From NCBI GenBank assembly GCA_021234155.1, contig JAJEKV010000071.1:2974483-3038482 (forward strand): a DNA stretch of 64,000 nucleotides, given 5' to 3'. A model generated the notes under the pieces. It did no database searches and was not told the origin of the DNA. It was given only the letters and a program-made list of their open reading frames with translations. Made by a program: the position numbers and the translations under genes. The DNA is from Isoetes taiwanensis (taxonomy: Eukaryota > Streptophyta > Lycopodiopsida > Isoetales > Isoetaceae). Shown in pieces: positions 1 through 64,000 of the stretch; within the stretch, counting starts at the first letter, position 1, and every line of letters begins with the position of its first letter.

Positions 1-587
1 TCTTCCCCTTTTCTTGATGCGTTTCTTCCCTTTCCTTTCCCTCTCTTTTTTTTTTCCCTTTTCCTATGCCATTTGTCCCTTCCTTTTTCCTCTTTCCTCA
101 ACGCTTCTCTTTTTCCCCCTTTTCCCATGCTCCTTCCTTTTCCCATGCTTTTTGTCTCCTCCCCTTTTCTATGGTTTTTTTCTCCTTTTTTCAACCTTTT
201 CCTCTTTCCTTTTTTTTCATGCCCTTTCCATTTACCTTTTCCACTTTATCTCTTCCTCCTTCCCTCATGCCCTTTTCTCAGGTTCCTTTCCCTTTTTCGT
301 TTTCCATGCCTTTTTCTCTTCGCTTATCCCCACCCTTTTCCCTTTTCCTTTTACCCTTTTCCCTTTTCCCCATGCCTTTTTGCCCTTCACATTCTCTCTT
401 TCCACTTCCCTTTTCCTTTTCCCCCTTTTCATTTACCCTTTCCCCTTAAGAGATCGAAGCATGACCAATCACAGTGTTGGTTAGTCGTGCAATAAATCTA
501 GGCCTTCGGATGCATCCAGATGATCTCGGCCATTCAAATTAGGGCTCGATGCACTACGCACTTACGGTATAACATTATAATATAAGA
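1..587 (-). mobile_element. Helitron-type 5' end (reverse orientation) with pyrimidine tract, partial
   Basis: Read on the minus strand the element starts at 587 with TC followed by TATATTATAATG, next to a host T at 588, as expected of a Helitron inserted between A and T. The first ~130 bp resemble the start of the element at 51714 (shared TATATTATAATGTT, then CGAGCCCTAA or CAAGCCCTAA, then ATTTATTGCA or TTTTATTGCA, then AAGG), and both run into a purine tract on the element strand. The 3' terminus lies outside the window. No Rep or helicase coding is visible, so it would be non-autonomous. The Helitron label rests on end structure only. Confidence 0.45.
10..447. repeat. Polypyrimidine tract with ATGCCCTTTTCC-like motif
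   Basis: Almost uninterrupted C/T on the plus strand, broken mainly by short ATG-containing motifs such as CATGCCCTTTTC at irregular spacing. It is open in several frames only because C/T-only codons contain no stops; the hypothetical F/S/L/P-rich peptides are not proteins. Tracts of the same type occur at about 19047-19316, 51820-52440 (purine on plus) and 62818-64000. Confidence 0.85.
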
Positions 588-616
588 TGATGCTAAATTT
601 TTAGCACACCTAATAT

Positions 617-1484
617 GAGCAGCACAAGGATAGGTTTTGTACGTACAGAATTATAGGTTCTGTACGTACAGGGAAACTATAGATATTCTTATTCTTTTTG
701 TTTAAGATCCATAGTAAGGAAGTCACCAGACAATCAAGTCTAGTAGACACCTTCATATCCTAACCATATCGGGTTGCGCCAAATGGACCATAGTGGACAT
801 GTATCAACAGAAAGTTCTGCTACGTCGGGGTTCATCATTAATATAACCCCTAGCAACTCCTATCAAGAAATGACATCTAAAGCAGGGGTTTGGACCCCTG
901 ACTAAAGTGCACAAATCTTAGGCATCACTAGGTATATATCAACTCGCCACACATCACTGAGGTTTCGCTTACGGGAAAAAAAAAAAAAAAAAAAAAAAAA
1001 AGGATAAAAAATAAGCGAAACTATTTTCACAGAAAAAGCGAAAACTATTTTCACAGAAAGCGAAACTTTTTTCGTAGTTAAAACACCTGATTTCGCTTTA
1101 CGCCAGTAAAATTCAAAATTATTATTATTTTTTTTTTCGGATTCTTTTTTCGCTTACGAGAAAACAGTTTTGTGTAAGCGAAACTGAAGGATTTTTTTTA
1201 TTTTTTTTTAATTTTCGCGTAAGCGAAACTGCTATTTCGCTTACGCGAAAATATTAAAAAAAAAGTGTTTTTTTTTTTTTGAAATTTCGCTTAAGCGTAA
1301 CCTCTGTTTTGCTTACGCAAAAAAAGTTTCACGTGAAGGTTTCGCTTACTCAAAAAATTTCCTACGCCGGAATTTTTTTTACCGTATTTTTGACGTATTA
1401 TACTTCAAATTTATGCCGTATCATTCGAATAATACGTATTGAGTATAAAACGTATACAATATTGAACCTATCCCTGGAGCAGCA
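617..1484. mobile_element. Short non-autonomous hAT-like element with 8-bp TSD
   Basis: The element proper is 625-1476 (852 bp). It is flanked by a perfect 8-bp duplication GAGCAGCA at 617-624 and 1477-1484. The left end reads CAAGGATAGGTTTTGTACG; the right end reads GAACCTATCCCTG, so the inverted termini are imperfect. The right end and its subterminal sequence (ATACGTATT, TATAAAACGTA, ATGCCGTATCATTC) match the right end of the 10.4-kb hAT element at 30220-40607, so both belong to one family. The interior is AT-rich with repeated GCGAAAC and CGCTTACG words and an A homopolymer near 977-1002. No transposase coding is present. Confidence 0.85.
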
Positions 1485-2187
1485 TGATCCACTAAATTTT
1501 GACAGACAGATTGATAGAATACATGATTTAAAGGTAATTATTGTAAGGGACTCGCAATAGACACAAAACCGGCCGTAGGCTTGTCATTCATCACAGCACC
1601 AGTATACAATGGTTTGAAGAATAGAGAGGGGTAGCCGACCATAGGAACAATATCGGACTACCCCATAAAAGAAATGTGCACAGGCAACATAGAAGGGTAA
1701 TGGCGACAACTTCTCACCGGGATAAAAAACCCCGCCCTCTCGGGTTTTCGAGGAAAACCCTAATGAGAAATGGTCGCCAACAACCTTGAATGTGATGCCT
1801 GGAAAACCGAAGAAGATGGAGGGACGGCGAACCCAAAAATAGCAGGACCCCAGAGGACGGCAGAAGCCCCGAATGTGTTGCCTGGAGAACCGAAAAAGAT
1901 GATGTGCTGGCGAACACCCATCTAGCAAGACCCCAGAAGAGGGCGGACGCCGGAGAGACGAAGGAGACATGTCGATGGCGGAGTCGAAAAAGCAGGACCC
2001 CCAAACGACCGCAAAAAACCTGCAGCAGCTCAAAAGAACCCCAAAAATACCCGTAAATGGTTAGAAGGAACTAACATGCATGGCATGGACAAGGCAAGCT
2101 GCACAATCAACCCCTGCAAAGAAGAGCAAAATAAAATCAGCATCCAGAAGGGGAAAAAGCATTACCCAGCGGGTGGAAATGAAGTAT
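1477..2187. other. Decayed repeat DNA without a gene; 83-bp two-copy repeat
   Basis: No recognisable gene. A two-copy imperfect tandem repeat with an 83-bp period (1789-1871 and 1872-about 1953) produces overlapping minus-strand open frames of low credibility. The word GGGACTCGCAATAGACA with a shared 31-bp context occurs at 1545-1575 and again at 2588-2618, which suggests a broken direct repeat of an older element. Confidence 0.5.
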
Positions 2188-2344
2188 GCGTCACCCTCAA
2201 GGTGGAAATAAATAGCATCACCCTCAAGGTGGAAAAAATAGCATCACCCTCAAGGTGGAAAAAAATAGCATCACCCTCAAGGTGGAAAAAATAGCATCAC
2301 CCTCAAGGTGGAAATAAATAGCATCACCCTCAAGGTGGAAATAA
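2188..2344. repeat. Minisatellite, 26-27 bp unit, six copies
   Basis: Six near-identical units containing TCACCCTCAAGGTGGAAA begin at about 2191, 2218, 2244, 2271, 2297 and 2324. The core CACC-CTCAA-GGTG is a short inverted repeat. A related CACCCAGCGGGTGG word occurs once just upstream (2164) and once at about 4314, so the minisatellite probably expanded from a motif of the surrounding element. Confidence 0.9.
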
Positions 2345-2455
2345 AAACAACATATGACAAATGACATGATAGTGACGCAAAAAACATTATTATAGTAAAT
2401 GCAAAGTGAACAACATGAAACAGACGTGTCCCCCTGAGCAGGGCGGGAAGGGAGG

Positions 2456-2582
2456 GAAGCTCGGAGAAGGAATGAAGCTGATGTGAGAAGACGCCGATAA
2501 CCGGTGCGGAAGGGGAAAGAGCCTGATATAGTGGCTCGTCCCTCCCCAGAATGGCGATCCGATGGCTCGGATTGATGCGATT
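2456..2582. repeat. 127-bp direct repeat, partner at 8587-8712
   Basis: This stretch, containing GAAGACGCCGATAACCGGTG and GATCCGATGGCTCGGAT, recurs almost identically and in the same orientation at 8587-8712. The pair brackets the recombinase remnant, a LINE fragment and about 6 kb of unassigned DNA. It may be the terminal or split repeat of a tyrosine-recombinase retroelement; an unrelated repeat inserted twice is the alternative. Confidence 0.7.
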
Positions 2583-2749
2583 CTGGGAAGGGACTCGCAA
2601 TAGACATAAAACCGGCCGACTACCAGAGAACTTCCTAACTACAAGCCCAACCGCTGCGACACCTCCGAATGTTGAGACGGGTCACGGGCACGACGAGCGA
2701 GTGAGAGAAGAAGAGGAACGCCACCGCCGCGGAGCACGAAGCCGCATCA

Positions 2750-3640
2750 TGTAGAACCCCCGCGAAAGGCAGCTGCCAAGCCCGCCGACGAAAGCGTAAC
2801 GCGCACTATAAAGAGACGGGTCCAAGCCTATAGCCAAAAAGGCAATCCCTCCCCCATAAGCGGGCAGTCGAATAGGATAAAGGGCGCAAAGAAGAGGGGG
2901 AGGAGCGAACTGTCGGAGGATCGAGGAGATGGTAAGAACCGGTGGAGATCAAACGTTGAAGAATAGTGACGGGATAAGAAGCTGCGAGGTCAAACGGGCT
3001 AAAGAACCCGTGATGACCGCGGGGCAAGTTGATCGCTTTGAACGGGCGGATAAAAATGTCAACATGAGATAACGAAAAGAAAGATCGCGCCAGTTAAGAG
3101 CGAGAGCCTCAGAGATGCGTAAAAAAGCGGCAAAAGAAAGGACGATGAGGGCAGCACGGGCCAAAGAAGGGAACGGGGCCGCGGGTGGCGCAAAATGGAG
3201 AACAATAGAGCGAACATGTTGAGGCATGAGGTGAAGCACCTGGCAAGGGGACGAGCCCACGAGAAGTAGACCTGACGAGCCAAGGACTGTAAAGGAAGAA
3301 CAATGGGGAGGGCAAGTTGAAAACTTGATGAAAAAGGATATTGCAACAGAGGTCAAGTAATGGACGAGGGCTTACGATGAGAATAATGAAGCGTGGCAAA
3401 AAAGGCGGCAACAACAAAGGGGGAAGCTGGAAGATAAGAAACGGCATGGAGGCGGCACCAAACAACAAAGCGGCGGAACAAAGCCATGTAAGTCGTAAGA
3501 GTAGAGGGGGCGCGGGCGGAAAACACCAAAAGCAAAGTCGAGAGGAACAAAGGGACCTCCTGAGGAGCAAGTAATCGAGAGGCAGCTGCCACACAACAAC
3601 ATATAAACCATGTTAAATTCAATCAAATTGACAACGAAAA
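2750..3640 (-). pseudogene. Tyrosine recombinase (DIRS/Ngaro/Crypton-like) remnant
   Basis: Three overlapping minus-strand frames together resemble a transposon tyrosine recombinase. At about 3570-3360 there is a SAM-like core-binding part (STLTTYMALFRRFVVWC, then LPASPFVVAAFFATL). At about 3170-3060 follows the catalytic part with IVLSFAAFLRISEALAL, whose FLR-SE pattern carries the first catalytic arginine, then a basic SARSKRST segment. Near 2840-2760 a fragment (LDPSLYSARYAFVGG) aligns in position with the usual region before the HxxR box. The frame is broken several times and no intact HxxR or tyrosine nucleophile is readable, so it is dead. I cannot tell whether the parent was a DIRS-type retroelement or a Crypton, because no reverse transcriptase is recognisable nearby. 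Confidence 0.6.
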
Positions 3641-3829
3641 ACATAAAGAGCTACATGTCGGGTCACGAAGCACTCAGCGAGAGTGAGAAGAAGAGGATCG
3701 CCAGCGGCCGTGAGCTCGAGCTACATCATGTGGAACCCCGCGACATATCAGTACTAAAGCTAGTGCCACACATATGGTCTGCTATTATAACGCAAAAGAA
3801 GGAATGAATATGAAAGAGGTTGTAGACAT

Positions 3830-6030
3830 GTTAGAACAAACAAGAGCAAGGTTAAGAGGAAAAATTAAGGTGAAGGTTAATGTAAATCAACATAAATCGA
3901 GCCAACTAAAATTAATCAGAAATGAAGATTAAGGTTAATGTTAAAGAGGGTGAAGTAGTCAAAAGCGAGATTATAGCCCATGAAAAGAAGAAGATCAGGG
4001 TCAAAACTGCTAAGGTCAAGATGGGGTGCAAGGAGGTAAGCAAGATAGTAGAGAGGGATAAATGAAATACAATGACTAGGTAAAGTGACGGATTATAAAT
4101 AAAGCTAGGGCCATATGGAGGGTCTGAGATACTCAAGCAAAAACACAGTAGTGGACATGATAAAGGAACCAAAAAGACAAGGACTAGCGGAAGGAACATG
4201 TTAGAAAAGAAGAACGTCTGTTGAAAAGTAAAATATAAAAGAACGCCTAAGGAGAAGGCCGAACGAATATGCATGACGGGGAAGCGGCAAGCCGGAAGGT
4301 GGAGAAAAAGCGTCACCCAGCGGGTGGAAGAAAAAACCGTGATAAGTAGAAATTTGTCGTCTAGCAAAATAGGTTACATGAAGGAACATCGCCAAAATAT
4401 AAAAACCCAATAGGAAACTAGACACCAGGTGTGAATAAGTACACAGATAAGAGACCCAACAATGTCGTAAATGCAATTTGCCCAAAAACAACTCCAGTGT
4501 AACCTCTAATGCCATTTTCAAGATGTCAAATGCATAAGGACCAACTTAAAAATATGCCCTAAACCAGAGAATAAAAACAAAGTATACCAACGTCTGAAGT
4601 CCAGCAGTCTAAATGGCAAGAGGCAAGCATCGGCAAGGAGACAGAAGGGAAATCAAGCAATCACGGAGGTGAATATGCTTCAAAGGATAAATAAGTTGTA
4701 AAAGAGCGCTCAAATGCAAACAGGACAAAGTGCAAAAAAACATGGCAAAGGAAGGAAGGAAGGAAGGAAGTTTATTTTAACGTCCACGGAGGCCAGAGGC
4801 CTATGAGACGGCACACGTAACAGTGCAAAAAGCCAAAACCCCAACACCAAAACAAACAATGTAATCAGACAAAGAGAACCCTACTACCGGATGAAAAAAC
4901 CCCACTTGGGAGGAAAACCCTAATAGTAGGCTCTCAAATACCATGCCCCGTAAGAGCAAGTCCGACGGGCCGAAATCTGCAGGATGTAAGCTCCCAACGC
5001 GCTACCATAGGTGATGCGAGTAATCGATGTAGCGGTGTCGAGCATCTAAGATCGCTGTGCACCGCCGGACATGGACATATGCCGGGCACCGCCGAGGGCA
5101 TGGTGCTCATCCTCTATCACGTGCATCTCACAACACCGACATATCCTCTCCTCCCTGGGGATCCCGTGCCCGCCATTCACCCCCAAATACTGCCTCTCAA
5201 TTCTGAGGTAATGGGAACCCGGCCCTTATGGCGGCAATAGCTCTCCGCTTTCTTCACGAGATGTGTGCTTTCAAGCACCGATGGGGTCCATGCTTAAGGC
5301 TGGGATTAATCTGAGCGTGATAGTGCTCGCCTTTGGGCTTTGCAGAGTAGAGGCATCCCACGTAGTGGCAAAGATAGCCCGCATCCAATTGCCCATTCTC
5401 ATGCGATCGACCGCCACCCACCATCTGTTGGTAATCCATAGACCACCTCCTAAACCATCCCTTACAGTGCTCGTGCCATACCCTCTTCAGCCGCTGGGGG
5501 CCCTGCGTTAACAACACGGCCTGTGGGGGCAAGCGATGCTCATCCATCCCATCCTTATGGAAGCAAGTAAGATGCCTTCGCATAGCAGAATGCTGTAAAG
5601 GCCAGAACCCCGTCTCATACAACAAAATCTGATACGGTACGGTGTCCTTCACTCCCAAGCTATATGTCAAGAAAGAGAAGAATGTCAAAGGCGGACTACA
5701 AGGTGCCAAATAGGACTGGGTTGCCCCTAGCAAAGAGAGTCATAAGAGCTGAGCAATAGTTTGGAACAAGAATAAGAGAGTGAGGGTGCACAAGAGCAAA
5801 TTAAGATGGAAATGGAGATGAAGGTTAAGGTGAAACACAGGAAATCGAGCAAAAATGAGACTTAAGTAATCAAAGGTGAGATTATGGCCAAGGAAACGGA
5901 GAAAATGGGGTCCGAGTGCCTAGGTCAGGGTGGAGTGCAAGGGGTGAGCCATATAGGAGAAAAGGACAAATGAAAATACAATGACGGAGACGTAGTATAA
6001 ATAAAGCTAGGGCCATACGTATGGCCTGAA
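3830..6030. repeat. Diverged ~300-bp direct repeat (3830-4130, 5770-6030)
   Basis: Both stretches are purine-rich. They share the order GATGAAGGTTAAGGTGAA-like, GAGATTATGGCC-like, GGGGTGCAAGG or GGAGTGCAAGG, and end with TATAAATAAAGCTAGGGCCA. They flank the LINE remnant and are old internal repeats of the surrounding element, with no coding content that I recognise. Confidence 0.55.
4745..5745 (-). pseudogene. Non-LTR retrotransposon (LINE) 3' fragment
   Basis: The minus-strand frame from 5733 to 5254 encodes a stretch (GVKDTVPYQILLYETGFWPL, then GPQRLKRVWHEHCKGWFRRW) that resembles the region after the reverse transcriptase of plant LINE-like elements. About 5155-5096 encodes ERICRCCEMHVIEDEHHAL, a C-x2-C then H-containing cluster like the terminal zinc knuckle of these polyproteins; the frame changes between and after these parts. 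The downstream end near 4745-4770 is a GGAA microsatellite on the plus strand rather than a clear poly(A). It is 5' truncated and frameshifted. The family is uncertain; it is not the same as the LINE at 44339. Confidence 0.55.
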
Positions 6031-8488
6031 ATAACGATGCATTAACAGAATGGGTTGAGAAACAAAGGGTTGCAAAATAGAAGATCAACGTGAGAGAAGC
6101 AGAAGAGGCTCAAATAGAAAGGGGTCACATGAATACTTGGAAATGCCAAGTAGCGAATAGAATCGAAGGATTCCAATAAGCAAAAATGTGAATGATAAGA
6201 CGCCGGACACAAAAACTCAAGACCATGATCAAGTGCACCAAGAGATAATGCTTAGAAAAGGCAAATGCAAACATAAGTAGAGATGAAGAAATGGAATTCA
6301 AGATATACATGACTGGGAATGCGAACATATGAAGAAACAACATCGAGAAAACAAAAGGACACCCAAGTGAAGGTGGATAAAGGAAGGAAATAGCGAAAAT
6401 TGGGAATGGAACACCCCTAATCCAATTCACATACATGATCCCCGAACATAAAGTAAAAAGGGAAAGGGATATGCCAAATGAATGAAAACATAGTGACATA
6501 GTGTTAGCAGCGAAATTCATCAACAAAGCCAAATGCAACTAGAAAACTGCAAATAGCAGAACTCGCTCGCTTAAGGTATCAAACAAGCAGCATTTAACAA
6601 CCTTTCAAAAAAAATGATGAACGTGAAACCAAAATATGGCTGCTCCTAACATTGTAAGTCTCAACATTAAAAACGAAATAACAAACTGTGGAAATGGAAA
6701 AACCCAGAATACGACGAAAACTGTGTAACCAAATTGCAAAAACCATAGCATATACCCTAGCAGCAATTGGAGAAGAACATTGTAACAAAGGTTAGCATCA
6801 AAACATGAAATAGTCACAAATAAAAAGACGAAAACAGAACAATAAGCCGACATTAAGTTACCTGGATGAGTAAGGAACTAGGACCATAAAACCACAAATG
6901 TATGCCCGAGGACCTAGGGCGCCCTGTAAAGAAAAATTAATACCAGTACATCTTATGGGGGCAAAGATTAGCCGGTTAGTATGAGGCAAGTCCGTGTTCC
7001 AACTGAATTCCGGTGCAGAAGCAACCTCTGGTAGACTAGGGTAGAACGTGGCCGGGTTACGGGTTGAAAATAAGCGGATGGGGTTAAGATCGACGTCCCG
7101 CCAAGGAGTTAACAAGGCAATGTGTAGCAAATTAGATAATGGTATATAAAAACCATGGGGGTGTAAAAGGTGAGCACCCCTTAAATCGGGGATGCCCCCT
7201 ATCTGTTCCCCCGGGAGGGTGAACGGGCTGGCGTGGGGCGGGCCTGGGTTAGACCTGGGTCACCGGATCTAGCCGGCAGATGCCCCGCATCACGTGGCGC
7301 CAGTGGGCGTGGGGTTCAAATGCCGCGGGGGGTTTGATCTGAGAGGCAAGCCGAAAAAAGGAGGAAGCCGGATCCGTCCAGATGCTATGTGGAAAACAAG
7401 AATCCAGCGGCAAAACACGATTTGTCCCGGATGCCAAGAGGGTTAAGGTAATATCCAGGTAAGAAATACAGCCGAGGCCAGAAGGTGCAAACTAAAACAA
7501 TGGATTCAAGACAATGCCAGGGGAGCTGATTGCAGTCAAATTGGATTCCATGGAGCCGAAGAGTCAGAATCAAGAGGTAAAGAAGAAGTCAGCGAAAATA
7601 ACCACTTAATAGAGCCGAAATTGGAGCCAGGACTAAGCCCAATCGAGGACTTGGAGGAACAGAGAGAAACATAAAGCAAAGAATAACCAAGATTTAATTG
7701 GGTCGTGTCGTCAAGATTGCCCAAATCCAATGCAGCTACAACTGAAATTGCATCACATTTTACAAGAAACCAAAAACGAGCATAATCCCCGAGACCATTG
7801 TGGAATCACCATGCGGGCAAAGAAATAGAGCTCCGTCCCCGCTCGAATAAAGCTTGAGGGAAAACGAAAAAGACCGATCCCTTGCATGTGGGCCACTGCA
7901 TGTTGGCGAAGTCCCTGCATAAGTGAATTAATAGTGCCGAGCAAAGGCCGCTACTTGGAGGAAGGCCCCGCGAACAAACCATGGATAAAAGGGATGCCCT
8001 GTGTAGAACCGTAAACCGATCTGCCTGTAGATTCTGTGACAACAAAAATTGCAACCCCAAATGCAAAAAACAGGGATCAAAAGAATTTGCCAAAATAGCA
8101 TCGAAAGTAAAATCCATATCATGCAGCTCAACCCCAAAAACAATCAGGAGTTCAGGATTTCGCCAGATCTCCCTCCATGGAATAGGACTATGAGCATGCA
8201 ACCTTTTGAGAAATCAGACCTCACTATTGGCATGCATCAGAAACGGGAAAAAAGCCATACTGCATACCTTGCAAATCGGGAAGAAAGCCATACGTCATAC
8301 CTTGCCAAGGATCGCTATAACAACATGCAGAAAACCAGCAGAGTATTGCGAAACATGGCAGAAGACATCTAAAAACTGATGAACCGACCGCATTATGGTG
8401 GATGCACCGGAAAGAAGTTGAAATACTGGATCTATGATGAACAGACCGCATTACGGTGGATTCATCGAGAAGGAAGTGAAGGACGATT
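6031..8488. other. No recognisable gene; purine-biased decayed element DNA
   Basis: Several minus-strand frames of 60-137 codons occur, but none shows a domain I know and codon use is irregular. A GC-rich patch at about 7140-7380 contrasts with the AT-rich surroundings. A short 33-bp imperfect duplication (CGGGAAAAAAGCCATAC and CGGGAAGAAAGCCATAC) lies at about 8243-8310, and a second imperfect pair centred on ACCGCATTATGGTGGAT at about 8388-8470. Confidence 0.4.
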
Positions 8489-8614
8489 AGGTCATTGGGA
8501 ACAAGAATTGACAAAGGAGGATTGAAGCTCGGAGAAGGAAGGAAGCTGCTGAGGTCATTGGGAACAAGAATTGACAAAGGAGGATTGAAGCTCGGAGAAG
8601 GAATGAAGCTGCTG
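8489..8614. repeat. 63-bp tandem duplication
   Basis: Units 8489-8551 and 8552-8614 are nearly identical (AGGTCATTGGGAACAAGAAT...). The end of the second unit runs into the 8587-8712 direct repeat. Confidence 0.85.
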
Positions 8615-8712
8615 TGAGAAGACGCCGATAACCGGTGCGGAAGGGGAAAGAGCCTGATATAGTGGCCGTCCCTCCCCAGAATGGCGATCCGATGGCTCGG
8701 ATCGATGCGATT
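8587..8712. repeat. Direct repeat partner of 2456-2582
   Basis: Same orientation and near-identical to the left copy, with a 3-bp difference around GTGGCCGTCC versus GTGGCTCGTCC. Homology ends at about 8712, where the character of the DNA changes to AT-rich. This makes 8712 a good candidate right boundary for the element that begins near 2.4 kb or earlier. Confidence 0.7.
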
Positions 8713-9300
8713 ATTGTTGAAGTTGCATCCAGAAAGATTTTAAAACATCCATAAACGATACTTAGGCGTCATCCTTCCCCCGTATTGAATTTGGTGCTGA
8801 CACCTGTCCTTTTTTAGTTGATTTTCATTTTTAGGCATGAAGACTATATAGTCTACGTCCATTTTTTTCAGTTGCATTCTAATATTTCAGTTGCATTCCA
8901 GTATTTGAGTTTTTCAGTTGCATTCCAATATGTCATGTGGACAGATCATTTTACACGAAATTTTACAGATTATTTTACACAAATTTATGGATCATTTTAA
9001 ACATCATTTGACACTGATCATTACACACTATAATTTCGCACTAATCATTAGTACATCATTTTACAGATCATTTCACAATGAGCACAGATGATACACAAAT
9101 TACAGATTATATTCCACTATTTCAATTGCACAAAACATATTAGAGTTCATAGCAAATATTTCAGTTTGCATATATGAGAGCAGAAAATATGACAATATAT
9201 CGAATTCTTCTCAAATTCATACCAGAGTATTAGAACAGCAGACCTAACTTTTACGATAGAATTTAAAGACACAGTTCTGAAACTTGCCGCCAGAGATATT
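8713..9300. other. AT-rich spacer with short direct repeats
   Basis: No gene seen. TTTCAGTTGCATTC-type words recur three times near 8867-8930, and GATCATTTTACA-type words recur at 8944-9070. This looks like simple repeat decay downstream of the minus-strand gene at 9556-15196. Confidence 0.4.
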
Positions 9301-9555
9301 CATGGCAATCTGATGCTCATGTGCGGCTTGTTCCAGAGATTCCTAATGGCGATTGAGGAAAACGTCATCTGCAAGATCATTATCTGCCTGAATGTCACCT
9401 GCAACTCCTACATTTTCCATAACAGAAACTCCTACATTTTCTATGCCAGCTCCTGCGCTTACTGCACTGTCTTTCGTGATCAATGGACTATAGTACTATA
9501 CCAGAATGAGAAGGAGTTGAAGCAGAAGGAGAGATACCATATGAGGTGTTTCCAG

Positions 9556-12500
9556 CTATCGTTCCATTCTGTATTTCTGCAGCTCATCCTTATAGACATC
9601 CTCGTATAGCCGCCTAGACCCGTCAGGATTGAATGGTTGTCCTGCTATTTCCATTGCTGCTTTAACTTGGAGTTCTGCAATCTTATCATACCTGCAACAT
9701 CGTCTACATTAATAAACTAATCGCATTCTACCAATTACTACTAGCATTCTACTAATTATATATTCTTAACTAGTAATGGTGCCCAGCGTTGCTGGGCATA
9801 AGTCGAGAGCACATGAATAGTTGTGTTGCGTATATCTTTGAACCTTTAGAAATGTTGCCTACTCAATTGCGTGAATGGTTGAACCGAGTAGTTGCACATC
9901 TCTTATAAATGCTATCTTCAAACTTTGTTGCATGGCTCTTATAAATGCTATTTTCAAACTTTGTTGCTAGAGGTCTAACAAACCATCTCTTTCCAATCTT
10001 CCAGTAACAACTCCTATAGTGTAGTTCTATGGTTGCTTCCTTGAAGATGAAATAATGTTTTAGATGTTGATTTTCTTGTCCATCCGAGCATAAGATAGCA
10101 TTCATTAACATACCAAAGTACTTTGTGTAGCTCTTTATAACATGGATAATTCTCCATAAAAGATGGGAGAACTTTGTTACATAGTTCTTATAAATGCTAT
10201 TTTCAAACTTTGTTGCTAGAGGTCTAACAAACCATCTCTTTCCAATCTTCCAGTAACAACTCCTATAAGTAACAACTTTTTCAAGATGATATAATGTTTT
10301 AGATGTTGATTTTCTTGTCCATCCGACCGTAAGATAGCATTCATTAACATAGCAAAGTACTTTGTGTAGATCCATATAACATAGATAATTCTCCACAAAA
10401 GATGGAGATTTGCCTTTTTCTTTACACATTACATGCTTTTGCTTTGTATTGATAGAAGACATAGACAAAAGAATAAAAGATTGCCTTTAATACTACAATT
10501 ACGTATAGTATGGATATTCTTTAACTAATACCGGGAAGGATCTCATCCGGGCTTTGTTCCATCTTTAACGATGAAAACAGTCTCCATTCCCCAAAAACAT
10601 GCCCATCAAAGTGGCAATGCATAAGCCAAACAACTACAATAAAAAATAAAAAAGGCACCAACCGGATCCATTATGCCATCACAAAGTCAAATCCATTTAG
10701 ATTTGGTTAACATGGCAAGTATTTCTTTTAGCTGGATCAACCAGGGTTGAATTTCCCGGGATCGGAGCTAGAATTATAGTTCCCATCTCCATATCCAACC
10801 ACATAGAAATCAGTACCATGCAAATGGAAAGGATGAGCTTCAGGTGAAGGTTTATGGTGCCCCTGAATAACCAAATGAACATTGGCTCCATAAGGGAGAA
10901 TCAGAACCTTAGTACCTTTATTTGATGCCGGACTATCAATATTGAGAGACACCCCCATGAAGTCATAAACAGTTGGAGGAAATCTTTGGAAAATCTATAG
11001 TATAAACTCCATCAATCTTATTGTAGTAAGCCCAGTAGAAGAGCAATATCGATCTTTGGAAAGTAACATTGTTGATGGAGCTTGCAAAATTGGTCGACTG
11101 TGGGTGTTTGTGGCGAGAATCGGTGTATGGAATTCCTTGGCATTTCTTTGGTGTTGGTTATTCTTGTCTTGGGGATTTAGATTCAATGTGATCGCATAGA
11201 GCGATTGACATCTACTTTTGGGCACTTTAGAGGGTATGCCTTTGAGTTCAGGCTCTTGACCTTTTCTTGAGATGTCTTGAAATATGTAGAGTCATTCTTG
11301 ATGGGACATTGCTTGGGTAAACCTGGAGTTCTGAGTTTTTGCTCCTTTGTATCTCGAGAATGGCCACTTCTGGAGTTTCTGCACCCCCTCTCTTGCCGAT
11401 CTTTCAAAGGGATTAACCACTATGTAGTATTGGCCTCTTGGCTTGCATGGTTCATGAAAGTGTATGTCCGGCCTAGAGATCGAGAAACTGGAATTTGTTA
11501 TATGCTTTGTGTAAGATCCATCGGTTTCTACCATTTGTTAGATTGTGCTTAGCTACGGTGACAAAGAGATCTACTTCGGGGGCATTGTTGACAACTCGAG
11601 AAGATATCTCGGCCCTTTACCACTTTCAAAATTACGGTATCACAAATGAAATCAGAATGCAAGGATTCAGTTGTTCAAGATGCTTAGTAACATCACAACA
11701 TATTTCACCATGCGGCTCTAACATCACGAACCATCTCATGAGCTATTTGAAGATGAAGCGGCAAAAATGTTAACCATAAACATTCAAAATGCCACTACTC
11801 TCGGAACTTCCGACAAGTGAACAAAATAACTTGAACTGTTTAAGATTGTGTAAAATGCAAAAGTTCCAATTATCCGCTTAAGTATACCACTTGCCTTTTG
11901 GTAGACCATAAACATGTAATTATCCTTTTATAGAACTTGGTTTTTGTATGTCTTCTTTGTGCCCGCTCGCTTACACTTTGTATTTTGTATTGTATTGCTT
12001 CAGGGCGTCTTATTTGATATTATAGTGTATACTTGAATGAAAAAAAGTGGAAAATAAGTTAGGTTAGAGTACACGCATTCTTTGAGCTCGAGCTTCAATC
12101 TTACGGGTGGAAGCTTCCAAGAAAGCATGCTTGGTTCGACCTCTACTCCGCCTCTGTGAGCCTCGGCTATGGCCTCTGCTTTTCGATTTATGGACTTTCC
12201 CAATGAAGAAACGCTAGCGGATGAATTACTTCTTGCAATAGCCACTTGCGGATCCGTGAAAATCCCTCTTCGTAACCTTGCCCCATGCCCAAACTAAATA
12301 ATCTATTCCGCCTTCTTGTTTTACACCTTCACACTTTCACCTCTGTGCTTGCGAAGCTTCCACCCGCCTGGCTGCCATAGTCATAGCTACCTAGCCCGCC
12401 ATATCCATCATCGAGAACTGAAGATGAGATGCTCAAGCGTTAGCCGCCTTGAAACCATACCGAGAGGAGATAGATGCAAAATCGAGTAAGGGAAAACATT

Positions 12501-15196
12501 CCGCCATACCCAAGCTTGCGCCAAAGCCAAGCTTAACCTAGAGAAGCTCCTGCCGCAAACACAAAAAAAACCCTAGGAAAGGTAATTAGGAAACGATGCA
12601 GATGATGCCACGTGGCCTGGCAGAATCTCAGCCGCCCAATCTAGGGCGCCATTCAAGACAGACATACACTATAATTTTAATATAATAGATAAACTACTAG
12701 CATTCTACCAATTACTAATAATAGAAAAATAGAAAGAATAACGAAAAGAAATGGAGAAGTACCTGTGGAATGCTTCTGATGTTCTATGACCAATTACTTT
12801 CATGCCGACTTGAAGTGGCACTCCAGCACGACTTAACCTTGAAACTAAAGTTGTTCTTCCACTCTTATTGCTAAACGAACCATCAATTCCAATCAACTTC
12901 ATCATGTACTTGACCCATTGTGATATTTTTCTTCCACTAAGGCGATGTTTTCACATTATACCATGCCTGTCAAATAACACTGCTAGAAATATATAAGAAA
13001 CAAGGTGCTGCGCACGGAGGGTTGCCCTCCGTGACCAGTGAGTGAAATGGCTTAAATCATACTTCAAAGTCATGTTTTCACAATCAATGAATATTGCTAC
13101 TTCAATACAATACTTGATACTTGATTCTTGTTTTCAACAAAAATTTCACCCTTGATCCCTAAAATATTATTCTAGGTCTGGAAAGGGCCAGAGTCCTATC
13201 ACGTTATTCCATAACTCAACACTGCTTTGAGCACATACAATATTACCTCAACCATTTAAAGTGATTAAAAGAGAAATGACAAACAAAGTCTTTTGACTTA
13301 AATATCCACATTCGAGTTAACATCATTTGGGTTCAAATCGTATGTTTGAGATGTTGCTTTATTAATGCTTTTAATTTTAAATACTGATTTTGTATTAAAT
13401 AGACACGTGAATATATTGTTGCCATCATGGCAATGATATGGATTTAAGTTTGTGGCATTAACAAAATAATTTGGCCAAACTGTGCTTGTCTCAATCATTA
13501 TATTGTATAGACCACATGACATCAATTTATCTCAAAAAAAGAGTAAAAGAACCTATAGAAACTATATTTGTGCAAAAATGGAGGGGTCGTATTTGTAGTT
13601 CCTTTATTATTTGCAAACTGAGGCAAGTGGTTTTACGTGTTTGCTAGGGCTTCCCTCAAGAATTCACATCTCTCAAGGCGACCATATTAAATATCATAAA
13701 ATCTGGGTGGAACTAACATATCTTCCGACAGGAGAATGTTCAGCAAATTAAAAGCTGGCAAAAACGCTTACCCCTGCGCATTCAATGCTTTGAATCCATT
13801 CCTGCAAATTGATGTTCAAAGAACAAAAAAATTGTGATTTAGTATATAAAAATAGATATCAATTTAACTTCTCAAAAAACTGATGATTTTAAGACAGGAA
13901 AATGCATTTCATAATCAAAATTGTTCACAAAAACAGCATTGAATAGAAGCTAGATTCGCTGTGCACTAGCAAACATATCCAGGGTCCCCGTATTCACAAG
14001 GTCATTGTAAAGCTGAAGGATATCTGAAGGACATTACGAAAATTCGGCAAAAGCTATAGATAGAATCCTGGTAGGCATCATGGGTTCAACATGACGTGTG
14101 CCAGTTCCTGGGACAGAGGCTGCCTGCTATGTGGAAGGTGGCACATAATGTTCCGTAATTAAGCTTCAGTAGCTTACCTTCTCCCATTGCCTGCAAACAT
14201 CATGCATATAACTATGGTAGAAACAGCATTTTGGAAGCTATATAAGCATGCTCATCTGGTTGAGTATTAGGGCAAAATGAAATGACATTGTACGATAATA
14301 GACTATGTGTACCAACACTGACAAAGATATAATATAACCAGAACAAGAAAACAAATGAAGAATACCAAATGGTGTGCTCTAACGGCCTTCTCAACAGCAA
14401 CAGAGTACTCGCTGCAAGCTGCAATTGATATAAAGAGATCTTAAAAAGCCAATAGCTAAATAAATCTATGACATGCCAAAGTAACAGTCATCTCAAAGCT
14501 GAAGTTCTATTATACATGGTAAAATCTATGCAAACAGACTTCAAAAGATTAGGGAAAATCAAGATTCCAAATGGACTTTAAGATCAACTTAGCAATTAAA
14601 GACATTACTGTGTAATAAATCGTTTTCTTTCCTTTCCACTCCAATCATTCAGCAATATAACTTCCCAGTTACTTACACTGCTCAGATTACACAGTTCAAT
14701 GAATACAAAATTTTGAAGACAATTGCATATTGATAAGGTCATTTGGTTACTTACTTCGAATGCCTTCTTTTTCAACAGGTTCAAAGCACTCCAGCAACAA
14801 ATTTGGGGGAAGAGATTGACAGAAAGGTTGTATGGTTCCTCTGTTCACATTTTCACAGGAAGAAACATAATAGTCACTAAGCAATCAGATAAGATATTAA
14901 AGTGAAATAAGAAGACTTACTGGTGATGAAGGAATATAACAGCATAGCCTTGGCTTAAGAAATACCTAGAAGTGCACTGAATGTATTGAATGCTCATGGC
15001 CAGCACCAAGTAAGATAGCAAGCCATACTTACTCAGTTGAAGCAGCCCCTCTGTGACCAGAGCTAAAATTATCAATAAATCTCACACAACGGCGTTCCAC
15101 CTGATGTCTTTCCCAGAGCGGCATCCATAACTCTGAAGTTAATTCGGGAGGGCAGCCCACATCAGAATCAAGCAAGAATGGATTTATTGACCCACT
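9556..15196 (-). CDS. Multi-exon gene with tyrosine-recombinase-like C-terminus, 5' part not resolved
   Basis: Seven exons join in one open frame on the minus strand: 15196-15033, 14840-14755, 14418-14366, 14123-14038, 13801-13772, 12936-12763 and 9691-9556, each with AG/GT borders and consistent phases, ending in TAG. The first part (SGSINPFLLDSDVGCPPELT, LWERHQVERRCVRFIDNF, FCQSLPPNLLLECFEP, CSEYSVAVEKAVRAHHL) matches nothing I know. The sixth exon reads ISQWVKYMMKLIGIDGSF, NKSGRTTLVSRLSRAGVP, MKVIGHRTSEAFHR and joins YDKIAELQVKAAMEIAGQPF in the last exon. This resembles the C-terminal half of tyrosine recombinases of the ZMYM/Crypton (DUF3504) type: N-K-S-G-R in place of N-H-S-x-R, then G-H-R and a tyrosine nine residues after that His. 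The His-to-Lys change argues against catalysis. The 5' exons are not identified. Intron 6 holds a Helitron; without it the intron would be 151 nt. The gene could also be a remnant captured by an element. Confidence 0.5.
9938..10408. repeat. 248-bp tandem duplication inside the Helitron
   Basis: Units starting at 9938 and 10186 share TCTTATAAATGCTATTTTC, the CCATCTCTTTCCAATC part and the CTTGTCCATCCGA part with few differences. The duplication produces a 201-codon minus-strand frame with internally repeated segments, which I do not regard as a gene. Confidence 0.85.
10500..11110 (-). pseudogene. Laccase (multicopper oxidase) C-terminal fragment captured by Helitron
   Basis: Laccases are secreted copper oxidases that couple phenol oxidation to reduction of oxygen; in plants they act in lignin and flavonoid polymerisation. 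Here the minus strand from about 11110 encodes, with frame changes, KIDGVYTIDFPKI, then GTKVLILPYGANVHLVIQGH, HPFHLHGTDFYVVGYGDG (the HPxHLHG copper motif), NPGKF-like and VDPAKRNT. After a short gap comes VVVWLMHCHFDGHVFGEW (the HCHxxxH copper motif) near 10640-10580. These are the last cupredoxin domain motifs in the right order. Stops interrupt the frame at about 10737 and the N-terminal two thirds are absent, so no active enzyme is made. A region retaining intron sequence between the two motifs (about 10610-10700) suggests capture from genomic DNA rather than from mRNA. Confidence 0.75.
12982..13035 (-). other. Perfect 8-bp stem hairpin, possible second Helitron 3' end
   Basis: ACGGAGGG-TTG-CCCTCCGT lies at about 13015-13033 on the plus strand, and CTAG occurs at 12983-12986. 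The spacing of about 28 nt between stem and CTAG, and a G rather than A outside CTAG, do not fit a standard Helitron terminus. It is recorded as a hairpin of unknown meaning inside an intron. Confidence 0.25.
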
Positions 15197-15842
15197 CTGC
15201 AAAAACCGAAAAACAAAGAGGTCATTTTAATGATGTAAAACACAGAGCAGTCTTTACCTCAAGTGCCGGACTGAAGAGATCAAAATCGAAATGCAATAGA
15301 CAAAATCAAAATGGTAAGAGTCCAAAAATCACAAACCTTTTCGCATCCGTGTTTCTTTCCAGGAATCCGACCTATTGTTAGATGATGTCAAAGAAGAGTC
15401 AGATTTGTACACGTATACATTGCAAGGCAAGAAAAATGGATAAAGAAGAAGTAAACCCTCCTGGAACTGTCTGAACACTGCGAGCACCAGAGAAGGGGAT
15501 GCCGAAACCAAAGCAAGGAAAAGACTCTTTCTCTTGAAGAAACGGGTTGCCGAAATGCCCAAAAAGGGTTACCGAAGCAAATGTATAGGTTTTTGGGAAA
15601 GGCAACCAATGCGTGAACGGCTTCAACAAGAAATAAGAAAACTGGAAAGCAATGGATCAAAACGAAAGCATGGGCGGGCGAGAAGCTATTTGGGTTATGG
15701 CAACTGCTGCATCTAATCGATCGTGAATGAAACACAATCGGACGGCCTAAAATGAAAATTGCGAAAACAACAAATAAACGGCCGAGATGCTCTGCAGACA
15801 CTACATTTTGCTTTTATTACTATATAATAATATAGATATAGA
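15197..15842 (-). other. Upstream part of the minus-strand gene; possible Helitron 5' end at 15842
   Basis: One or more 5' exons of the 9556-15196 gene should lie here, because its first resolved exon starts at an acceptor site. A coding-like SPALE fragment ending at a GT donor is visible near 15272-15258, but I could not fix a start codon. At 15842 the minus strand reads TCTATATCTATATTATTAT beside a host T, a possible Helitron 5' end whose 3' partner I could not identify. Confidence 0.3.
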
Positions 15843-16173
15843 TGGGAATGAAGATTTTCCTTGTAAAGAGATGAATGTATATATATTATATGAAGGTGGA
15901 TAATCTATTGTTAGGACTGGTATTTAAAAACGCTTATTATTGTCAAATCTTGCAGTGCTTTTAGATGTGAGATCTTGAGCACATTTTCCAAGTAGTATTA
16001 CTTTGGGAGGATACTCATGTCTTGTGTCAGCTGAGCTATCCAAATGTAATTGCAATCACAAGAGGGTATTATCATTAATTATTTGTTTAAATTACTAGCC
16101 TAATGAAGGGATCGTGGCCTTTTGAAATACAATCCACATTTGTATTAGTTTTTGAACTCAAGCCTAACAAAAA

Positions 16174-16201
16174 GCCCAGCAACGCTGGGTAGTTTTTCTA
16201 A
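16174..16201 (+). mobile_element. Helitron 3' terminus (plus orientation), 5' partner not found
   Basis: Hairpin GCCCAGC-AAC-GCTGGGT at 16174-16190, then AGTTTTTCTAA ending at 16201 and a host T at 16202. The hairpin sequence is the same as in the Helitron end at 49870-49897. The body must extend to the left and may enclose the minus-strand elements there. Confidence 0.6.
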
Positions 16202-16737
16202 TGTTCCAAATAAATGTGGAATAGTCTAAAAAATTTATGAGTCTTCTGGAAAATTCTAGAAGGTCTACAACTCTTTAGAACCTCCTAGAAGGTTCTAGAA
16301 TGGTCTAGATAAAAATTTTAACTAAAACGTATGAGAATTCCTTAAGTTCTTTTAGATTTCGTGAAATTCCTTTAGATGCTATCGAGATTCTTTGAGGGTT
16401 TCTAATGTTTCATGAAGGCTTCTTTAATTTTGCATAATAATAATCTAGAGGAGTCTCTATCTCTCTTTAAATTATCCTAGAGGAGGTTCTAGAGGAATCT
16501 CACGAAACTTAAGGGAATCTCATAAAACATAAGAGAGTCTCTAGAAGAAGTCTCTCTTTAAATTACTGTAGAGGAGGTTCTAGAGGAATCTCACGAAACT
16601 TAAGGGAATTTATGCAAATTTAAAGAATTCTTCATGAAGCATTAGAAACCCTTAAAGAATCTTGATAGCATCTAAAGGTATCTCACGAAATCTAAAAGAA
16701 CCTAAGGAATTCTCATACATTTTGGTTAAAATTTTTA

Positions 16738-16802
16738 TATTAGAGTGGGTTTGAATCCTTAACCTCATTACGCCCAAGAAAACTCCTTAATCAACTCTCC
16801 AC
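16738..16802 (-). other. tRNA-like (SINE head-like) segment, copy 1
   Basis: The minus strand reads a GATTAAGGAGTTTTCTTGGG part followed by GAGGTTAAGGATTCAAACCC, a B-box-like GGATTCAAACC. A diverged second copy lies about 1.08 kb downstream. It is recorded as a possible tRNA-derived SINE head; no 3' tail could be delimited. Confidence 0.35.
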
Positions 16803-17824
16803 ACTTCTATTTTGAAATGTGTCTTTCCACAAAGTTGCCATGTATGAAATACATAAATTGATTCGGTTGACCTTTAAACTTTTATTTTCCTTGTTAAGGT
16901 TATCTCAAATCCTAATAGTTCTAGAATGTTCAAAATTGTTCTAGAACTTGGGGCATGCACATGTATCCCACATGCATAGATGCAAAAAAGAGCTTCCTTT
17001 TCCTATATGTAAGGAGGCTATTCAGAGGAGGATAGGTATTGTGTTTTTTGGCTAGAAAGTTTTAGAATGCTCTAGAAAGTTCTAGCATGTTCCCAATAAT
17101 TGTGAAATGTTCTGGAAAGTCCATAAGTCTTTATAGTAGAAGGTTGCAGAACCTTCAAGAAGGTTCCAGGAGGTTCTAGAACATGAACATTTTAGAATAA
17201 TTCAAAAAGCTGTGAAATCTTCTAGAAAGTTATAGAAAATAAGGGAATCTCACAAAATCTAAGGCAATCTCATAAAATGCAAGAGAATCTATAGAATCTA
17301 AAGAAACTTGATTCTAGAACATTCTAAACTATTCCGGGACTTTCTAGAATGTTCTAGGACTTTTTAAAATGTTCTCGAACATTCTAGAAAGTAAGGCAAT
17401 CTCACATAATTTTAAGGGAATCTACGGAAATTTAAAGAAACCTTCATGAAGCCTTAGAGAATCTAGGAGAATCTCACAAATAATAGAATCCTAGAGAACC
17501 TAGGGAAATCTTCATAGAATATAAGGGGATTGCATGAAATGTAATAGAATCTAAAGCAGTCTCATAAAATCTTGGCAAATCTAAGGAAATCTATAAGAAT
17601 CTCAGAGAAATTGAGTGGAATCTAAGGATATCATAGACATTCTACGGGAATCTTGATAGAATCTAAGAAAAACTCATAGAACCTTCATGAAGCCTTAGAA
17701 ACCCTTAGAGAATCTTGATAACACCTAAAGGAATCTCACAAATAGAAACCCTCAGAGAACCTTGATAACACCTAAAGGTATCTCACAAAATTTAAAAGAA
17801 CCCAAGGAATTCGCATACTTTTTA

Positions 17825-17895
17825 GTCAAATTTTTTATATTAGAAGGGGTTTAAACCATTGACCTCATCATTCCCAAGGAAACCCCTTAGCCAAG
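17825..17895 (-). other. tRNA-like (SINE head-like) segment, copy 2
   Basis: The minus strand reads CTTGGCTAAGGGGTTTCC, matching an A box (TGGCTAAGGGG), and 25-30 nt later CAATGGTTTAAACCCC, matching a B box. The spacing is right for an internal RNA polymerase III promoter, but the full cloverleaf is not there, so it is not a tRNA gene. Confidence 0.4.
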
Positions 17896-19046
17896 TCTTC
17901 ATACTTTATTAATGTTATTGAAACCCTAACGGTTCTAAAATCTTCATGATTGTTCTAGAACTTAGGGCATGCATGTATATCCCACATGCATAGATAAAAA
18001 AAAAAAAGCTTCCTTTTCCAGTATATAAGGAGGTTGTCCAGATGAGGATAGGCATTGTTGTTCTTGGCTAGAAAGTTTTAGAATGCTCTAGATGCTCCAA
18101 GCAATTGTGAAATCTTCTAGAGAGTTCATGAATCTTCTATAACCTTCTAACAAGTTCCAAAATCTTCTAGAACGTTTCAGAGGGTTCTAGAATATAAAAC
18201 CTTCTAGAATAATTCAAAAAGTTGTAAAATCTTCTAGAAAGTTGCAGAAAGTAAGGAAATCTCACGAAATCTAAGGTAATCTCATAAAACACAAGGGTGT
18301 CTATAGAAGTCTAAAGAAACTTGATTCTAGAACATTCTAAAATGTTCCAAGACTTTCTAGAATGTTCTAATACTTTCTAAAATGTTCTAGAACATTCTAG
18401 AAAGTAACGGAATCTATGAAAATCTGAAGAAACCTTCATGAAGCCTAGGGAATCATCCCCTTCTTCCACACATGGTGGGTGATCTTTAAATATGGCATAA
18501 AACCCTATGGAAAAATGGATCAATGGGCCCTTCTGATTACCACGTACAATGTAAGGAATTCTCATAAAATCTAACGGAATCCTAGAGAACTAGGGAAATC
18601 TTCATAGAATACAAGGGGATTGCATGAAATGTAACAGAATCTAAAGTAGTCTCATAAAATCTAGGCAAATCTAAGAGAATCTATAGGAATCTCATAGAAA
18701 TTGAGGGGAATCTAAGGACATTTTCATAACATCATAGACAATCTAGGGGAATCTTGATAGAATATAAGGAAAACTCATAGAATCTAAAGAAATCTAAGGA
18801 AATCTCATAACACTTAGGGGGATCTCGTAAAATTAAGGGAATCTGGAGGAATAATAATGTCTTTGGACCTTTGCAAGTGATAAAGTAATAATGTTATAGA
18901 TGCTCATGTTTTTCAGATAGAATGGTTTAAGATTATCTAGATGTTGATGGATAAGCACCTCAATCTAAAAATAGATTTTTTTTTTAAATGTTGCGAAAAA
19001 TCCAAAATAAAATGTTTTGGAATGTGCGCCGTAGCACGTATTATAT

Positions 19047-19316
19047 CTATCTTCCCCTATCTTTTCCCCCCCTTTGCTTTTCCCCGTCTCTCTTCCTCTT
19101 TTCCTTGTGCCCTTTTTCTTTACCATTTCCCTTTCCCCTCCCTTTTTCACTTCACTTTCTTGCCATGTCCCTTTTCCCTTCTCTTTTCCTCCTTTCCCCG
19201 CCTTTTCACTCTTTCCCTTTCTCAGTGTACTTTTTCATCCCCCCTCCCACTTTTTTTTCCCACATCCTGTTCCCATGCCCTTTTCCCTTCCCTTCTCCCC
19301 ACTCTTTTCCACTTCC
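19047..19316. repeat. Polypyrimidine tract, second copy
   Basis: C/T-rich on the plus strand with CATGCCCTTTTCCC motifs. It is followed by TGCAGTGCGTACCCTATAATTTTATAATG, given here in two parts as GCAGTGCGTACCC and TATAATTTTATAATGTA. That flank is repeated near 19836-19863 after a much shorter pyrimidine stretch, so the tract belongs to an element that is present twice here. Confidence 0.8.
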
Positions 19317-19329
19317 TAATGCAGTGCGT

Positions 19330-19990
19330 ACCCTATAATTTTATAATGTAAGAAAAATCGCCACACCCGAGATCATGAGTTTGAGATTTACTAATGTGCT
19401 TGATGTACAAGTAAGTTGAAGTTGGTGTTCCATGATCAATGAGATGCGTCCTTCAATCCAAAATTAAAATGGCGCGATGATTGTATTGTGCACATGGTTG
19501 GGTTGGGTCCCATGAAAAAATAAAATTCGCCCTCCTAAGCTACAGTGCACACATTTATGTAGCAATAAGAGATAAGAGATGAGAGATAAGGAGACAATGA
19601 ATTCGTCATGTGCAATGAATGACTATGAAAAAGTTATATGCAAATTGCAATAATATACATTCACATATATGAATAGTAGCCATCCACTGCAATGAATGAC
19701 TATGAAAAAGTTATATGCAAATTGCAATAATATACATTCACATATATGAATAGTAGCCATCCACGTATTCATGACATCCGTTCCCCCTCCCACATTTCTT
19801 ATCCCTGCCCCTTTCCCTAATTAGGGTTTGATTCATGACATATGTACCCTGTAATTTTATAATGTATATGTATATATGTAGGAAAAGTTGACACACCCGA
19901 GGTCAAGGGTTCGAGATTTATTAATGTGCTTGATGTTGTGTAAGTTGAAGTTGGTGTTGCATGATCAACGAAATACGTCCTTCAATACGA
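19330..19990. repeat. Two ~130-bp direct repeats (19330-19460, 19845-19990)
   Basis: Both copies contain ATTTTATAATGTA, then CACACCCGAG, GAGATTTA, AATGTGCTTGATGT, AAGTTGAAGTTGGTGTT and TCCTTCAAT. The second has GGGTTCGAGATT, a B-box-like word. They look like ends of a short interspersed element; no coding is seen. Confidence 0.6.
19611..19764. repeat. Perfect 77-bp tandem duplication
   Basis: Units 19611-19687 and 19688-19764 are identical as read (TGCAATGAATGACTATGAAA... CATCCAC). The lack of divergence marks a very recent event. Confidence 0.95.
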
Positions 19991-20454
19991 AAATAAAATG
20001 GCACAAGCAGCCAATAAGGAGACAATGATTTCGTCATGTGCAAGACTATATAATGAAACGTTATATGCAAATTGCAACCATCCACGTAACCATCCACGTA
20101 TATATGGATAGTAACCATCCACGTATTTGCTGCAACAATTTATACGTACTTTAATGTTAGAAAGGTCATGTGGGACATACCATAGGTTTATGGTCTACTC
20201 AAGGGCCATCCTAGTGTATACTCTTCACCTAACGATCTAACGATGTAACTAAAAGTTACCAAAAGGTGAAAAGCCATTTGGGACATACCGTAGAATTTAT
20301 TGTCTATTGAAGGACCATCCTAATGTACACTATTCAGTTGCCCATTTCGACAAATAATTTATCTAGTTCAAGATTATTTTTTCGACGTACTAAAGTGGTA
20401 GAAAAAATAATATATTTAGCGATCGATAAGTTTAAGATTACATTTTATTTTGTA

Positions 20455-20482
20455 CTAGTAAATGTGCCCAATGTTGTTGGAC
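20455..20482 (-). mobile_element. Helitron 3' terminus (reverse orientation), degenerate
   Basis: Minus strand: a degenerate hairpin GTCCAAC-AAC-ATTGGGC, then ACATTTACTAG ending at 20455, beside a host A at 20454. It has the same layout as the ends at 9770, 27685 and 62639. The 5' end, which should lie to the right, was not recognised. Confidence 0.5.
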
Positions 20483-21045
20483 TTAAGTTAAGAAAGTAAA
20501 AATAATGTTCAAGAGAATGATGGGACACCCAAACAGATTAGTTTTGTCTCAGTATTCCTTCCTCAATCAATAAGAATCCCTAACAGTTATGTGAAATTTT
20601 GATAGTTTTAATAAACATATTGTATTCTAAGGCTCTTTCCTTTTGCTCTAGTCGATCTCTAACAAAATAATAACGATAAAATTCTGCCATTTGCACTTAG
20701 AAGATCAAGGTAGAGAGATATATTATCGTCATCTTCATCGTGCAGAGCATATCCCTCGAGCACAACCACCTTGTCTATGTCAAAGTCATCACCTAGCAAC
20801 AACATGAACCCGCCCCTAATATCATAGCCAATGGTATCTGAACCCTTGCGAAGGTTTTGATTCACGACACATATGCACATGCACATAGTAGTACAATAAT
20901 ATTACTCATAAACCAAGCCCAGCATCATTAAGGAGGCAAGCATCAAATTATGGTCATGAGTGTGAGTGGTTGTTAAGGTATACTTTGTACAATTTTGATT
21001 CTATTTAGTTTGCACAAAAGTGTGTATGTATAAGTCGTATACGGG
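20483..21045. other. No gene recognised
   Basis: A 75-codon minus-strand frame at 20886-20659 (GYDIRGGFMLLLGDDFDIDK, acidic, no known domain) is the only coding-like item, and I cannot assign it. The stretch 20990-21040 matches DNA upstream of the LOX-D fragment at about 60040-60110, so the ancestral LOX upstream region begins here. Confidence 0.4.
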
Positions 21046-22246
21046 TTGGGTTTCTTGGTAGCAGAGCGCATTTCTGGAAGAGCAAGTAAGCCTCGATAGT
21101 ACTGCTAGTAGGAGAAGAAGGCAGATCTTCAGGCGTTCTCATACAATCAAGAGCGACTTGCCTATCTTATTCTTCTAGGTATTCCTTCGGCTACGTTCTT
21201 CAAGATCTTGAGGAATAATTACGATTGCACTCTACAAGTGCTATTACCTTCCCATAGTACCTACAATAGTTGGGAAGAAGGCCACACCCTCTAGTACTTG
21301 AAGAAAGTATTGAGATCAAGAGCTGGCATGACTTGTCTCATTCTCTTCATTCTGGATCCAGACAAATGATTGGATATGTTTGGTGCTACAAATGGTTTGC
21401 GCAGCGCATACTCTTTCCTGCCGATCATGGCCTGTATTCTCATCCCAACCAACCTTAAGGCATCTCCATTTTGATCCTTCTTTCCCGACGAGGACATGCA
21501 CAAAGGTGCACAGACAAGGAGTGGCTATAGCTATAGGTTCACCCGTGCGGTAGACCTTTCAAAGTTTGAAGGTTATACAGACTCGAACAGAATTTGTTTG
21601 GGCCTCTTTAATGAGTATTGGCAGAGAGTGACTCTTTTCTATTCTATTATGTACAAATCATTAATGTTAATGAAATGACTAGATTATCACAACCTTTGGT
21701 TTTAACCAGTTCGGGGTAGTTACATCGTTCCCGCATCGGGTGTCGAAGGTCCGAGAGACGAGCTGTACATCGGAAGGTTGAAGAACACGTGGTTCTTTCG
21801 TATCGTATTCCAGCCTTAGAGATCGAGCTAATGCCAACTGTCCCCACTCATTCTCATTTGCTTCGGTTTCATCATCGAAGGCCGGGCACCGAAGCTTGAC
21901 TCGTTGACGAAGTGTTCCTCTCGGTCCCCTTCCCGCATTACGTATGCTATGATTCGGGGTGGCCGCCCCATGTAACGGTTGGGCAGCGAAGGTAAAAGGC
22001 TAAGGAGCATTTCATTTTGCAGGGATGAAGAAGAGGTTGAGAACCTTGACCATAGTACATGGACGTGATCTTTAGTTTTTCAGTTTGATGGCTGCGTGTA
22101 TTTTTTGCTACAATTCTTTCTATCTGGTGACCAAGAGCATTGTATACTTCCTATCTGGCCTATTGTGGAGCTCACAAGAAGGTCGTGTACCTTGTTTTTA
22201 TATTAATAAAAAAATTCTTACCCTCAAAAAAAAAAAAAAAAAACCC
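21046..22246 (+). mobile_element. Unidentified poly(A)-ending insertion upstream of LOX-A
   Basis: The LOX-A and LOX-D upstream regions align on both sides of this ~1.2-kb block (about 20990-21040 with 60040-60110, and 22255-22380 with 60175-60290), but D lacks it. It ends in an A run at about 22227-22244 after CCCTC. It contains broken coding-like frames on both strands (e.g. SRAGMTCLILFILDPDK, SYRFTRAVDLSKFEGYT) that I cannot assign. A 5'-truncated retrotransposon or a retrocopied gene is the simplest reading; no clear target duplication was found. Confidence 0.45.
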
Positions 22247-22345
22247 TCATATGCAATCTAAGATATTTTTTTTTTTTTTGTAAATAAGTGATGTGATGAG
22301 CAATCCCATGTGCAAGGTAAAATAAATTCATGAAATGGTAGGTGC

Positions 22346-22374
22346 ACTATAGTTTGGTACACTATAGTTTGGTG
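22346..22374. repeat. Short tandem repeat in LOX-A upstream region
   Basis: CACTATAGTTTGGTA followed directly by CACTATAGTTTGGTG. LOX-D has only one related copy, so the duplication is specific to A. Confidence 0.7.
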
Positions 22375-22847
22375 AAAGTATAAAGTGAATTGAAATTGAG
22401 GAACAAACAACCAAAGAAAAGTAGTGCCAACTTACTAGGCTATGGTCCTAGGGGACAAATAATGATGGTGACTAATAACATAAAGAACATCATTAAACAG
22501 TCTAGTGTTCGAGAAATATCCCAAATCCTTTTGCAGAACACATACCCACGTGAAGTATGACGACTACGACTGGCATGGCCTTATATTTTTTTATGGCATA
22601 TGAAACAAACTGACGCTGTAACATATTCAACTCAATTTAATGCAATTCAATAATAGGAAACAAGTAAAGGTGATGGGTTGAACAAACGAGTGGCATATTT
22701 CCTGAGTTATTTAAGAGGATCACATGCGCACATCAACAAATTAAGCTAGATGTGAAACAGTGCCTCCAAAGCTACAATATTGACAAAGGATAAATGTAAA
22801 AAACAGTACCCGCCTTCTGAAGTTAACAGTGCACAAACAAGGTTCTC

Positions 22848-22862
22848 TTGTGCATATAAGGC
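22848..22862 (+). promoter_or_regulatory. TATA-like element upstream of LOX-A
   Basis: TTGTGCATATAAGGCATAG lies about 40 nt before the LOX-A start codon and is kept in LOX-D (TTGTGCATATAAGGGATA at about 60812). Conservation in an otherwise decayed copy shows only shared ancestry. If it is used, the 5' leader would be very short, so this is a weak call. Confidence 0.3.
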
Positions 22863-22894
22863 ATAGGAAGAGCAGTGCAAACTATAAGTCAGTC

Positions 22895-25800
22895 ATGGCG
22901 ATGCAATCCTCTTGTCTAGGCACCTCCTTGCACCTGTCTGCAGAAACCAAGCCCCAGCTATGGCAGCCAAAGCAGAATGGCCAAGGCCTCTCACTCTCTT
23001 CTCCAAGCCTTGGCCTACCACTGCAGCATTCCCTGCCTAGAGGACTCCATCATTCAGCTCATCAGCATCATTCAGCTCATCAGCATGCACAAATCACTCG
23101 ACCCGCCGCGCTCCGTGCTGCAATTGGGATCTCATTAGATCAGAAGGTGACCCTCAAGGGCACCATTGTTGTATATAAGAAGAATCTGCTTGATCTAACT
23201 GATACTGCAGCAGACGCTCAAGATGATACCCTTGACCTTCTTGGTCAGAAGGTCACCCTGCAACTCGTTAGTGAAACTCTTGATCCAGGTTAGTGCCTCA
23301 GTAAGAATCTGACTTTTATCATGTGCTTACTGCCCTATTCTATGATGAGTTTACTGGCATATTTGCTTGTTTTAAGTGTCAGTTTCTTATAATTCTACTT
23401 TAATTGTACCTTTATCTATCTGTATTGATGTTTGAGCAGCTACTGGAGATGGAAAAAAGACAGATCGCATCCCAGTCAACAATTGGTTTACCTCTAAGGA
23501 TCAGCTTGTAGATGGAGCAATTCGCTACAATATTGACTTCCCAGTTAGCAAGGATTTTGGCACTCCTGGTGCAGTGCTTGTACGAAATGCTCATCTTAAC
23601 CAGTTCTATCTTGACTCCTTCCGACTTGAGCTGCCGGATAAGAGCTCAATATTCTTTTCATGCAATTCATGGGTATATAACTATAAGAAATACAGTGCAG
23701 ACAGAGTCTTCTTCTCCAATAAGGTACTTAAACTGACTTTCTGAAAAGGTTTCTATTATATTTTACAGAGTAGTGTACTATATTGTGAATTTGCGAGGCA
23801 GCATTGAAAGTGGTGCAAACTTACAAAAGTAAGGTGGGCCAGACCACTGACATTCTATCTTCTTCTTGTTAGAAGAAGTCTGTAGTAGGGTACTATATTG
23901 TTAGTAGTGTACTATATTGTGAGGCGGCATTGAAAGTGGTGCAAGCTTACAAAGGTAAGGTGGACCAGACCACTGACATTCTATCTTCTTATTGTTAGAA
24001 GAAGCCTGTAGTGTACACTAAGGAGGGAAAAAGACAGCATTAGTTTTTGCTTAACTTAAAACAGAGAAGCTTCAAGGAAAAATATTAGTTTTGTTTACTC
24101 TGGTAGGCTGGCTAGTCTCCTGTAAAGGATGACATAGATTTAGCCTAACAAACAATTTGGTTATTATTCGCAGGTCTACTTGCCTTCAGAGACTCCGGCA
24201 GGATTGGTGAAGCTAAGGCAAAGCGAGCTTGCAAATCTGCGAGGAAATGGCACTGGAGAACGCCAAGAATGGGACAGGATTTACGACTACGCAACTTACA
24301 ACGACCTTGGAAATCCAGATTTGTCTCAAGATTTACAGAGACCTACATTGGGAGGTCCGACGCTGCCATATCCACGCCGGTGCCGGACAGGGCGTCATCC
24401 CACTTTAAGAGGTACTATAATACAAAAACCAGCAAAGATTTTCACATTCCATATGCCAGATTAAAAGATTTGGGCTAATCGACTTACTTTGAGAGCAGAT
24501 CCGACAGCCGAAAGCACTATCCTGTTGCCCTTGGTAGTGGATCCATACTTGCCAAGGGATGAGGTATTCAGCCAGGTGAAGTACTCCAGTTTTTTGGGCA
24601 GATCTCTGAAATCGGTAGGCCATGATATAGTCCCTGCTGTGGAAGCTCTGTTCGCCGGAAGGGCGAATTTCAAGGACTTTGCTGAAGTGAAGACCTTTTT
24701 TAATAATGGGATTGATCTTGGTACGACATTGCAAAACATTATAAGTAACGTTACGAAGCAAAGCCCTCTCACTCTCATAAGCGAGCTCACTGTTAGTCAG
24801 CAAACGAACCCTAGCTTGCTCCAGTTTCCTAAGCCCCAAATCATCCAAGGTACTACTACATTTCCAACCCTATTAAGCCTCTTAAATTCATTACTTACAC
24901 CATGGAAATGTACTGAATTCATCACTCACACCATTGAAATGTATAATTGTGTAGCCGACGAGGAGGCATGGATGTCAGACACCGAGTTTGCTCGCGAAAC
25001 ACTAGCAGGAGTGAATCCCTTGATTATTCAACTGCTAAAGGTAACCAAACAAGCTTTATTCTTATCTGAAATGTGTATTTAAGCTCTCATACTACAGGAA
25101 TTCCCTCCTCGAAGCAACTTAGACCCAAGTGTTTATGGACCACAAACATCATCCATTACAACTGAGTTAATTGAAGATCAACTAGAGGGATATACACCTG
25201 CAGAGGTAATTTTTCATAATTTGAGATCTCATTGCATTTGGATCTGAACAATTAATAGTTACATTTGCTTATCCAGGCCGTAAAAGCCAAAAAGCTCTTT
25301 GTGCTTGACTACCATGATGTATTGCTTCCTTACATAAGCAAGTTTAACAAGTTAAAGGACACTAAAGCCTATGCATCAAGGACCCTTTTCTTTTTGACCC
25401 AAGAGGGCACATTGAAGCCAATTGCCATTGAGTTATCTCTGCCTCCAGCTGAAACATCTGGACAAGCCAATAGAGTCTTTGTGCCCCCCAAGTCAGGAGA
25501 AAGGGATTGGTTGTGGGAACTTGCCAAGGCTTACGTTGCAACTAATGATTCAGGAATACATCAACTCGTTTCTCATTGGTAAATGGATCTCTCATCTATC
25601 CTATTTCTAATCCAAATGACTTTAATAACTCATTACTATTTCTTGCAGGCTTAGAACTCATGCATGCATAGAGCCCTTCATAATCGCAACCCACAGACAA
25701 CTGAGTGCACTTCACCCCATCAATCTCTTATTGCTTCCTCATTTCAAGAATACTATGAACATCAATGCCAAGGCTAGAGGCAATCTCATCAATGCAGGTG

Positions 25801-26761
25801 GTATTATTGAAAAAACATTTACACCAGGCAGATACTCAATGGAGGTTAGTGCGGTTGTTTATGACAAGCTATGGCGCTTTGATGAACAAGGTCTACCTTC
25901 AGACCTTATCAAGAGGTACTAAATAGTACTCCCTTTACTTTTTTTTTTGGGGGGGTCTTGAAACAAAACCATAAACGTGCTAATACTTGATGCCTATAAT
26001 CTTTTAGAGGAATGGCAGAATATGATGAAACAGCAAAGCATGGACTCAAGCTAGCAATTGAAGATTATCCTTATGCAGTCGATGGACTAGAAATTTGGAG
26101 TGCTCTAAAGCAATGGGTGGACGAGTATATTGCAATATTCTATAAAGATGACAAGGCAGTGTCATCAGATGAGGAACTGCAAAAATGGTGGACAGAAAGT
26201 AGGACAGTTGGTCATGCTGATAAGAAAGATGAGCCATGGTGGCCAGTACTAAACAGCGTGAAGAACTTATCTGAAACTCTAACTACAATCATTTGGGTAG
26301 CCTCTGCGCACCATGCAGCAGTGAACTTTGGGCAATACCCATATGAGGGATTTACACCAAATCATCCATCAAGGACCCACAAACTCATTCCAGAAATAGG
26401 ATCGCAGGAACATAACGATCTTCTTAAGGATCCTGAGAGATACTACTTGTCATGTGTGACCAACAAGATCGAGGCAGCTATTGTGATGACAGTCATAGAA
26501 ATATTGTCTACTCATGCAGTGGAGGAGGTGTACTTGGGGCAACCTTTGACAGAAAATTGGACTAGCAATGCAAAGGTCCTTGAAGCTTTCGACCAATTTG
26601 GGAAGAGAATCAAAGACATAGAGAACATCATAACTGAACGAAACAACGAGAGTAAAAATGTGAACAGACAAGGACCTGCAAAGGTTCCTTATACTCTTCT
26701 CTATCCTTCCTCTGAAAATGGCCTCACTGGAAAAGGAGTTCCCACTAGCATTTCCATATGA
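22895..26761 (+). CDS. LOX: Lipoxygenase LOX-A, plastid 13S-type, complete, nine exons
   Basis: Oxygenates linoleic/linolenic acid to hydroperoxides, the first step of oxylipin (jasmonate-type) synthesis. Exons: 22895-23288, 23440-23723, 24174-24411, 24499-24849, 24955-25040, 25098-25205, 25277-25578, 25649-25915, 26008-26761, all GT-AG and in frame, giving 927 residues. Start: ATG in GTCATGGCG; the frame extends upstream only without an ATG. Residues 1 to about 65 are Ser/Leu/His-rich and poor in acidic residues, suiting a plastid transit peptide. A PLAT domain follows (to about 230), then the catalytic domain with [43 protein letters not shown]. Predicted iron ligands are H582, H587 (HQLVSHW), H779, N783 (HAAVNFG) and the C-terminal I927. 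A630 sits at the Coffa position, implying S products; T644-F645 sits at the regiospecificity pair and, with the transit peptide, favours 13-LOX. Family assignment is firm; regiospecificity and location are inferred. Confidence 0.95.
23771..24014. repeat. 134-bp tandem duplication in LOX-A intron 2
   Basis: Units begin at 23771 and 23905 (TAGTGTACTATATTGTGA) and share GGCAGCATTGAAAGTGGTGC-like and CCACTGACATTCTATCTTC parts. It lies wholly within intron 2 and does not affect splice sites. Confidence 0.8.
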
Positions 26762-27338
26762 ATATGGCTGTCTTGTAATCCAATGCCTATATACATATAG
26801 CTCCAATATGTTCTACATTTAATGACTGCTACCACACTATTAGTTTGCCAAATAGCTAGAATGGACTAGAGGGCTTGAAATTTCACCCCCAAACAGCCCG
26901 TTCTTTCAAAGCGAAAAAACTAGTCGATCTCCACCCAATTGCCTGATCTGTCGTGCCTGATCTGTCATTCCAGATTAAGAGGCACCATTGATCTGCCTAG
27001 AGTTTGTAGGAAAACAACCAAAAAGAGAAAATTGGGGGCAAATCTCAAGCCCCCTTTTTTTTTCGTTGTAGAATTTTCGTCACCAAGAAAATTTTGCTTG
27101 AACTTTTTGGCAGTCGTCAGCTACCTTGCAGCCCGCCAGGTCAGCTGGCGGCCATCAAAAAACTACTTCGCGAAATTTCCTGCTGATGAAAATTTCTACT
27201 TCCTAAATTGTATATTCACATCTTGATTAACCTAAATCATATTTTTATGTATGCCCAATGTCTAAAGGTCCAATGAAAGGATAGAAGATTGTCAATAACG
27301 TGGTCGTGGTTAACATAGATGCGAATGTTCATGCGTGC

Positions 27339-27415
27339 ATATTTGCATAGTTTTTTTTTTTTTTTTTTTTGAAAGACGTCAGACTTTATTCAATCAAAGA
27401 GATATTTGCATAGTT
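27339..27415 (-). mobile_element. Ultra-short LINE insertion (about 49 bp) with 14-bp TSD
   Basis: A T run at about 27351-27370 followed by GAAAGACGTCAGACTTTATT and CAATCAAAGAG is the reverse complement of the 3' end of the LINE at 44339-45641 (CTCTTTGATTGAATAAAGTC then TGACGTCCTTCAAC). It is flanked by ATATTTGCATAGTT at 27339-27352 and 27402-27415. Copies B (about 42405) and C (about 53580) have the empty site. So this is a nearly complete 5' truncation that kept only about 30 nt of LINE 3' end plus poly(A). Confidence 0.85.
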
Positions 27416-27684
27416 ATGCTCATGTATGTCTAATAGTTAAAGGTCCATCAATGAAAGGATAGAAGATTGTTAACAACATGTACATATATGAAAAGTAGTG
27501 GACATACAAAAAGTACGTATTCTAGGCTGCTTTGTTAAAAACTTGCTATGGATATTGGTTAGTCGAAAGGTGTTATTCTAAACGAGGTGCACCTGGGACT
27601 ACTACAGTCGTCAGATTCGTCGATTTTACGACCCAGATCGTATGTTGGAGTCTGTGGACACCTATCATTCACTTATAGCATTTA

Positions 27685-27713
27685 CTAGAAATGTGTGCCC
27701 GGCGATGCCGGGC
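27685..27713 (-). mobile_element. Helitron 3' terminus (reverse), copy A
   Basis: Minus strand: hairpin GCCCGGC-ATC-GCCGGGC (27713-27697), then ACACATTTCTAG ending at 27685 with host A at 27684. It is present at the same place in copies B and C, so this Helitron was in the LOX 3' flank before the duplications. Its 5' end, somewhere to the right, was not recognised. Confidence 0.65.
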
Positions 27714-29609
27714 ATTAGTCATGGCATGTGGTATGGGCATGGAGTGCTTAGGTAAAATTAACTTGTTAGAGTAACAGATTGTGTAGATAAGAGAATGCTT
27801 AAATATAATGAATAGATATAGGGCAGAATAAAATTCTAGAGTGGAATAGGATAGGATGCATAGGTACAGTGGAATTGATACGATACCTTGTAGTGCATAT
27901 AGGGGGTCATATCATGGACAAATTTGCATCTAAAACATCAACTGGGATGCTATTGGCATTGTCGTTATAGACATCCGCCACAACCTGAATCTAAATGTAT
28001 GAACACTAATCATTAGAAATGTATAACTCATAACTCCGCCACAACTTGAATCTAAATGTATGAACACCAATCATTAGCAAATGTATAACTCATGACTGCT
28101 CCACATTTTGTTCTAAATGTGACAACTGTTAATATTGGCAGTGGGTGACATTTTTGGACTTTTTATGCTAACAACATCACATTGTTCCTCCAATAATAAA
28201 ATTATAAGTTCACATCACACTGTTTTTCAATTGAAAACACATTGTTGCTTATATAAGCAATGCAAAAACACATTGTTCCTTATATAAGGTAATGCAAGAG
28301 ACCTATTTCTATTCTAAATTATGCAAAAATAAATGGCCCCATAAGCGTAAATTTGGGCTTATATAATGACCCATTACAATGTTGCTTAAGGAATTATGTG
28401 GATTTTATAAATTATTTTTAATTGGTCAACTAACGAATCGGTTAAATAATAGTGAATTTGCTAGTTCAACTTACTAAGCAAGTTATAGAATTGATCATAT
28501 AAAAATTATGTGATGATTGCAGTCCATATAGAAACATCACTTTAACAAAGTTGGAGATAAGGGTTACAAACACATTCAAGAATATCTCCAACCTGTTAAG
28601 TCTTATATTAGACCTCAAAATATATTACAAAGTAAGGTTGGTTGCAAAATTTGACAATGATTCAAACTCTAGAAACATCCAATACTATTTTCGATGCAAC
28701 AAATAGGTTAACTAAGGTTCTGATAGATAATTCTCTATGCACACTTGGTTCTGTATAAGACTTCCAACCAATAAGTCCTTGAAGAATTATTGACAAACAA
28801 ACAGATCCCTCAATTGTTTGCGTACTTATGAAGGGGAACATTGGCACCACCAATTGATGGAATGATTACATTGACAGAACATTTGATGATGCAAAAGAAG
28901 GTTAATGTTTATTGCAGTAGGTGGGCATTCGAAAAAACAGAAAAAGCTTAAGGCTTGTTGTGCATCTGGTAATCAAGGAGTTATGTCCTGTTGGGTAACT
29001 CTTGTGCAGCTTTAATTCTGCAACGAACCTGCAGGAATAGGAACAAACATCAGGTCTAACTTATATCAACATGAGGCATCAGTTGAAATGACAATACTCC
29101 TAAAACCTTCAAAAAGTGAAACAAAACAATGTCGTACCAAATTGTTGGAGAGCTTGAGACACAAAAAAATGGACCAGATTTGCATATCCATAATACTACT
29201 GAAACAAAACTGCTTGAAACATCTGCAAATAAGGCACAACTTTGATGGAATTGCCATTGAATTAGACGATGAGAACGTGAAGGAATTGGCTATGGGTTCG
29301 ACTTGGAAGTTTCAGGCCATTTTTGTCACCTAAATCTGAATACAATAAAACTACATCAAAGTAGGAGGCTAACTAATTTGCCAAAAACTAAAGCACTTGT
29401 AGTTGGAAATTTAGTGTGCTCACAAGGATCGGGCACAATAAACCTGTAGATAACAAATCATACGTGAGCTTTCAACAAAACATAAAGGCTAGTCAAAAAC
29501 AAATTAGAGGGTTGTATCGTATTTGTCACAGCAAGAGCAACCATTCTTTTGATAATCTAACCAGACAAACAGCAATATCAACTCTTCTTTAGATATTCTA
29601 ATCATGCTT

Positions 29610-29618
29610 TGTCAGACA
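29610..29618. other. LOX-A flank / LOX-B exon 5 duplication junction
   Basis: The 9-mer TGTCAGACA is shared by both parents: the 3' flank (ATGCTTTGTCAGACAAATCC at about 45718 in B) and LOX exon 5 (GGATGTCAGACACCGAG in A at about 24970). On the left the sequence follows the flank, on the right exon 5. This is a clean microhomology breakpoint. Confidence 0.85.
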
Positions 29619-30219
29619 CCGAGTTTGCTCGCGAAACACTAGCAGGAGTGAATCCCTTGATTATTCAACTGCTAAAGGTAACCAAACAAGCTTTATTCTT
29701 ATCTGAAATGTGTATTTGAGCTCTCATACTACAGGAGTTCCCTCCTCGAAGCAACTTAGACCCAAGTGTTTATGGACCACAAAAATCATCCATTACAACT
29801 GAGTTAATTGAAGATCAACTAGAGGGATATACACCTGCAGAGGTAATTTTTCATATTTTGAGATCTCATTGCATTTGGATCTGAACAATTAATAGTTACA
29901 TTTGCTGATCCAGGCCGTAAAAGCCAAAAAGCTCTTTGTGCTTGACTACCATGATGTATTGCTTCCTTACATAAGCAAGTTTAACAAGTTAAAGGACACT
30001 AAAGCCTATGCATCAAGGACCCTTTTCTTTTTGACCCAAGACGGCACATTGAAGCCAATTGCCATTGAGTTATTTTTGCCTCCAGCTGAAACATCTGGAC
30101 AAGCCAATAGAGTCTTTGTGCCCCCCAAGTCAGGAGAAAGGGATTGGTTGTGGGAACTTGCCAAGGCTTACGTTGCAACTAATGATTCAGGAATACATCA
30201 ACTCGTTTCTCATTGGTAA

Positions 30220-30628
30220 CAGGGATAGGTTCTATACGTACAAAATTAAAATTCCTGACGTATAAAGTCAAAAAATACGTATTTTTTAATAAAATACGTA
30301 TTTAACATATAAAAACCTCGCCGGCCGGAAAAAAAATTTACAGACGTCTGAAAGCTTCCATGAAAAGCGTCTGTAAAGGTATTTCTAAGCCCAACCTTGC
30401 AATTTGCCACCCAAAACCTTTTTTTTTTTGTTTTTCTTAGTTTTTAGGGTTTTTTTGTTGTTTTTTGATAGGTAGGCCGGTTAGGTCCTTGATTAGGCCC
30501 TAGGCTTTTGTTGCCCCCCACGTGTAAGGGGCGTAACGATGGTGAGTGCCTTGTTCTGTGGGCTGAGCTTGGCCTATTTTAGAAAAAATAATAATAATAA
30601 TAATTTAAGCAAATAATAATTTAAGAGT

Positions 30629-30659
<31 letters not shown>

Positions 30660-31750
30660 GAAAAGAAATTGGTTGCCTTCCCTTAAACAACAACTGAGAG
30701 GGCTTTTTTAGGGTTGCGTGTTGCCAAGAGCATAGGCATGCCCCTTGCCTGGTATTGCCGCATTTATTTGCGCCATGCCGAGGGTGGGTGGCACTGCTGA
30801 AGCTTAAGGCAACTAGGGTCTCCCTTTAGTAAGAGTATAACCCTCGCCTGACGCCGTTGTTGGCCTTGGTCACGCGGTGTCGAATGGTGTGCGTTGTACT
30901 TTTATTAAGGGTTAGGAGAATGTTTTATCAATTCACACCCTAGTTCCTGATGGTGTTGTTGATGAAAGTCCGACACTAATATAGGAACTGGCGTATGTTT
31001 TGATAAGCATTCGATTGGTCTCGTCTTTTGAAAAAAGCGTGACCTAGGACAAGTGCAATGCATTTAAAACTTGCTAGCCTTGCATTTTGGAAGTAGCTGG
31101 GCTATAGATCATAAATCGTGTTTTGGTCCTTTTATTTGTTACCCTATCCTTGGCCTTGCACATACATACTCATGTTAGGGTCTTAGTGTAGGAAGCATAA
31201 AATTAGTGTTTTGTTTTGGTTAAAGTGAGTTGATTTACCCTCATGTGCTAAGCACTAAATTGAAAGTTTTATCTTTGCTTGACTTGTAGGTGTTGTTTGT
31301 TGTCGGTTGTGTATTATCGCGGAGTCGCATTTTGCTAGCCTGCTAGACAATCCCTTAAAACAAGAAGTATGACTTGAAGAGAGAGAGCGGAAGTTAACTT
31401 GCAACCAAATGTGGCATTAGTGTCTCTCGGATAGAGCCGCAACCAAGAGAGGCATTGGCGCTCAAACACAAAGCTACAGAGTCCGCAACTCGAAGTCATC
31501 TTCTCGCAAAGACCAGCGGCGAAAAGAAGTAGACCACAACAAGCATGGTCTACTTTGAGACCAGATTTCATGAACTGGTTGTGTAATCGGTACCGCATGC
31601 AATGCCTCACCAGATTTGGAATTGATTACTAGCAAAGAGGAAGGATGGCTAGACTACCATGCGTATCTGGTAAAAGATGCCGAGAGGGCTTTTAAGCTTC
31701 AATGATGGAGCTAGAGCCCGAAAAGAGTGAGCAAGAGAGGTATACGTGGA
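30220..31750. other. Left subterminal region of the hAT element, no gene
   Basis: Contains a T-rich stretch near 30420-30470 and an A run near 30630-30659. The inverted words ACAGACGTCTGAAAGCTTCC and AAAGCGTCTGTAA (30343-30378) are related to the GACGCTGAAA words at the right end. No coding recognised up to about 31.75 kb. Confidence 0.5.
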
Positions 31751-31781
31751 TAGTGGGTAATATTAGCCGCACTACCGCAAT

Positions 31782-33110
31782 ATGATCCGCGAAGTTGCAA
31801 ATTTGAGTAGTCATCGCTTGAGGCTAGAGTTGAAAGAAAAAGCCAAAGCCACATGGAATGCGGCGTGGACCAACAGAAAATTGAAGAAAGAGGCCCATCA
31901 ACCCCCCCATCTTGTTAAGAAAGTGTTGGCGCAAACCATAAAAGCCAAACGTCCTGGTGAGACAGATAGGGAGTGGGAAGCTCAGAGAAGAGCGGATGCC
32001 AAGACTACTTGGTTTGCCATGGTAGATTCATCACAAATAATAAAATGCATAAACAACGAATTGGTTCTCGGTTCATATGGTGCGGTGTATAAGTGCAATA
32101 TTTTAGGGTCTAGTTTTATTAGGATGAACCTTATTGTGTAAAACTTCAACATAATAATTTTCAGCATAGTACGTAACCCAATAAGTTAGTGGAAGCTATC
32201 TTTGAACATGAGGGAGTCAGAATGCAAGTTAGGCACGGGTGTATAATACGCTGCATTGGTAGCACAACCGGCCTAGAAAGACAAGACTTAATTTTCCCTT
32301 TTTGGAATGGAGGTTCGTTGGCAACCTTCTTTACAAGTCATGGGTCCAATGCCTTTGCAGAGCTTGCATTTAAGAAGTTGGGAGCTGTCCCCGTGAGTTG
32401 AGACGGTTTGAGGCTGCTTGAGGAGCCAGAAAAGAAAGAATTATTTGTTGCCTCTAGGGTTGGGGACTTAGCAATGTCATTCTCAGAAGGGCTCGAAAGC
32501 TCCATCAAGAAAGATATTTGCATATGGACTTGCATCCGGCAATATATTGCTCCATTTTGATTATGGAAAGGAGAAGGGATGTATTAATCCTCAGTCAGTA
32601 TACATTGGCATTTGTGATTGGGGTGAATCCAAAGGTTGATCCACGAGACAAAGGGAGGTAAAACGATGGCATTACAAGGGTATGGATGGCGAAGGTAAGA
32701 AAAGAATTGAGATGGAAAGGGCCGGGCATCCATATATGCATGATGATTTTTTTTGGTAGTGGCTCAAGACAAGGCACGCAAGGGTTGACTTTGATTTACA
32801 CGGGCAGCAGACATTGTCTACTACTTAGGCTGACTTTGCTAGTAAGCACTCCTACATGGAGTCAATAGGAAACTTGGAGCAGCAAGGCAAGCATCGGAGA
32901 ATGTGCGACTATTTGAAACATTGCGTTGAGTCGCCAATGAGGGACAAAACACGAAAATTTGATATGGCCCAGCTACTTGACACAATGCGGAGCAGTTTTC
33001 ATTGCTCTCCAATTCCGTGCACGAGGCCACAATTGGAATCAGATTGGATTCTTCAACTTGGCCAGGGTGGCGACGATGCATTAGACCAAGCTGGTCCTAG
33101 TCACGCCTAG
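31782..33110 (+). pseudogene. Protein-kinase-like remnant carried by the hAT element
   Basis: Fragments in consistent order but changing frame resemble an atypical protein kinase. NNELVLGSYGAVYKC (about 32054-32098) looks like a glycine-rich loop. VKLEAIFEHEG-like sequence near 32190 and CIIRCIGSTTG, DLIFPFWNGGSLATFF (about 32235-32335) look like the N-lobe strands and hinge. HMDLHPA then, after a one-base shift, NILLHFDYG (about 32520-32560) resembles the HxDLxxxN catalytic loop, with His-Pro where most kinases have Lys-Pro. GICDWGES (about 32612) stands in the DFG position as DWG. A C-terminal stretch ends at 33107 (DDALDQAGPSH). Upstream, a basic helical segment (KAKATWNAAWTNRKLKK) precedes the kinase part. 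At least three frame breaks make it non-functional. Its origin (host gene or long-term element gene) is unknown. Confidence 0.5.
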
Positions 33111-33368
33111 CGTGCATATTCACTTACATTCAAACATCCTTGTATTACATAATATTCCAACTAAATTCATTAAACACTTATCTGATGCTACATGAAAGAT
33201 TATTGTCTATGTGTGTTGTGTAGCTTAGTTTTCCTTTTCGTGTGTTTTTTGTGTTATTTATTCTATGCTTTTTTATATGTCGCAGCTAACGAACATTATA
33301 AAGACAAGAAGTCAAAGCACACCTATACAAGTCAGTCAGTGCACCTATAGAAGTCAGCAGTCCAAATT

Positions 33369-34770
33369 ATGTCCCACGAACAGGACGAAGAATTGAATCC
33401 TGACACACGGAATGTCGGTGCGTCAGAGCAGCAGGATCAGCATGGATTTTCGGTTCCCTCTAATTTGAGGACCCCCTCTACTCAGTCTCCTTGGCATCAA
33501 GGGTTGGAGAACGAGCTTGAGATGTCACCGCTTCGGCAAATGGAGAGAGCAAAGCAAGACATGCAAGGGGCGAATGAGTTTCGCACGCCGAGTTAAGAAG
33601 GTTGCGTCATGATGGATGAAGTTTCAAAGAGGGATAATTGCACCATCACAGAGGTGCATAATGTAGCCGGGCGAAGGCGGGGGCCCGGCTATTGTCCAAG
33701 TGGAGCGTACTCACGACGATGTAATCACAAATTTGGACAAGAATGAGTTTGAAAGTGAGTGGCCTAGTAGACGGGGTAAGTATAAGGCTCACGAGTGCAA
33801 GAATGCTGTGGTTCGAGCAAAAGCACTCGAGCGTCATGTCCAAGTGAAGGGACATTTACCCCACAAATCGGTGAGTTTAGTAAGAGTTTTATGCGAAAGT
33901 ATACTACGAGCTTGTGAAGGAAGTGCCCGTAAATTATGGGAGTAGGAAATGGAGGCAAGGAAGCGGTAGTGGCAAAGACGAAGAGGGTCAAGCTATCGGA
34001 AGATAGCGAGAGGGGGCCATATGGTGAGCCCATCACCATTACATACCTTGTTGCCGACGCTATCCAACTTTTGGAGGTGACAGGGGTAGCCGCGGCTGGA
34101 GCCGTGAATGACCTTGTGGATATTCGGGCCCAACTAGAGAATGAGAGAAGTCGGAACCTGACACTTTCTGAGGAGAATATTCGCTTGAAGGACCGTGCCG
34201 ATGGGTATGATAAGATGGCCGCTGAATTAGAGGACGCTAAACGGCAACTAGCGGCATTAAACAGGGAGGCAACGGTCCTTAGAGAAAACAACGAGCACTT
34301 GCGCAATTTGACCAAATCGTTAGACTCTGACCCTTTTAGGGTGACTTCTCGAGCGCCGATATCCTATCTCCCTCGCGAGTATTTGTATGAGAGTCAGTGG
34401 GAAGAGCTAAAGGTTGTTGATTACAGACATTGCCAATTTTGTGGTGACAACCTGACACAGGTGGGCTGGTACACTCTAGGGTGTGGGCATCGTATGCACA
34501 TGCGATGTGTTCTTGATTGATGTTGCAAAGCCGCTCGTCCAACCTTGCAAGACGGATGGATTTTTCCCCGAAAGTTACAATATGCCATATTTAATATGCA
34601 AGGTCGCATGCCAGCCAAGCCACATTTGACCACTCGCAGGAGGGATGGGCAGATGCACATTTTTCAAACCTTTCGCGAGATGGAATTGTGGAGGGGGTGG
34701 AGGAGCCGCGTGAAGGAGAGACAAAGCCGGACATTAACCGTTCTTACCACCACCTCCGTGGCTGCAGGGT
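33369..34770 (+). pseudogene. Coiled-coil plus RING-H2-like remnant carried by the hAT element
   Basis: An open frame at 33936-34520 encodes a heptad-rich segment (DIRAQLENERSRNLTLSEEN, then ELEDAKRQLAALNREATVL, residues about 60-125). It is followed by CQFCGDNL, WYTLGCGHRMHMRC, i.e. C-x2-C ... C-x-H-x2-H-x2-C, the first six ligands of a RING-H2 finger. A TGA right after VLD (34518-34520) cuts the finger before the CC pair that continues in frame (CCKAARPTLQDGW), so the last ligands are lost. The frames at 33369-33596 (acidic, MSHEQDEELNP start) and 33700-33945 may be the N-terminal part in other frames. RING-H2 proteins are usually E3 ubiquitin ligases; here that is only a family statement. 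With the kinase-like remnant just upstream on the same strand, they could once have been one gene. Confidence 0.5.
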
Positions 34771-34919
34771 GATTATATTGATCCAAATGACCAATGAAAA
34801 TGAGATATTACATTTTTAGACATGCCAAATTTTGACCTGTATCATTTTGTGAATGGCGGTATAATGACGTTATTTCAAACAAGGTGTAATGATGTTATCA
34901 AAGGATCGAGTAGTGCTCA

Positions 34920-36840
34920 TAGTAAAAGCATCGAGACTTCCAAATCGCTTTTCGCTTTTACGCTTGACGAGTAAAGGCATTGAGACTTCCCAATCTCTTT
35001 TATCCCGGCTTAGTCTCTTTTGTTTGTCCTAGTGGTCACCCCCGGCTCACCAGAGTCGAAGTCTCCTTCGTTTTCGCTTATCGTATCTAATTTGCCCCTA
35101 GGATGACATCGCCACCGGTGGCTAATTAGATACGCTAAGGTGAAACTTCGAAAGGGAGTAAGCCAAGAGCGCGACCCTCTTGGATGGTCATGGTTGGATG
35201 GTGAGTGAGTCAAAACATCTGCACACGCAACCCTCTTGAATGGTTGTCAGGTCACCAGGCCTTATATTCTCAGTGGCAAACAATATAGACTTCTCGAAAT
35301 TCTTGTTACCTCCTTTAGAAGGAGCGAGCTTTGTTTCACTCTCTTTATGCGTGTCTCTCGTCAATGTATCTTAGATACTTTGCTAGGTTATATTACACAA
35401 AGACGCCGCAAAATGGGGTCTGAGCAGTAAATCGCTCGCTCTAGAGGAGGTTACAAGGTTTTTGAGTACTCTATTTTTATTGTGGCCACGGAGGATATAA
35501 GGCCTAGTGGTTGCTTGCGATTCTGTGTGTTCATTAGATGTTAGTGATTGAAGCAAGCTTTGACTCCTGAATTCAAGCATCGAGACTTCCCCGTTTTTCT
35601 TTCCCAGGCTTTTGGGCAATGTAGCTTAGTTTACATGCTAAGTTCCATTGTCCAAAGACCCGGGGGAAAGCAAAGATTGGGACGTCTCGATGCCTGGACC
35701 CAGGTCTCGAGGCGTCAGAGGTGAGAGCGCACTCTAATTTCAAGCCAAAGTGGTGCCTGGGCGTTGTCCATCTATACAGTGGCTGTTAGGCACCAAATCA
35801 TGGAACATCCTAACTCCTTCTATTGATGGAGAACCTTGAGCATCACTATGACTTGAAATTGAGGACGCCACACGTTATCTTTGGTACGCCAAATTGCCAT
35901 TTGATGTTATCTGACCTATAATTTGTACCTCCATTCCTTTGGGTGGCACATGCCATGCAAACCCATTTGGGTATTCAAAATGCATGTGCCATCCAGAGGA
36001 ATAGAGTACGATTATAGGTCCGATAGCATTCAAAGCCCAATTTGGCATACCGGTGTCTTCCAACTCGCTCACCCTGCTTAGTCTCTTTCGTTTTCTGTTT
36101 TGTGTATCTAATTTTCCCCCCTAGGATGACATCGCCTCACTTTCGTGGCGTAATTAGATACGCCAAGCAGAAACTCGAAAGGGAGTAAGCCAAGAGCGCA
36201 ACCCTCTTGAATGGTTGTCGTCACCGTGCTTTATATTCTCCATGGCAAACAATATAGACTTCTCAGAAGGAGCTTGCGATTCTCGGGTTCATTAGATGTC
36301 GTTGATTGATGAGTTCAAGCATCGAGACTTCCCATCTTTATTTCCCCTCCTCTTTGGGCAATGTAGCTTAGTTTACATGCTAAGTTCCATTGTTCAAAGA
36401 GGGGTGAAAGCAAGGGTTGGGAAGTCTCGATGCTTGTACTGTGTCTCTTTCATCCCGGCCCGAGCGTGATCCTTCTTAATTGGATGTTAGTGATTGATGA
36501 GTTCAAGCATCGAGACTTCCCAATCTTTTTTCCCTCCTTCTTTGGGCAATGTAGCTTAGTTTACATGCTAAGTTCCATTGTTCAAAGAGGGGTGAAAGCA
36601 AGGGTTGGGAAGTCTCGATGCTTGTACCGTGTCTCTTCATCCCGCCCGAGCGATCCTTCTTGAATGGTTGCCAAATCGCCATTTGATGCCATCCGACCTA
36701 TAATTTGTACCTCCATTCCTTTGGGTGGCACATGCCATGCAAACCCATTTGGGTATTCGTGAGCATGTGCCACCCGCAGGAATAGAGTACAGATTATAGG
36801 TCCGTGATAGCATTCAAAGCCCAATTTGGCATACCGGGTT
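34920..36840. repeat. Array of long hairpins inside the hAT element
   Basis: Three kinds of inverted repeat recur. Type 1: arms CAAGCATCGAGACTTCCC / GGGAAGTCTCGATGCTTG, perfect at 36317-36436 and 36504-36624 and imperfect at about 35572-35696, each enclosing an inner inverted repeat around GGCAATGTAGCTTAG / CTAAGTTCCATTG. Type 2: CGTATCTAATT / AATTAGATACG at about 35084-35140 and 36103-36160. Type 3: ACCTATAATTTGTACCTCC ... GATTATAGGT, enclosing GGCACATGCCATG / GCATGTGCCA, at about 35908-36025 and 36698-36805. Related spacer sequence (AAGCCAAGAGCGCAACCCTC) separates them. No protein coding is seen. These could be transposase-binding or fold-back regulatory structures, or a source of small RNAs. 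Confidence 0.8.
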
Positions 36841-37500
36841 ATTCCCGACTTGGGTACCGGTACCTTGTGAACCTTCGATGGATCAGATTCGTCCGGGCTG
36901 GTCCGAGGTCATTTTTGGCCCTTCTTCATGCGAGATTACTTCTCATCAGCAAGATTCTCGCGCATGCGAAGAGGCAAGCAACAACGGAGGTCGAGACGGG
37001 TCTGATCCAACGGGTTTTCGTGGCACCGCGTTACACATGAAAGAAACATAGAAAGAAACATAGAAAGAACTATCATACATTAACGAAACATTTGTGACAA
37101 AAATTATAACCAAAAACTTCTTTTTATTAATAGTGCCGTGGACGGTTACAATAGTATGAAAATCCTCAAGACCAATTACAACAGACCAAGATACTCATCA
37201 CATCATTTTTTAGGCAGCGCCGCTTCTTCATCGGTTTCATCATTTGCGCCCATCCTCTTCTTGTTGGGAACCTAGGTTCAACCTCCGATGACCCTTTCCT
37301 TTAGTGAAACGCCCTCGAGACGTGTTTTTTCCTAGCCCGCTTCTCTGCTTGTCAAGGTAAAGCGCAAAGGTGAGTCCGTTGATCACGTAAGCCACCACGC
37401 CATCAACCGCATTGCTCGAACCTCGGCCTTTCAGATCGGACTCCTCGGTATCCTCGCCGCCGGGCTGATCCGTCTCGAGAATATGGCTTGGTCTATATCA
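36841..37500. other. Spacer before the hAT transposase, no gene recognised
   Basis: Contains GAAAGAAACATA direct repeats near 37040-37066 and a C/G-richer stretch towards 37.4 kb that may be the untranslated 3' end of the minus-strand transposase gene. No confident coding feature. Confidence 0.4.
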
Positions 37501-37509
37501 TCTTCGCCA

Positions 37510-39800
37510 TCAACGGCGGGTACGTTGAATGTCTTCATCAACATGGCTTGCGGCATTTATTGCAAGCATCTCGCCCTCACCGCCTTCGAGTCGCCCTCTT
37601 CCACTTCGAATCAGATCCATGAAAGGAAACTCAGAGCTTATCGATTGCGGATGTACCACCAAGTTACGATTCAATAGCCGCCAGTTTGAGAAGTTGTATA
37701 CAAGTTTGTCCGCCTTCTTATGTAGCAAGCGATCATGGTGACACCGTGTATGTACTTATAGGCACTCCAATTCCTCTCACTTGCACTATTGGAAGATACC
37801 AAAGAGAGGATAGTCATTGCAATTGCCTCCAAGGTATCGAGAACTTGCCCATGGGCTTGCCACCATGCATATGATTCCATATTTGGTTCCTTCTTATGAC
37901 TCTCCAGTCGGTCGTGAAGCTCTTCATCCGCCCACCTTCCACTCGGGTTCTCGGTATTCAGCTAACTCGCAATGAAAAGCTTGTAGTCCGAAATGTTGGG
38001 ATAGAACATTTTTGCAACCTTCTTCAACGACCCCATCACTTCTTTATCTCGTATGCTGGTCCATATCGTGGTTGTGTGGGTCTAAGGCATGCGCCAGCCA
38101 TGAAGATCACCGTATGACTTCTTCCATCGCTCATTGAAGTCTCTCGAGTAGTGCCGCGCTTAGCATTGTCAAATGGCGCATTGGGACCATCACGTTCTAG
38201 GAAGGATTGAATGGAGTGCCAACACCTCCGCATCCTTTCCGATTTGCCTTCGAAGAATCAAGGGTTTTGATGGCATGACAAACAAAGTTGCATGCACCTC
38301 ACAACATTTTTTACACCTTTCCAAAATGTCTCCCGCCCAAGCATTTCTCGGGGCGCAGCGGCTTTTTCGTCGGTGTTTGGCGGCACTTTTCCCTTTTCTC
38401 GCCTTCTTTCCCAATCAAAAACTCGTATGATTAAAGGTTGAGATAATCCAATCACGACACTTCAAAGACTCTTTCAAGACAGATATAATTAGAACCAAAC
38501 CCAAGTTTGCCCGAGGATTCATGAGTGCTAGGCTCTTCCTCGACGAATGACTTGTAAATGGCATAAATTGCCGGCTTCTTTGTGATGAATTTTACAAGCC
38601 GACGCCGCTTTCTCGAATGGGATCTTTGAACCACGTGTCTTTGGAGAACCAAATCCTTCAAAGAATAGGTTCAGGGCAATGGCATTGGCAACTAGTAGCA
38701 TGCAACCCCGAAATTCGCCTCCAAGAATTGACCCGCTAGCTTGCAATTAGACGCTATTATCCATTACAACTTGAAATATTCTCTTCGGTCCAAAACTCTC
38801 TATCACGGCCTTTGTTTTCCTCGAAAAATCCAATCTCCTCACTTGGTCGGGTTTTGGTTTCTACGGTTTTCAAAAATACTTCACCCCCGGATACACGATC
38901 ATGAAATTAATAAGATGGTCCTTGTTTACATTGCTCCAACCATCGGTCACTAATGAAGCCGGGCGCTTGCAAACCACACGACACAACTTCATCTCCACCC
39001 TCTCAACCATTTTTCCATGTATTTCATCAACCATCTTATTGTTGGCATGCTTGTATGAAGGCGCCTAAAAGCCGGTCCTGCTTTGGCAACTTCTTGAAGG
39101 CTTCTTTCATTGCTTTATGCTCCGTAATATGTGGAGACAACCCCAAAGATATAAAATGCCTCTACAACCTTCGGTTGTGTCTTCTTCAATTGCTTTCGAT
39201 GTTAAGCAATGATCAACCCTCTGTTGCTTCGTCTTTTCCACTATTTCAATTGTCTCTATCATTCTCGTTCTCCCCGCTTATACCTATTGACCCTAGTCCG
39301 CCCTCGACGGTATCTTTGTCCCAACAAAGGGGTGGTATAGTTATCTTAGATCGCCTACCCGCCCCGCTCTTGAGTATTCGTAACTTCGTCTTTTTCTCAT
39401 ATTATTCTTCGTTTTATGTATCCCATCCAAATGAGACAATCTCTCGATGGCATCCTTTCGCAAGTCGGCCAGATCACGCATACAAGTTGCGACACCGGCG
39501 TCTCGTTCACGTAAGATGTGAGCTCAATTCTTGTTGCAGAACCATTTACCGATGTGTATCCACAAAACACACATTCCCACTCATTTTTGCGCCAAACTCT
39601 TTCACAAACTCCCATTACGGGCCTCTTTTCCGACCCGCCAACTCCATCATCAGCGACCATGTGCACGAGTTGGGGTCCCTCGTGGCCCCCGCCACGGCAC
39701 ACGCAGATCCTCGCACCTCTAGAGGTAGATGCATGACCGCTACCGCCTCCGTAGGTAGATGCATGACCAAGAGCCACCATTGCTCGGACCGGTGACAATG
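37510..39800 (-). pseudogene. hAT transposase (BED - DUF659 - hATC), frameshifted
   Basis: Cut-and-paste transposase of the enclosing element, read right to left. At about 39650-39480 is a BED-type zinc finger (VWRKNEWECVFCGYTS, then GSATRIEL; C-x2-C visible). At about 38955-38690, with frame changes, is the DUF659 region (LVTDGWSNVNKDHLINFMI, then KAVIESFGPKR, LQASGSILGGEF). At 37880-37560 is the hAT C-terminal dimerisation domain (SSNSASERNWSAYKYIH, then QKADKLVYNFSNWRLLNRN), the most conserved hAT signature. Several frameshifts and stops separate these blocks, so the protein is not made from this copy. Long plus-strand frames over this region (for example 38953-39795) are antisense shadows. 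Strand and position, convergent with the plus-strand cargo, fit a mobile element that carries extra gene sequence. Confidence 0.8.
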
Positions 39801-40189
39801 TCTCTTAATCGACTCCTTGATTACACGAACTAAAGGAAGACGATATATGCAAAGGAGCAAGCTCACAATGCATATGTTATGTCGACGTTCGCGGCGAAGA
39901 ATCAAGGGGGTTGGACGAGACCCTATAGGATATTCTATGGAAGCGGATGCCAACCCAAAGTTGGAAACCACCGGGGCGGAGTAAACTCACGTTCCAAGAT
40001 CCAACGTCGGTTGTGACTCAAAAACGACACCTCAAAGGCAAACCGTTTCCCAAGGAGTATTTTGACTCAACCTCGGCGGTCAACGCTCGAGGTGAATTCT
40101 AGGGCTAATCCGTTTTTCTTATATATACTATTAACGATTGCCACAAAACAGGTCAAACAATTAGGCGCAAATATTTTTTTGCTTAGTAA

Positions 40190-40607
40190 ATCCCGGGCAA
40201 AACAAATTTAGAAAAATTTTTCGCGAAAAGGAAACAAAACCGCGACGCTGAAATATTTTTCGGCGACGCTGAAGATTATGTTTCGCAGACGCTGGTTCAA
40301 ATTATTTCGCGACGCCGAAAACTCTTAACCGCAGACGCTAAAAAAATTCGCGTCTGTGGCGGTGGCGTCGTTTTTCGTCTGCATTTTAAAAATTGGTTTC
40401 GCGTCAGACGCTGAAATCAGAATTCGCCAGACGCTGAAAATATTTTCGCAGCGTGCTGTTTTTGTTGTTTTCGCAGACGGCGAAAATTTTCTGACGCCGG
40501 AATTGTTTTCTGCCGTATTTTTTGTGTTTTATACGGCAAATTTGTGCCGTATCATTCAATTCATACGTATTCCGTATAAAACGTACAGCGTATTGAACCT
40601 ATCCCTG
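40190..40607. repeat. Right subterminal repeats and TIR of the hAT element
   Basis: At least six copies of GCGACGCTGAAA/CAGACGCTGAAA-like words occur between about 40240 and 40510, then GCCGTATAAAA- and ATACGTATT-type words and the terminal GAACCTATCCCTG. Such motif clusters are the usual binding platform of hAT transposases. The last 100 bp match the right end of the small element at 625-1476. Confidence 0.75.
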
Positions 40608-42675
40608 ATTGGTAAATGGACCTCTCGTCTATCCTATTTCTAATCCAAATGACTATAATAACTCATTACTATTTCTTGCAGGCTTAGAACTCATGCATGC
40701 ATAGAGCCCTTCATAATCGCAACCCACAGACAACTGAGTGCACTTCACCCCATCAATCTCTTATTGATTCCTCATTTCAAGAATACTATGTCCATCAATG
40801 CCAAGGCTAGAGGCAATCTCATCAATGCAGGTGGTATTATTGAAAAAACATTTACACCAGGCAGATACTCAATGGAAGTTAGTGCGGTTGTTTATGACAA
40901 GCTATGGCGCTATGAACAAGGTCTACCTTCAGACCTTATCAAGAGGTACTAAATAGTACTCCCTTTACTTTTTTTTTGGGGGTCTTGAAACAAAACCATA
41001 AACGTGCTAATACTTTGATGCTATAATCTTTTAGAGGAATGGCAGAATATGATGAAACAGCAAAGCATGGACTCAAGCTAGCAATTGAAGATTATTTTTA
41101 CGCAGTCGATGGACTAGAAATTTGGAGTGCTTTAAAGCAATGGGTAGACGAGTATATTGCTATATTCTATAAAGATGACAAGGCAGTGTCATCAGATGAG
41201 GAACTGCAAAAATGGTGGACAGAAAGTAGGACAGTTGGTCATGCTGATAAGAAAGATGAGCCATGGTGGCCAGTACTAAACAGCGTGAAGAACTTATCTG
41301 AAACTCTAACTACAATCATTTGGGTAGCCTCTGCACACCATGCAGCAGTGAACTTTGGGCAATACCCATATGAGGGATTTACACCAAATCATCCATCAAG
41401 GACCCACAAACTCATTCCAGAAATAGGATCGCAGGAACATAACGAACTTCTTAAGGATTCTGAGAGATACTACTTGTCATGTGTGACCAACAAGATCGAG
41501 TCAGCTATTGTGACGACAGTCATAGAAATATTGTCTACTCATGCAATGGAGGAGGTGTACTTGGGACAACCTTTGGCAGAAAATTGGACTAGCAATGCAA
41601 AGGTCCTTGAAGCGTTCGACCAATTTGGGAAGAGAATCAAAGACATAGAGAACATCATAACTGAACGAAACAACGATAGTAAAAATGTGAACAGACAAGG
41701 ACCTGCAAAGGTTCCTTATACTCTTCTCTATCCTTCCTCTGAAAATGGCCTCACCGGAAAAGGAGTTCCCACTAGCATTTCCATATGAATATGGCTGTCT
41801 TGTAATCCAATGCCTATATATATATAGCTCCAATATATTCTACATTTAATGACTGCTACCACACTATTAGTTTGCCAAATAGCTACTAGAATAGTCTTAT
41901 GTCAAAATGTATAGCATCAAACCTAGGGATATTTGCATTATTGAGTATCGAAAAAAAGGGGGCTTGAAATTTCACCCCCAAACAGCCCGTTCTTTCAAAG
42001 CAAAAAAACTAGTCGATCTCCACCCAATTGCCTGATCTGTCACACCTGATCTGCTTAGAGTCTGTAGGAAAACAACCAAAAAGAGAAATTTAGGGGCAAA
42101 TTTCAAGCCCCTTTTTTTTCGTTGTACAATTTTCGTCACCAAGAAAATTTTGCTTGAAAGTTTCTGGCAGTCGTCAGCTGCCTTGCAGCCCGCCAGGTCA
42201 GCTGGTGGCCGCCAAAAAACTACTTCGCGAAACTTTCTACTGACGAAAATTTCTACTTCCTAAATTGTATATTCACATCTTGATTAACCTAAATCATATT
42301 CTCATGTATGCCCAATGTCTAAAGGTCCAATGAAAAGATAGAAGATTGTCAATAACGTGGCAGTGGTTAACATAGGGGCAAATGTTCATGCGTGCATATT
42401 TGCATAGTTATGCTCATGTATGTCTAATAGTTAAAGGTCCATCAATAAAAGGATAGAAGATTGTTAACAACATGTACATATATGAAAAGTATTGGACATA
42501 CAAAAAGTACATATTCTAGGCTCCTTTGTCAGAAACTTGATGGATATTGGTTAGTCGAAAGGTGTTATTCTAAACGAGGTGCACAGGACTACCACAGTCG
42601 TCGGATTCGTCGATTTTATGACCCAGATCGTATGTTGGAGTCTGTGGGCACCTCTCATTTCACTTATAGCATTTA

Positions 42676-42704
42676 CTAGAAATGTGTGCCCGGCGATGCC
42701 GGGC
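42676..42704 (-). mobile_element. Helitron 3' terminus (reverse), copy B
   Basis: Same hairpin GCCCGGC-ATC-GCCGGGC and CTAG end as at 27685, with identical flanking bases; it was duplicated together with the LOX 3' flank. Confidence 0.65.
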
Positions 42705-44321
42705 ATTAGTCATGGCATGTGGTATGGGCATGGAGTGCTTAGGTAGAATTAACTTGTTAGAGTAACAGATTGTGTAGATAAGAGAGTGCTTAAATGTAAT
42801 AAATAGATATGATGGAATGTGTAGGGCAGAATAAGATTCTAGAGTGGAATAGGATAGGATGCATAGGTACAATGGAATTGATACGATACCTTGTGGTGCA
42901 TATATGGGGTCATATCATGGACAAATTTGCATCTAAAACATCAACTGGGATGCTATTGGCATTGTCGTTATAGACAACCGCCACAACCTGAATCTAAATG
43001 TATGAACACTAATCATTTGAAATGTATAACTCATAACTCTGCCACAACCTGAATCTAAATGTATGAACACCAATCATTAGCAATGTATAACTCATGACTG
43101 CTCCACGTTTTGTTCTAAATGTGACAACTCTTAATATTGGCAGTGGGTGACGTTTTTGGACTTTTTATGCTAACAACATCACAATGTTCCTCCAATAATA
43201 AAATTATAAGTTCACATCACACTGTTTTTCAATTGAAAACACATTGTTACTTATATAAGCAATGCAAAAATACATTGTTCCTTATATGAGGTAATGCAAA
43301 AGACTTGTTTCTATTCTAAATTATGCAAAAATAAATGGCCCCATAAGCGTAAATTTGGGTTCAAAGTTATGACCAATTTAAGGAATTATGTGGATTTTAT
43401 AAATTATTTTTAATTGGTCAACTAATGAATCGGTTAAATAATAGTGAATTTGATAGTTCAACTTACTAAGCAAGTTATAGAATTGATAAAAAAAATGTGA
43501 TGATTGCAGTCCATATAGCAACATCACTTTAACAAAGTTGGAGATAAGGGGCACAAACACATTCAAGAATATCTCCAACCTGTTAAGTCTTATATTAGAC
43601 CAATACTATTTTCGATACTATTTTCGATGCAACAAATAGGTTAAAAAAATAGGTTAACTAAAGTTCTGATAGATAATTCTCTATGCACAGTTGGTTCTAT
43701 GACAAACAAACAGATCCCTCAATTGTTTGCTTACTTATGAAGGGGAAGATTTGCTTCACCAATTGATGGAATGATTACATTGACAGAACATTTGATGATG
43801 CAAAAGAAGGTTAATGTTTATTGCAGTAGGTGGGCATTCAAAAAAACAGAAAAAGCTTGGGGCTAGTTGTGCATCTGGTAATCAAGGAGTTATGTCCTGC
43901 TGGGTAACTCTTGTGCAGCTTTAATTCTGCAACGAACCTGCAGGAATAGGAACAAACATCAGGTTTAACTTATATCAACATGAGGCATCAGTTGAAATGA
44001 CAATACTCCTAAAACCTTCAAAAAGTGAAACAAAACAACGTCGTACCAAATTGTTGGAGAGCTTGAGACACAAAAAAATGGAGCAGATTTGCATATCCAT
44101 AATACTACTGACCATTTTGTCACCTAAATCTGAACACAACAAAACTGCATCAAGGTAGGGGACTAACTAATTTGCCAAAAACTAAACCACTTCTAGTTGG
44201 AAATTTAGTGTGCTCGCAAGGATCGGGCACAATAAACCTGTAGATAACAAATCATACGTGAGCTTTGAACAAAACATAAAGGTTAGTCGAAAACAAATTA
44301 GAGGGTTGTATCGTGTTTGTC

Positions 44322-45658
44322 ACAGCAAGAGCAACCCTAAGTGTATAAAACCTAAGTCTGCTGGAGGTTTGGGCATGACAGATTTCCATTTGCAGAGTAA
44401 GGTTATGATCTCAAAATTCATTTGGTGGCTTCTCGTAGGTAAGGATGATTCTCCTGGGTTACGGCTTACTGCACAGGCTCTTACCTACTGTATCCCTTTT
44501 GGTAAAATCACACTCAAACCTGTTCTTCCATGGAGTTTATTTTATGAGTTCGGGCCTTATCATAATGCTTCTCCATTCTTAAAGGGATTGTTAGATTCCT
44601 GGCACACAGTCAAAACTTTATTTCACATCAGTCCAACTGCTTGTGTACAGTTGACTGCACCTTGTTGGTGGATCCCTCTGGTAGACAATCAACCACTTTG
44701 CTTTACAGTGCACCCATTGACTCAAAGACGTTGGAAAAGTGCTGGAATCTTAACTATTGCAGCATGGTATGACTCAGGCCAGTTGTTGACATGGGAGGCT
44801 TTTCAGTTAAAGTTTCTATTGGGGCGATGGGATAGAGTTCTTTGGCAAAAAGTTGCTGATTTTCTACAGCCTATTCTGCCACACCAAGAAGATATTTTGG
44901 TATGGGTTTGTCATGAAGAAATTAAGGAGTGCAAACTTGTGAACTCTATGTATCAGTTGTTGCTTGATACTGATATTCTTCCTCCGTCTAATAAGTGGTC
45001 TCTTCAACTTCCTCCTCTTCAATGGCAGAAGGTGTGGTCTTGGGCATGGGACAAGCTACTTCATCCTAAAGTGGCAGTTCTTTGGTGGCAGATTCTTCAT
45101 AGGTGTCTGCGGGTTAATGTGCTTGTCCATAAGTTTAACCCTAGTGTTCAGTATGCAAGCGTGGATCTGAGACCATTGAGCATTGCTTTTTCATGTGTGA
45201 ACACCTTAGACAGGTATGGGACTGGTTGTTTTCCCTTTTTCAGGTTTCACTAACAAGTCAACAACTGCTTTTGGCAATTTACCCAAGTACCTGGACAGAG
45301 TTACAAGGCCAGGCTTTTCATCTAGCAGCAGGATGGTTGCTTTGGACTATCTGGAAAAGACGAAGATTGGTAATCTTCAAAGGTCTGGATGTGGCAGATA
45401 ATCGTGTTCTCCAAGAAGCTCAAGGTTACATTGTAAAGTCGTATCATTGTTCTTCACTTGCCCCTCGCAAGAGGCGATTGATTTTTGAGGAGTTTTTGGA
45501 TGTGCACTCTTATGCTTAGGCAGGTTGCTTCACTCGGTGGGTCTCCACTTATCCGCTGAGATTTTATTCCTGTCTCTGCATTTATACTTGTATTTGACTC
45601 TTTGATTGAATAAAGTCTGACGTCCTTCAACAAAAAAAAAAACAGCAAGAGCAACCCT
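44322..45658 (+). mobile_element. 5'-truncated LINE with 17-bp TSD and poly(A)
   Basis: The insertion 44339-45641 (1303 bp) is flanked by ACAGCAAGAGCAACCCT at 44322-44338 and 45642-45658 and ends in an A run after CTGACGTCCTTCAAC. Copies A (about 29545) and C (about 55515) have the empty site. It encodes the C-terminal end of a plant L1-type polyprotein: PKSAGGLGMTDF at the start, W-rich LWQKVADFLQ, then KVAVLWWQILHRCLRVN and, after a frameshift near 45150, CSVCKRGSETIEHCFFMCEH, a zf-RVT zinc cluster (C-x2-C...H-x4-C), and WLLWTIWKRRRLVIFKG to the stop at 45519. The reverse transcriptase and endonuclease are missing, so it cannot move. It inserted after the LOX duplications. Confidence 0.9.
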
Positions 45659-46980
45659 TCTTTAGATAATCTAACCAGACAAACGGCAATAGCAACTCTT
45701 CTTTAGGTATTCTAACCATGCTTTGTCAGACAAATCCAACATAGTAAAAACATTACAATGAGAGCAAGAATGAGATCCACATTACAATGAGACCACCTCT
45801 TATTGGTAAAAGACAAATTGGTTGGAACATTTCTAACCCATCTCTACAATCTCCTATGTCTGCAAGTTGCACCATTACAACCTGCAAATATATAACTTAT
45901 GCTTTAGAGCTGGGGAATTAATCAATCTCCTATGTCTGCAAGCTGCACCATTGCAACCTGCAAACACATAACTTATGCTTTAGAACTGGGGAATTAATCA
46001 ATTTATTAACATAAAGACCAAGTGATGGCCATCTCTAAAAAGGATGCCATCAAAATTGAGATTGTGCATTGAGAACACACATATTCAAATGAACATGTGG
46101 CTGCAGTAATATATTGCTTAAAAACCTAAAGAGACAAAATACAAAGACTTGTGAATGTCAGAAAACAACATCTAGATATTTGCAATCTCTAGCCTAGATA
46201 TTTGGAATGATAAAGACTTTAGCATTATTTTATGATCCTACAATTAAAGCACAACTGTAGAGAAGAAACAAAGCACATTGTATAGAAAAAACTTACCTTG
46301 TTGTAAATAGTTTCATAAAGACTGCATTTCAAAGCCACCAAATAAATAGAGAAAAAACTTCATAGCAAAGATGAGGGCGTATAGCTTGCAGATGACGAAG
46401 CAAATTTCATAAGCATATTTCATCTGCATGTTGCGTAGAATAAAAAGCAAAGAAAAATGTAATGAACGATCCACATACCTTTATTATTAAGGCTATATCC
46501 TTGATTTTACTTTCTCCTTAGTGAAATATACCCCTATGGAGCTACAACTATAAGAACCCTTTCTCCATTGCTACCAAGAATCCGCCAAAGAACCTTTCTC
46601 CTTTCTTTCATCCCCTTGGAGTTGAAAGAACGTTCGTTGGGAAGTGAAAAATATGGGATAATTAAACCCTGACAAAATCTCAGTGTTGCCAGTGATAATA
46701 CAAAGAGATACGCGTGTCGAAGGAATAAACATGAGGAATAAATATGTAATGCAGCATCACTGGGCAACGACGCATGCACATTCCCCATGACATCACATTC
46801 CTTCTGTACATGCATCAACATAAAGAAGATTACATAAGCACTCACTACAGAAAAAGTTCAAGATGTAAAAGCAATAAATTCAAGCAAGTATCAATATCCA
46901 TAAAATTCTTCCATGCCTAACTGTTAGCCAGCGAGAGGTATTTAAGAACAAATGTCCATATTTCTAATTTAGAAGAATAA
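45659..46980. other. Flank of LOX-B after the LINE, no gene
   Basis: Contains an imperfect tandem pair around CTCCTATGTCTGCAAGTTGC / ACTTATGCTTTAGAGCTGGG (about 45851-46010), shared with copy C (55700-55860). Nothing coding recognised. Confidence 0.5.
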
Positions 46981-47479
46981 TCTATATATAATACTAAAGG
47001 ACTTTTAGGATAGTTTGTGCGCAATCCTGCCCCTTAATTAATTTAATTTAGTTTGATCCATTTGATTTACGGTTTTATTTGACGCGCACTTATACAAAAA
47101 CTATTAGAGACTACAATGGCAATGGCTAGGTATTTTGGACCGAGTAGTCCGTTTGAAAGAAAGGTGATCAGGCAGCCGATCTATACACTAATGCGTGATG
47201 CTGGAACTGGTATTAAACACTTGAGAAAATTGAAATTACTTATGATCATGTCCTAAAATTAATTGAAGGTAGAATTCGTGAATGTGGGCTACCATAAAGA
47301 CCATGCTGTACTACATTCTGGTGGCCATGGAGCCATTTCGCTCATGATGATTATTATGTGGCAACACAAGGTAAAGAGTCTATTCATCTCTATTACAAAT
47401 ATGGTTTTTATCCAAAATAGTTTTGCATTCCAGTTAGCTTTGAAATCGCGAAAATGGGTCGCCAAGAAGATCTTGTGTG

Positions 47480-48020
47480 AAAAACCTTGATTTCGAGCAT
47501 TACATGGGTAGATGGTATCAGATTGCAAATATTCCTTCAAGGTTTCAGCCAAAAGGGAGCGTAAATACAAGGGCCACTTAATCTTAAGCCTGATGGATCT
47601 ATTAATGTGTGGCTTGATGGAAAACAAAGCTATATTGAAGGATCTGCTTGGCCGACTTCAAGGGCCCAGATGCAAAAATCTTTAGTTCGATTTTGGGTCC
47701 CTCCTTTCTTGCCACTTTTTCCTAGCACAGGGGATTATTGGGCGATGGCTTTGGATGAAGATTATAATGGGCTCAATGGCCTTCAATAAAAAAAAAAGAT
47801 TATAATGGGCTCTTGTGACAACCCTCTAGGAGATATCTTTGGATCCTTTTGCATAAGCTAGCTTTGGAAGAGGAGACTTATTGTAAATTTATGGAGCTGG
47901 CTAAGGAGCTGGATTATGATGTGGATAACCTTCAAAAGACAAACCATGTGGAAGGAGTTGCAGATCGAACATCATATGATAAGGGCCCTTGGTGGCCTAA
48001 ATCTATCTTGGGGAAGTGAT
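47480..48020 (+). pseudogene. Temperature-induced lipocalin (TIL)-like pseudogene
   Basis: Plant TILs are small membrane-associated lipocalins linked to heat, cold and oxidative stress tolerance. Here the plus strand encodes VKNLDFEHYMGRWYQIA (the lipocalin GxW motif is in MGRWY), then PSRFQPKGSVNTRAT. After a frameshift comes LNLKPDGSINVWLDGKQSYI, SLVRFWVPPFLPLFPSTGDY and W-MALDEDYN. A 23-bp poly(A) insert interrupts the next block. Then, in another frame, come CDNPLGDIFGSF, LEEETYCKFMELAKELDYDV and LQKTNH, matching the TIL C-terminal helix, to a stop near 48019. Order and spacing match an intronless TIL of about 180 residues, so a retrocopy or an exon-only capture is possible. Two frameshifts and an insertion make it non-functional. 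Confidence 0.8.
47760..47812 (+). mobile_element. Ultra-short LINE-type insertion (23 bp) with 15-bp TSD
   Basis: AATGGCCTTCAATAAAAAAA plus three further A's (47775-47797) sits between two copies of GATTATAATGGGCTC (47760-47774 and 47798-47812) inside the lipocalin pseudogene. The CCTTCAA-A(n) end matches the tail of the LINE at 45641 (CCTTCAAC-A(n)). The coding sequence before and after the repeat is continuous when one copy and the insert are ignored. Confidence 0.8.
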
Positions 48021-49897
48021 ATTTTTGTGTATGGGACTACCCTGTATATGAGACTGTGAATACATGATCTTATCCTGTTGTAACATCGCATTCTTGGACC
48101 CGACAATATATGCATTTATTGCTCATATATGTCATTCCCAGAAAAACGTAAGCTTCTACAGATTTTATTGTTATTAAGGCATCACCATATGTGTAGCAAA
48201 TTGGAGCTCTGAAGTTGAAGTTTAATGCCTCAAGTAGAACAAAAGAAAGAAACTGAACGTTTTCCATTAATGAGATTGAGTTCCTGTGTAAGTTCAGAAG
48301 CCAACAAAGAGGTAAGTTTTCTTATAGTAAGAATTTATTTTGCATATTTTACTATTCTTTTGAAACTATGAAGGCACTCTTCTGTTTACGATATGCTCAT
48401 TGTTGCTAATAGGAAAATATTTATCATGCGTGTCCTAAAAAACACATGATAGCCATGTTACATTGGTCATTTATGCTATATAATATTACTAGGTTTTGCT
48501 AAGCATGAAGTTCACAATCCAAAGCTTGGGTTCAAATAAGTGCAAACAGCTGGAAAGCTTAAATTAAAATTAGTTGCAGCAATAGAAGGAATGTCAATAC
48601 TAGCCTTGCACAAGAACTGGTCCATGCCGTTAATATTCTCATGGAGATTGGCTTTTCAATTCAAATATTTGTCTATGTCATGCGTCAATATCGCTCTAGC
48701 AAGGAAGTACTTCATTCAGTTACTACTCCAATGCAATGATGATTATGCCACGCATTTCTTCAGAAACTTTTAACGCATTGTCTGGCCCTTCACATTTTCC
48801 ACGACTGCCATTAAGACAACTGAATTTTTGAATCTCATCTACATAGTCTAGGTTGTATGCATGTGTTTGGAATCCATTTCCTATAAGTCACCACCATAAT
48901 TGAGCAGACCATTCGTTATAGGTGGAATACACGGCCTACGTTGGGATTTTACTATACCTACTTATTCTTACAACACAGAACATAATGTGAAAATGCTACT
49001 TTTGTTGCTCAAGCATCTTTTTGTGTTGTTCAGTCTGCATAAATGCAAGTTTCATTCAGACTTGCCAAATGTGGTGATGTATAAGAGATGTGCAAACTTT
49101 AATGACTTGACTGTTAAGAAATTATTTTATGGGCTGCTAAAATTGCAGGGTATGGATAGTACAACAGCACGACTCAATCAGAGAAAAACTGTGATAGTTG
49201 AATTTCTTGCACCACTTCTTGAATCCGAGGAACATATTATGGAATAGGACCATTAAATCTGTGTTTTCTTGCAGTTTTGGCTTCATTCTTTCTTATTGTT
49301 GCCAAGGTGGACACAGCAGGTTTTACGTTTTTTCTGCAAATAAAGAGAACATAAAATTTTAATGTATATTTGAGAATTGTAAATCTGTTGGGTATGGGAG
49401 ATATGACCTTTTGCAGAACAGCCTTTGCACTCAGAAAGGGGAGTATAGGGCACATTGGAACAAGGCAGAGCTATCTTCAATTGTCTATAAAAGTTGAGCT
49501 GGTGTCACATTCTTACAAAATACTCTGGATACTGCAGATATCATAATAGTTGCTCCTTTCTCATGTAATCACACTTAAAGGAAGGGGATTCGTCTGATGC
49601 TACATTGTCGTCGAATGCAGAGTTGGATTGCAAATGGAGTAATATCTCAGCACTAGCATATTTCGTTTCGTATGTGCAAGGATGCACAAAACTTAAATCT
49701 GAACAATATTATCTCAACATCAACCTATCATAATCTCATTAATATAATTATCTCAAAAGTAAGTATCACAATTCTGTTTATCGTAATCATTGTATTGAGG
49801 AAGACATTTTGGATATAATATCACAATTTCTCTTTCAAACACTGTCCTACTTTTGTTGCCTAACGATAAGCCCAGCAACGCTGGGCACTTTTTCTAG

Positions 49898-51280
49898 TGT
49901 TTTAATAAGGGACGTTGTATTATCAATGATCTTCATAATTTTGTGAGGGTTGTGAAGCACTCCACAACATTTAGATCTATCATTTTATATCCTCTTTTCT
50001 TTAAATTGGCACATAGAAAAGAAACTCCTCATGTATCATGGATACAGAAAGAAGACGCTTTGTCAGATTAGTTACTCACTAACTTGACAAACTCTAGTGT
50101 GAATAACCTGAACTTATCTTGCAAAAACAAAGCACATCTCAGAATGGGTCCACGATGTTGAAAGATAAAGATCAGTCACAAAAAGATCATCAGAATTCTA
50201 GTGCAAATGATGCAGTCTAAACTTATCCTGCAATAACGAAGCATAATTCATAATGGGTCTACGATGCTTGAAATCGAACCGCATAATAAATAAACAGAGA
50301 ACAAAATGTTGGCAAACACATAGAATTGAACATCTAGCTAATACTTATATAATGCATGCCTCAGCTCTCTAAACCCAACTGGCTTGTATGAGATAGGAGC
50401 TAAGGAGTTAAACCATACAGAAGCTATAGAATATAGGCCCTATGAATAGAAATATACCTGTGAATAGAAATAGGAATAAAAAATGGCAAGAAAAATACAC
50501 CTGTGATGTTGCTCCTATTTGCACATGATAACATGGATCAAAAATAGGGGATTTCCTCCCCTAAAATCCGCCCACTTCTGTTAATTCCGATCATCCTAAA
50601 AGAATTTCAACAATTGGGAGAAAAGGACAAACGGAGTGAGCTGGGTAAGACGGTGTTTCAAGCAGCATAATAGAAGAATGACAAAAAGAACTCTCCGTCA
50701 CTGCTGTCAAGGAACGTATGGGCATCTGCTGTTGTAAGAAACCAAAGAATTAATCCAAGTCCAAGTCCAAGAAAAGTTGGACAGAGGAGCCCCAATAGGG
50801 CCATCGCCAATTATAGAAAAGGTCCCTGGATTAATATACTTGAAACAAAATGATGAGCAATCATTAAGAAATATGTGGAAGGCATGGTCAGGGATGCTGG
50901 CATTGATATTTTTGCAACTAGAAATGTTGTTTTGGAAAAAGATTTAGTTCTAATATCGAAGAATGTATGATTGCCGCTTTTAAAAAGAACAACAAAGTTT
51001 CAGAATCCTCTGCTTCCCAACTCGAGTGGACCACAGATTATTGTTTCTCAATTTTGGCTAAACCCCCAAAAAGCATTGTCTCATAAACAACTATAAAAGG
51101 ACACAAACACACCATATGTGATGGGGTCTACATACCAATTGCATAGTTTACAATTTCTTCAAGGATTCTATTAATTGAAGATGTTGTAGGTCTAAAGTAG
51201 AAAGCCATAAAAAATTAAGTGCAAATTAAAATCCATATCCAAATAATCTATTACTACAAGAGGATCGAGGTATAGTGTCA
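49898..51280. other. Continuation of LOX-B flank after the Helitron, no gene
   Basis: No coding recognised. A diverged duplication of about 45 bp (CTAACTTGACAAACTCTAGTG..., GCATAATTCATAATGGGTC) is visible at 50080-50270. Its right part (51033-51250) matches 58926-59168, showing that the B and C duplication units are still parallel here. Confidence 0.5.
51033..51250. repeat. Segment duplicated at 58926-59168
   Basis: Shared in order: CCACAGATTATTGTTTCTC, CCCCCAAAAAGCATT, GTGATGGGGTCTACATACC, TTGAAGATGTTGTAGGTC and AAATTAAAATCCATATCCAA. The second copy has small insertions. It is collinear with the duplicated LOX 3' flank, so it is part of the same segmental duplication. Confidence 0.85.
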
Positions 51281-51713
51281 ACCCTTGTGACAAGCCCTAG
51301 GTGCAGTGACAATTTTGTGTTGAATGCTACCATCTTGACACGAAGTGCTTGTGTTGTGTCAAAACTGTGTCGACTGCATAGTGTCAAATATTTCGTCAAA
51401 GCATTGACCTTCTTTTGTCAACTTTTTATTGCATATTAAGTAGATTTTTGCAACTACTTTTGAACAATATTTAAGATAAGTTGCGCCAATCTTTTCTTAA
51501 GACTTATAACAAAAAGTTATCCAGATTTTCATCTAATATTTTGAAGGAACGTTGAGGAGCATTTTGTCAACTTTATATTGCAATTTAAGTGGGTCGTTGC
51601 AACAATTTTTTAACATTTTTATAACTACATCATTATAACATTTTCATAAGACTTATAACATAATGCCATCCAACTTGTATCTAATATGTTAGTAGAATTG
51701 TGTTTGGTATTCA
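51281..51713. repeat. Imperfect ~150-bp tandem repeat, AT-rich
   Basis: TTTTGTCAACTTTTTATTGC at about 51415 and TTTTGTCAACTTTATATTGC at about 51563 begin two diverged units that both continue with TTAAGT.G, TTGCAAC and CTTATAACA. No coding. Confidence 0.55.
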
Positions 51714-52442
51714 TCCTATATTATAATGTTTTAGCGTGTGTCCGTTTTCCATCAAGCCCTAAATCTAATGGTGTAGATTTGATTGGCTTAATGGACGGTG
51801 ATGATTTTATTGCAATATCGAAGATTAAGGAAAAGGGAGCATGAAAAAGGAAAAGTGAAGGGAAAAAGGGCATGGGAAAAGGGGGAAGAAGGAAATGGTG
51901 AGGAAAGGAAAAAGAAAGAGAAAACAAAGGGGGGAGAGAGGAATGGGAAGGGAGAAAGGGCAATGAGGAAAGAGTGGAGAAAGGAGGAAAATGGAAGGGA
52001 AAAGGAGCATTGGAAAAGCGAAAGGGGAAGGAAAAAGGAAATGCGAAAAAGGGAAGGGAAAATGGGCATTTAGAAAAGGGAAGAGGGAGATGGGAAAAGG
52101 GCATAGGAAAAAGGGCAAAAGGGAAAGGTTGAGAAAAGGAGAAAAAGGAAAGAGCATGAAAAAAGTTCAAAAAAAAGGGGAGGGAGAACGCTCAAAGGGA
52201 AAAGAAGAGGAAGATAGAGAAAGGAGGAGTGCATGGAAAAGGTGGGGAAAAGGGAATGGCGTAATGGAAAAGGGAAAGAGAAAAGGAAAAGAAATGAGGG
52301 GAGAAAAGAGAAAAAGGGCACGGGAAAAGGGGGGAGGTTAGGGAAAGGAAAAAGAAAAAGGGGGGTGGAAAAATGAAAAGGAAAAGGCAAATAGACACGA
52401 GGAAAAGGGGAAGAGGGAAAGAGCGTGAAGGGGAAGAGGGAA
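51714..52442 (+). mobile_element. Helitron-type 5' end with long purine tract, fused to LOX-C
   Basis: Begins TCCTATATTATAATGTTTTA at 51714 after host A and aligns with the reverse-oriented element ending at 587. About 105 bp in, it becomes a ~620-bp purine tract (GGGAAAAGG-type) with GCATGGGAAAAGGG-like motifs. At 52443 the purine tract meets lipoxygenase exon 9 without any visible element terminus. No Helitron 3' end in plus orientation was found to the right, so either LOX-C lies inside a longer chimeric Helitron or the junction is a rearrangement. The purine tract is open in several frames only because of its composition. Confidence 0.5.
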
Positions 52443-52970
52443 ATGGTGGCCAGTACTAAACAGCGTGAAGAACTTACCTGAAACTCTAACTACAATCATT
52501 TGGGTAGCCTCTACAGACCATGCAACAGTGAACTTTGGGCAATACCCATATGAGGGATTTACACCAAATCATCCATCAAAAGGACCCACAAACTCATTCC
52601 AGAAATAGGATCGCAGGAACATAACGAACTTCTTAAGGATCCTGAGAGATACTACTTGTCATGTGTGACCAACAAGATCGAGTCAGCTATTGTGATGACA
52701 GTCATAGAAATATTGTCTACTCATGCAGTGGAGGAGGTGTACTTGGGGCAACCTTTGACAGAAAATTGGACTAGCAATGCAAAGGTCCTTGAAGCTTTTG
52801 ACCAATTTGGGAAGAGAATCAAAGACATAGAGAACATCATAACTGAACGAAACAACGAGAGTAAGAATGTGAACAGACAAGGACCTGCAAAGGTTCCTTA
52901 TACTCTTCTCTATCCTTCCTCTGAAAATGGCCTCACCGGAAAAGGAGTTCCCACTAGCATTTCCATATGA
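52443..52970 (+). pseudogene. LOX: Lipoxygenase LOX-C, 3' part of exon 9, frameshifted
   Basis: Starts abruptly inside exon 9 at ATGGTGGCCAGTAC, which encodes WWPVL. The iron-ligand block reads [18 protein letters not shown], keeping the His and Asn ligands but with three substitutions beside them. A 2-bp insertion in the CATCAAAAGGACC run (about 52578) shifts the frame; the last 104 codons (52656-52970, [19 protein letters not shown] to GVPTSISI) are intact in the original frame. Everything 5' of mid-exon 9 is absent. It is a non-functional fragment, closely related to A and B. Confidence 0.9.
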
Positions 52971-55900
52971 ATATGGCTGTCTTATAATCCAATACCTATA
53001 TATATATAGCTCCAATATGTTCTACATTTAGCTAGAATGGACTAGAATAGTCTTATGTCAAAATGTATAGCATCAAACCTAGGGATATTTGCATATTGAG
53101 TATCGAAAAAAAGGGGGCTTGAAATTTCACCCCCAAACAACCTGTTCTTTCAAAGCGAAAAAACTAGTCGATCTCCACCCAGTTTCCTGATCTGTCGCAC
53201 CTGATCTGTCAATCCAGATTAAGAGGCACACTTGATCTGCCCAGAGTCTGTAGGAAAACAACCAAAAAGAGAAAATTGGGGGCAAATTTCAAGCCCTTTT
53301 TTTTTCGTTGTAGAATTTTGGTCACCAAGAAAATTTTGCTTGAAATTTTTTGGCGGTCGTCAGCTGCCTTGCAGCCCGCCAGGTCAACTGGCGGCCGCCA
53401 AAAAAACTACTTCGCGAAATATCTGCTGACGAAATTTTCTACATCCTAAATTGTATATTCACATCTTGATTAACCTAAACCATATTCTCATGTATGCCCA
53501 ATGTCTAAAGGTCCAATGAAAGGATAGAAGATTGTCAATAACATGGTCGTGGTTAACATAGAGGCAAATGTTCATGCGTGCATATTTACATGTTATGCTC
53601 ATGTATGTCTAATAGTTAAAGGTCCATCAATGAAAGGATAGAAGATATGTACAGATATGAAAAGTATTGGACATACGAAAAGTACGTATTCTAGGCTCCT
53701 TTGTCAGAAACTTGCTATGGATATTGGTTAGTCGAAAGGTGTTATTCTAAACGAGGTGCACTCGGGACTATCACAGTCGTCAGATTCGTCGATTCCACGA
53801 CCCAGATCGTATGTTGGGGTGTGTGGGCACCTCTCATTTCACTTGTAGCATTTACTAGAAATGTGTGCCCGGCGATGCAGGGCATTAGTCATGGCATGTG
53901 GTATGGGCATGGAGTGCTTAGGTGGAATTAACTGGTTAGAGTAACAGATTGTGTAGATAAGAGACTGCTTAAATGTGATGGGTAGATATAATGGAATGTG
54001 TAGGGCAGAATAAAATTCTAGGGTGGAGGAATAGGATAAGATGCATAGGTACAATGGAATTGATACGATACCTTGTAGTGCATATATGGGGTCATCTCAT
54101 GGTCAAATTTGCATCTAAAACATCAACTGGCATGCTATTGGCATTGTCGTTATAGACATCCGCCACAACCTGAATCTAAATGTATGAACATTAATCATTA
54201 GAAATGTATAACTCATGACTGCCACAACTTGAATCTAAATGTATGAACACCAATCATTAGCAATGTATAACTCATGGCTGCTCCACGTTTTGTTCTAAAT
54301 GTGACAACTCTTAATATTGGCAGTGGGTGATGTTTTTGGACTTTTTATGCTAACAACATCACAATGTTCCTCCAATAATAAAATTATATGTTCACATCAC
54401 ACTGTTTTTCAATTGAAAACACATTGTTGCTTATATAAGCAATGCAAAAAACACATTGTTCGTTATAAAAGGTAATGCAAAAGACCTGTTTCTATTCTAA
54501 ATTATGCAAAAATAAATGGCCCCATAAGTGTAAATTTGGGCTCAAAGTAATGCCCAATTTAAGGAATTATGTGGATTTTATAAATTATTTTTAATTGGTC
54601 AACTAATGAATTGGTTAAATAATAGTGAATTTGTTCGTTCAACTTACTAAGCAAGTTATAGAATTGTTCGTATAAAAATAATGTGATGATTGCAGTCCAT
54701 ATAGCAACATCACTTTAACAAAGTTGGAGATGAGGGGCAGAAACACATTCACGAATATCTCCAACCTGTTAAGTCTTATATTAGACCTCAAAATATATTA
54801 CAAAGTAAGGTTGGTTGCAAAATTTGACAATGATTCAAACTCTAGAAACATCCAATACTATTTTCGATGCAACAAATAGGTTAAAAAAATAGGTTAACTA
54901 AAGTTCTGGTAGATAGTTCTTTATGCACACTTGGTTCTGTATAATACTTCCAACCAATAAGTCTTTGAATAATTATTGACAAAAACAGATCCCTCAATTG
55001 TTTGCTTACATATGAAGGGGAACTTTGGCATCACCAATTGATGGAATGATTAATATCAACATGAGGCATTAGTTGAAATGATAATACTTCTAAAACCTTC
55101 AAAAAGTGAAACAAAACAATGCCGTACCAAATTGTTGGAGAGCTTGAGACACAAAAAAAAAGGAGCAGATTTGCATATCCATAATACTACTGAAACAAAA
55201 CTGCTTAAAGCATCTACAAATAAGGCACAACTTTGACGGAATTGCCATCATTAGATGATGAGAACTTGAAGGAATTGGCTATGGGTTCGACTTGGAAGTT
55301 TTAGGCCATTTTGTCACCTAAATTTGAACAACAAAACTACATCAAGTTAGGGGGCTAACTAATTTGCCAAAAACTAAACCACTTGTAGTTGGAAATTTAA
55401 TGTGCTCGCAAGGATCTGGCACAATAAACCTGTAGATAACAAATCATACGTGAGCTTTGAACAAAACATAAAGGCCAGTCGAAAACAAATTAGAGGGTTG
55501 TATCATGTTTGTCACAACAAGAGCAACTCTTCTTTAGATAATCTAACTAGACAAACAGCAATAGCAACTCTTCTTTAGGTATTCTAACCATGCTTTGTCA
55601 GACAAATCCAACATAGTAAAAATATTACAATGAGAGCAAGAATGAGATCCACACAATGAGACCACTAAAAGACGTTGGAACATTTCTAACCCATCTCTAC
55701 AATCTCCTATGTCTGCAAGTTGCACCATTGCAACCTGCAAATACATAACTTATGCTTTAGAGCTGGGGAATTAATCAATCTCCTATGTCTACAAGTTGCA
55801 CCATTGCAACCTGCAAATATACAACTTATGCTTTAGAACTGGGGAATTAATCAATTTATAACATAAAGACCAAGTGATGGCCATCCCTAAAAAGGATGCC

Positions 55901-56513
55901 ATCAAAATTGAGATTGTGCATTGTGAACGCACATATTCAAATAAACATGTGGCTGCAGTAATATATTGCTTAAAAACCTAAAGAGACAAAACACAAAGAC
56001 TTGTGAATGTCAAGAAACAACATATAGATATTTGCAATCTTTAGCCTAGATATTTGGAATGACAAGGACTTTAGCATTATTTTATGACCCTACAAACAAA
56101 GCACAACTGTAGAGAAGAAACAAAGCACATTGTACAGAAAAAACTTACCTTGTTGTAAATAGTTTCATAAAGAATGCATTTCAAAGCCACCAAATAAATA
56201 GAAAAAAACTTCATAGCAAAGATGAGGGCGTATTGCTTGCAGATGACCAAGCATATTTCATAAGCATATTTCATCTGCATGTTGCGTAGAACAAAAAGCA
56301 AAGAAAAATGTAATGAACGATCCACGACCTTTATTATTAAGGCTATATCCTTTTTTTTACTTTCTCCTTAGTGAAATATACCCCTATGGAGCTACAACTA
56401 TAAGAACCCTTTCTCCATTGCTACCAAGAATCTGCCAAAGAATCTTTCTCCTTTCTTTCATTCCCTTGGAGTTGAAAGAACGTTCGTTGGGAAGTGAAAA
56501 ATATGGGATAATT
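52971..56513. repeat. 3' flank of LOX-C, segmental duplication unit (copy C)
   Basis: Collinear with the flanks of LOX-A and LOX-B, without the two LINE insertions found there. It lacks about 120 bp around 55050 relative to B (a stretch around GGGCATTC...GTGCAGC). It ends at 56513, where it joins the tandem array. No gene recognised. Confidence 0.85.
53865..53893 (-). mobile_element. Helitron 3' terminus (reverse), copy C
   Basis: Same end as at 27685 and 42676, with one stem base changed (GCCCGGC-GAT-GCAGGGC on the plus strand). Confidence 0.6.
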
Positions 56514-58640
56514 GAGTTATTTTGGTAGAGGTTCGATTAGAACATTGAGTTATTTTGGTAGAGGCTCGAGCCCCCGTATTTCATATTCTAAAATCTTAGG
56601 CAAAGACGTATAGAGGTTCGATATTGCCTCAAAACCTTAGGCAAACTCGTATTTCATATTTCAGAAGCATAGGCGCCTCCAATCATAAATGACTATAAGC
56701 GAAACGAGAGGTAACCAGAGCTCCAACATACGATCTGGGTCGTAGGATCAACGAATTCGACGACTGTGGTAGTCCATGGTGCACCTCGTTTAGAATATGT
56801 AGCACAATAACATGGGGTTCAGGGGGATTTAATAACAATTCTTGAAACCATAGACCATATATCCCTAAAACAATTGAATGGTTTGTTATAAGAAGAAATG
56901 TAGATTCAAGATAAAAAATAATCACATTAGCTCAATGGATATATTGGTTAAAGTAGTCTTGCTAGAATATTGAGTTATTTTAGTAGAGGTTCGAGCCCCC
57001 GTATTTTATATTCTAAAATCTTAGGCAAGGACGTATAGAGGTTCGATATTTCCTCAAAACCTTAGGCGAACTCGTATTTCATATTTCAAAAGCATAGGCG
57101 CCTCCAATCATAAATGACTATAAGTGAAACGAGAGGTGCCCAGAGCTTCAACATACAATCTGAGTCGGAGGATCGACGAATCCAACGACTGTGGTAGTCC
57201 AGGGTGCACCTCCATTAGAATATGTAGCACAACAATAACAGGGGGTTCCAGGGGGATTTAATAACAATTTCTGAAACCATAGGCCATATATCCCTAAAAT
57301 AATTAAATGGGTTGTTATAAAAAAAATATAGATTCAAGATAAGTAATAATCACATTAGCTCACTGGGTATATTTATTAAAGTAGTCTTATTAAAATATTG
57401 AGTTATTTTGGTAGAGGTTCGAGCCCTCGTATTCCATATTCTAAAATCTTAGGCAAAGACGTGTAGAGATTCGATATTCCCTCAAAACCTTAGGCTAACT
57501 CGTATTTCATATTTCAAAAGCATAGGCGCCTCCAATCATAAATGACTATAAGCAAAACGAGAGGTGCCCGGAGCTCCAACATACAATCTGGGTCGTAGGA
57601 TCGACAAATCCGACGATTGTGATAGTCCAGGGTGCACCTCGTTTAGAATATGTAGCACAATAATAGGGGGTTTCAAGGGAACAATTCCTGAAATCATAGA
57701 TTTTATATTCCTATAACAATTGAATGGGTTGTTGTAAAAAAAAAAAACATAGATTCAAGATAAAAAATAATCATATTAGCTCACTAGATATATTGGCTAA
57801 AGTAATATTATTAGTACATTGAGTTATTTGGTAGAGGTTCGATTAGAATATTGAGTTATTTTGGTAGAGGTCCGAGCCCCCGTATTTCATATTTTAAAAT
57901 CTTAGGCAAAGACGTATAGAGGTTCGATATTCCCTCAAAACCTTAGGCGAACTCATATTTCATATTTCAAAAGCATAGGCGCCTCCAATCATAAATGACT
58001 ATAAGCGAAACGAGAGGTAACCAGAGCTCCAACATACGATCTGGGTCGTAGGATCAACGAATTCGACAACTGTGGTAGTCCAGGGGCACCTCGTTTAGAA
58101 TATGTAGCACAATAACAGGGGGTTCCAGGGGGATTTAATAACAATTCCTGAAATTATAGACCATATGCCCCTAAAACAATTGAATGGGTTGTTATAAAAA
58201 AAAAATACAGATTCAAGATAAAAAATAATCATATTAGCTCATTAGGTATATTGGTTAAAGTAGTCTTATTAGGACATTGAGTTATTTTGGTAGAGGTTCG
58301 AGCCCCTGTATTTCATATTCTAAAACTTTATAGAAAGCCGTATAGAAGCTCGATATTCCATCAAAATCTTTCAAAATCATGGGTGCCCCAATCATAAATG
58401 ACTATAAGTGAGGTGCACCTTGGACTACCACAGTCATCGAAGATCATATGTTGGGGCCTTTAGGCACCTCTGTTTCGCTTATAACTCGTATTTCATACTT
58501 CAAAATCATAGGCGGCCCCAATCATAAATGACTATAAGCGAAACGAGAGGTGCCCAGAGTCCCCAACATACGATCTCTGTCGTAGGATCGGCGAATCCGA
58601 CGACTGTGGTAGTTCAAGGTGCACCTTGCTTATAGTCATT
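56514..58640. repeat. Tandem array, five ~428-bp units with tRNA-like A and B boxes
   Basis: Units begin GAGTTATTTTGGTAGAGG at about 56547, 56972, 57400, 57853 and 58279, i.e. 425, 428, 453 and 426 bp apart; the last is truncated. Each unit junction carries TTAGCTCA.TGG.TATATTGG (A-box-like, e.g. 56927) and about 60 nt later GGTTCGAGCCCC (B-box-like, e.g. 56988), as in tRNA-derived SINEs. A second part of each unit (CATAAATGACTATAAGCGAA ... GTGCACCTCGTTTAGAAT) is homologous, in inverse orientation, to the sequence just left of the Helitron end in the LOX flanks (about 27575-27680). Two units begin with an extra 33-bp partial repeat (56514, 57821). No protein coding. Confidence 0.85.
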
Positions 58641-58650
58641 TATGATTGCT
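58391..58650. repeat. Inverted repeat closing the tandem array, ~110-bp arms
   Basis: The left arm starts AATCATAAATGACTATAAGT and contains GAGGTGCACCTTGGACTACC; the right arm ends TTGCTTATAGTCATTTATGA. The two arms are reverse complements with scattered differences around a central CTCGTATTTCATACTTC. The array part GTGCACC...CGTTT therefore exists in both orientations here and could form a long hairpin. Confidence 0.75.
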
Positions 58651-58925
58651 TGTTTAACGCAAATGTGAAAAGATAACAAAATATACAACATACACTACAG
58701 TCTTTTAAATGCAAAAAATGGAATTAAAAACCCTAAATGCACTAAAAATAATGCTTATGTGGTGCAATTTTGGAATATACATAATCCTAAAATAAACGAA
58801 TGATGGTTACTACTAGAGCAATAATTTTGATTATCTACTTTAGGTGTTTCTTAACACCACCTTCTTGTAGATCTCTTGTGAATTCTGAATTTTGAATGTG
58901 GGATCATGATGTTGAATTAGTCAAC

Positions 58926-59168
58926 GGCCACAGATTATTGTTTCTCAATTTTGGCGAAACCCCCAAAAAGCATTCTCTCATAAACAACTATAAAAGAACA
59001 CAAACATAGACATAAAAGTCCATATGTGATGGGGTCTACATACCAATTACATAATTTACAATTTCTTCAAGGATTCTATTAATTGAAGATGTTGTAGGTC
59101 TAAAGTAGGAGTGCCCACATAAGCCATAAAAAATTAAGTGCAAATTAAAATCCATATCCAAGTAATCT
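58926..59168. repeat. Segment duplicated at 51033-51250
   Basis: Partner of the B-side segment, with short insertions (ATAGACATAAAAGT and GGAGTGCCCACAT). It marks the continuation of the C duplication unit past the tandem array. Confidence 0.85.
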
Positions 59169-60029
59169 ATTTCTCTATCTGCCCCCAAGCATATGCACTT
59201 ATGGTTATACGACAAAATAGCCAGAGTATTCACTACGTTTGGTCTCTGACTCTACCAGTCCCTACACAAAGGGCATCATTTATTTAGCACATTTGCAATG
59301 CACAACTTACTAACATAGGGTCACAAGTAGGTTAGTTCTAGACATAAATATGCAATGGCAATGTTGTTGTGTATGAAAGCATTAGCATAACCTAAATACA
59401 CTAATATACAATACCCTTGGCTTTTATGGTTTGTCTTATTGATATACACAATCTATTTTTGGTGTTTCTCAAAGCAAATGTCTGGATAATACTATGATTG
59501 CCAATTGGTTTAAGGTAATATTATCATAATTTCATGTCACCGAATGCATATAAGAAAGGAACTAACCTTGGGCTAGAAGATTATAAGACAAGTATGACAC
59601 TGCCATTAATGGATGTGGGTGGGTTTAGTATGATGCTCATTATGGTGGAGATGCAAAAATTGCGCCCTCATCAACAATGTACCAAGAAACCTTGTTTCAT
59701 GATGAAGATGGGTGAGTGGAGAACGGATGTACCTAGAAACCTTGTTTCATATTGGAGGTGGGTAAGTGGAGAATAAAAAATTGCAAATTCTTATCATCAA
59801 TTTAATAGAAAATGGTTTTATTTCATACCCAAAAGCATCAAATGATGCCAATCCTATTCACAATTTGTTAGGCATTTTATATTAATTTGTGAACCTATGC
59901 TTAAGGGTTCAAGCATAGTAAACTGATCTGGAATAATAAAAGAAGCACTCTATGTGTCTACTTTAAAATTACCTTAAAAAAAACAAAAAGATCACCTAAA
60001 TTAAAGCTTATCCAGGTTTGTATAAAAAT
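59169..60029. other. No gene; 50-bp tandem duplication
   Basis: AT-rich. Units 59678-59727 and 59728-59776 (TGTACC.AGAAACCTTGTTTC...) give an 80-codon plus-strand frame with an internal repeat, which is not a credible gene. Confidence 0.5.
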
Positions 60030-60977
60030 GGGACTCTTTGTATAATTTTGATTTTTTTAGTTTGCATAAACGTGTATGGATGAGTCTCACACACGGATAA
60101 GTCTTACACAATGTTATGCATTTAAAATATTATTCTTTGTAAATGATGTGACCTTTAGTATGTATAAGTCTTACACAATGTATGCATTTAAGAAATTATG
60201 CTTTTGTAAATTAGTGATGTGATGAGCAATGCCATGTGCAAGGTAAATAAATTCATGAAATGATGCACTGTAGTTGATTTTGGTGAAGTATAGAAAATCC
60301 TAAGTAGGATTACATATGAAGAAAACAACAACCTTGAACCTAAAAGGCATCTTAGGTTGTCTATTAGGTGAGTTCATTGTTGATATCAAACATCATAGAT
60401 CACTACTTTTGAGTTTATAAATCTTTGACCTTAACCTTGGGAGTCTTATGGGGCATGAATCATGAATCAATATAATATTATATTATCATATTATATTATA
60501 TTATTAATTATTGGGACATCATTAACAATGATTTTTGGGAGATACCAAATCTTTTTGCAGAAAATATATCCACGTGCCTACACACAAGCATGAGGACTAT
60601 GATTGACATGGCCTTACCAACTAATGTAAATGATAGAGCATGCAATTGCTTGACTTGATGGATTGAACAAACAAGTAATATATTATCTAATTTGTTTAAG
60701 AGGTTCACATGGGCACATTGATGTATGAGCTAGATATAAAAGCAGTGACAACATATAAATGTAAAATAGTGCCCACCATCTAAAGTTACGGTGTAGACAC
60801 AATTAGCCCTTGTGCATATAAGGGATAAAAAAAGCAGTGCAAATCATAAATTAGTCATGGCAATGTAATCTTCTTATCTAGGCACCTAGTTGCATCTGCC
60901 TTCAAAAGCCAAGCTCCAGCTATTGCAAAACAGAATGCCCAAGGCCTCTCACTCTCTTCTCCAAGATTTGGCCTACA
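60030..60977 (+). pseudogene. LOX: Lipoxygenase LOX-D, upstream region and broken exon 1
   Basis: Collinear with the LOX-A upstream region (for example GTGATGTGATGAGCAAT at 60207 and 22287; CTTGTGCATATAAGG at 60812 and 22848) and with the start of exon 1. The start ATG is at 60857 but the fourth codon is TAA (60866-60868) in place of LOX-A's CAA. Further on, CCAAGGCCTCTCACTCTCTT and CTCCAAG.TTTGGCCTAC still match LOX-A, after which homology stops at about 60977. No other LOX exons follow in the window. It lacks the 1.2-kb poly(A)-ending insertion seen upstream of LOX-A, so it preserves the older promoter arrangement. Confidence 0.85.
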
Positions 60978-62638
60978 TACATGGAATAATTTAAGGGCTA
61001 AACTTAGCTATTTGGCGGCCTTTTAGCACATTTTCAAAAAATGTTGGCCAAAATAAATGGAAAAAGTTGAGAAAAAAAGTAATAATTTCAGCTTAACGTT
61101 TTTTGCACATGCACCAACCTTCGATCTCTTTAGCTAAATACTAAAAAGTAAGAGAATGAAATTTTGTATTGTTTCGCTAAACCAGAGAAACTTTTGGAAT
61201 GAAGTTTGGGCTAGTTTAGCTAACATCATTCTAGTTTAAAATAAATATATGTTAGTAATTTTTTTTCTAGCATCGATGGAATAATTGGAGGCCTGAATTT
61301 TGGTAGCTAGCATTGTCTTAGAAAGACCTGCGAATAAATAACCAAATTGTTTGTAATATGTCTGTCTCATCCTTCATAGTAGATTAGCCTACCAGATCAA
61401 ACAAAACTAATACTTTCCTTGAAGCTTCTGTGTATTAGGCTAAACAAAACGAAATAGGCCTACCAATATTTACAAAAAAATTTGTTAAATCTCTCTCAGT
61501 CCTTCACAGTAAATTAGCCTGCTAGATTAAATAAAACTTACATCTTATGTGGAATCTTCTCTATATTAGGTCAAACGAGACTAAATGGCTGCATTTTTTC
61601 CCTTCTTTGTAGACGATAGATAATGTCAATGATCTGATCCACCTTATTTTTGATATGTTTGTACCATTTTCAACGCTATAGTATACCTATACCTATTTAC
61701 AATTCATAGTTTAAGTTAACCTATAGGTAAGTTGGCTTTTGCTTCCACATATTTTTATAGATCCTGGAAACTTCATGCACCATCCTACCATGGAAAAGAG
61801 AATATGTGAGTGTACATGCTTTGATGACAGCAATATAAACATATTTATCCCTTTTCGCACCTGATAGTTGCATTTATCTATACATTTCAAGACCAGTCTT
61901 GGGTTGGCGAAGATTTGCGTAAGCTGCAAAAATTGCACTCCAGGAATACACACTGGGATCTAAAATTCTAATAAACGCTTGGCTTGCTTGGACATTGTGT
62001 TCCAGACTGATCTATCCAGGCATATGGTAAAGTGTATCCAACTACAGATAAATAACTGAAATAATGAAAACCAGTAGATGTGCAGTGACTGTTTTGTATC
62101 TTTGAAATAAGAAGTTACATTAATTACAGCTGAGCAAATGCATGGAGCTGATGTAAACCTTATATCCAGATATAATTATAAGGTCAGAATAATCTACCAG
62201 TTTAAGTCATATATCTAAAGACCTGCAGAATTGTAAAAGCTTAAGCAAGCCGAGCTTGAAAATGTTGGAAGCGATAGATTGAAACCGTTGAGTTTTGACT
62301 AATTATAGCTAGAAAACCTACCAGTTTAAGTCCTGAGAAACTGAACATTTGTGTCTACTGAGTTTGAGTTTGCTCACCTTCCTAGAAGGGGTGCGCCGCC
62401 GCACTAGGTCTGCAGACTGTTGCCCGGCCTTAAGCAAGCAAGTAGAACTGTAAAATGTTGAAGTCCATAATGAAGGTGTAATATCTGGGAAATCTACCAG
62501 TTTAAGTCCTAAGAAACTAATTATATAAGCCACGAAAAATAGATGTTCTCTGATGTATGGATTTTGAATTAGCAAAAGTTTGATCTAGTATTTGATGTAG
62601 AACAAAGAAAAGGCAACAATACTGCCCATATGCCTATA
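60978..62638. other. No gene recognised; short repeated word
   Basis: AT-rich DNA. The word TACCAGTTTAAGTC recurs at about 62196, 62319 and 62495, within longer similar stretches (AAGTCCTGAGAAACT and AAGTCCTAAGAAACT), a diverged tandem repeat of about 175 bp. No domain-bearing frame was found on either strand. Confidence 0.45.
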
Positions 62639-64000
62639 CTAGTAATTGTGCCCAGTGTTGCTGGGCATAAGTTGGGAATCTATGTGGACGGAAACCTATT
62701 CAAGCCAGTCTTCTTTTCATAAATCAATATAATAGAAACCAAGACCAGTGCTGCTGAGCTGTAAAAGGTTTTTGTGCATTTAATACTCTTCTTTTGCTTT
62801 TTGCTCTATTCTATGTTTTCCCTTTTCCTCATTATCCTACACATTTTCCTTTTTCCTTTTCCCTTTGTTCTTTTTTTTCCTGCACGTTATCTTTTTTCCT
62901 TCCTCTCCCCCCCTCCCCTTTTTTTAAGCCCCCTTCACCATCCCCTCCCCTTCCCCTTTTTCCCTTTCCCTTTCTCTTTCTCTGATAGACTTTTTCTCTT
63001 CCCTCTTCATCATTTTCCCGCCCTTTCCATTTTTCCCTTTTCTTTTCCCCTTTCTTTTCCTTTCCATTTCCCATGCCGTTTTTTCTTCTTTTTTTTCCAC
63101 CTTTTCATGTGGCCCTCTTCTTCCTTTCCCACCCTCTTCTTTTATCCTGTGCTCTTTTTCCCTTCTCTTTTCCCCTTTCCCTCTCCTCTTTTCCTAGTGC
63201 CTTTTTTCCCCCTTTTGTGCTTCCCTTTTCTTTTTTCCTTTCCCTTCCCTTTCCCACCCTTTCGCTTTTCTCCGTGCCCTTTTTCCCTTTTCTTTTCTTC
63301 TTTTCTTTTCATTTTCACTTTACCTTTCCCTTTTCTTATGCCTTTTTCCATTCGCATTTCTCCACCACCTTTTTTAAGTGCCCCTTTTCCTTTTTTCCCC
63401 ATCCCTCCTCCGCCTTTTTCCTCTTTCTCTTTCCCCTTTTCTCCCTTTTTTTCCTTTCCCATGCTCTTTTTCCCTTCATTTTTTTCCTTCCTCATCCTTT
63501 ATTCTTCCCTTTTTCTCGTCTTCCTCTCTTCCTCTTTTTCCTTTCCTTGCTTTCCACCCTTTTTCCCCTCCCTTTTCCTCCTTTTCCCACCCTTTCCCTC
63601 TTTCCTTTTTCTCGGTGCCTTTTATATTCCTTTTCCCCTCCCTTTTTCTTTTTCCCTTTCCCTGTCCCTTTTTCTATGTTATTTTCTCCTTTCCTTCTCC
63701 TCTTTCCTCACCTTTTCTCTCTAACCTTTTCCCTTTCTTTTTTCGATGCCCTATTTTGCTTCCCTTTTTCTCTTTCTTCACCCTTTCCTTTTTTTTTTAA
63801 TGCCCTTTCTGCCTTTCCTTTTGCCCTTTTTCTCGTGCCCTTTTTCTAGGTTCCCATTTTTCCTTTCCATCTCCCTTTTTCTTTTTTCCTTTCCCTTTTC
63901 GTTTTTCCATGCACTTTGTTCGTCCCCTTCTTCCACTGTTTTCCTGTTCAGCTTTTTCCCCACCCATTTCCCACCCTTTCCCTATTTCCCTTTTCTTGAT
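62639..64000 (-). mobile_element. Helitron 3' terminus (reverse) followed by pyrimidine tract, partial
   Basis: Minus strand: hairpin GCCCAGC-AAC-ACTGGGC (62666-62650), then ACAATTACTAG ending at 62639 beside host A at 62638. The element body continues to the right into the tract at 62818-64000, so, read on the element strand, a purine tract precedes the 3' end. The 5' end lies beyond the window. Confidence 0.6.
62818..64000. repeat. Long polypyrimidine tract (over 1.1 kb)
   Basis: C/T-rich on the plus strand with recurring CATGCCCTTTTTCCC- and GTGCCCTTTTT-like motifs at irregular 30-60 bp spacing. It is open for up to 316 codons in one frame and in others at once, which is a composition effect. 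Same class as the tracts at 10-447, 19047-19316 and (complement) 51820-52440. Confidence 0.9.

Follow-up and report, generated by a model that had tools for sequence, protein, structure and literature searches.

The window, a 64,000-nucleotide stretch of the Isoetes taiwanensis genome, consists of plant-like, nuclear DNA and contains a complete hAT-type element (Table 1). The gene order of the element is a plus-strand kinase, a plus-strand coiled-coil/RING-like gene, a 2.4-kb spacer, and a minus-strand hAT transposase. The first two genes (the cargo) are convergent with the transposase, and all three are interrupted in this copy. The sequence-only reading had recognized kinase and RING-H2-like motifs on the plus strand, convergent with a minus-strand hAT transposase, and these were found in three interrupted frames. 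It had described two remnants within 31782..34770; the location and the interruptions were correct, but both genes extend beyond that span, and the frames are probably not all true remnants.

Table 1. Features of the element and its surroundings (positions in the window)
Feature	Position	Strand	Remarks
Complete hAT-type element, 10,388 bp	30220..40607	.	Ends CAGGGATAGGTTC...GAACCTATCCCTG; other copies colinear
Left target-site duplication ATTGGTAA, 8 bp	30212..30219	.	
Right target-site duplication ATTGGTAA, 8 bp	40608..40615	.	
Kinase gene, ~575-590 aa in open copies, interrupted here	~31369..33110	+	Start by eye against MTSEERAEVN of L013
Coiled-coil/RING-like gene, ~470 aa, interrupted here	~33369..34797	+	Limits by eye against L011
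Non-coding spacer between the convergent genes	34798..37202	.	Repeated long hairpins
hAT transposase, interrupted here	37203..39900	-	Stop by eye; N-terminal limit approximate; Dimer_Tnp_hAT 3.2e-6 in the window
Empty target site ATTGGTAA within the tandem lipoxygenase copy	25575..25582	.	Flanks 98.7% and 97.3% identical
Short non-autonomous relative, 852 bp, lacking the cargo	625..1476	.	Perfect 8-bp target-site duplication GAGCAGCA at 617-624 and 1477-1484

The terminal inverted repeats are short and of the CAGGG type, as in hAT elements. Two of the three units with both ends seen have an 8-bp target-site duplication, namely the window element and a second full unit with both ends present on contig C1067 (ACCAGAAG); in the copy on C1010 the right end is damaged and no duplication was found. 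A lipoxygenase exon lies at 29896-30216 (Pfam 3.1e-46), and the lipoxygenase copy with the empty site spans 24973-26858. The window copy is one insertion, by eye apparently just inside a lipoxygenase intron. Closely related lipoxygenase sequences form a tandem array at 24973-30219 and 40605-55604, and the flanks are duplicated. The TTTCGCTTACGC subterminal repeats of the short relative resemble those of a diverged element described below (L034).

The open reading frames of the window alone are weak evidence of coding: on both strands of 31200-34850, the longest observed frame (199 aa, minus strand) was equaled in 12 of 300 dinucleotide shuffles, and a 278-aa stretch with one stop was reached in 4 of 300. 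The kinase motifs LVLGSYGAVYK, HMDLHPA, and ICDWGE are present where they had been reported, in interrupted frames. In Pfam searches, the window kinase pieces alone gave a sub-threshold match to PK_Tyr_Ser-Thr (E 0.061), and the read-through with X at the breaks matched at 2.9e-9 and 37.1 bits (cut-off 23.1). Unmodified kinase frames from other loci scored 46.0 and 43.8 (L013), 43.2 and 37.3 (L032), and 28.6 and 33.3 bits (L034) against PK_Tyr_Ser-Thr and Pkinase, with cut-offs of 23.1 and 31.7 bits, respectively. The protein resembles the protein kinases of PF07714 and PF00069 in these above-cut-off matches and in its catalytic residues. It differs from them in HMDLHPGN and CDWGE, in an N-terminal part of about 230 residues for which no Pfam family reached its cut-off, and in its very remote relationship to solved kinases (best PDB sequence E 0.0016; profile E 0.00089). 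A TFIIF_beta match (E 0.003-0.0064) was sub-threshold. The suggestion of an atypical kinase holds in part: HRD is replaced by HMD, K after the catalytic Asp by H, and DFG by DWG, but all seven rows compared retain the Lys, the catalytic Asp, the Asn, and the Asp of DxG (EPYCVK, HMDLHPGN, ICDWGE). Substitutions in the glycine loop are Glu for one Gly in L035 and Ala for another in L031 and L032. Judged by these residues, the cargo kinase need not be a pseudokinase.

The RING-like pattern CQFC...CGHRMHMRC was also found at its reported place in the window, in an interrupted frame. The window pieces alone remained sub-threshold in Pfam (zf-C3HC4, E 0.063), and the unmodified frames of L011 and L034 passed the zf-C3HC4 cut-off of 21.0 with 22.2 and 23.7 bits. 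For zf-RING_2, the same frames gave 26.0 and 25.4 bits, under the cut-off of 27.3, and a consensus gave 29.0. The kinase and RING profile searches that the sequence-only reading had proposed, with a lack of matches counting against it, were thus positive for both genes on real frames. A RING has eight metal ligands. The family A pattern is C-x2-C-x13-C-x-H-x2-H-x2-C-x10-C-P-x-(M/L), with D or E at the last position in L034 and L035, so the motif is RING-type by profile but keeps only seven of the eight usual ligands, the last Cys being missing; for this reason we refer to the gene as RING-like. The nearest PDB entry was AMFR (E 0.00082), and the nearest by profile was an E3 ligase (E 0.0007); lectin matches from a PDB sequence search look like chance.

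For the transposase, Dimer_Tnp_hAT scored 27.3 bits in the window and 35.4 bits (9.6e-9) in L034 (cut-off 21.4), and DUF659 scored 99 bits (2.6e-28; cut-off 34.7) in L011 and 28.7 bits, below the cut-off, in a partial piece of L034. The window piece with X joins matched no family for the BED zinc finger, and in the C1067 and C1010 copies a C-x2-C motif is visible by eye. No copy examined gave a transposase that was both complete and open. The spacer contains three kinds of long imperfect hairpin in two to three copies each (for example, 36308-36442, 36496-36630, 35884-36030, and 36668-36815), and seven folded stretches gave z values of -3.7 to -12.0. Spacer blocks are 98.6% identical to L034 over 148 positions and 91.9% over 533, and the hairpins may have a role in termination, in small RNAs, or in movement.

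Further copies were sought by a DNA search of the same genome (1.66 Gb, 1110 contigs) with a 2,989-base query, in which the best 40 of 722 first-look candidates were scored. The 41 matches listed, including the window, are 86-100% identical, and 39 of them cover at least 2,500 of the 2,989 bases. Twenty further copies of this family (family A; L009-L028) were chosen by cargo match, so that carrying the cargo is partly built into the sample and the frequency of cargo-less elements is not readable from it. The cargo region aligned in all 20 (in L018 only to query base 3460 of 3651). Of the 18 copies whose stretch extends to the transposase side, 17 continue through the transposase, by matches of more than 150 bases, up to the limit of the stretch; L026 breaks off after about 500 bases of it, and L009 and L010 are outside this count because their stretch was taken on the other side. 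The exact GGGATAGGTT left end is present in 19 of the 20, with different flanks, and L019 has a left end of only 84% identity. The cargo moves with the element. The sequence-only reading would have accepted chance capture if the cargo occurred in a single copy nearly identical to a host gene; with 20 further copies this is not the case, and a single host-gene capture is ruled out by copy number and divergence.

The same reading had raised the possibility that the cargo is intact in other copies, and unmodified open frames of each gene were found in different copies: a 574-aa kinase frame in L013, with its tail frameshifted relative to L010, a 432-aa kinase part in L010, and a 476-aa RING-like frame in L011. 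A frame longer than 400 aa occurs in only 4 of the 21 family A copies, including the window (L010, L011, L013, and L024), and none of the 21 copies read has both cargo genes open.

The stops and frameshifts of the window copy and of most family A copies could mean that the cargo is dead and that these loci are decayed pseudogene copies and old remnants. When family A copies were compared with L013, 5.30 copies per column differed at CAG/CTG versus 0.96 elsewhere, 2.99 versus 1.22 at CG, and 2.81 versus 1.27 at CCG/CGG; five control motifs gave 0.63-1.71, and columns within or adjacent to CG/CNG, 27% of the total, accounted for 67% of the differences. The window itself differs from L013 at 78 of 306 CAG/CTG columns and at 146 of 3315 others. 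CAG is misread mostly as CGG, CAAA, CAA, CGT, and CG, and at times as TAG, and CTG mostly as TTG, followed by CCG. TTG, CAA, and TAG are also products of deamination, which speaks for decay, but the remaining misreadings, among them the leading CGG and CAAA, are not. Moreover, the lipoxygenase flanks in the window have no such excess (CAG/CTG columns, 1 of 48 and 2 of 108; others, 7 of 562 and 35 of 1176). For the methylated CC(A/T)GG (Dcm) sites of bacteria, errors in nanopore consensus sequences are documented (PMC6591954). This pattern suggests that much of the breakage of the window copy at CAG, CTG, and CG is probably base-calling or assembly error at methylated sites, whereas part of the cargo damage is surely genuine. 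Dead cargo is mostly ruled out by the error pattern, the clean lipoxygenase flanks, and the open frames of L011, L013, and L031-L035, together with the constraint described below, and we regard it as very improbable. The clustering of copy differences at CAG/CTG/CG in the L009-L028 cargo alignment is also a reason for caution about assembly quality when pseudogenes are called in this genome. More generally, errors at methylated motifs can make repeat copies resemble pseudogenes in long-read plant assemblies.

Five diverged loci (L031-L035) have open kinase frames of 596-621 aa. The full layout was found in one of the five, L034, which has a left end as in family A, an open kinase, a mostly open RING-like gene, the spacer, and pieces of a minus-strand hAT transposase. 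The RING-like frames are 448 aa in L034 and 428 aa in L035, and the full matches contain one TAG in L034 and one TGA and one TAG in L035; stop-free RING-like matches of 63-66% identity occur at six loci (C1107, C1034, C379, C1040, C50, and C1030). L035 (9.9 kb) contains the cargo with no match to the spacer or transposase, and no RING-like gene was found near the kinase at L031, L032, or L033. Among the matches listed (76 merged kinase loci and 90 RING loci), at least 29 kinase loci are followed within 4 kb by a RING match on the same strand, none has one within 4 kb upstream or within 8 kb on the opposite strand, and 47 have none.

Selection was estimated by NG86 on open frames, with L013 trimmed at both ends. 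For the kinase, dN/dS was 0.135, 0.138, 0.124, and 0.143 between lineages A and B (dS 0.80-0.97); 0.087, 0.105, 0.060, 0.078, and 0.097 between A and C, where dS is saturated (2.4-3.5) and one pair was not computable; and 0.106 between B and C for one pair, five pairs being not computable. Within lineages, it was 0.186 for B and 0.198, 0.252, and 0.236 for C; the value within A (0.305, L013-L010) comes from noisy copies. The RING-like gene gave 0.235 within C, and between A and C, where the ratio was not computable, pN was 0.230 and 0.258 against pS of 0.790 and 0.802. Transposase dN/dS was 0.271 within A and 0.232, 0.211, 0.210, and 0.139 between A and C (dS 0.59, 0.66, 0.44, and 1.28), the last from 49 codons. 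Selection on the cargo is purifying. Collecting the copies and examining the cargo for such selection, as had been proposed, thus gave cargo in 20 copies and kinase dN/dS of 0.06-0.25 in the comparisons between lineages and in those within B and C. The idea of a long-term passenger agrees with these 20 copies, with the same layout in the diverged L034, and with the purifying selection.

The constraint could nevertheless belong to host genes, if host kinase and RING genes had been captured repeatedly by chance (transduplication) and selection acted on the sources. DNA transposons of grapevine offer known cases of such transduplication (PMC2528002), and it would suit the many broken A copies and the kinase loci without RING (L031, L032, and L033); the kinase loci listed are also the best-scoring candidates, and any weaker, possibly host, relatives would lie outside. 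However, the same two genes recur in the same order and orientation in families at saturated synonymous divergence, and among the matches listed all of the kinase-RING pairs, at least 29, are co-oriented. A, B, and C also have non-coding sequence in common upstream of the kinase, and a common kinase captured recently would not stand as far from every solved kinase as this one does. Repeated capture is accordingly judged quite unlikely.

The modules of the element have not diverged equally. L034 is 80.2% identical to family A in the transposase region, 70.7% in the kinase, and 67.8% in the RING-like gene, and synonymous divergence agrees, cargo and transposase differing greatly; the modules have therefore seemingly been exchanged. 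The two halves of the element have different histories, most simply through recombination between elements.

A kinase relative also lies beside a Helitron replicase. At L032 (C941; L032:2296-8596), an open B kinase is followed after about 240 bp by a 1417-aa frame that matches Helitron_like_N (1.8e-34) and PIF1 (6.4e-49), as a RepHel protein does. A 1501-base junction query, for which the best 40 of 489 candidates were scored, gave one further whole match (G000:C1058:628328-629822, 93%), and the same junction is present in two halves on C1081 (5869677-5870063 and 6059735-6060858) that meet near query base 387. The C1081 halves, which are separated by about 190 kb, lie on opposite strands, and have about 10 bases in common at the break, look like an inversion. 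The kinase might be a selfish passenger, moving from one transposon type to another, rather than a hAT feature as such. The recurrence of the junction fits this, and so do the distances of the A kinase, which is nearer to the B kinase, at dS 0.8-1.0, than to the kinase of the hAT-borne C lineage, where dS is saturated. On the other hand, kinase and RING-like gene remain paired in hAT elements. Among the matches listed, four RepHel loci show a match that begins only at query base 619, a little ahead of the frame, but this may reflect divergence of the upstream non-coding DNA. Helitrons end in TC at the 5' side and in a hairpin and CTRR at the 3' side. The B kinase may adjoin rather than lie inside the Helitron, which may have landed next to an old kinase copy; by eye, the first intron of the replicase gene may also contain the kinase. 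A selfish passenger of this kind is unlikely, in our estimation, though less so than repeated capture.

In summary, we consider it likely that this is a plant hAT family whose kinase and coiled-coil RING-like genes move together with it, are maintained by selection, and may act for the expression or movement of the element, the window copy being one insertion probably broken largely by assembly error. Several observations, all counts and comparisons being from one genome, stand against this reading: the cargo-less relative in the window, the 47 of 76 listed kinase loci without RING, L034 as the sole diverged locus with the full layout, the lack of a family A copy read with both cargo genes open, the seven-ligand RING, and the L013-L010 dN/dS. 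The kinase and RING-like genes lie between the left end and the transposase and travel with the element. In the proposed mechanism, the predicted active kinase would phosphorylate host or element proteins, and the RING-like protein could work with an E2 in ubiquitin transfer despite the missing last Cys. By analogy with VANC proteins and fungal TET cargo, we infer that the element would be expressed or moved more, most likely through blunted host silencing or through stabilization or control of the transposase. A bolder possibility, offered tentatively, is that kinase and RING form a host-modifying module exchanged among hATs (the kinase also with Helitrons) and kept for disarming silencing or licensing transposition; if true, this would be a plant counterpart of fungal TET/JBP transposon cargo that uses phosphorylation and ubiquitin instead of demethylation. 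Plant cut-and-paste transposons are usually viewed as a transposase plus, sometimes, dead gene scraps. A kinase and a RING-like gene kept working across deep divergence suggest that transposon-host conflict makes use of phosphorylation and ubiquitin, and the cargo genes provide concrete, testable proteins.

Our search of the open-access literature gave no earlier account of a plant hAT with kinase and RING, and tblastn with a few peptide patterns in viral and genome contig collections, no plant collection among them, gave no cargo relatives. The VANDAL transposons of Arabidopsis belong to a superfamily other than hAT. Their VANC anti-silencing proteins are, like the cargo products proposed here, accessory proteins of a plant transposon that help the element, but they are sequence-specific proteins (PMC10398659, PMC5735166) and are a possible functional analogue. 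The grapevine DNA transposons of PMC2528002 include hAT elements with 8-bp target-site duplications and carry extra gene sequence through transduplication; the captured pieces are described there as mostly non-functional pseudogenes, whereas the Isoetes cargo is open elsewhere and constrained. The nearest precedent comes from fungal transposons whose cargo is TET or alpha-kinase: in rust fungi, hAT7 and IS3EU DNA transposons carry TET/JBP genes, and IS3EU also alpha-kinase genes (PMC12730594). In both cases, an enzyme gene lies beside the transposase, hAT and Helitron are among the carriers, and the cargo is common to several superfamilies; in TET-bearing IS3EU, transposase and alpha-kinase are oppositely oriented, as here. 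The rust elements differ in being fungal and in their enzymes, since TET/JBP dioxygenase and alpha-kinase are other families, and the passages of that source on cargo describe no kinase-plus-RING pair such as the one carried by the Isoetes element.
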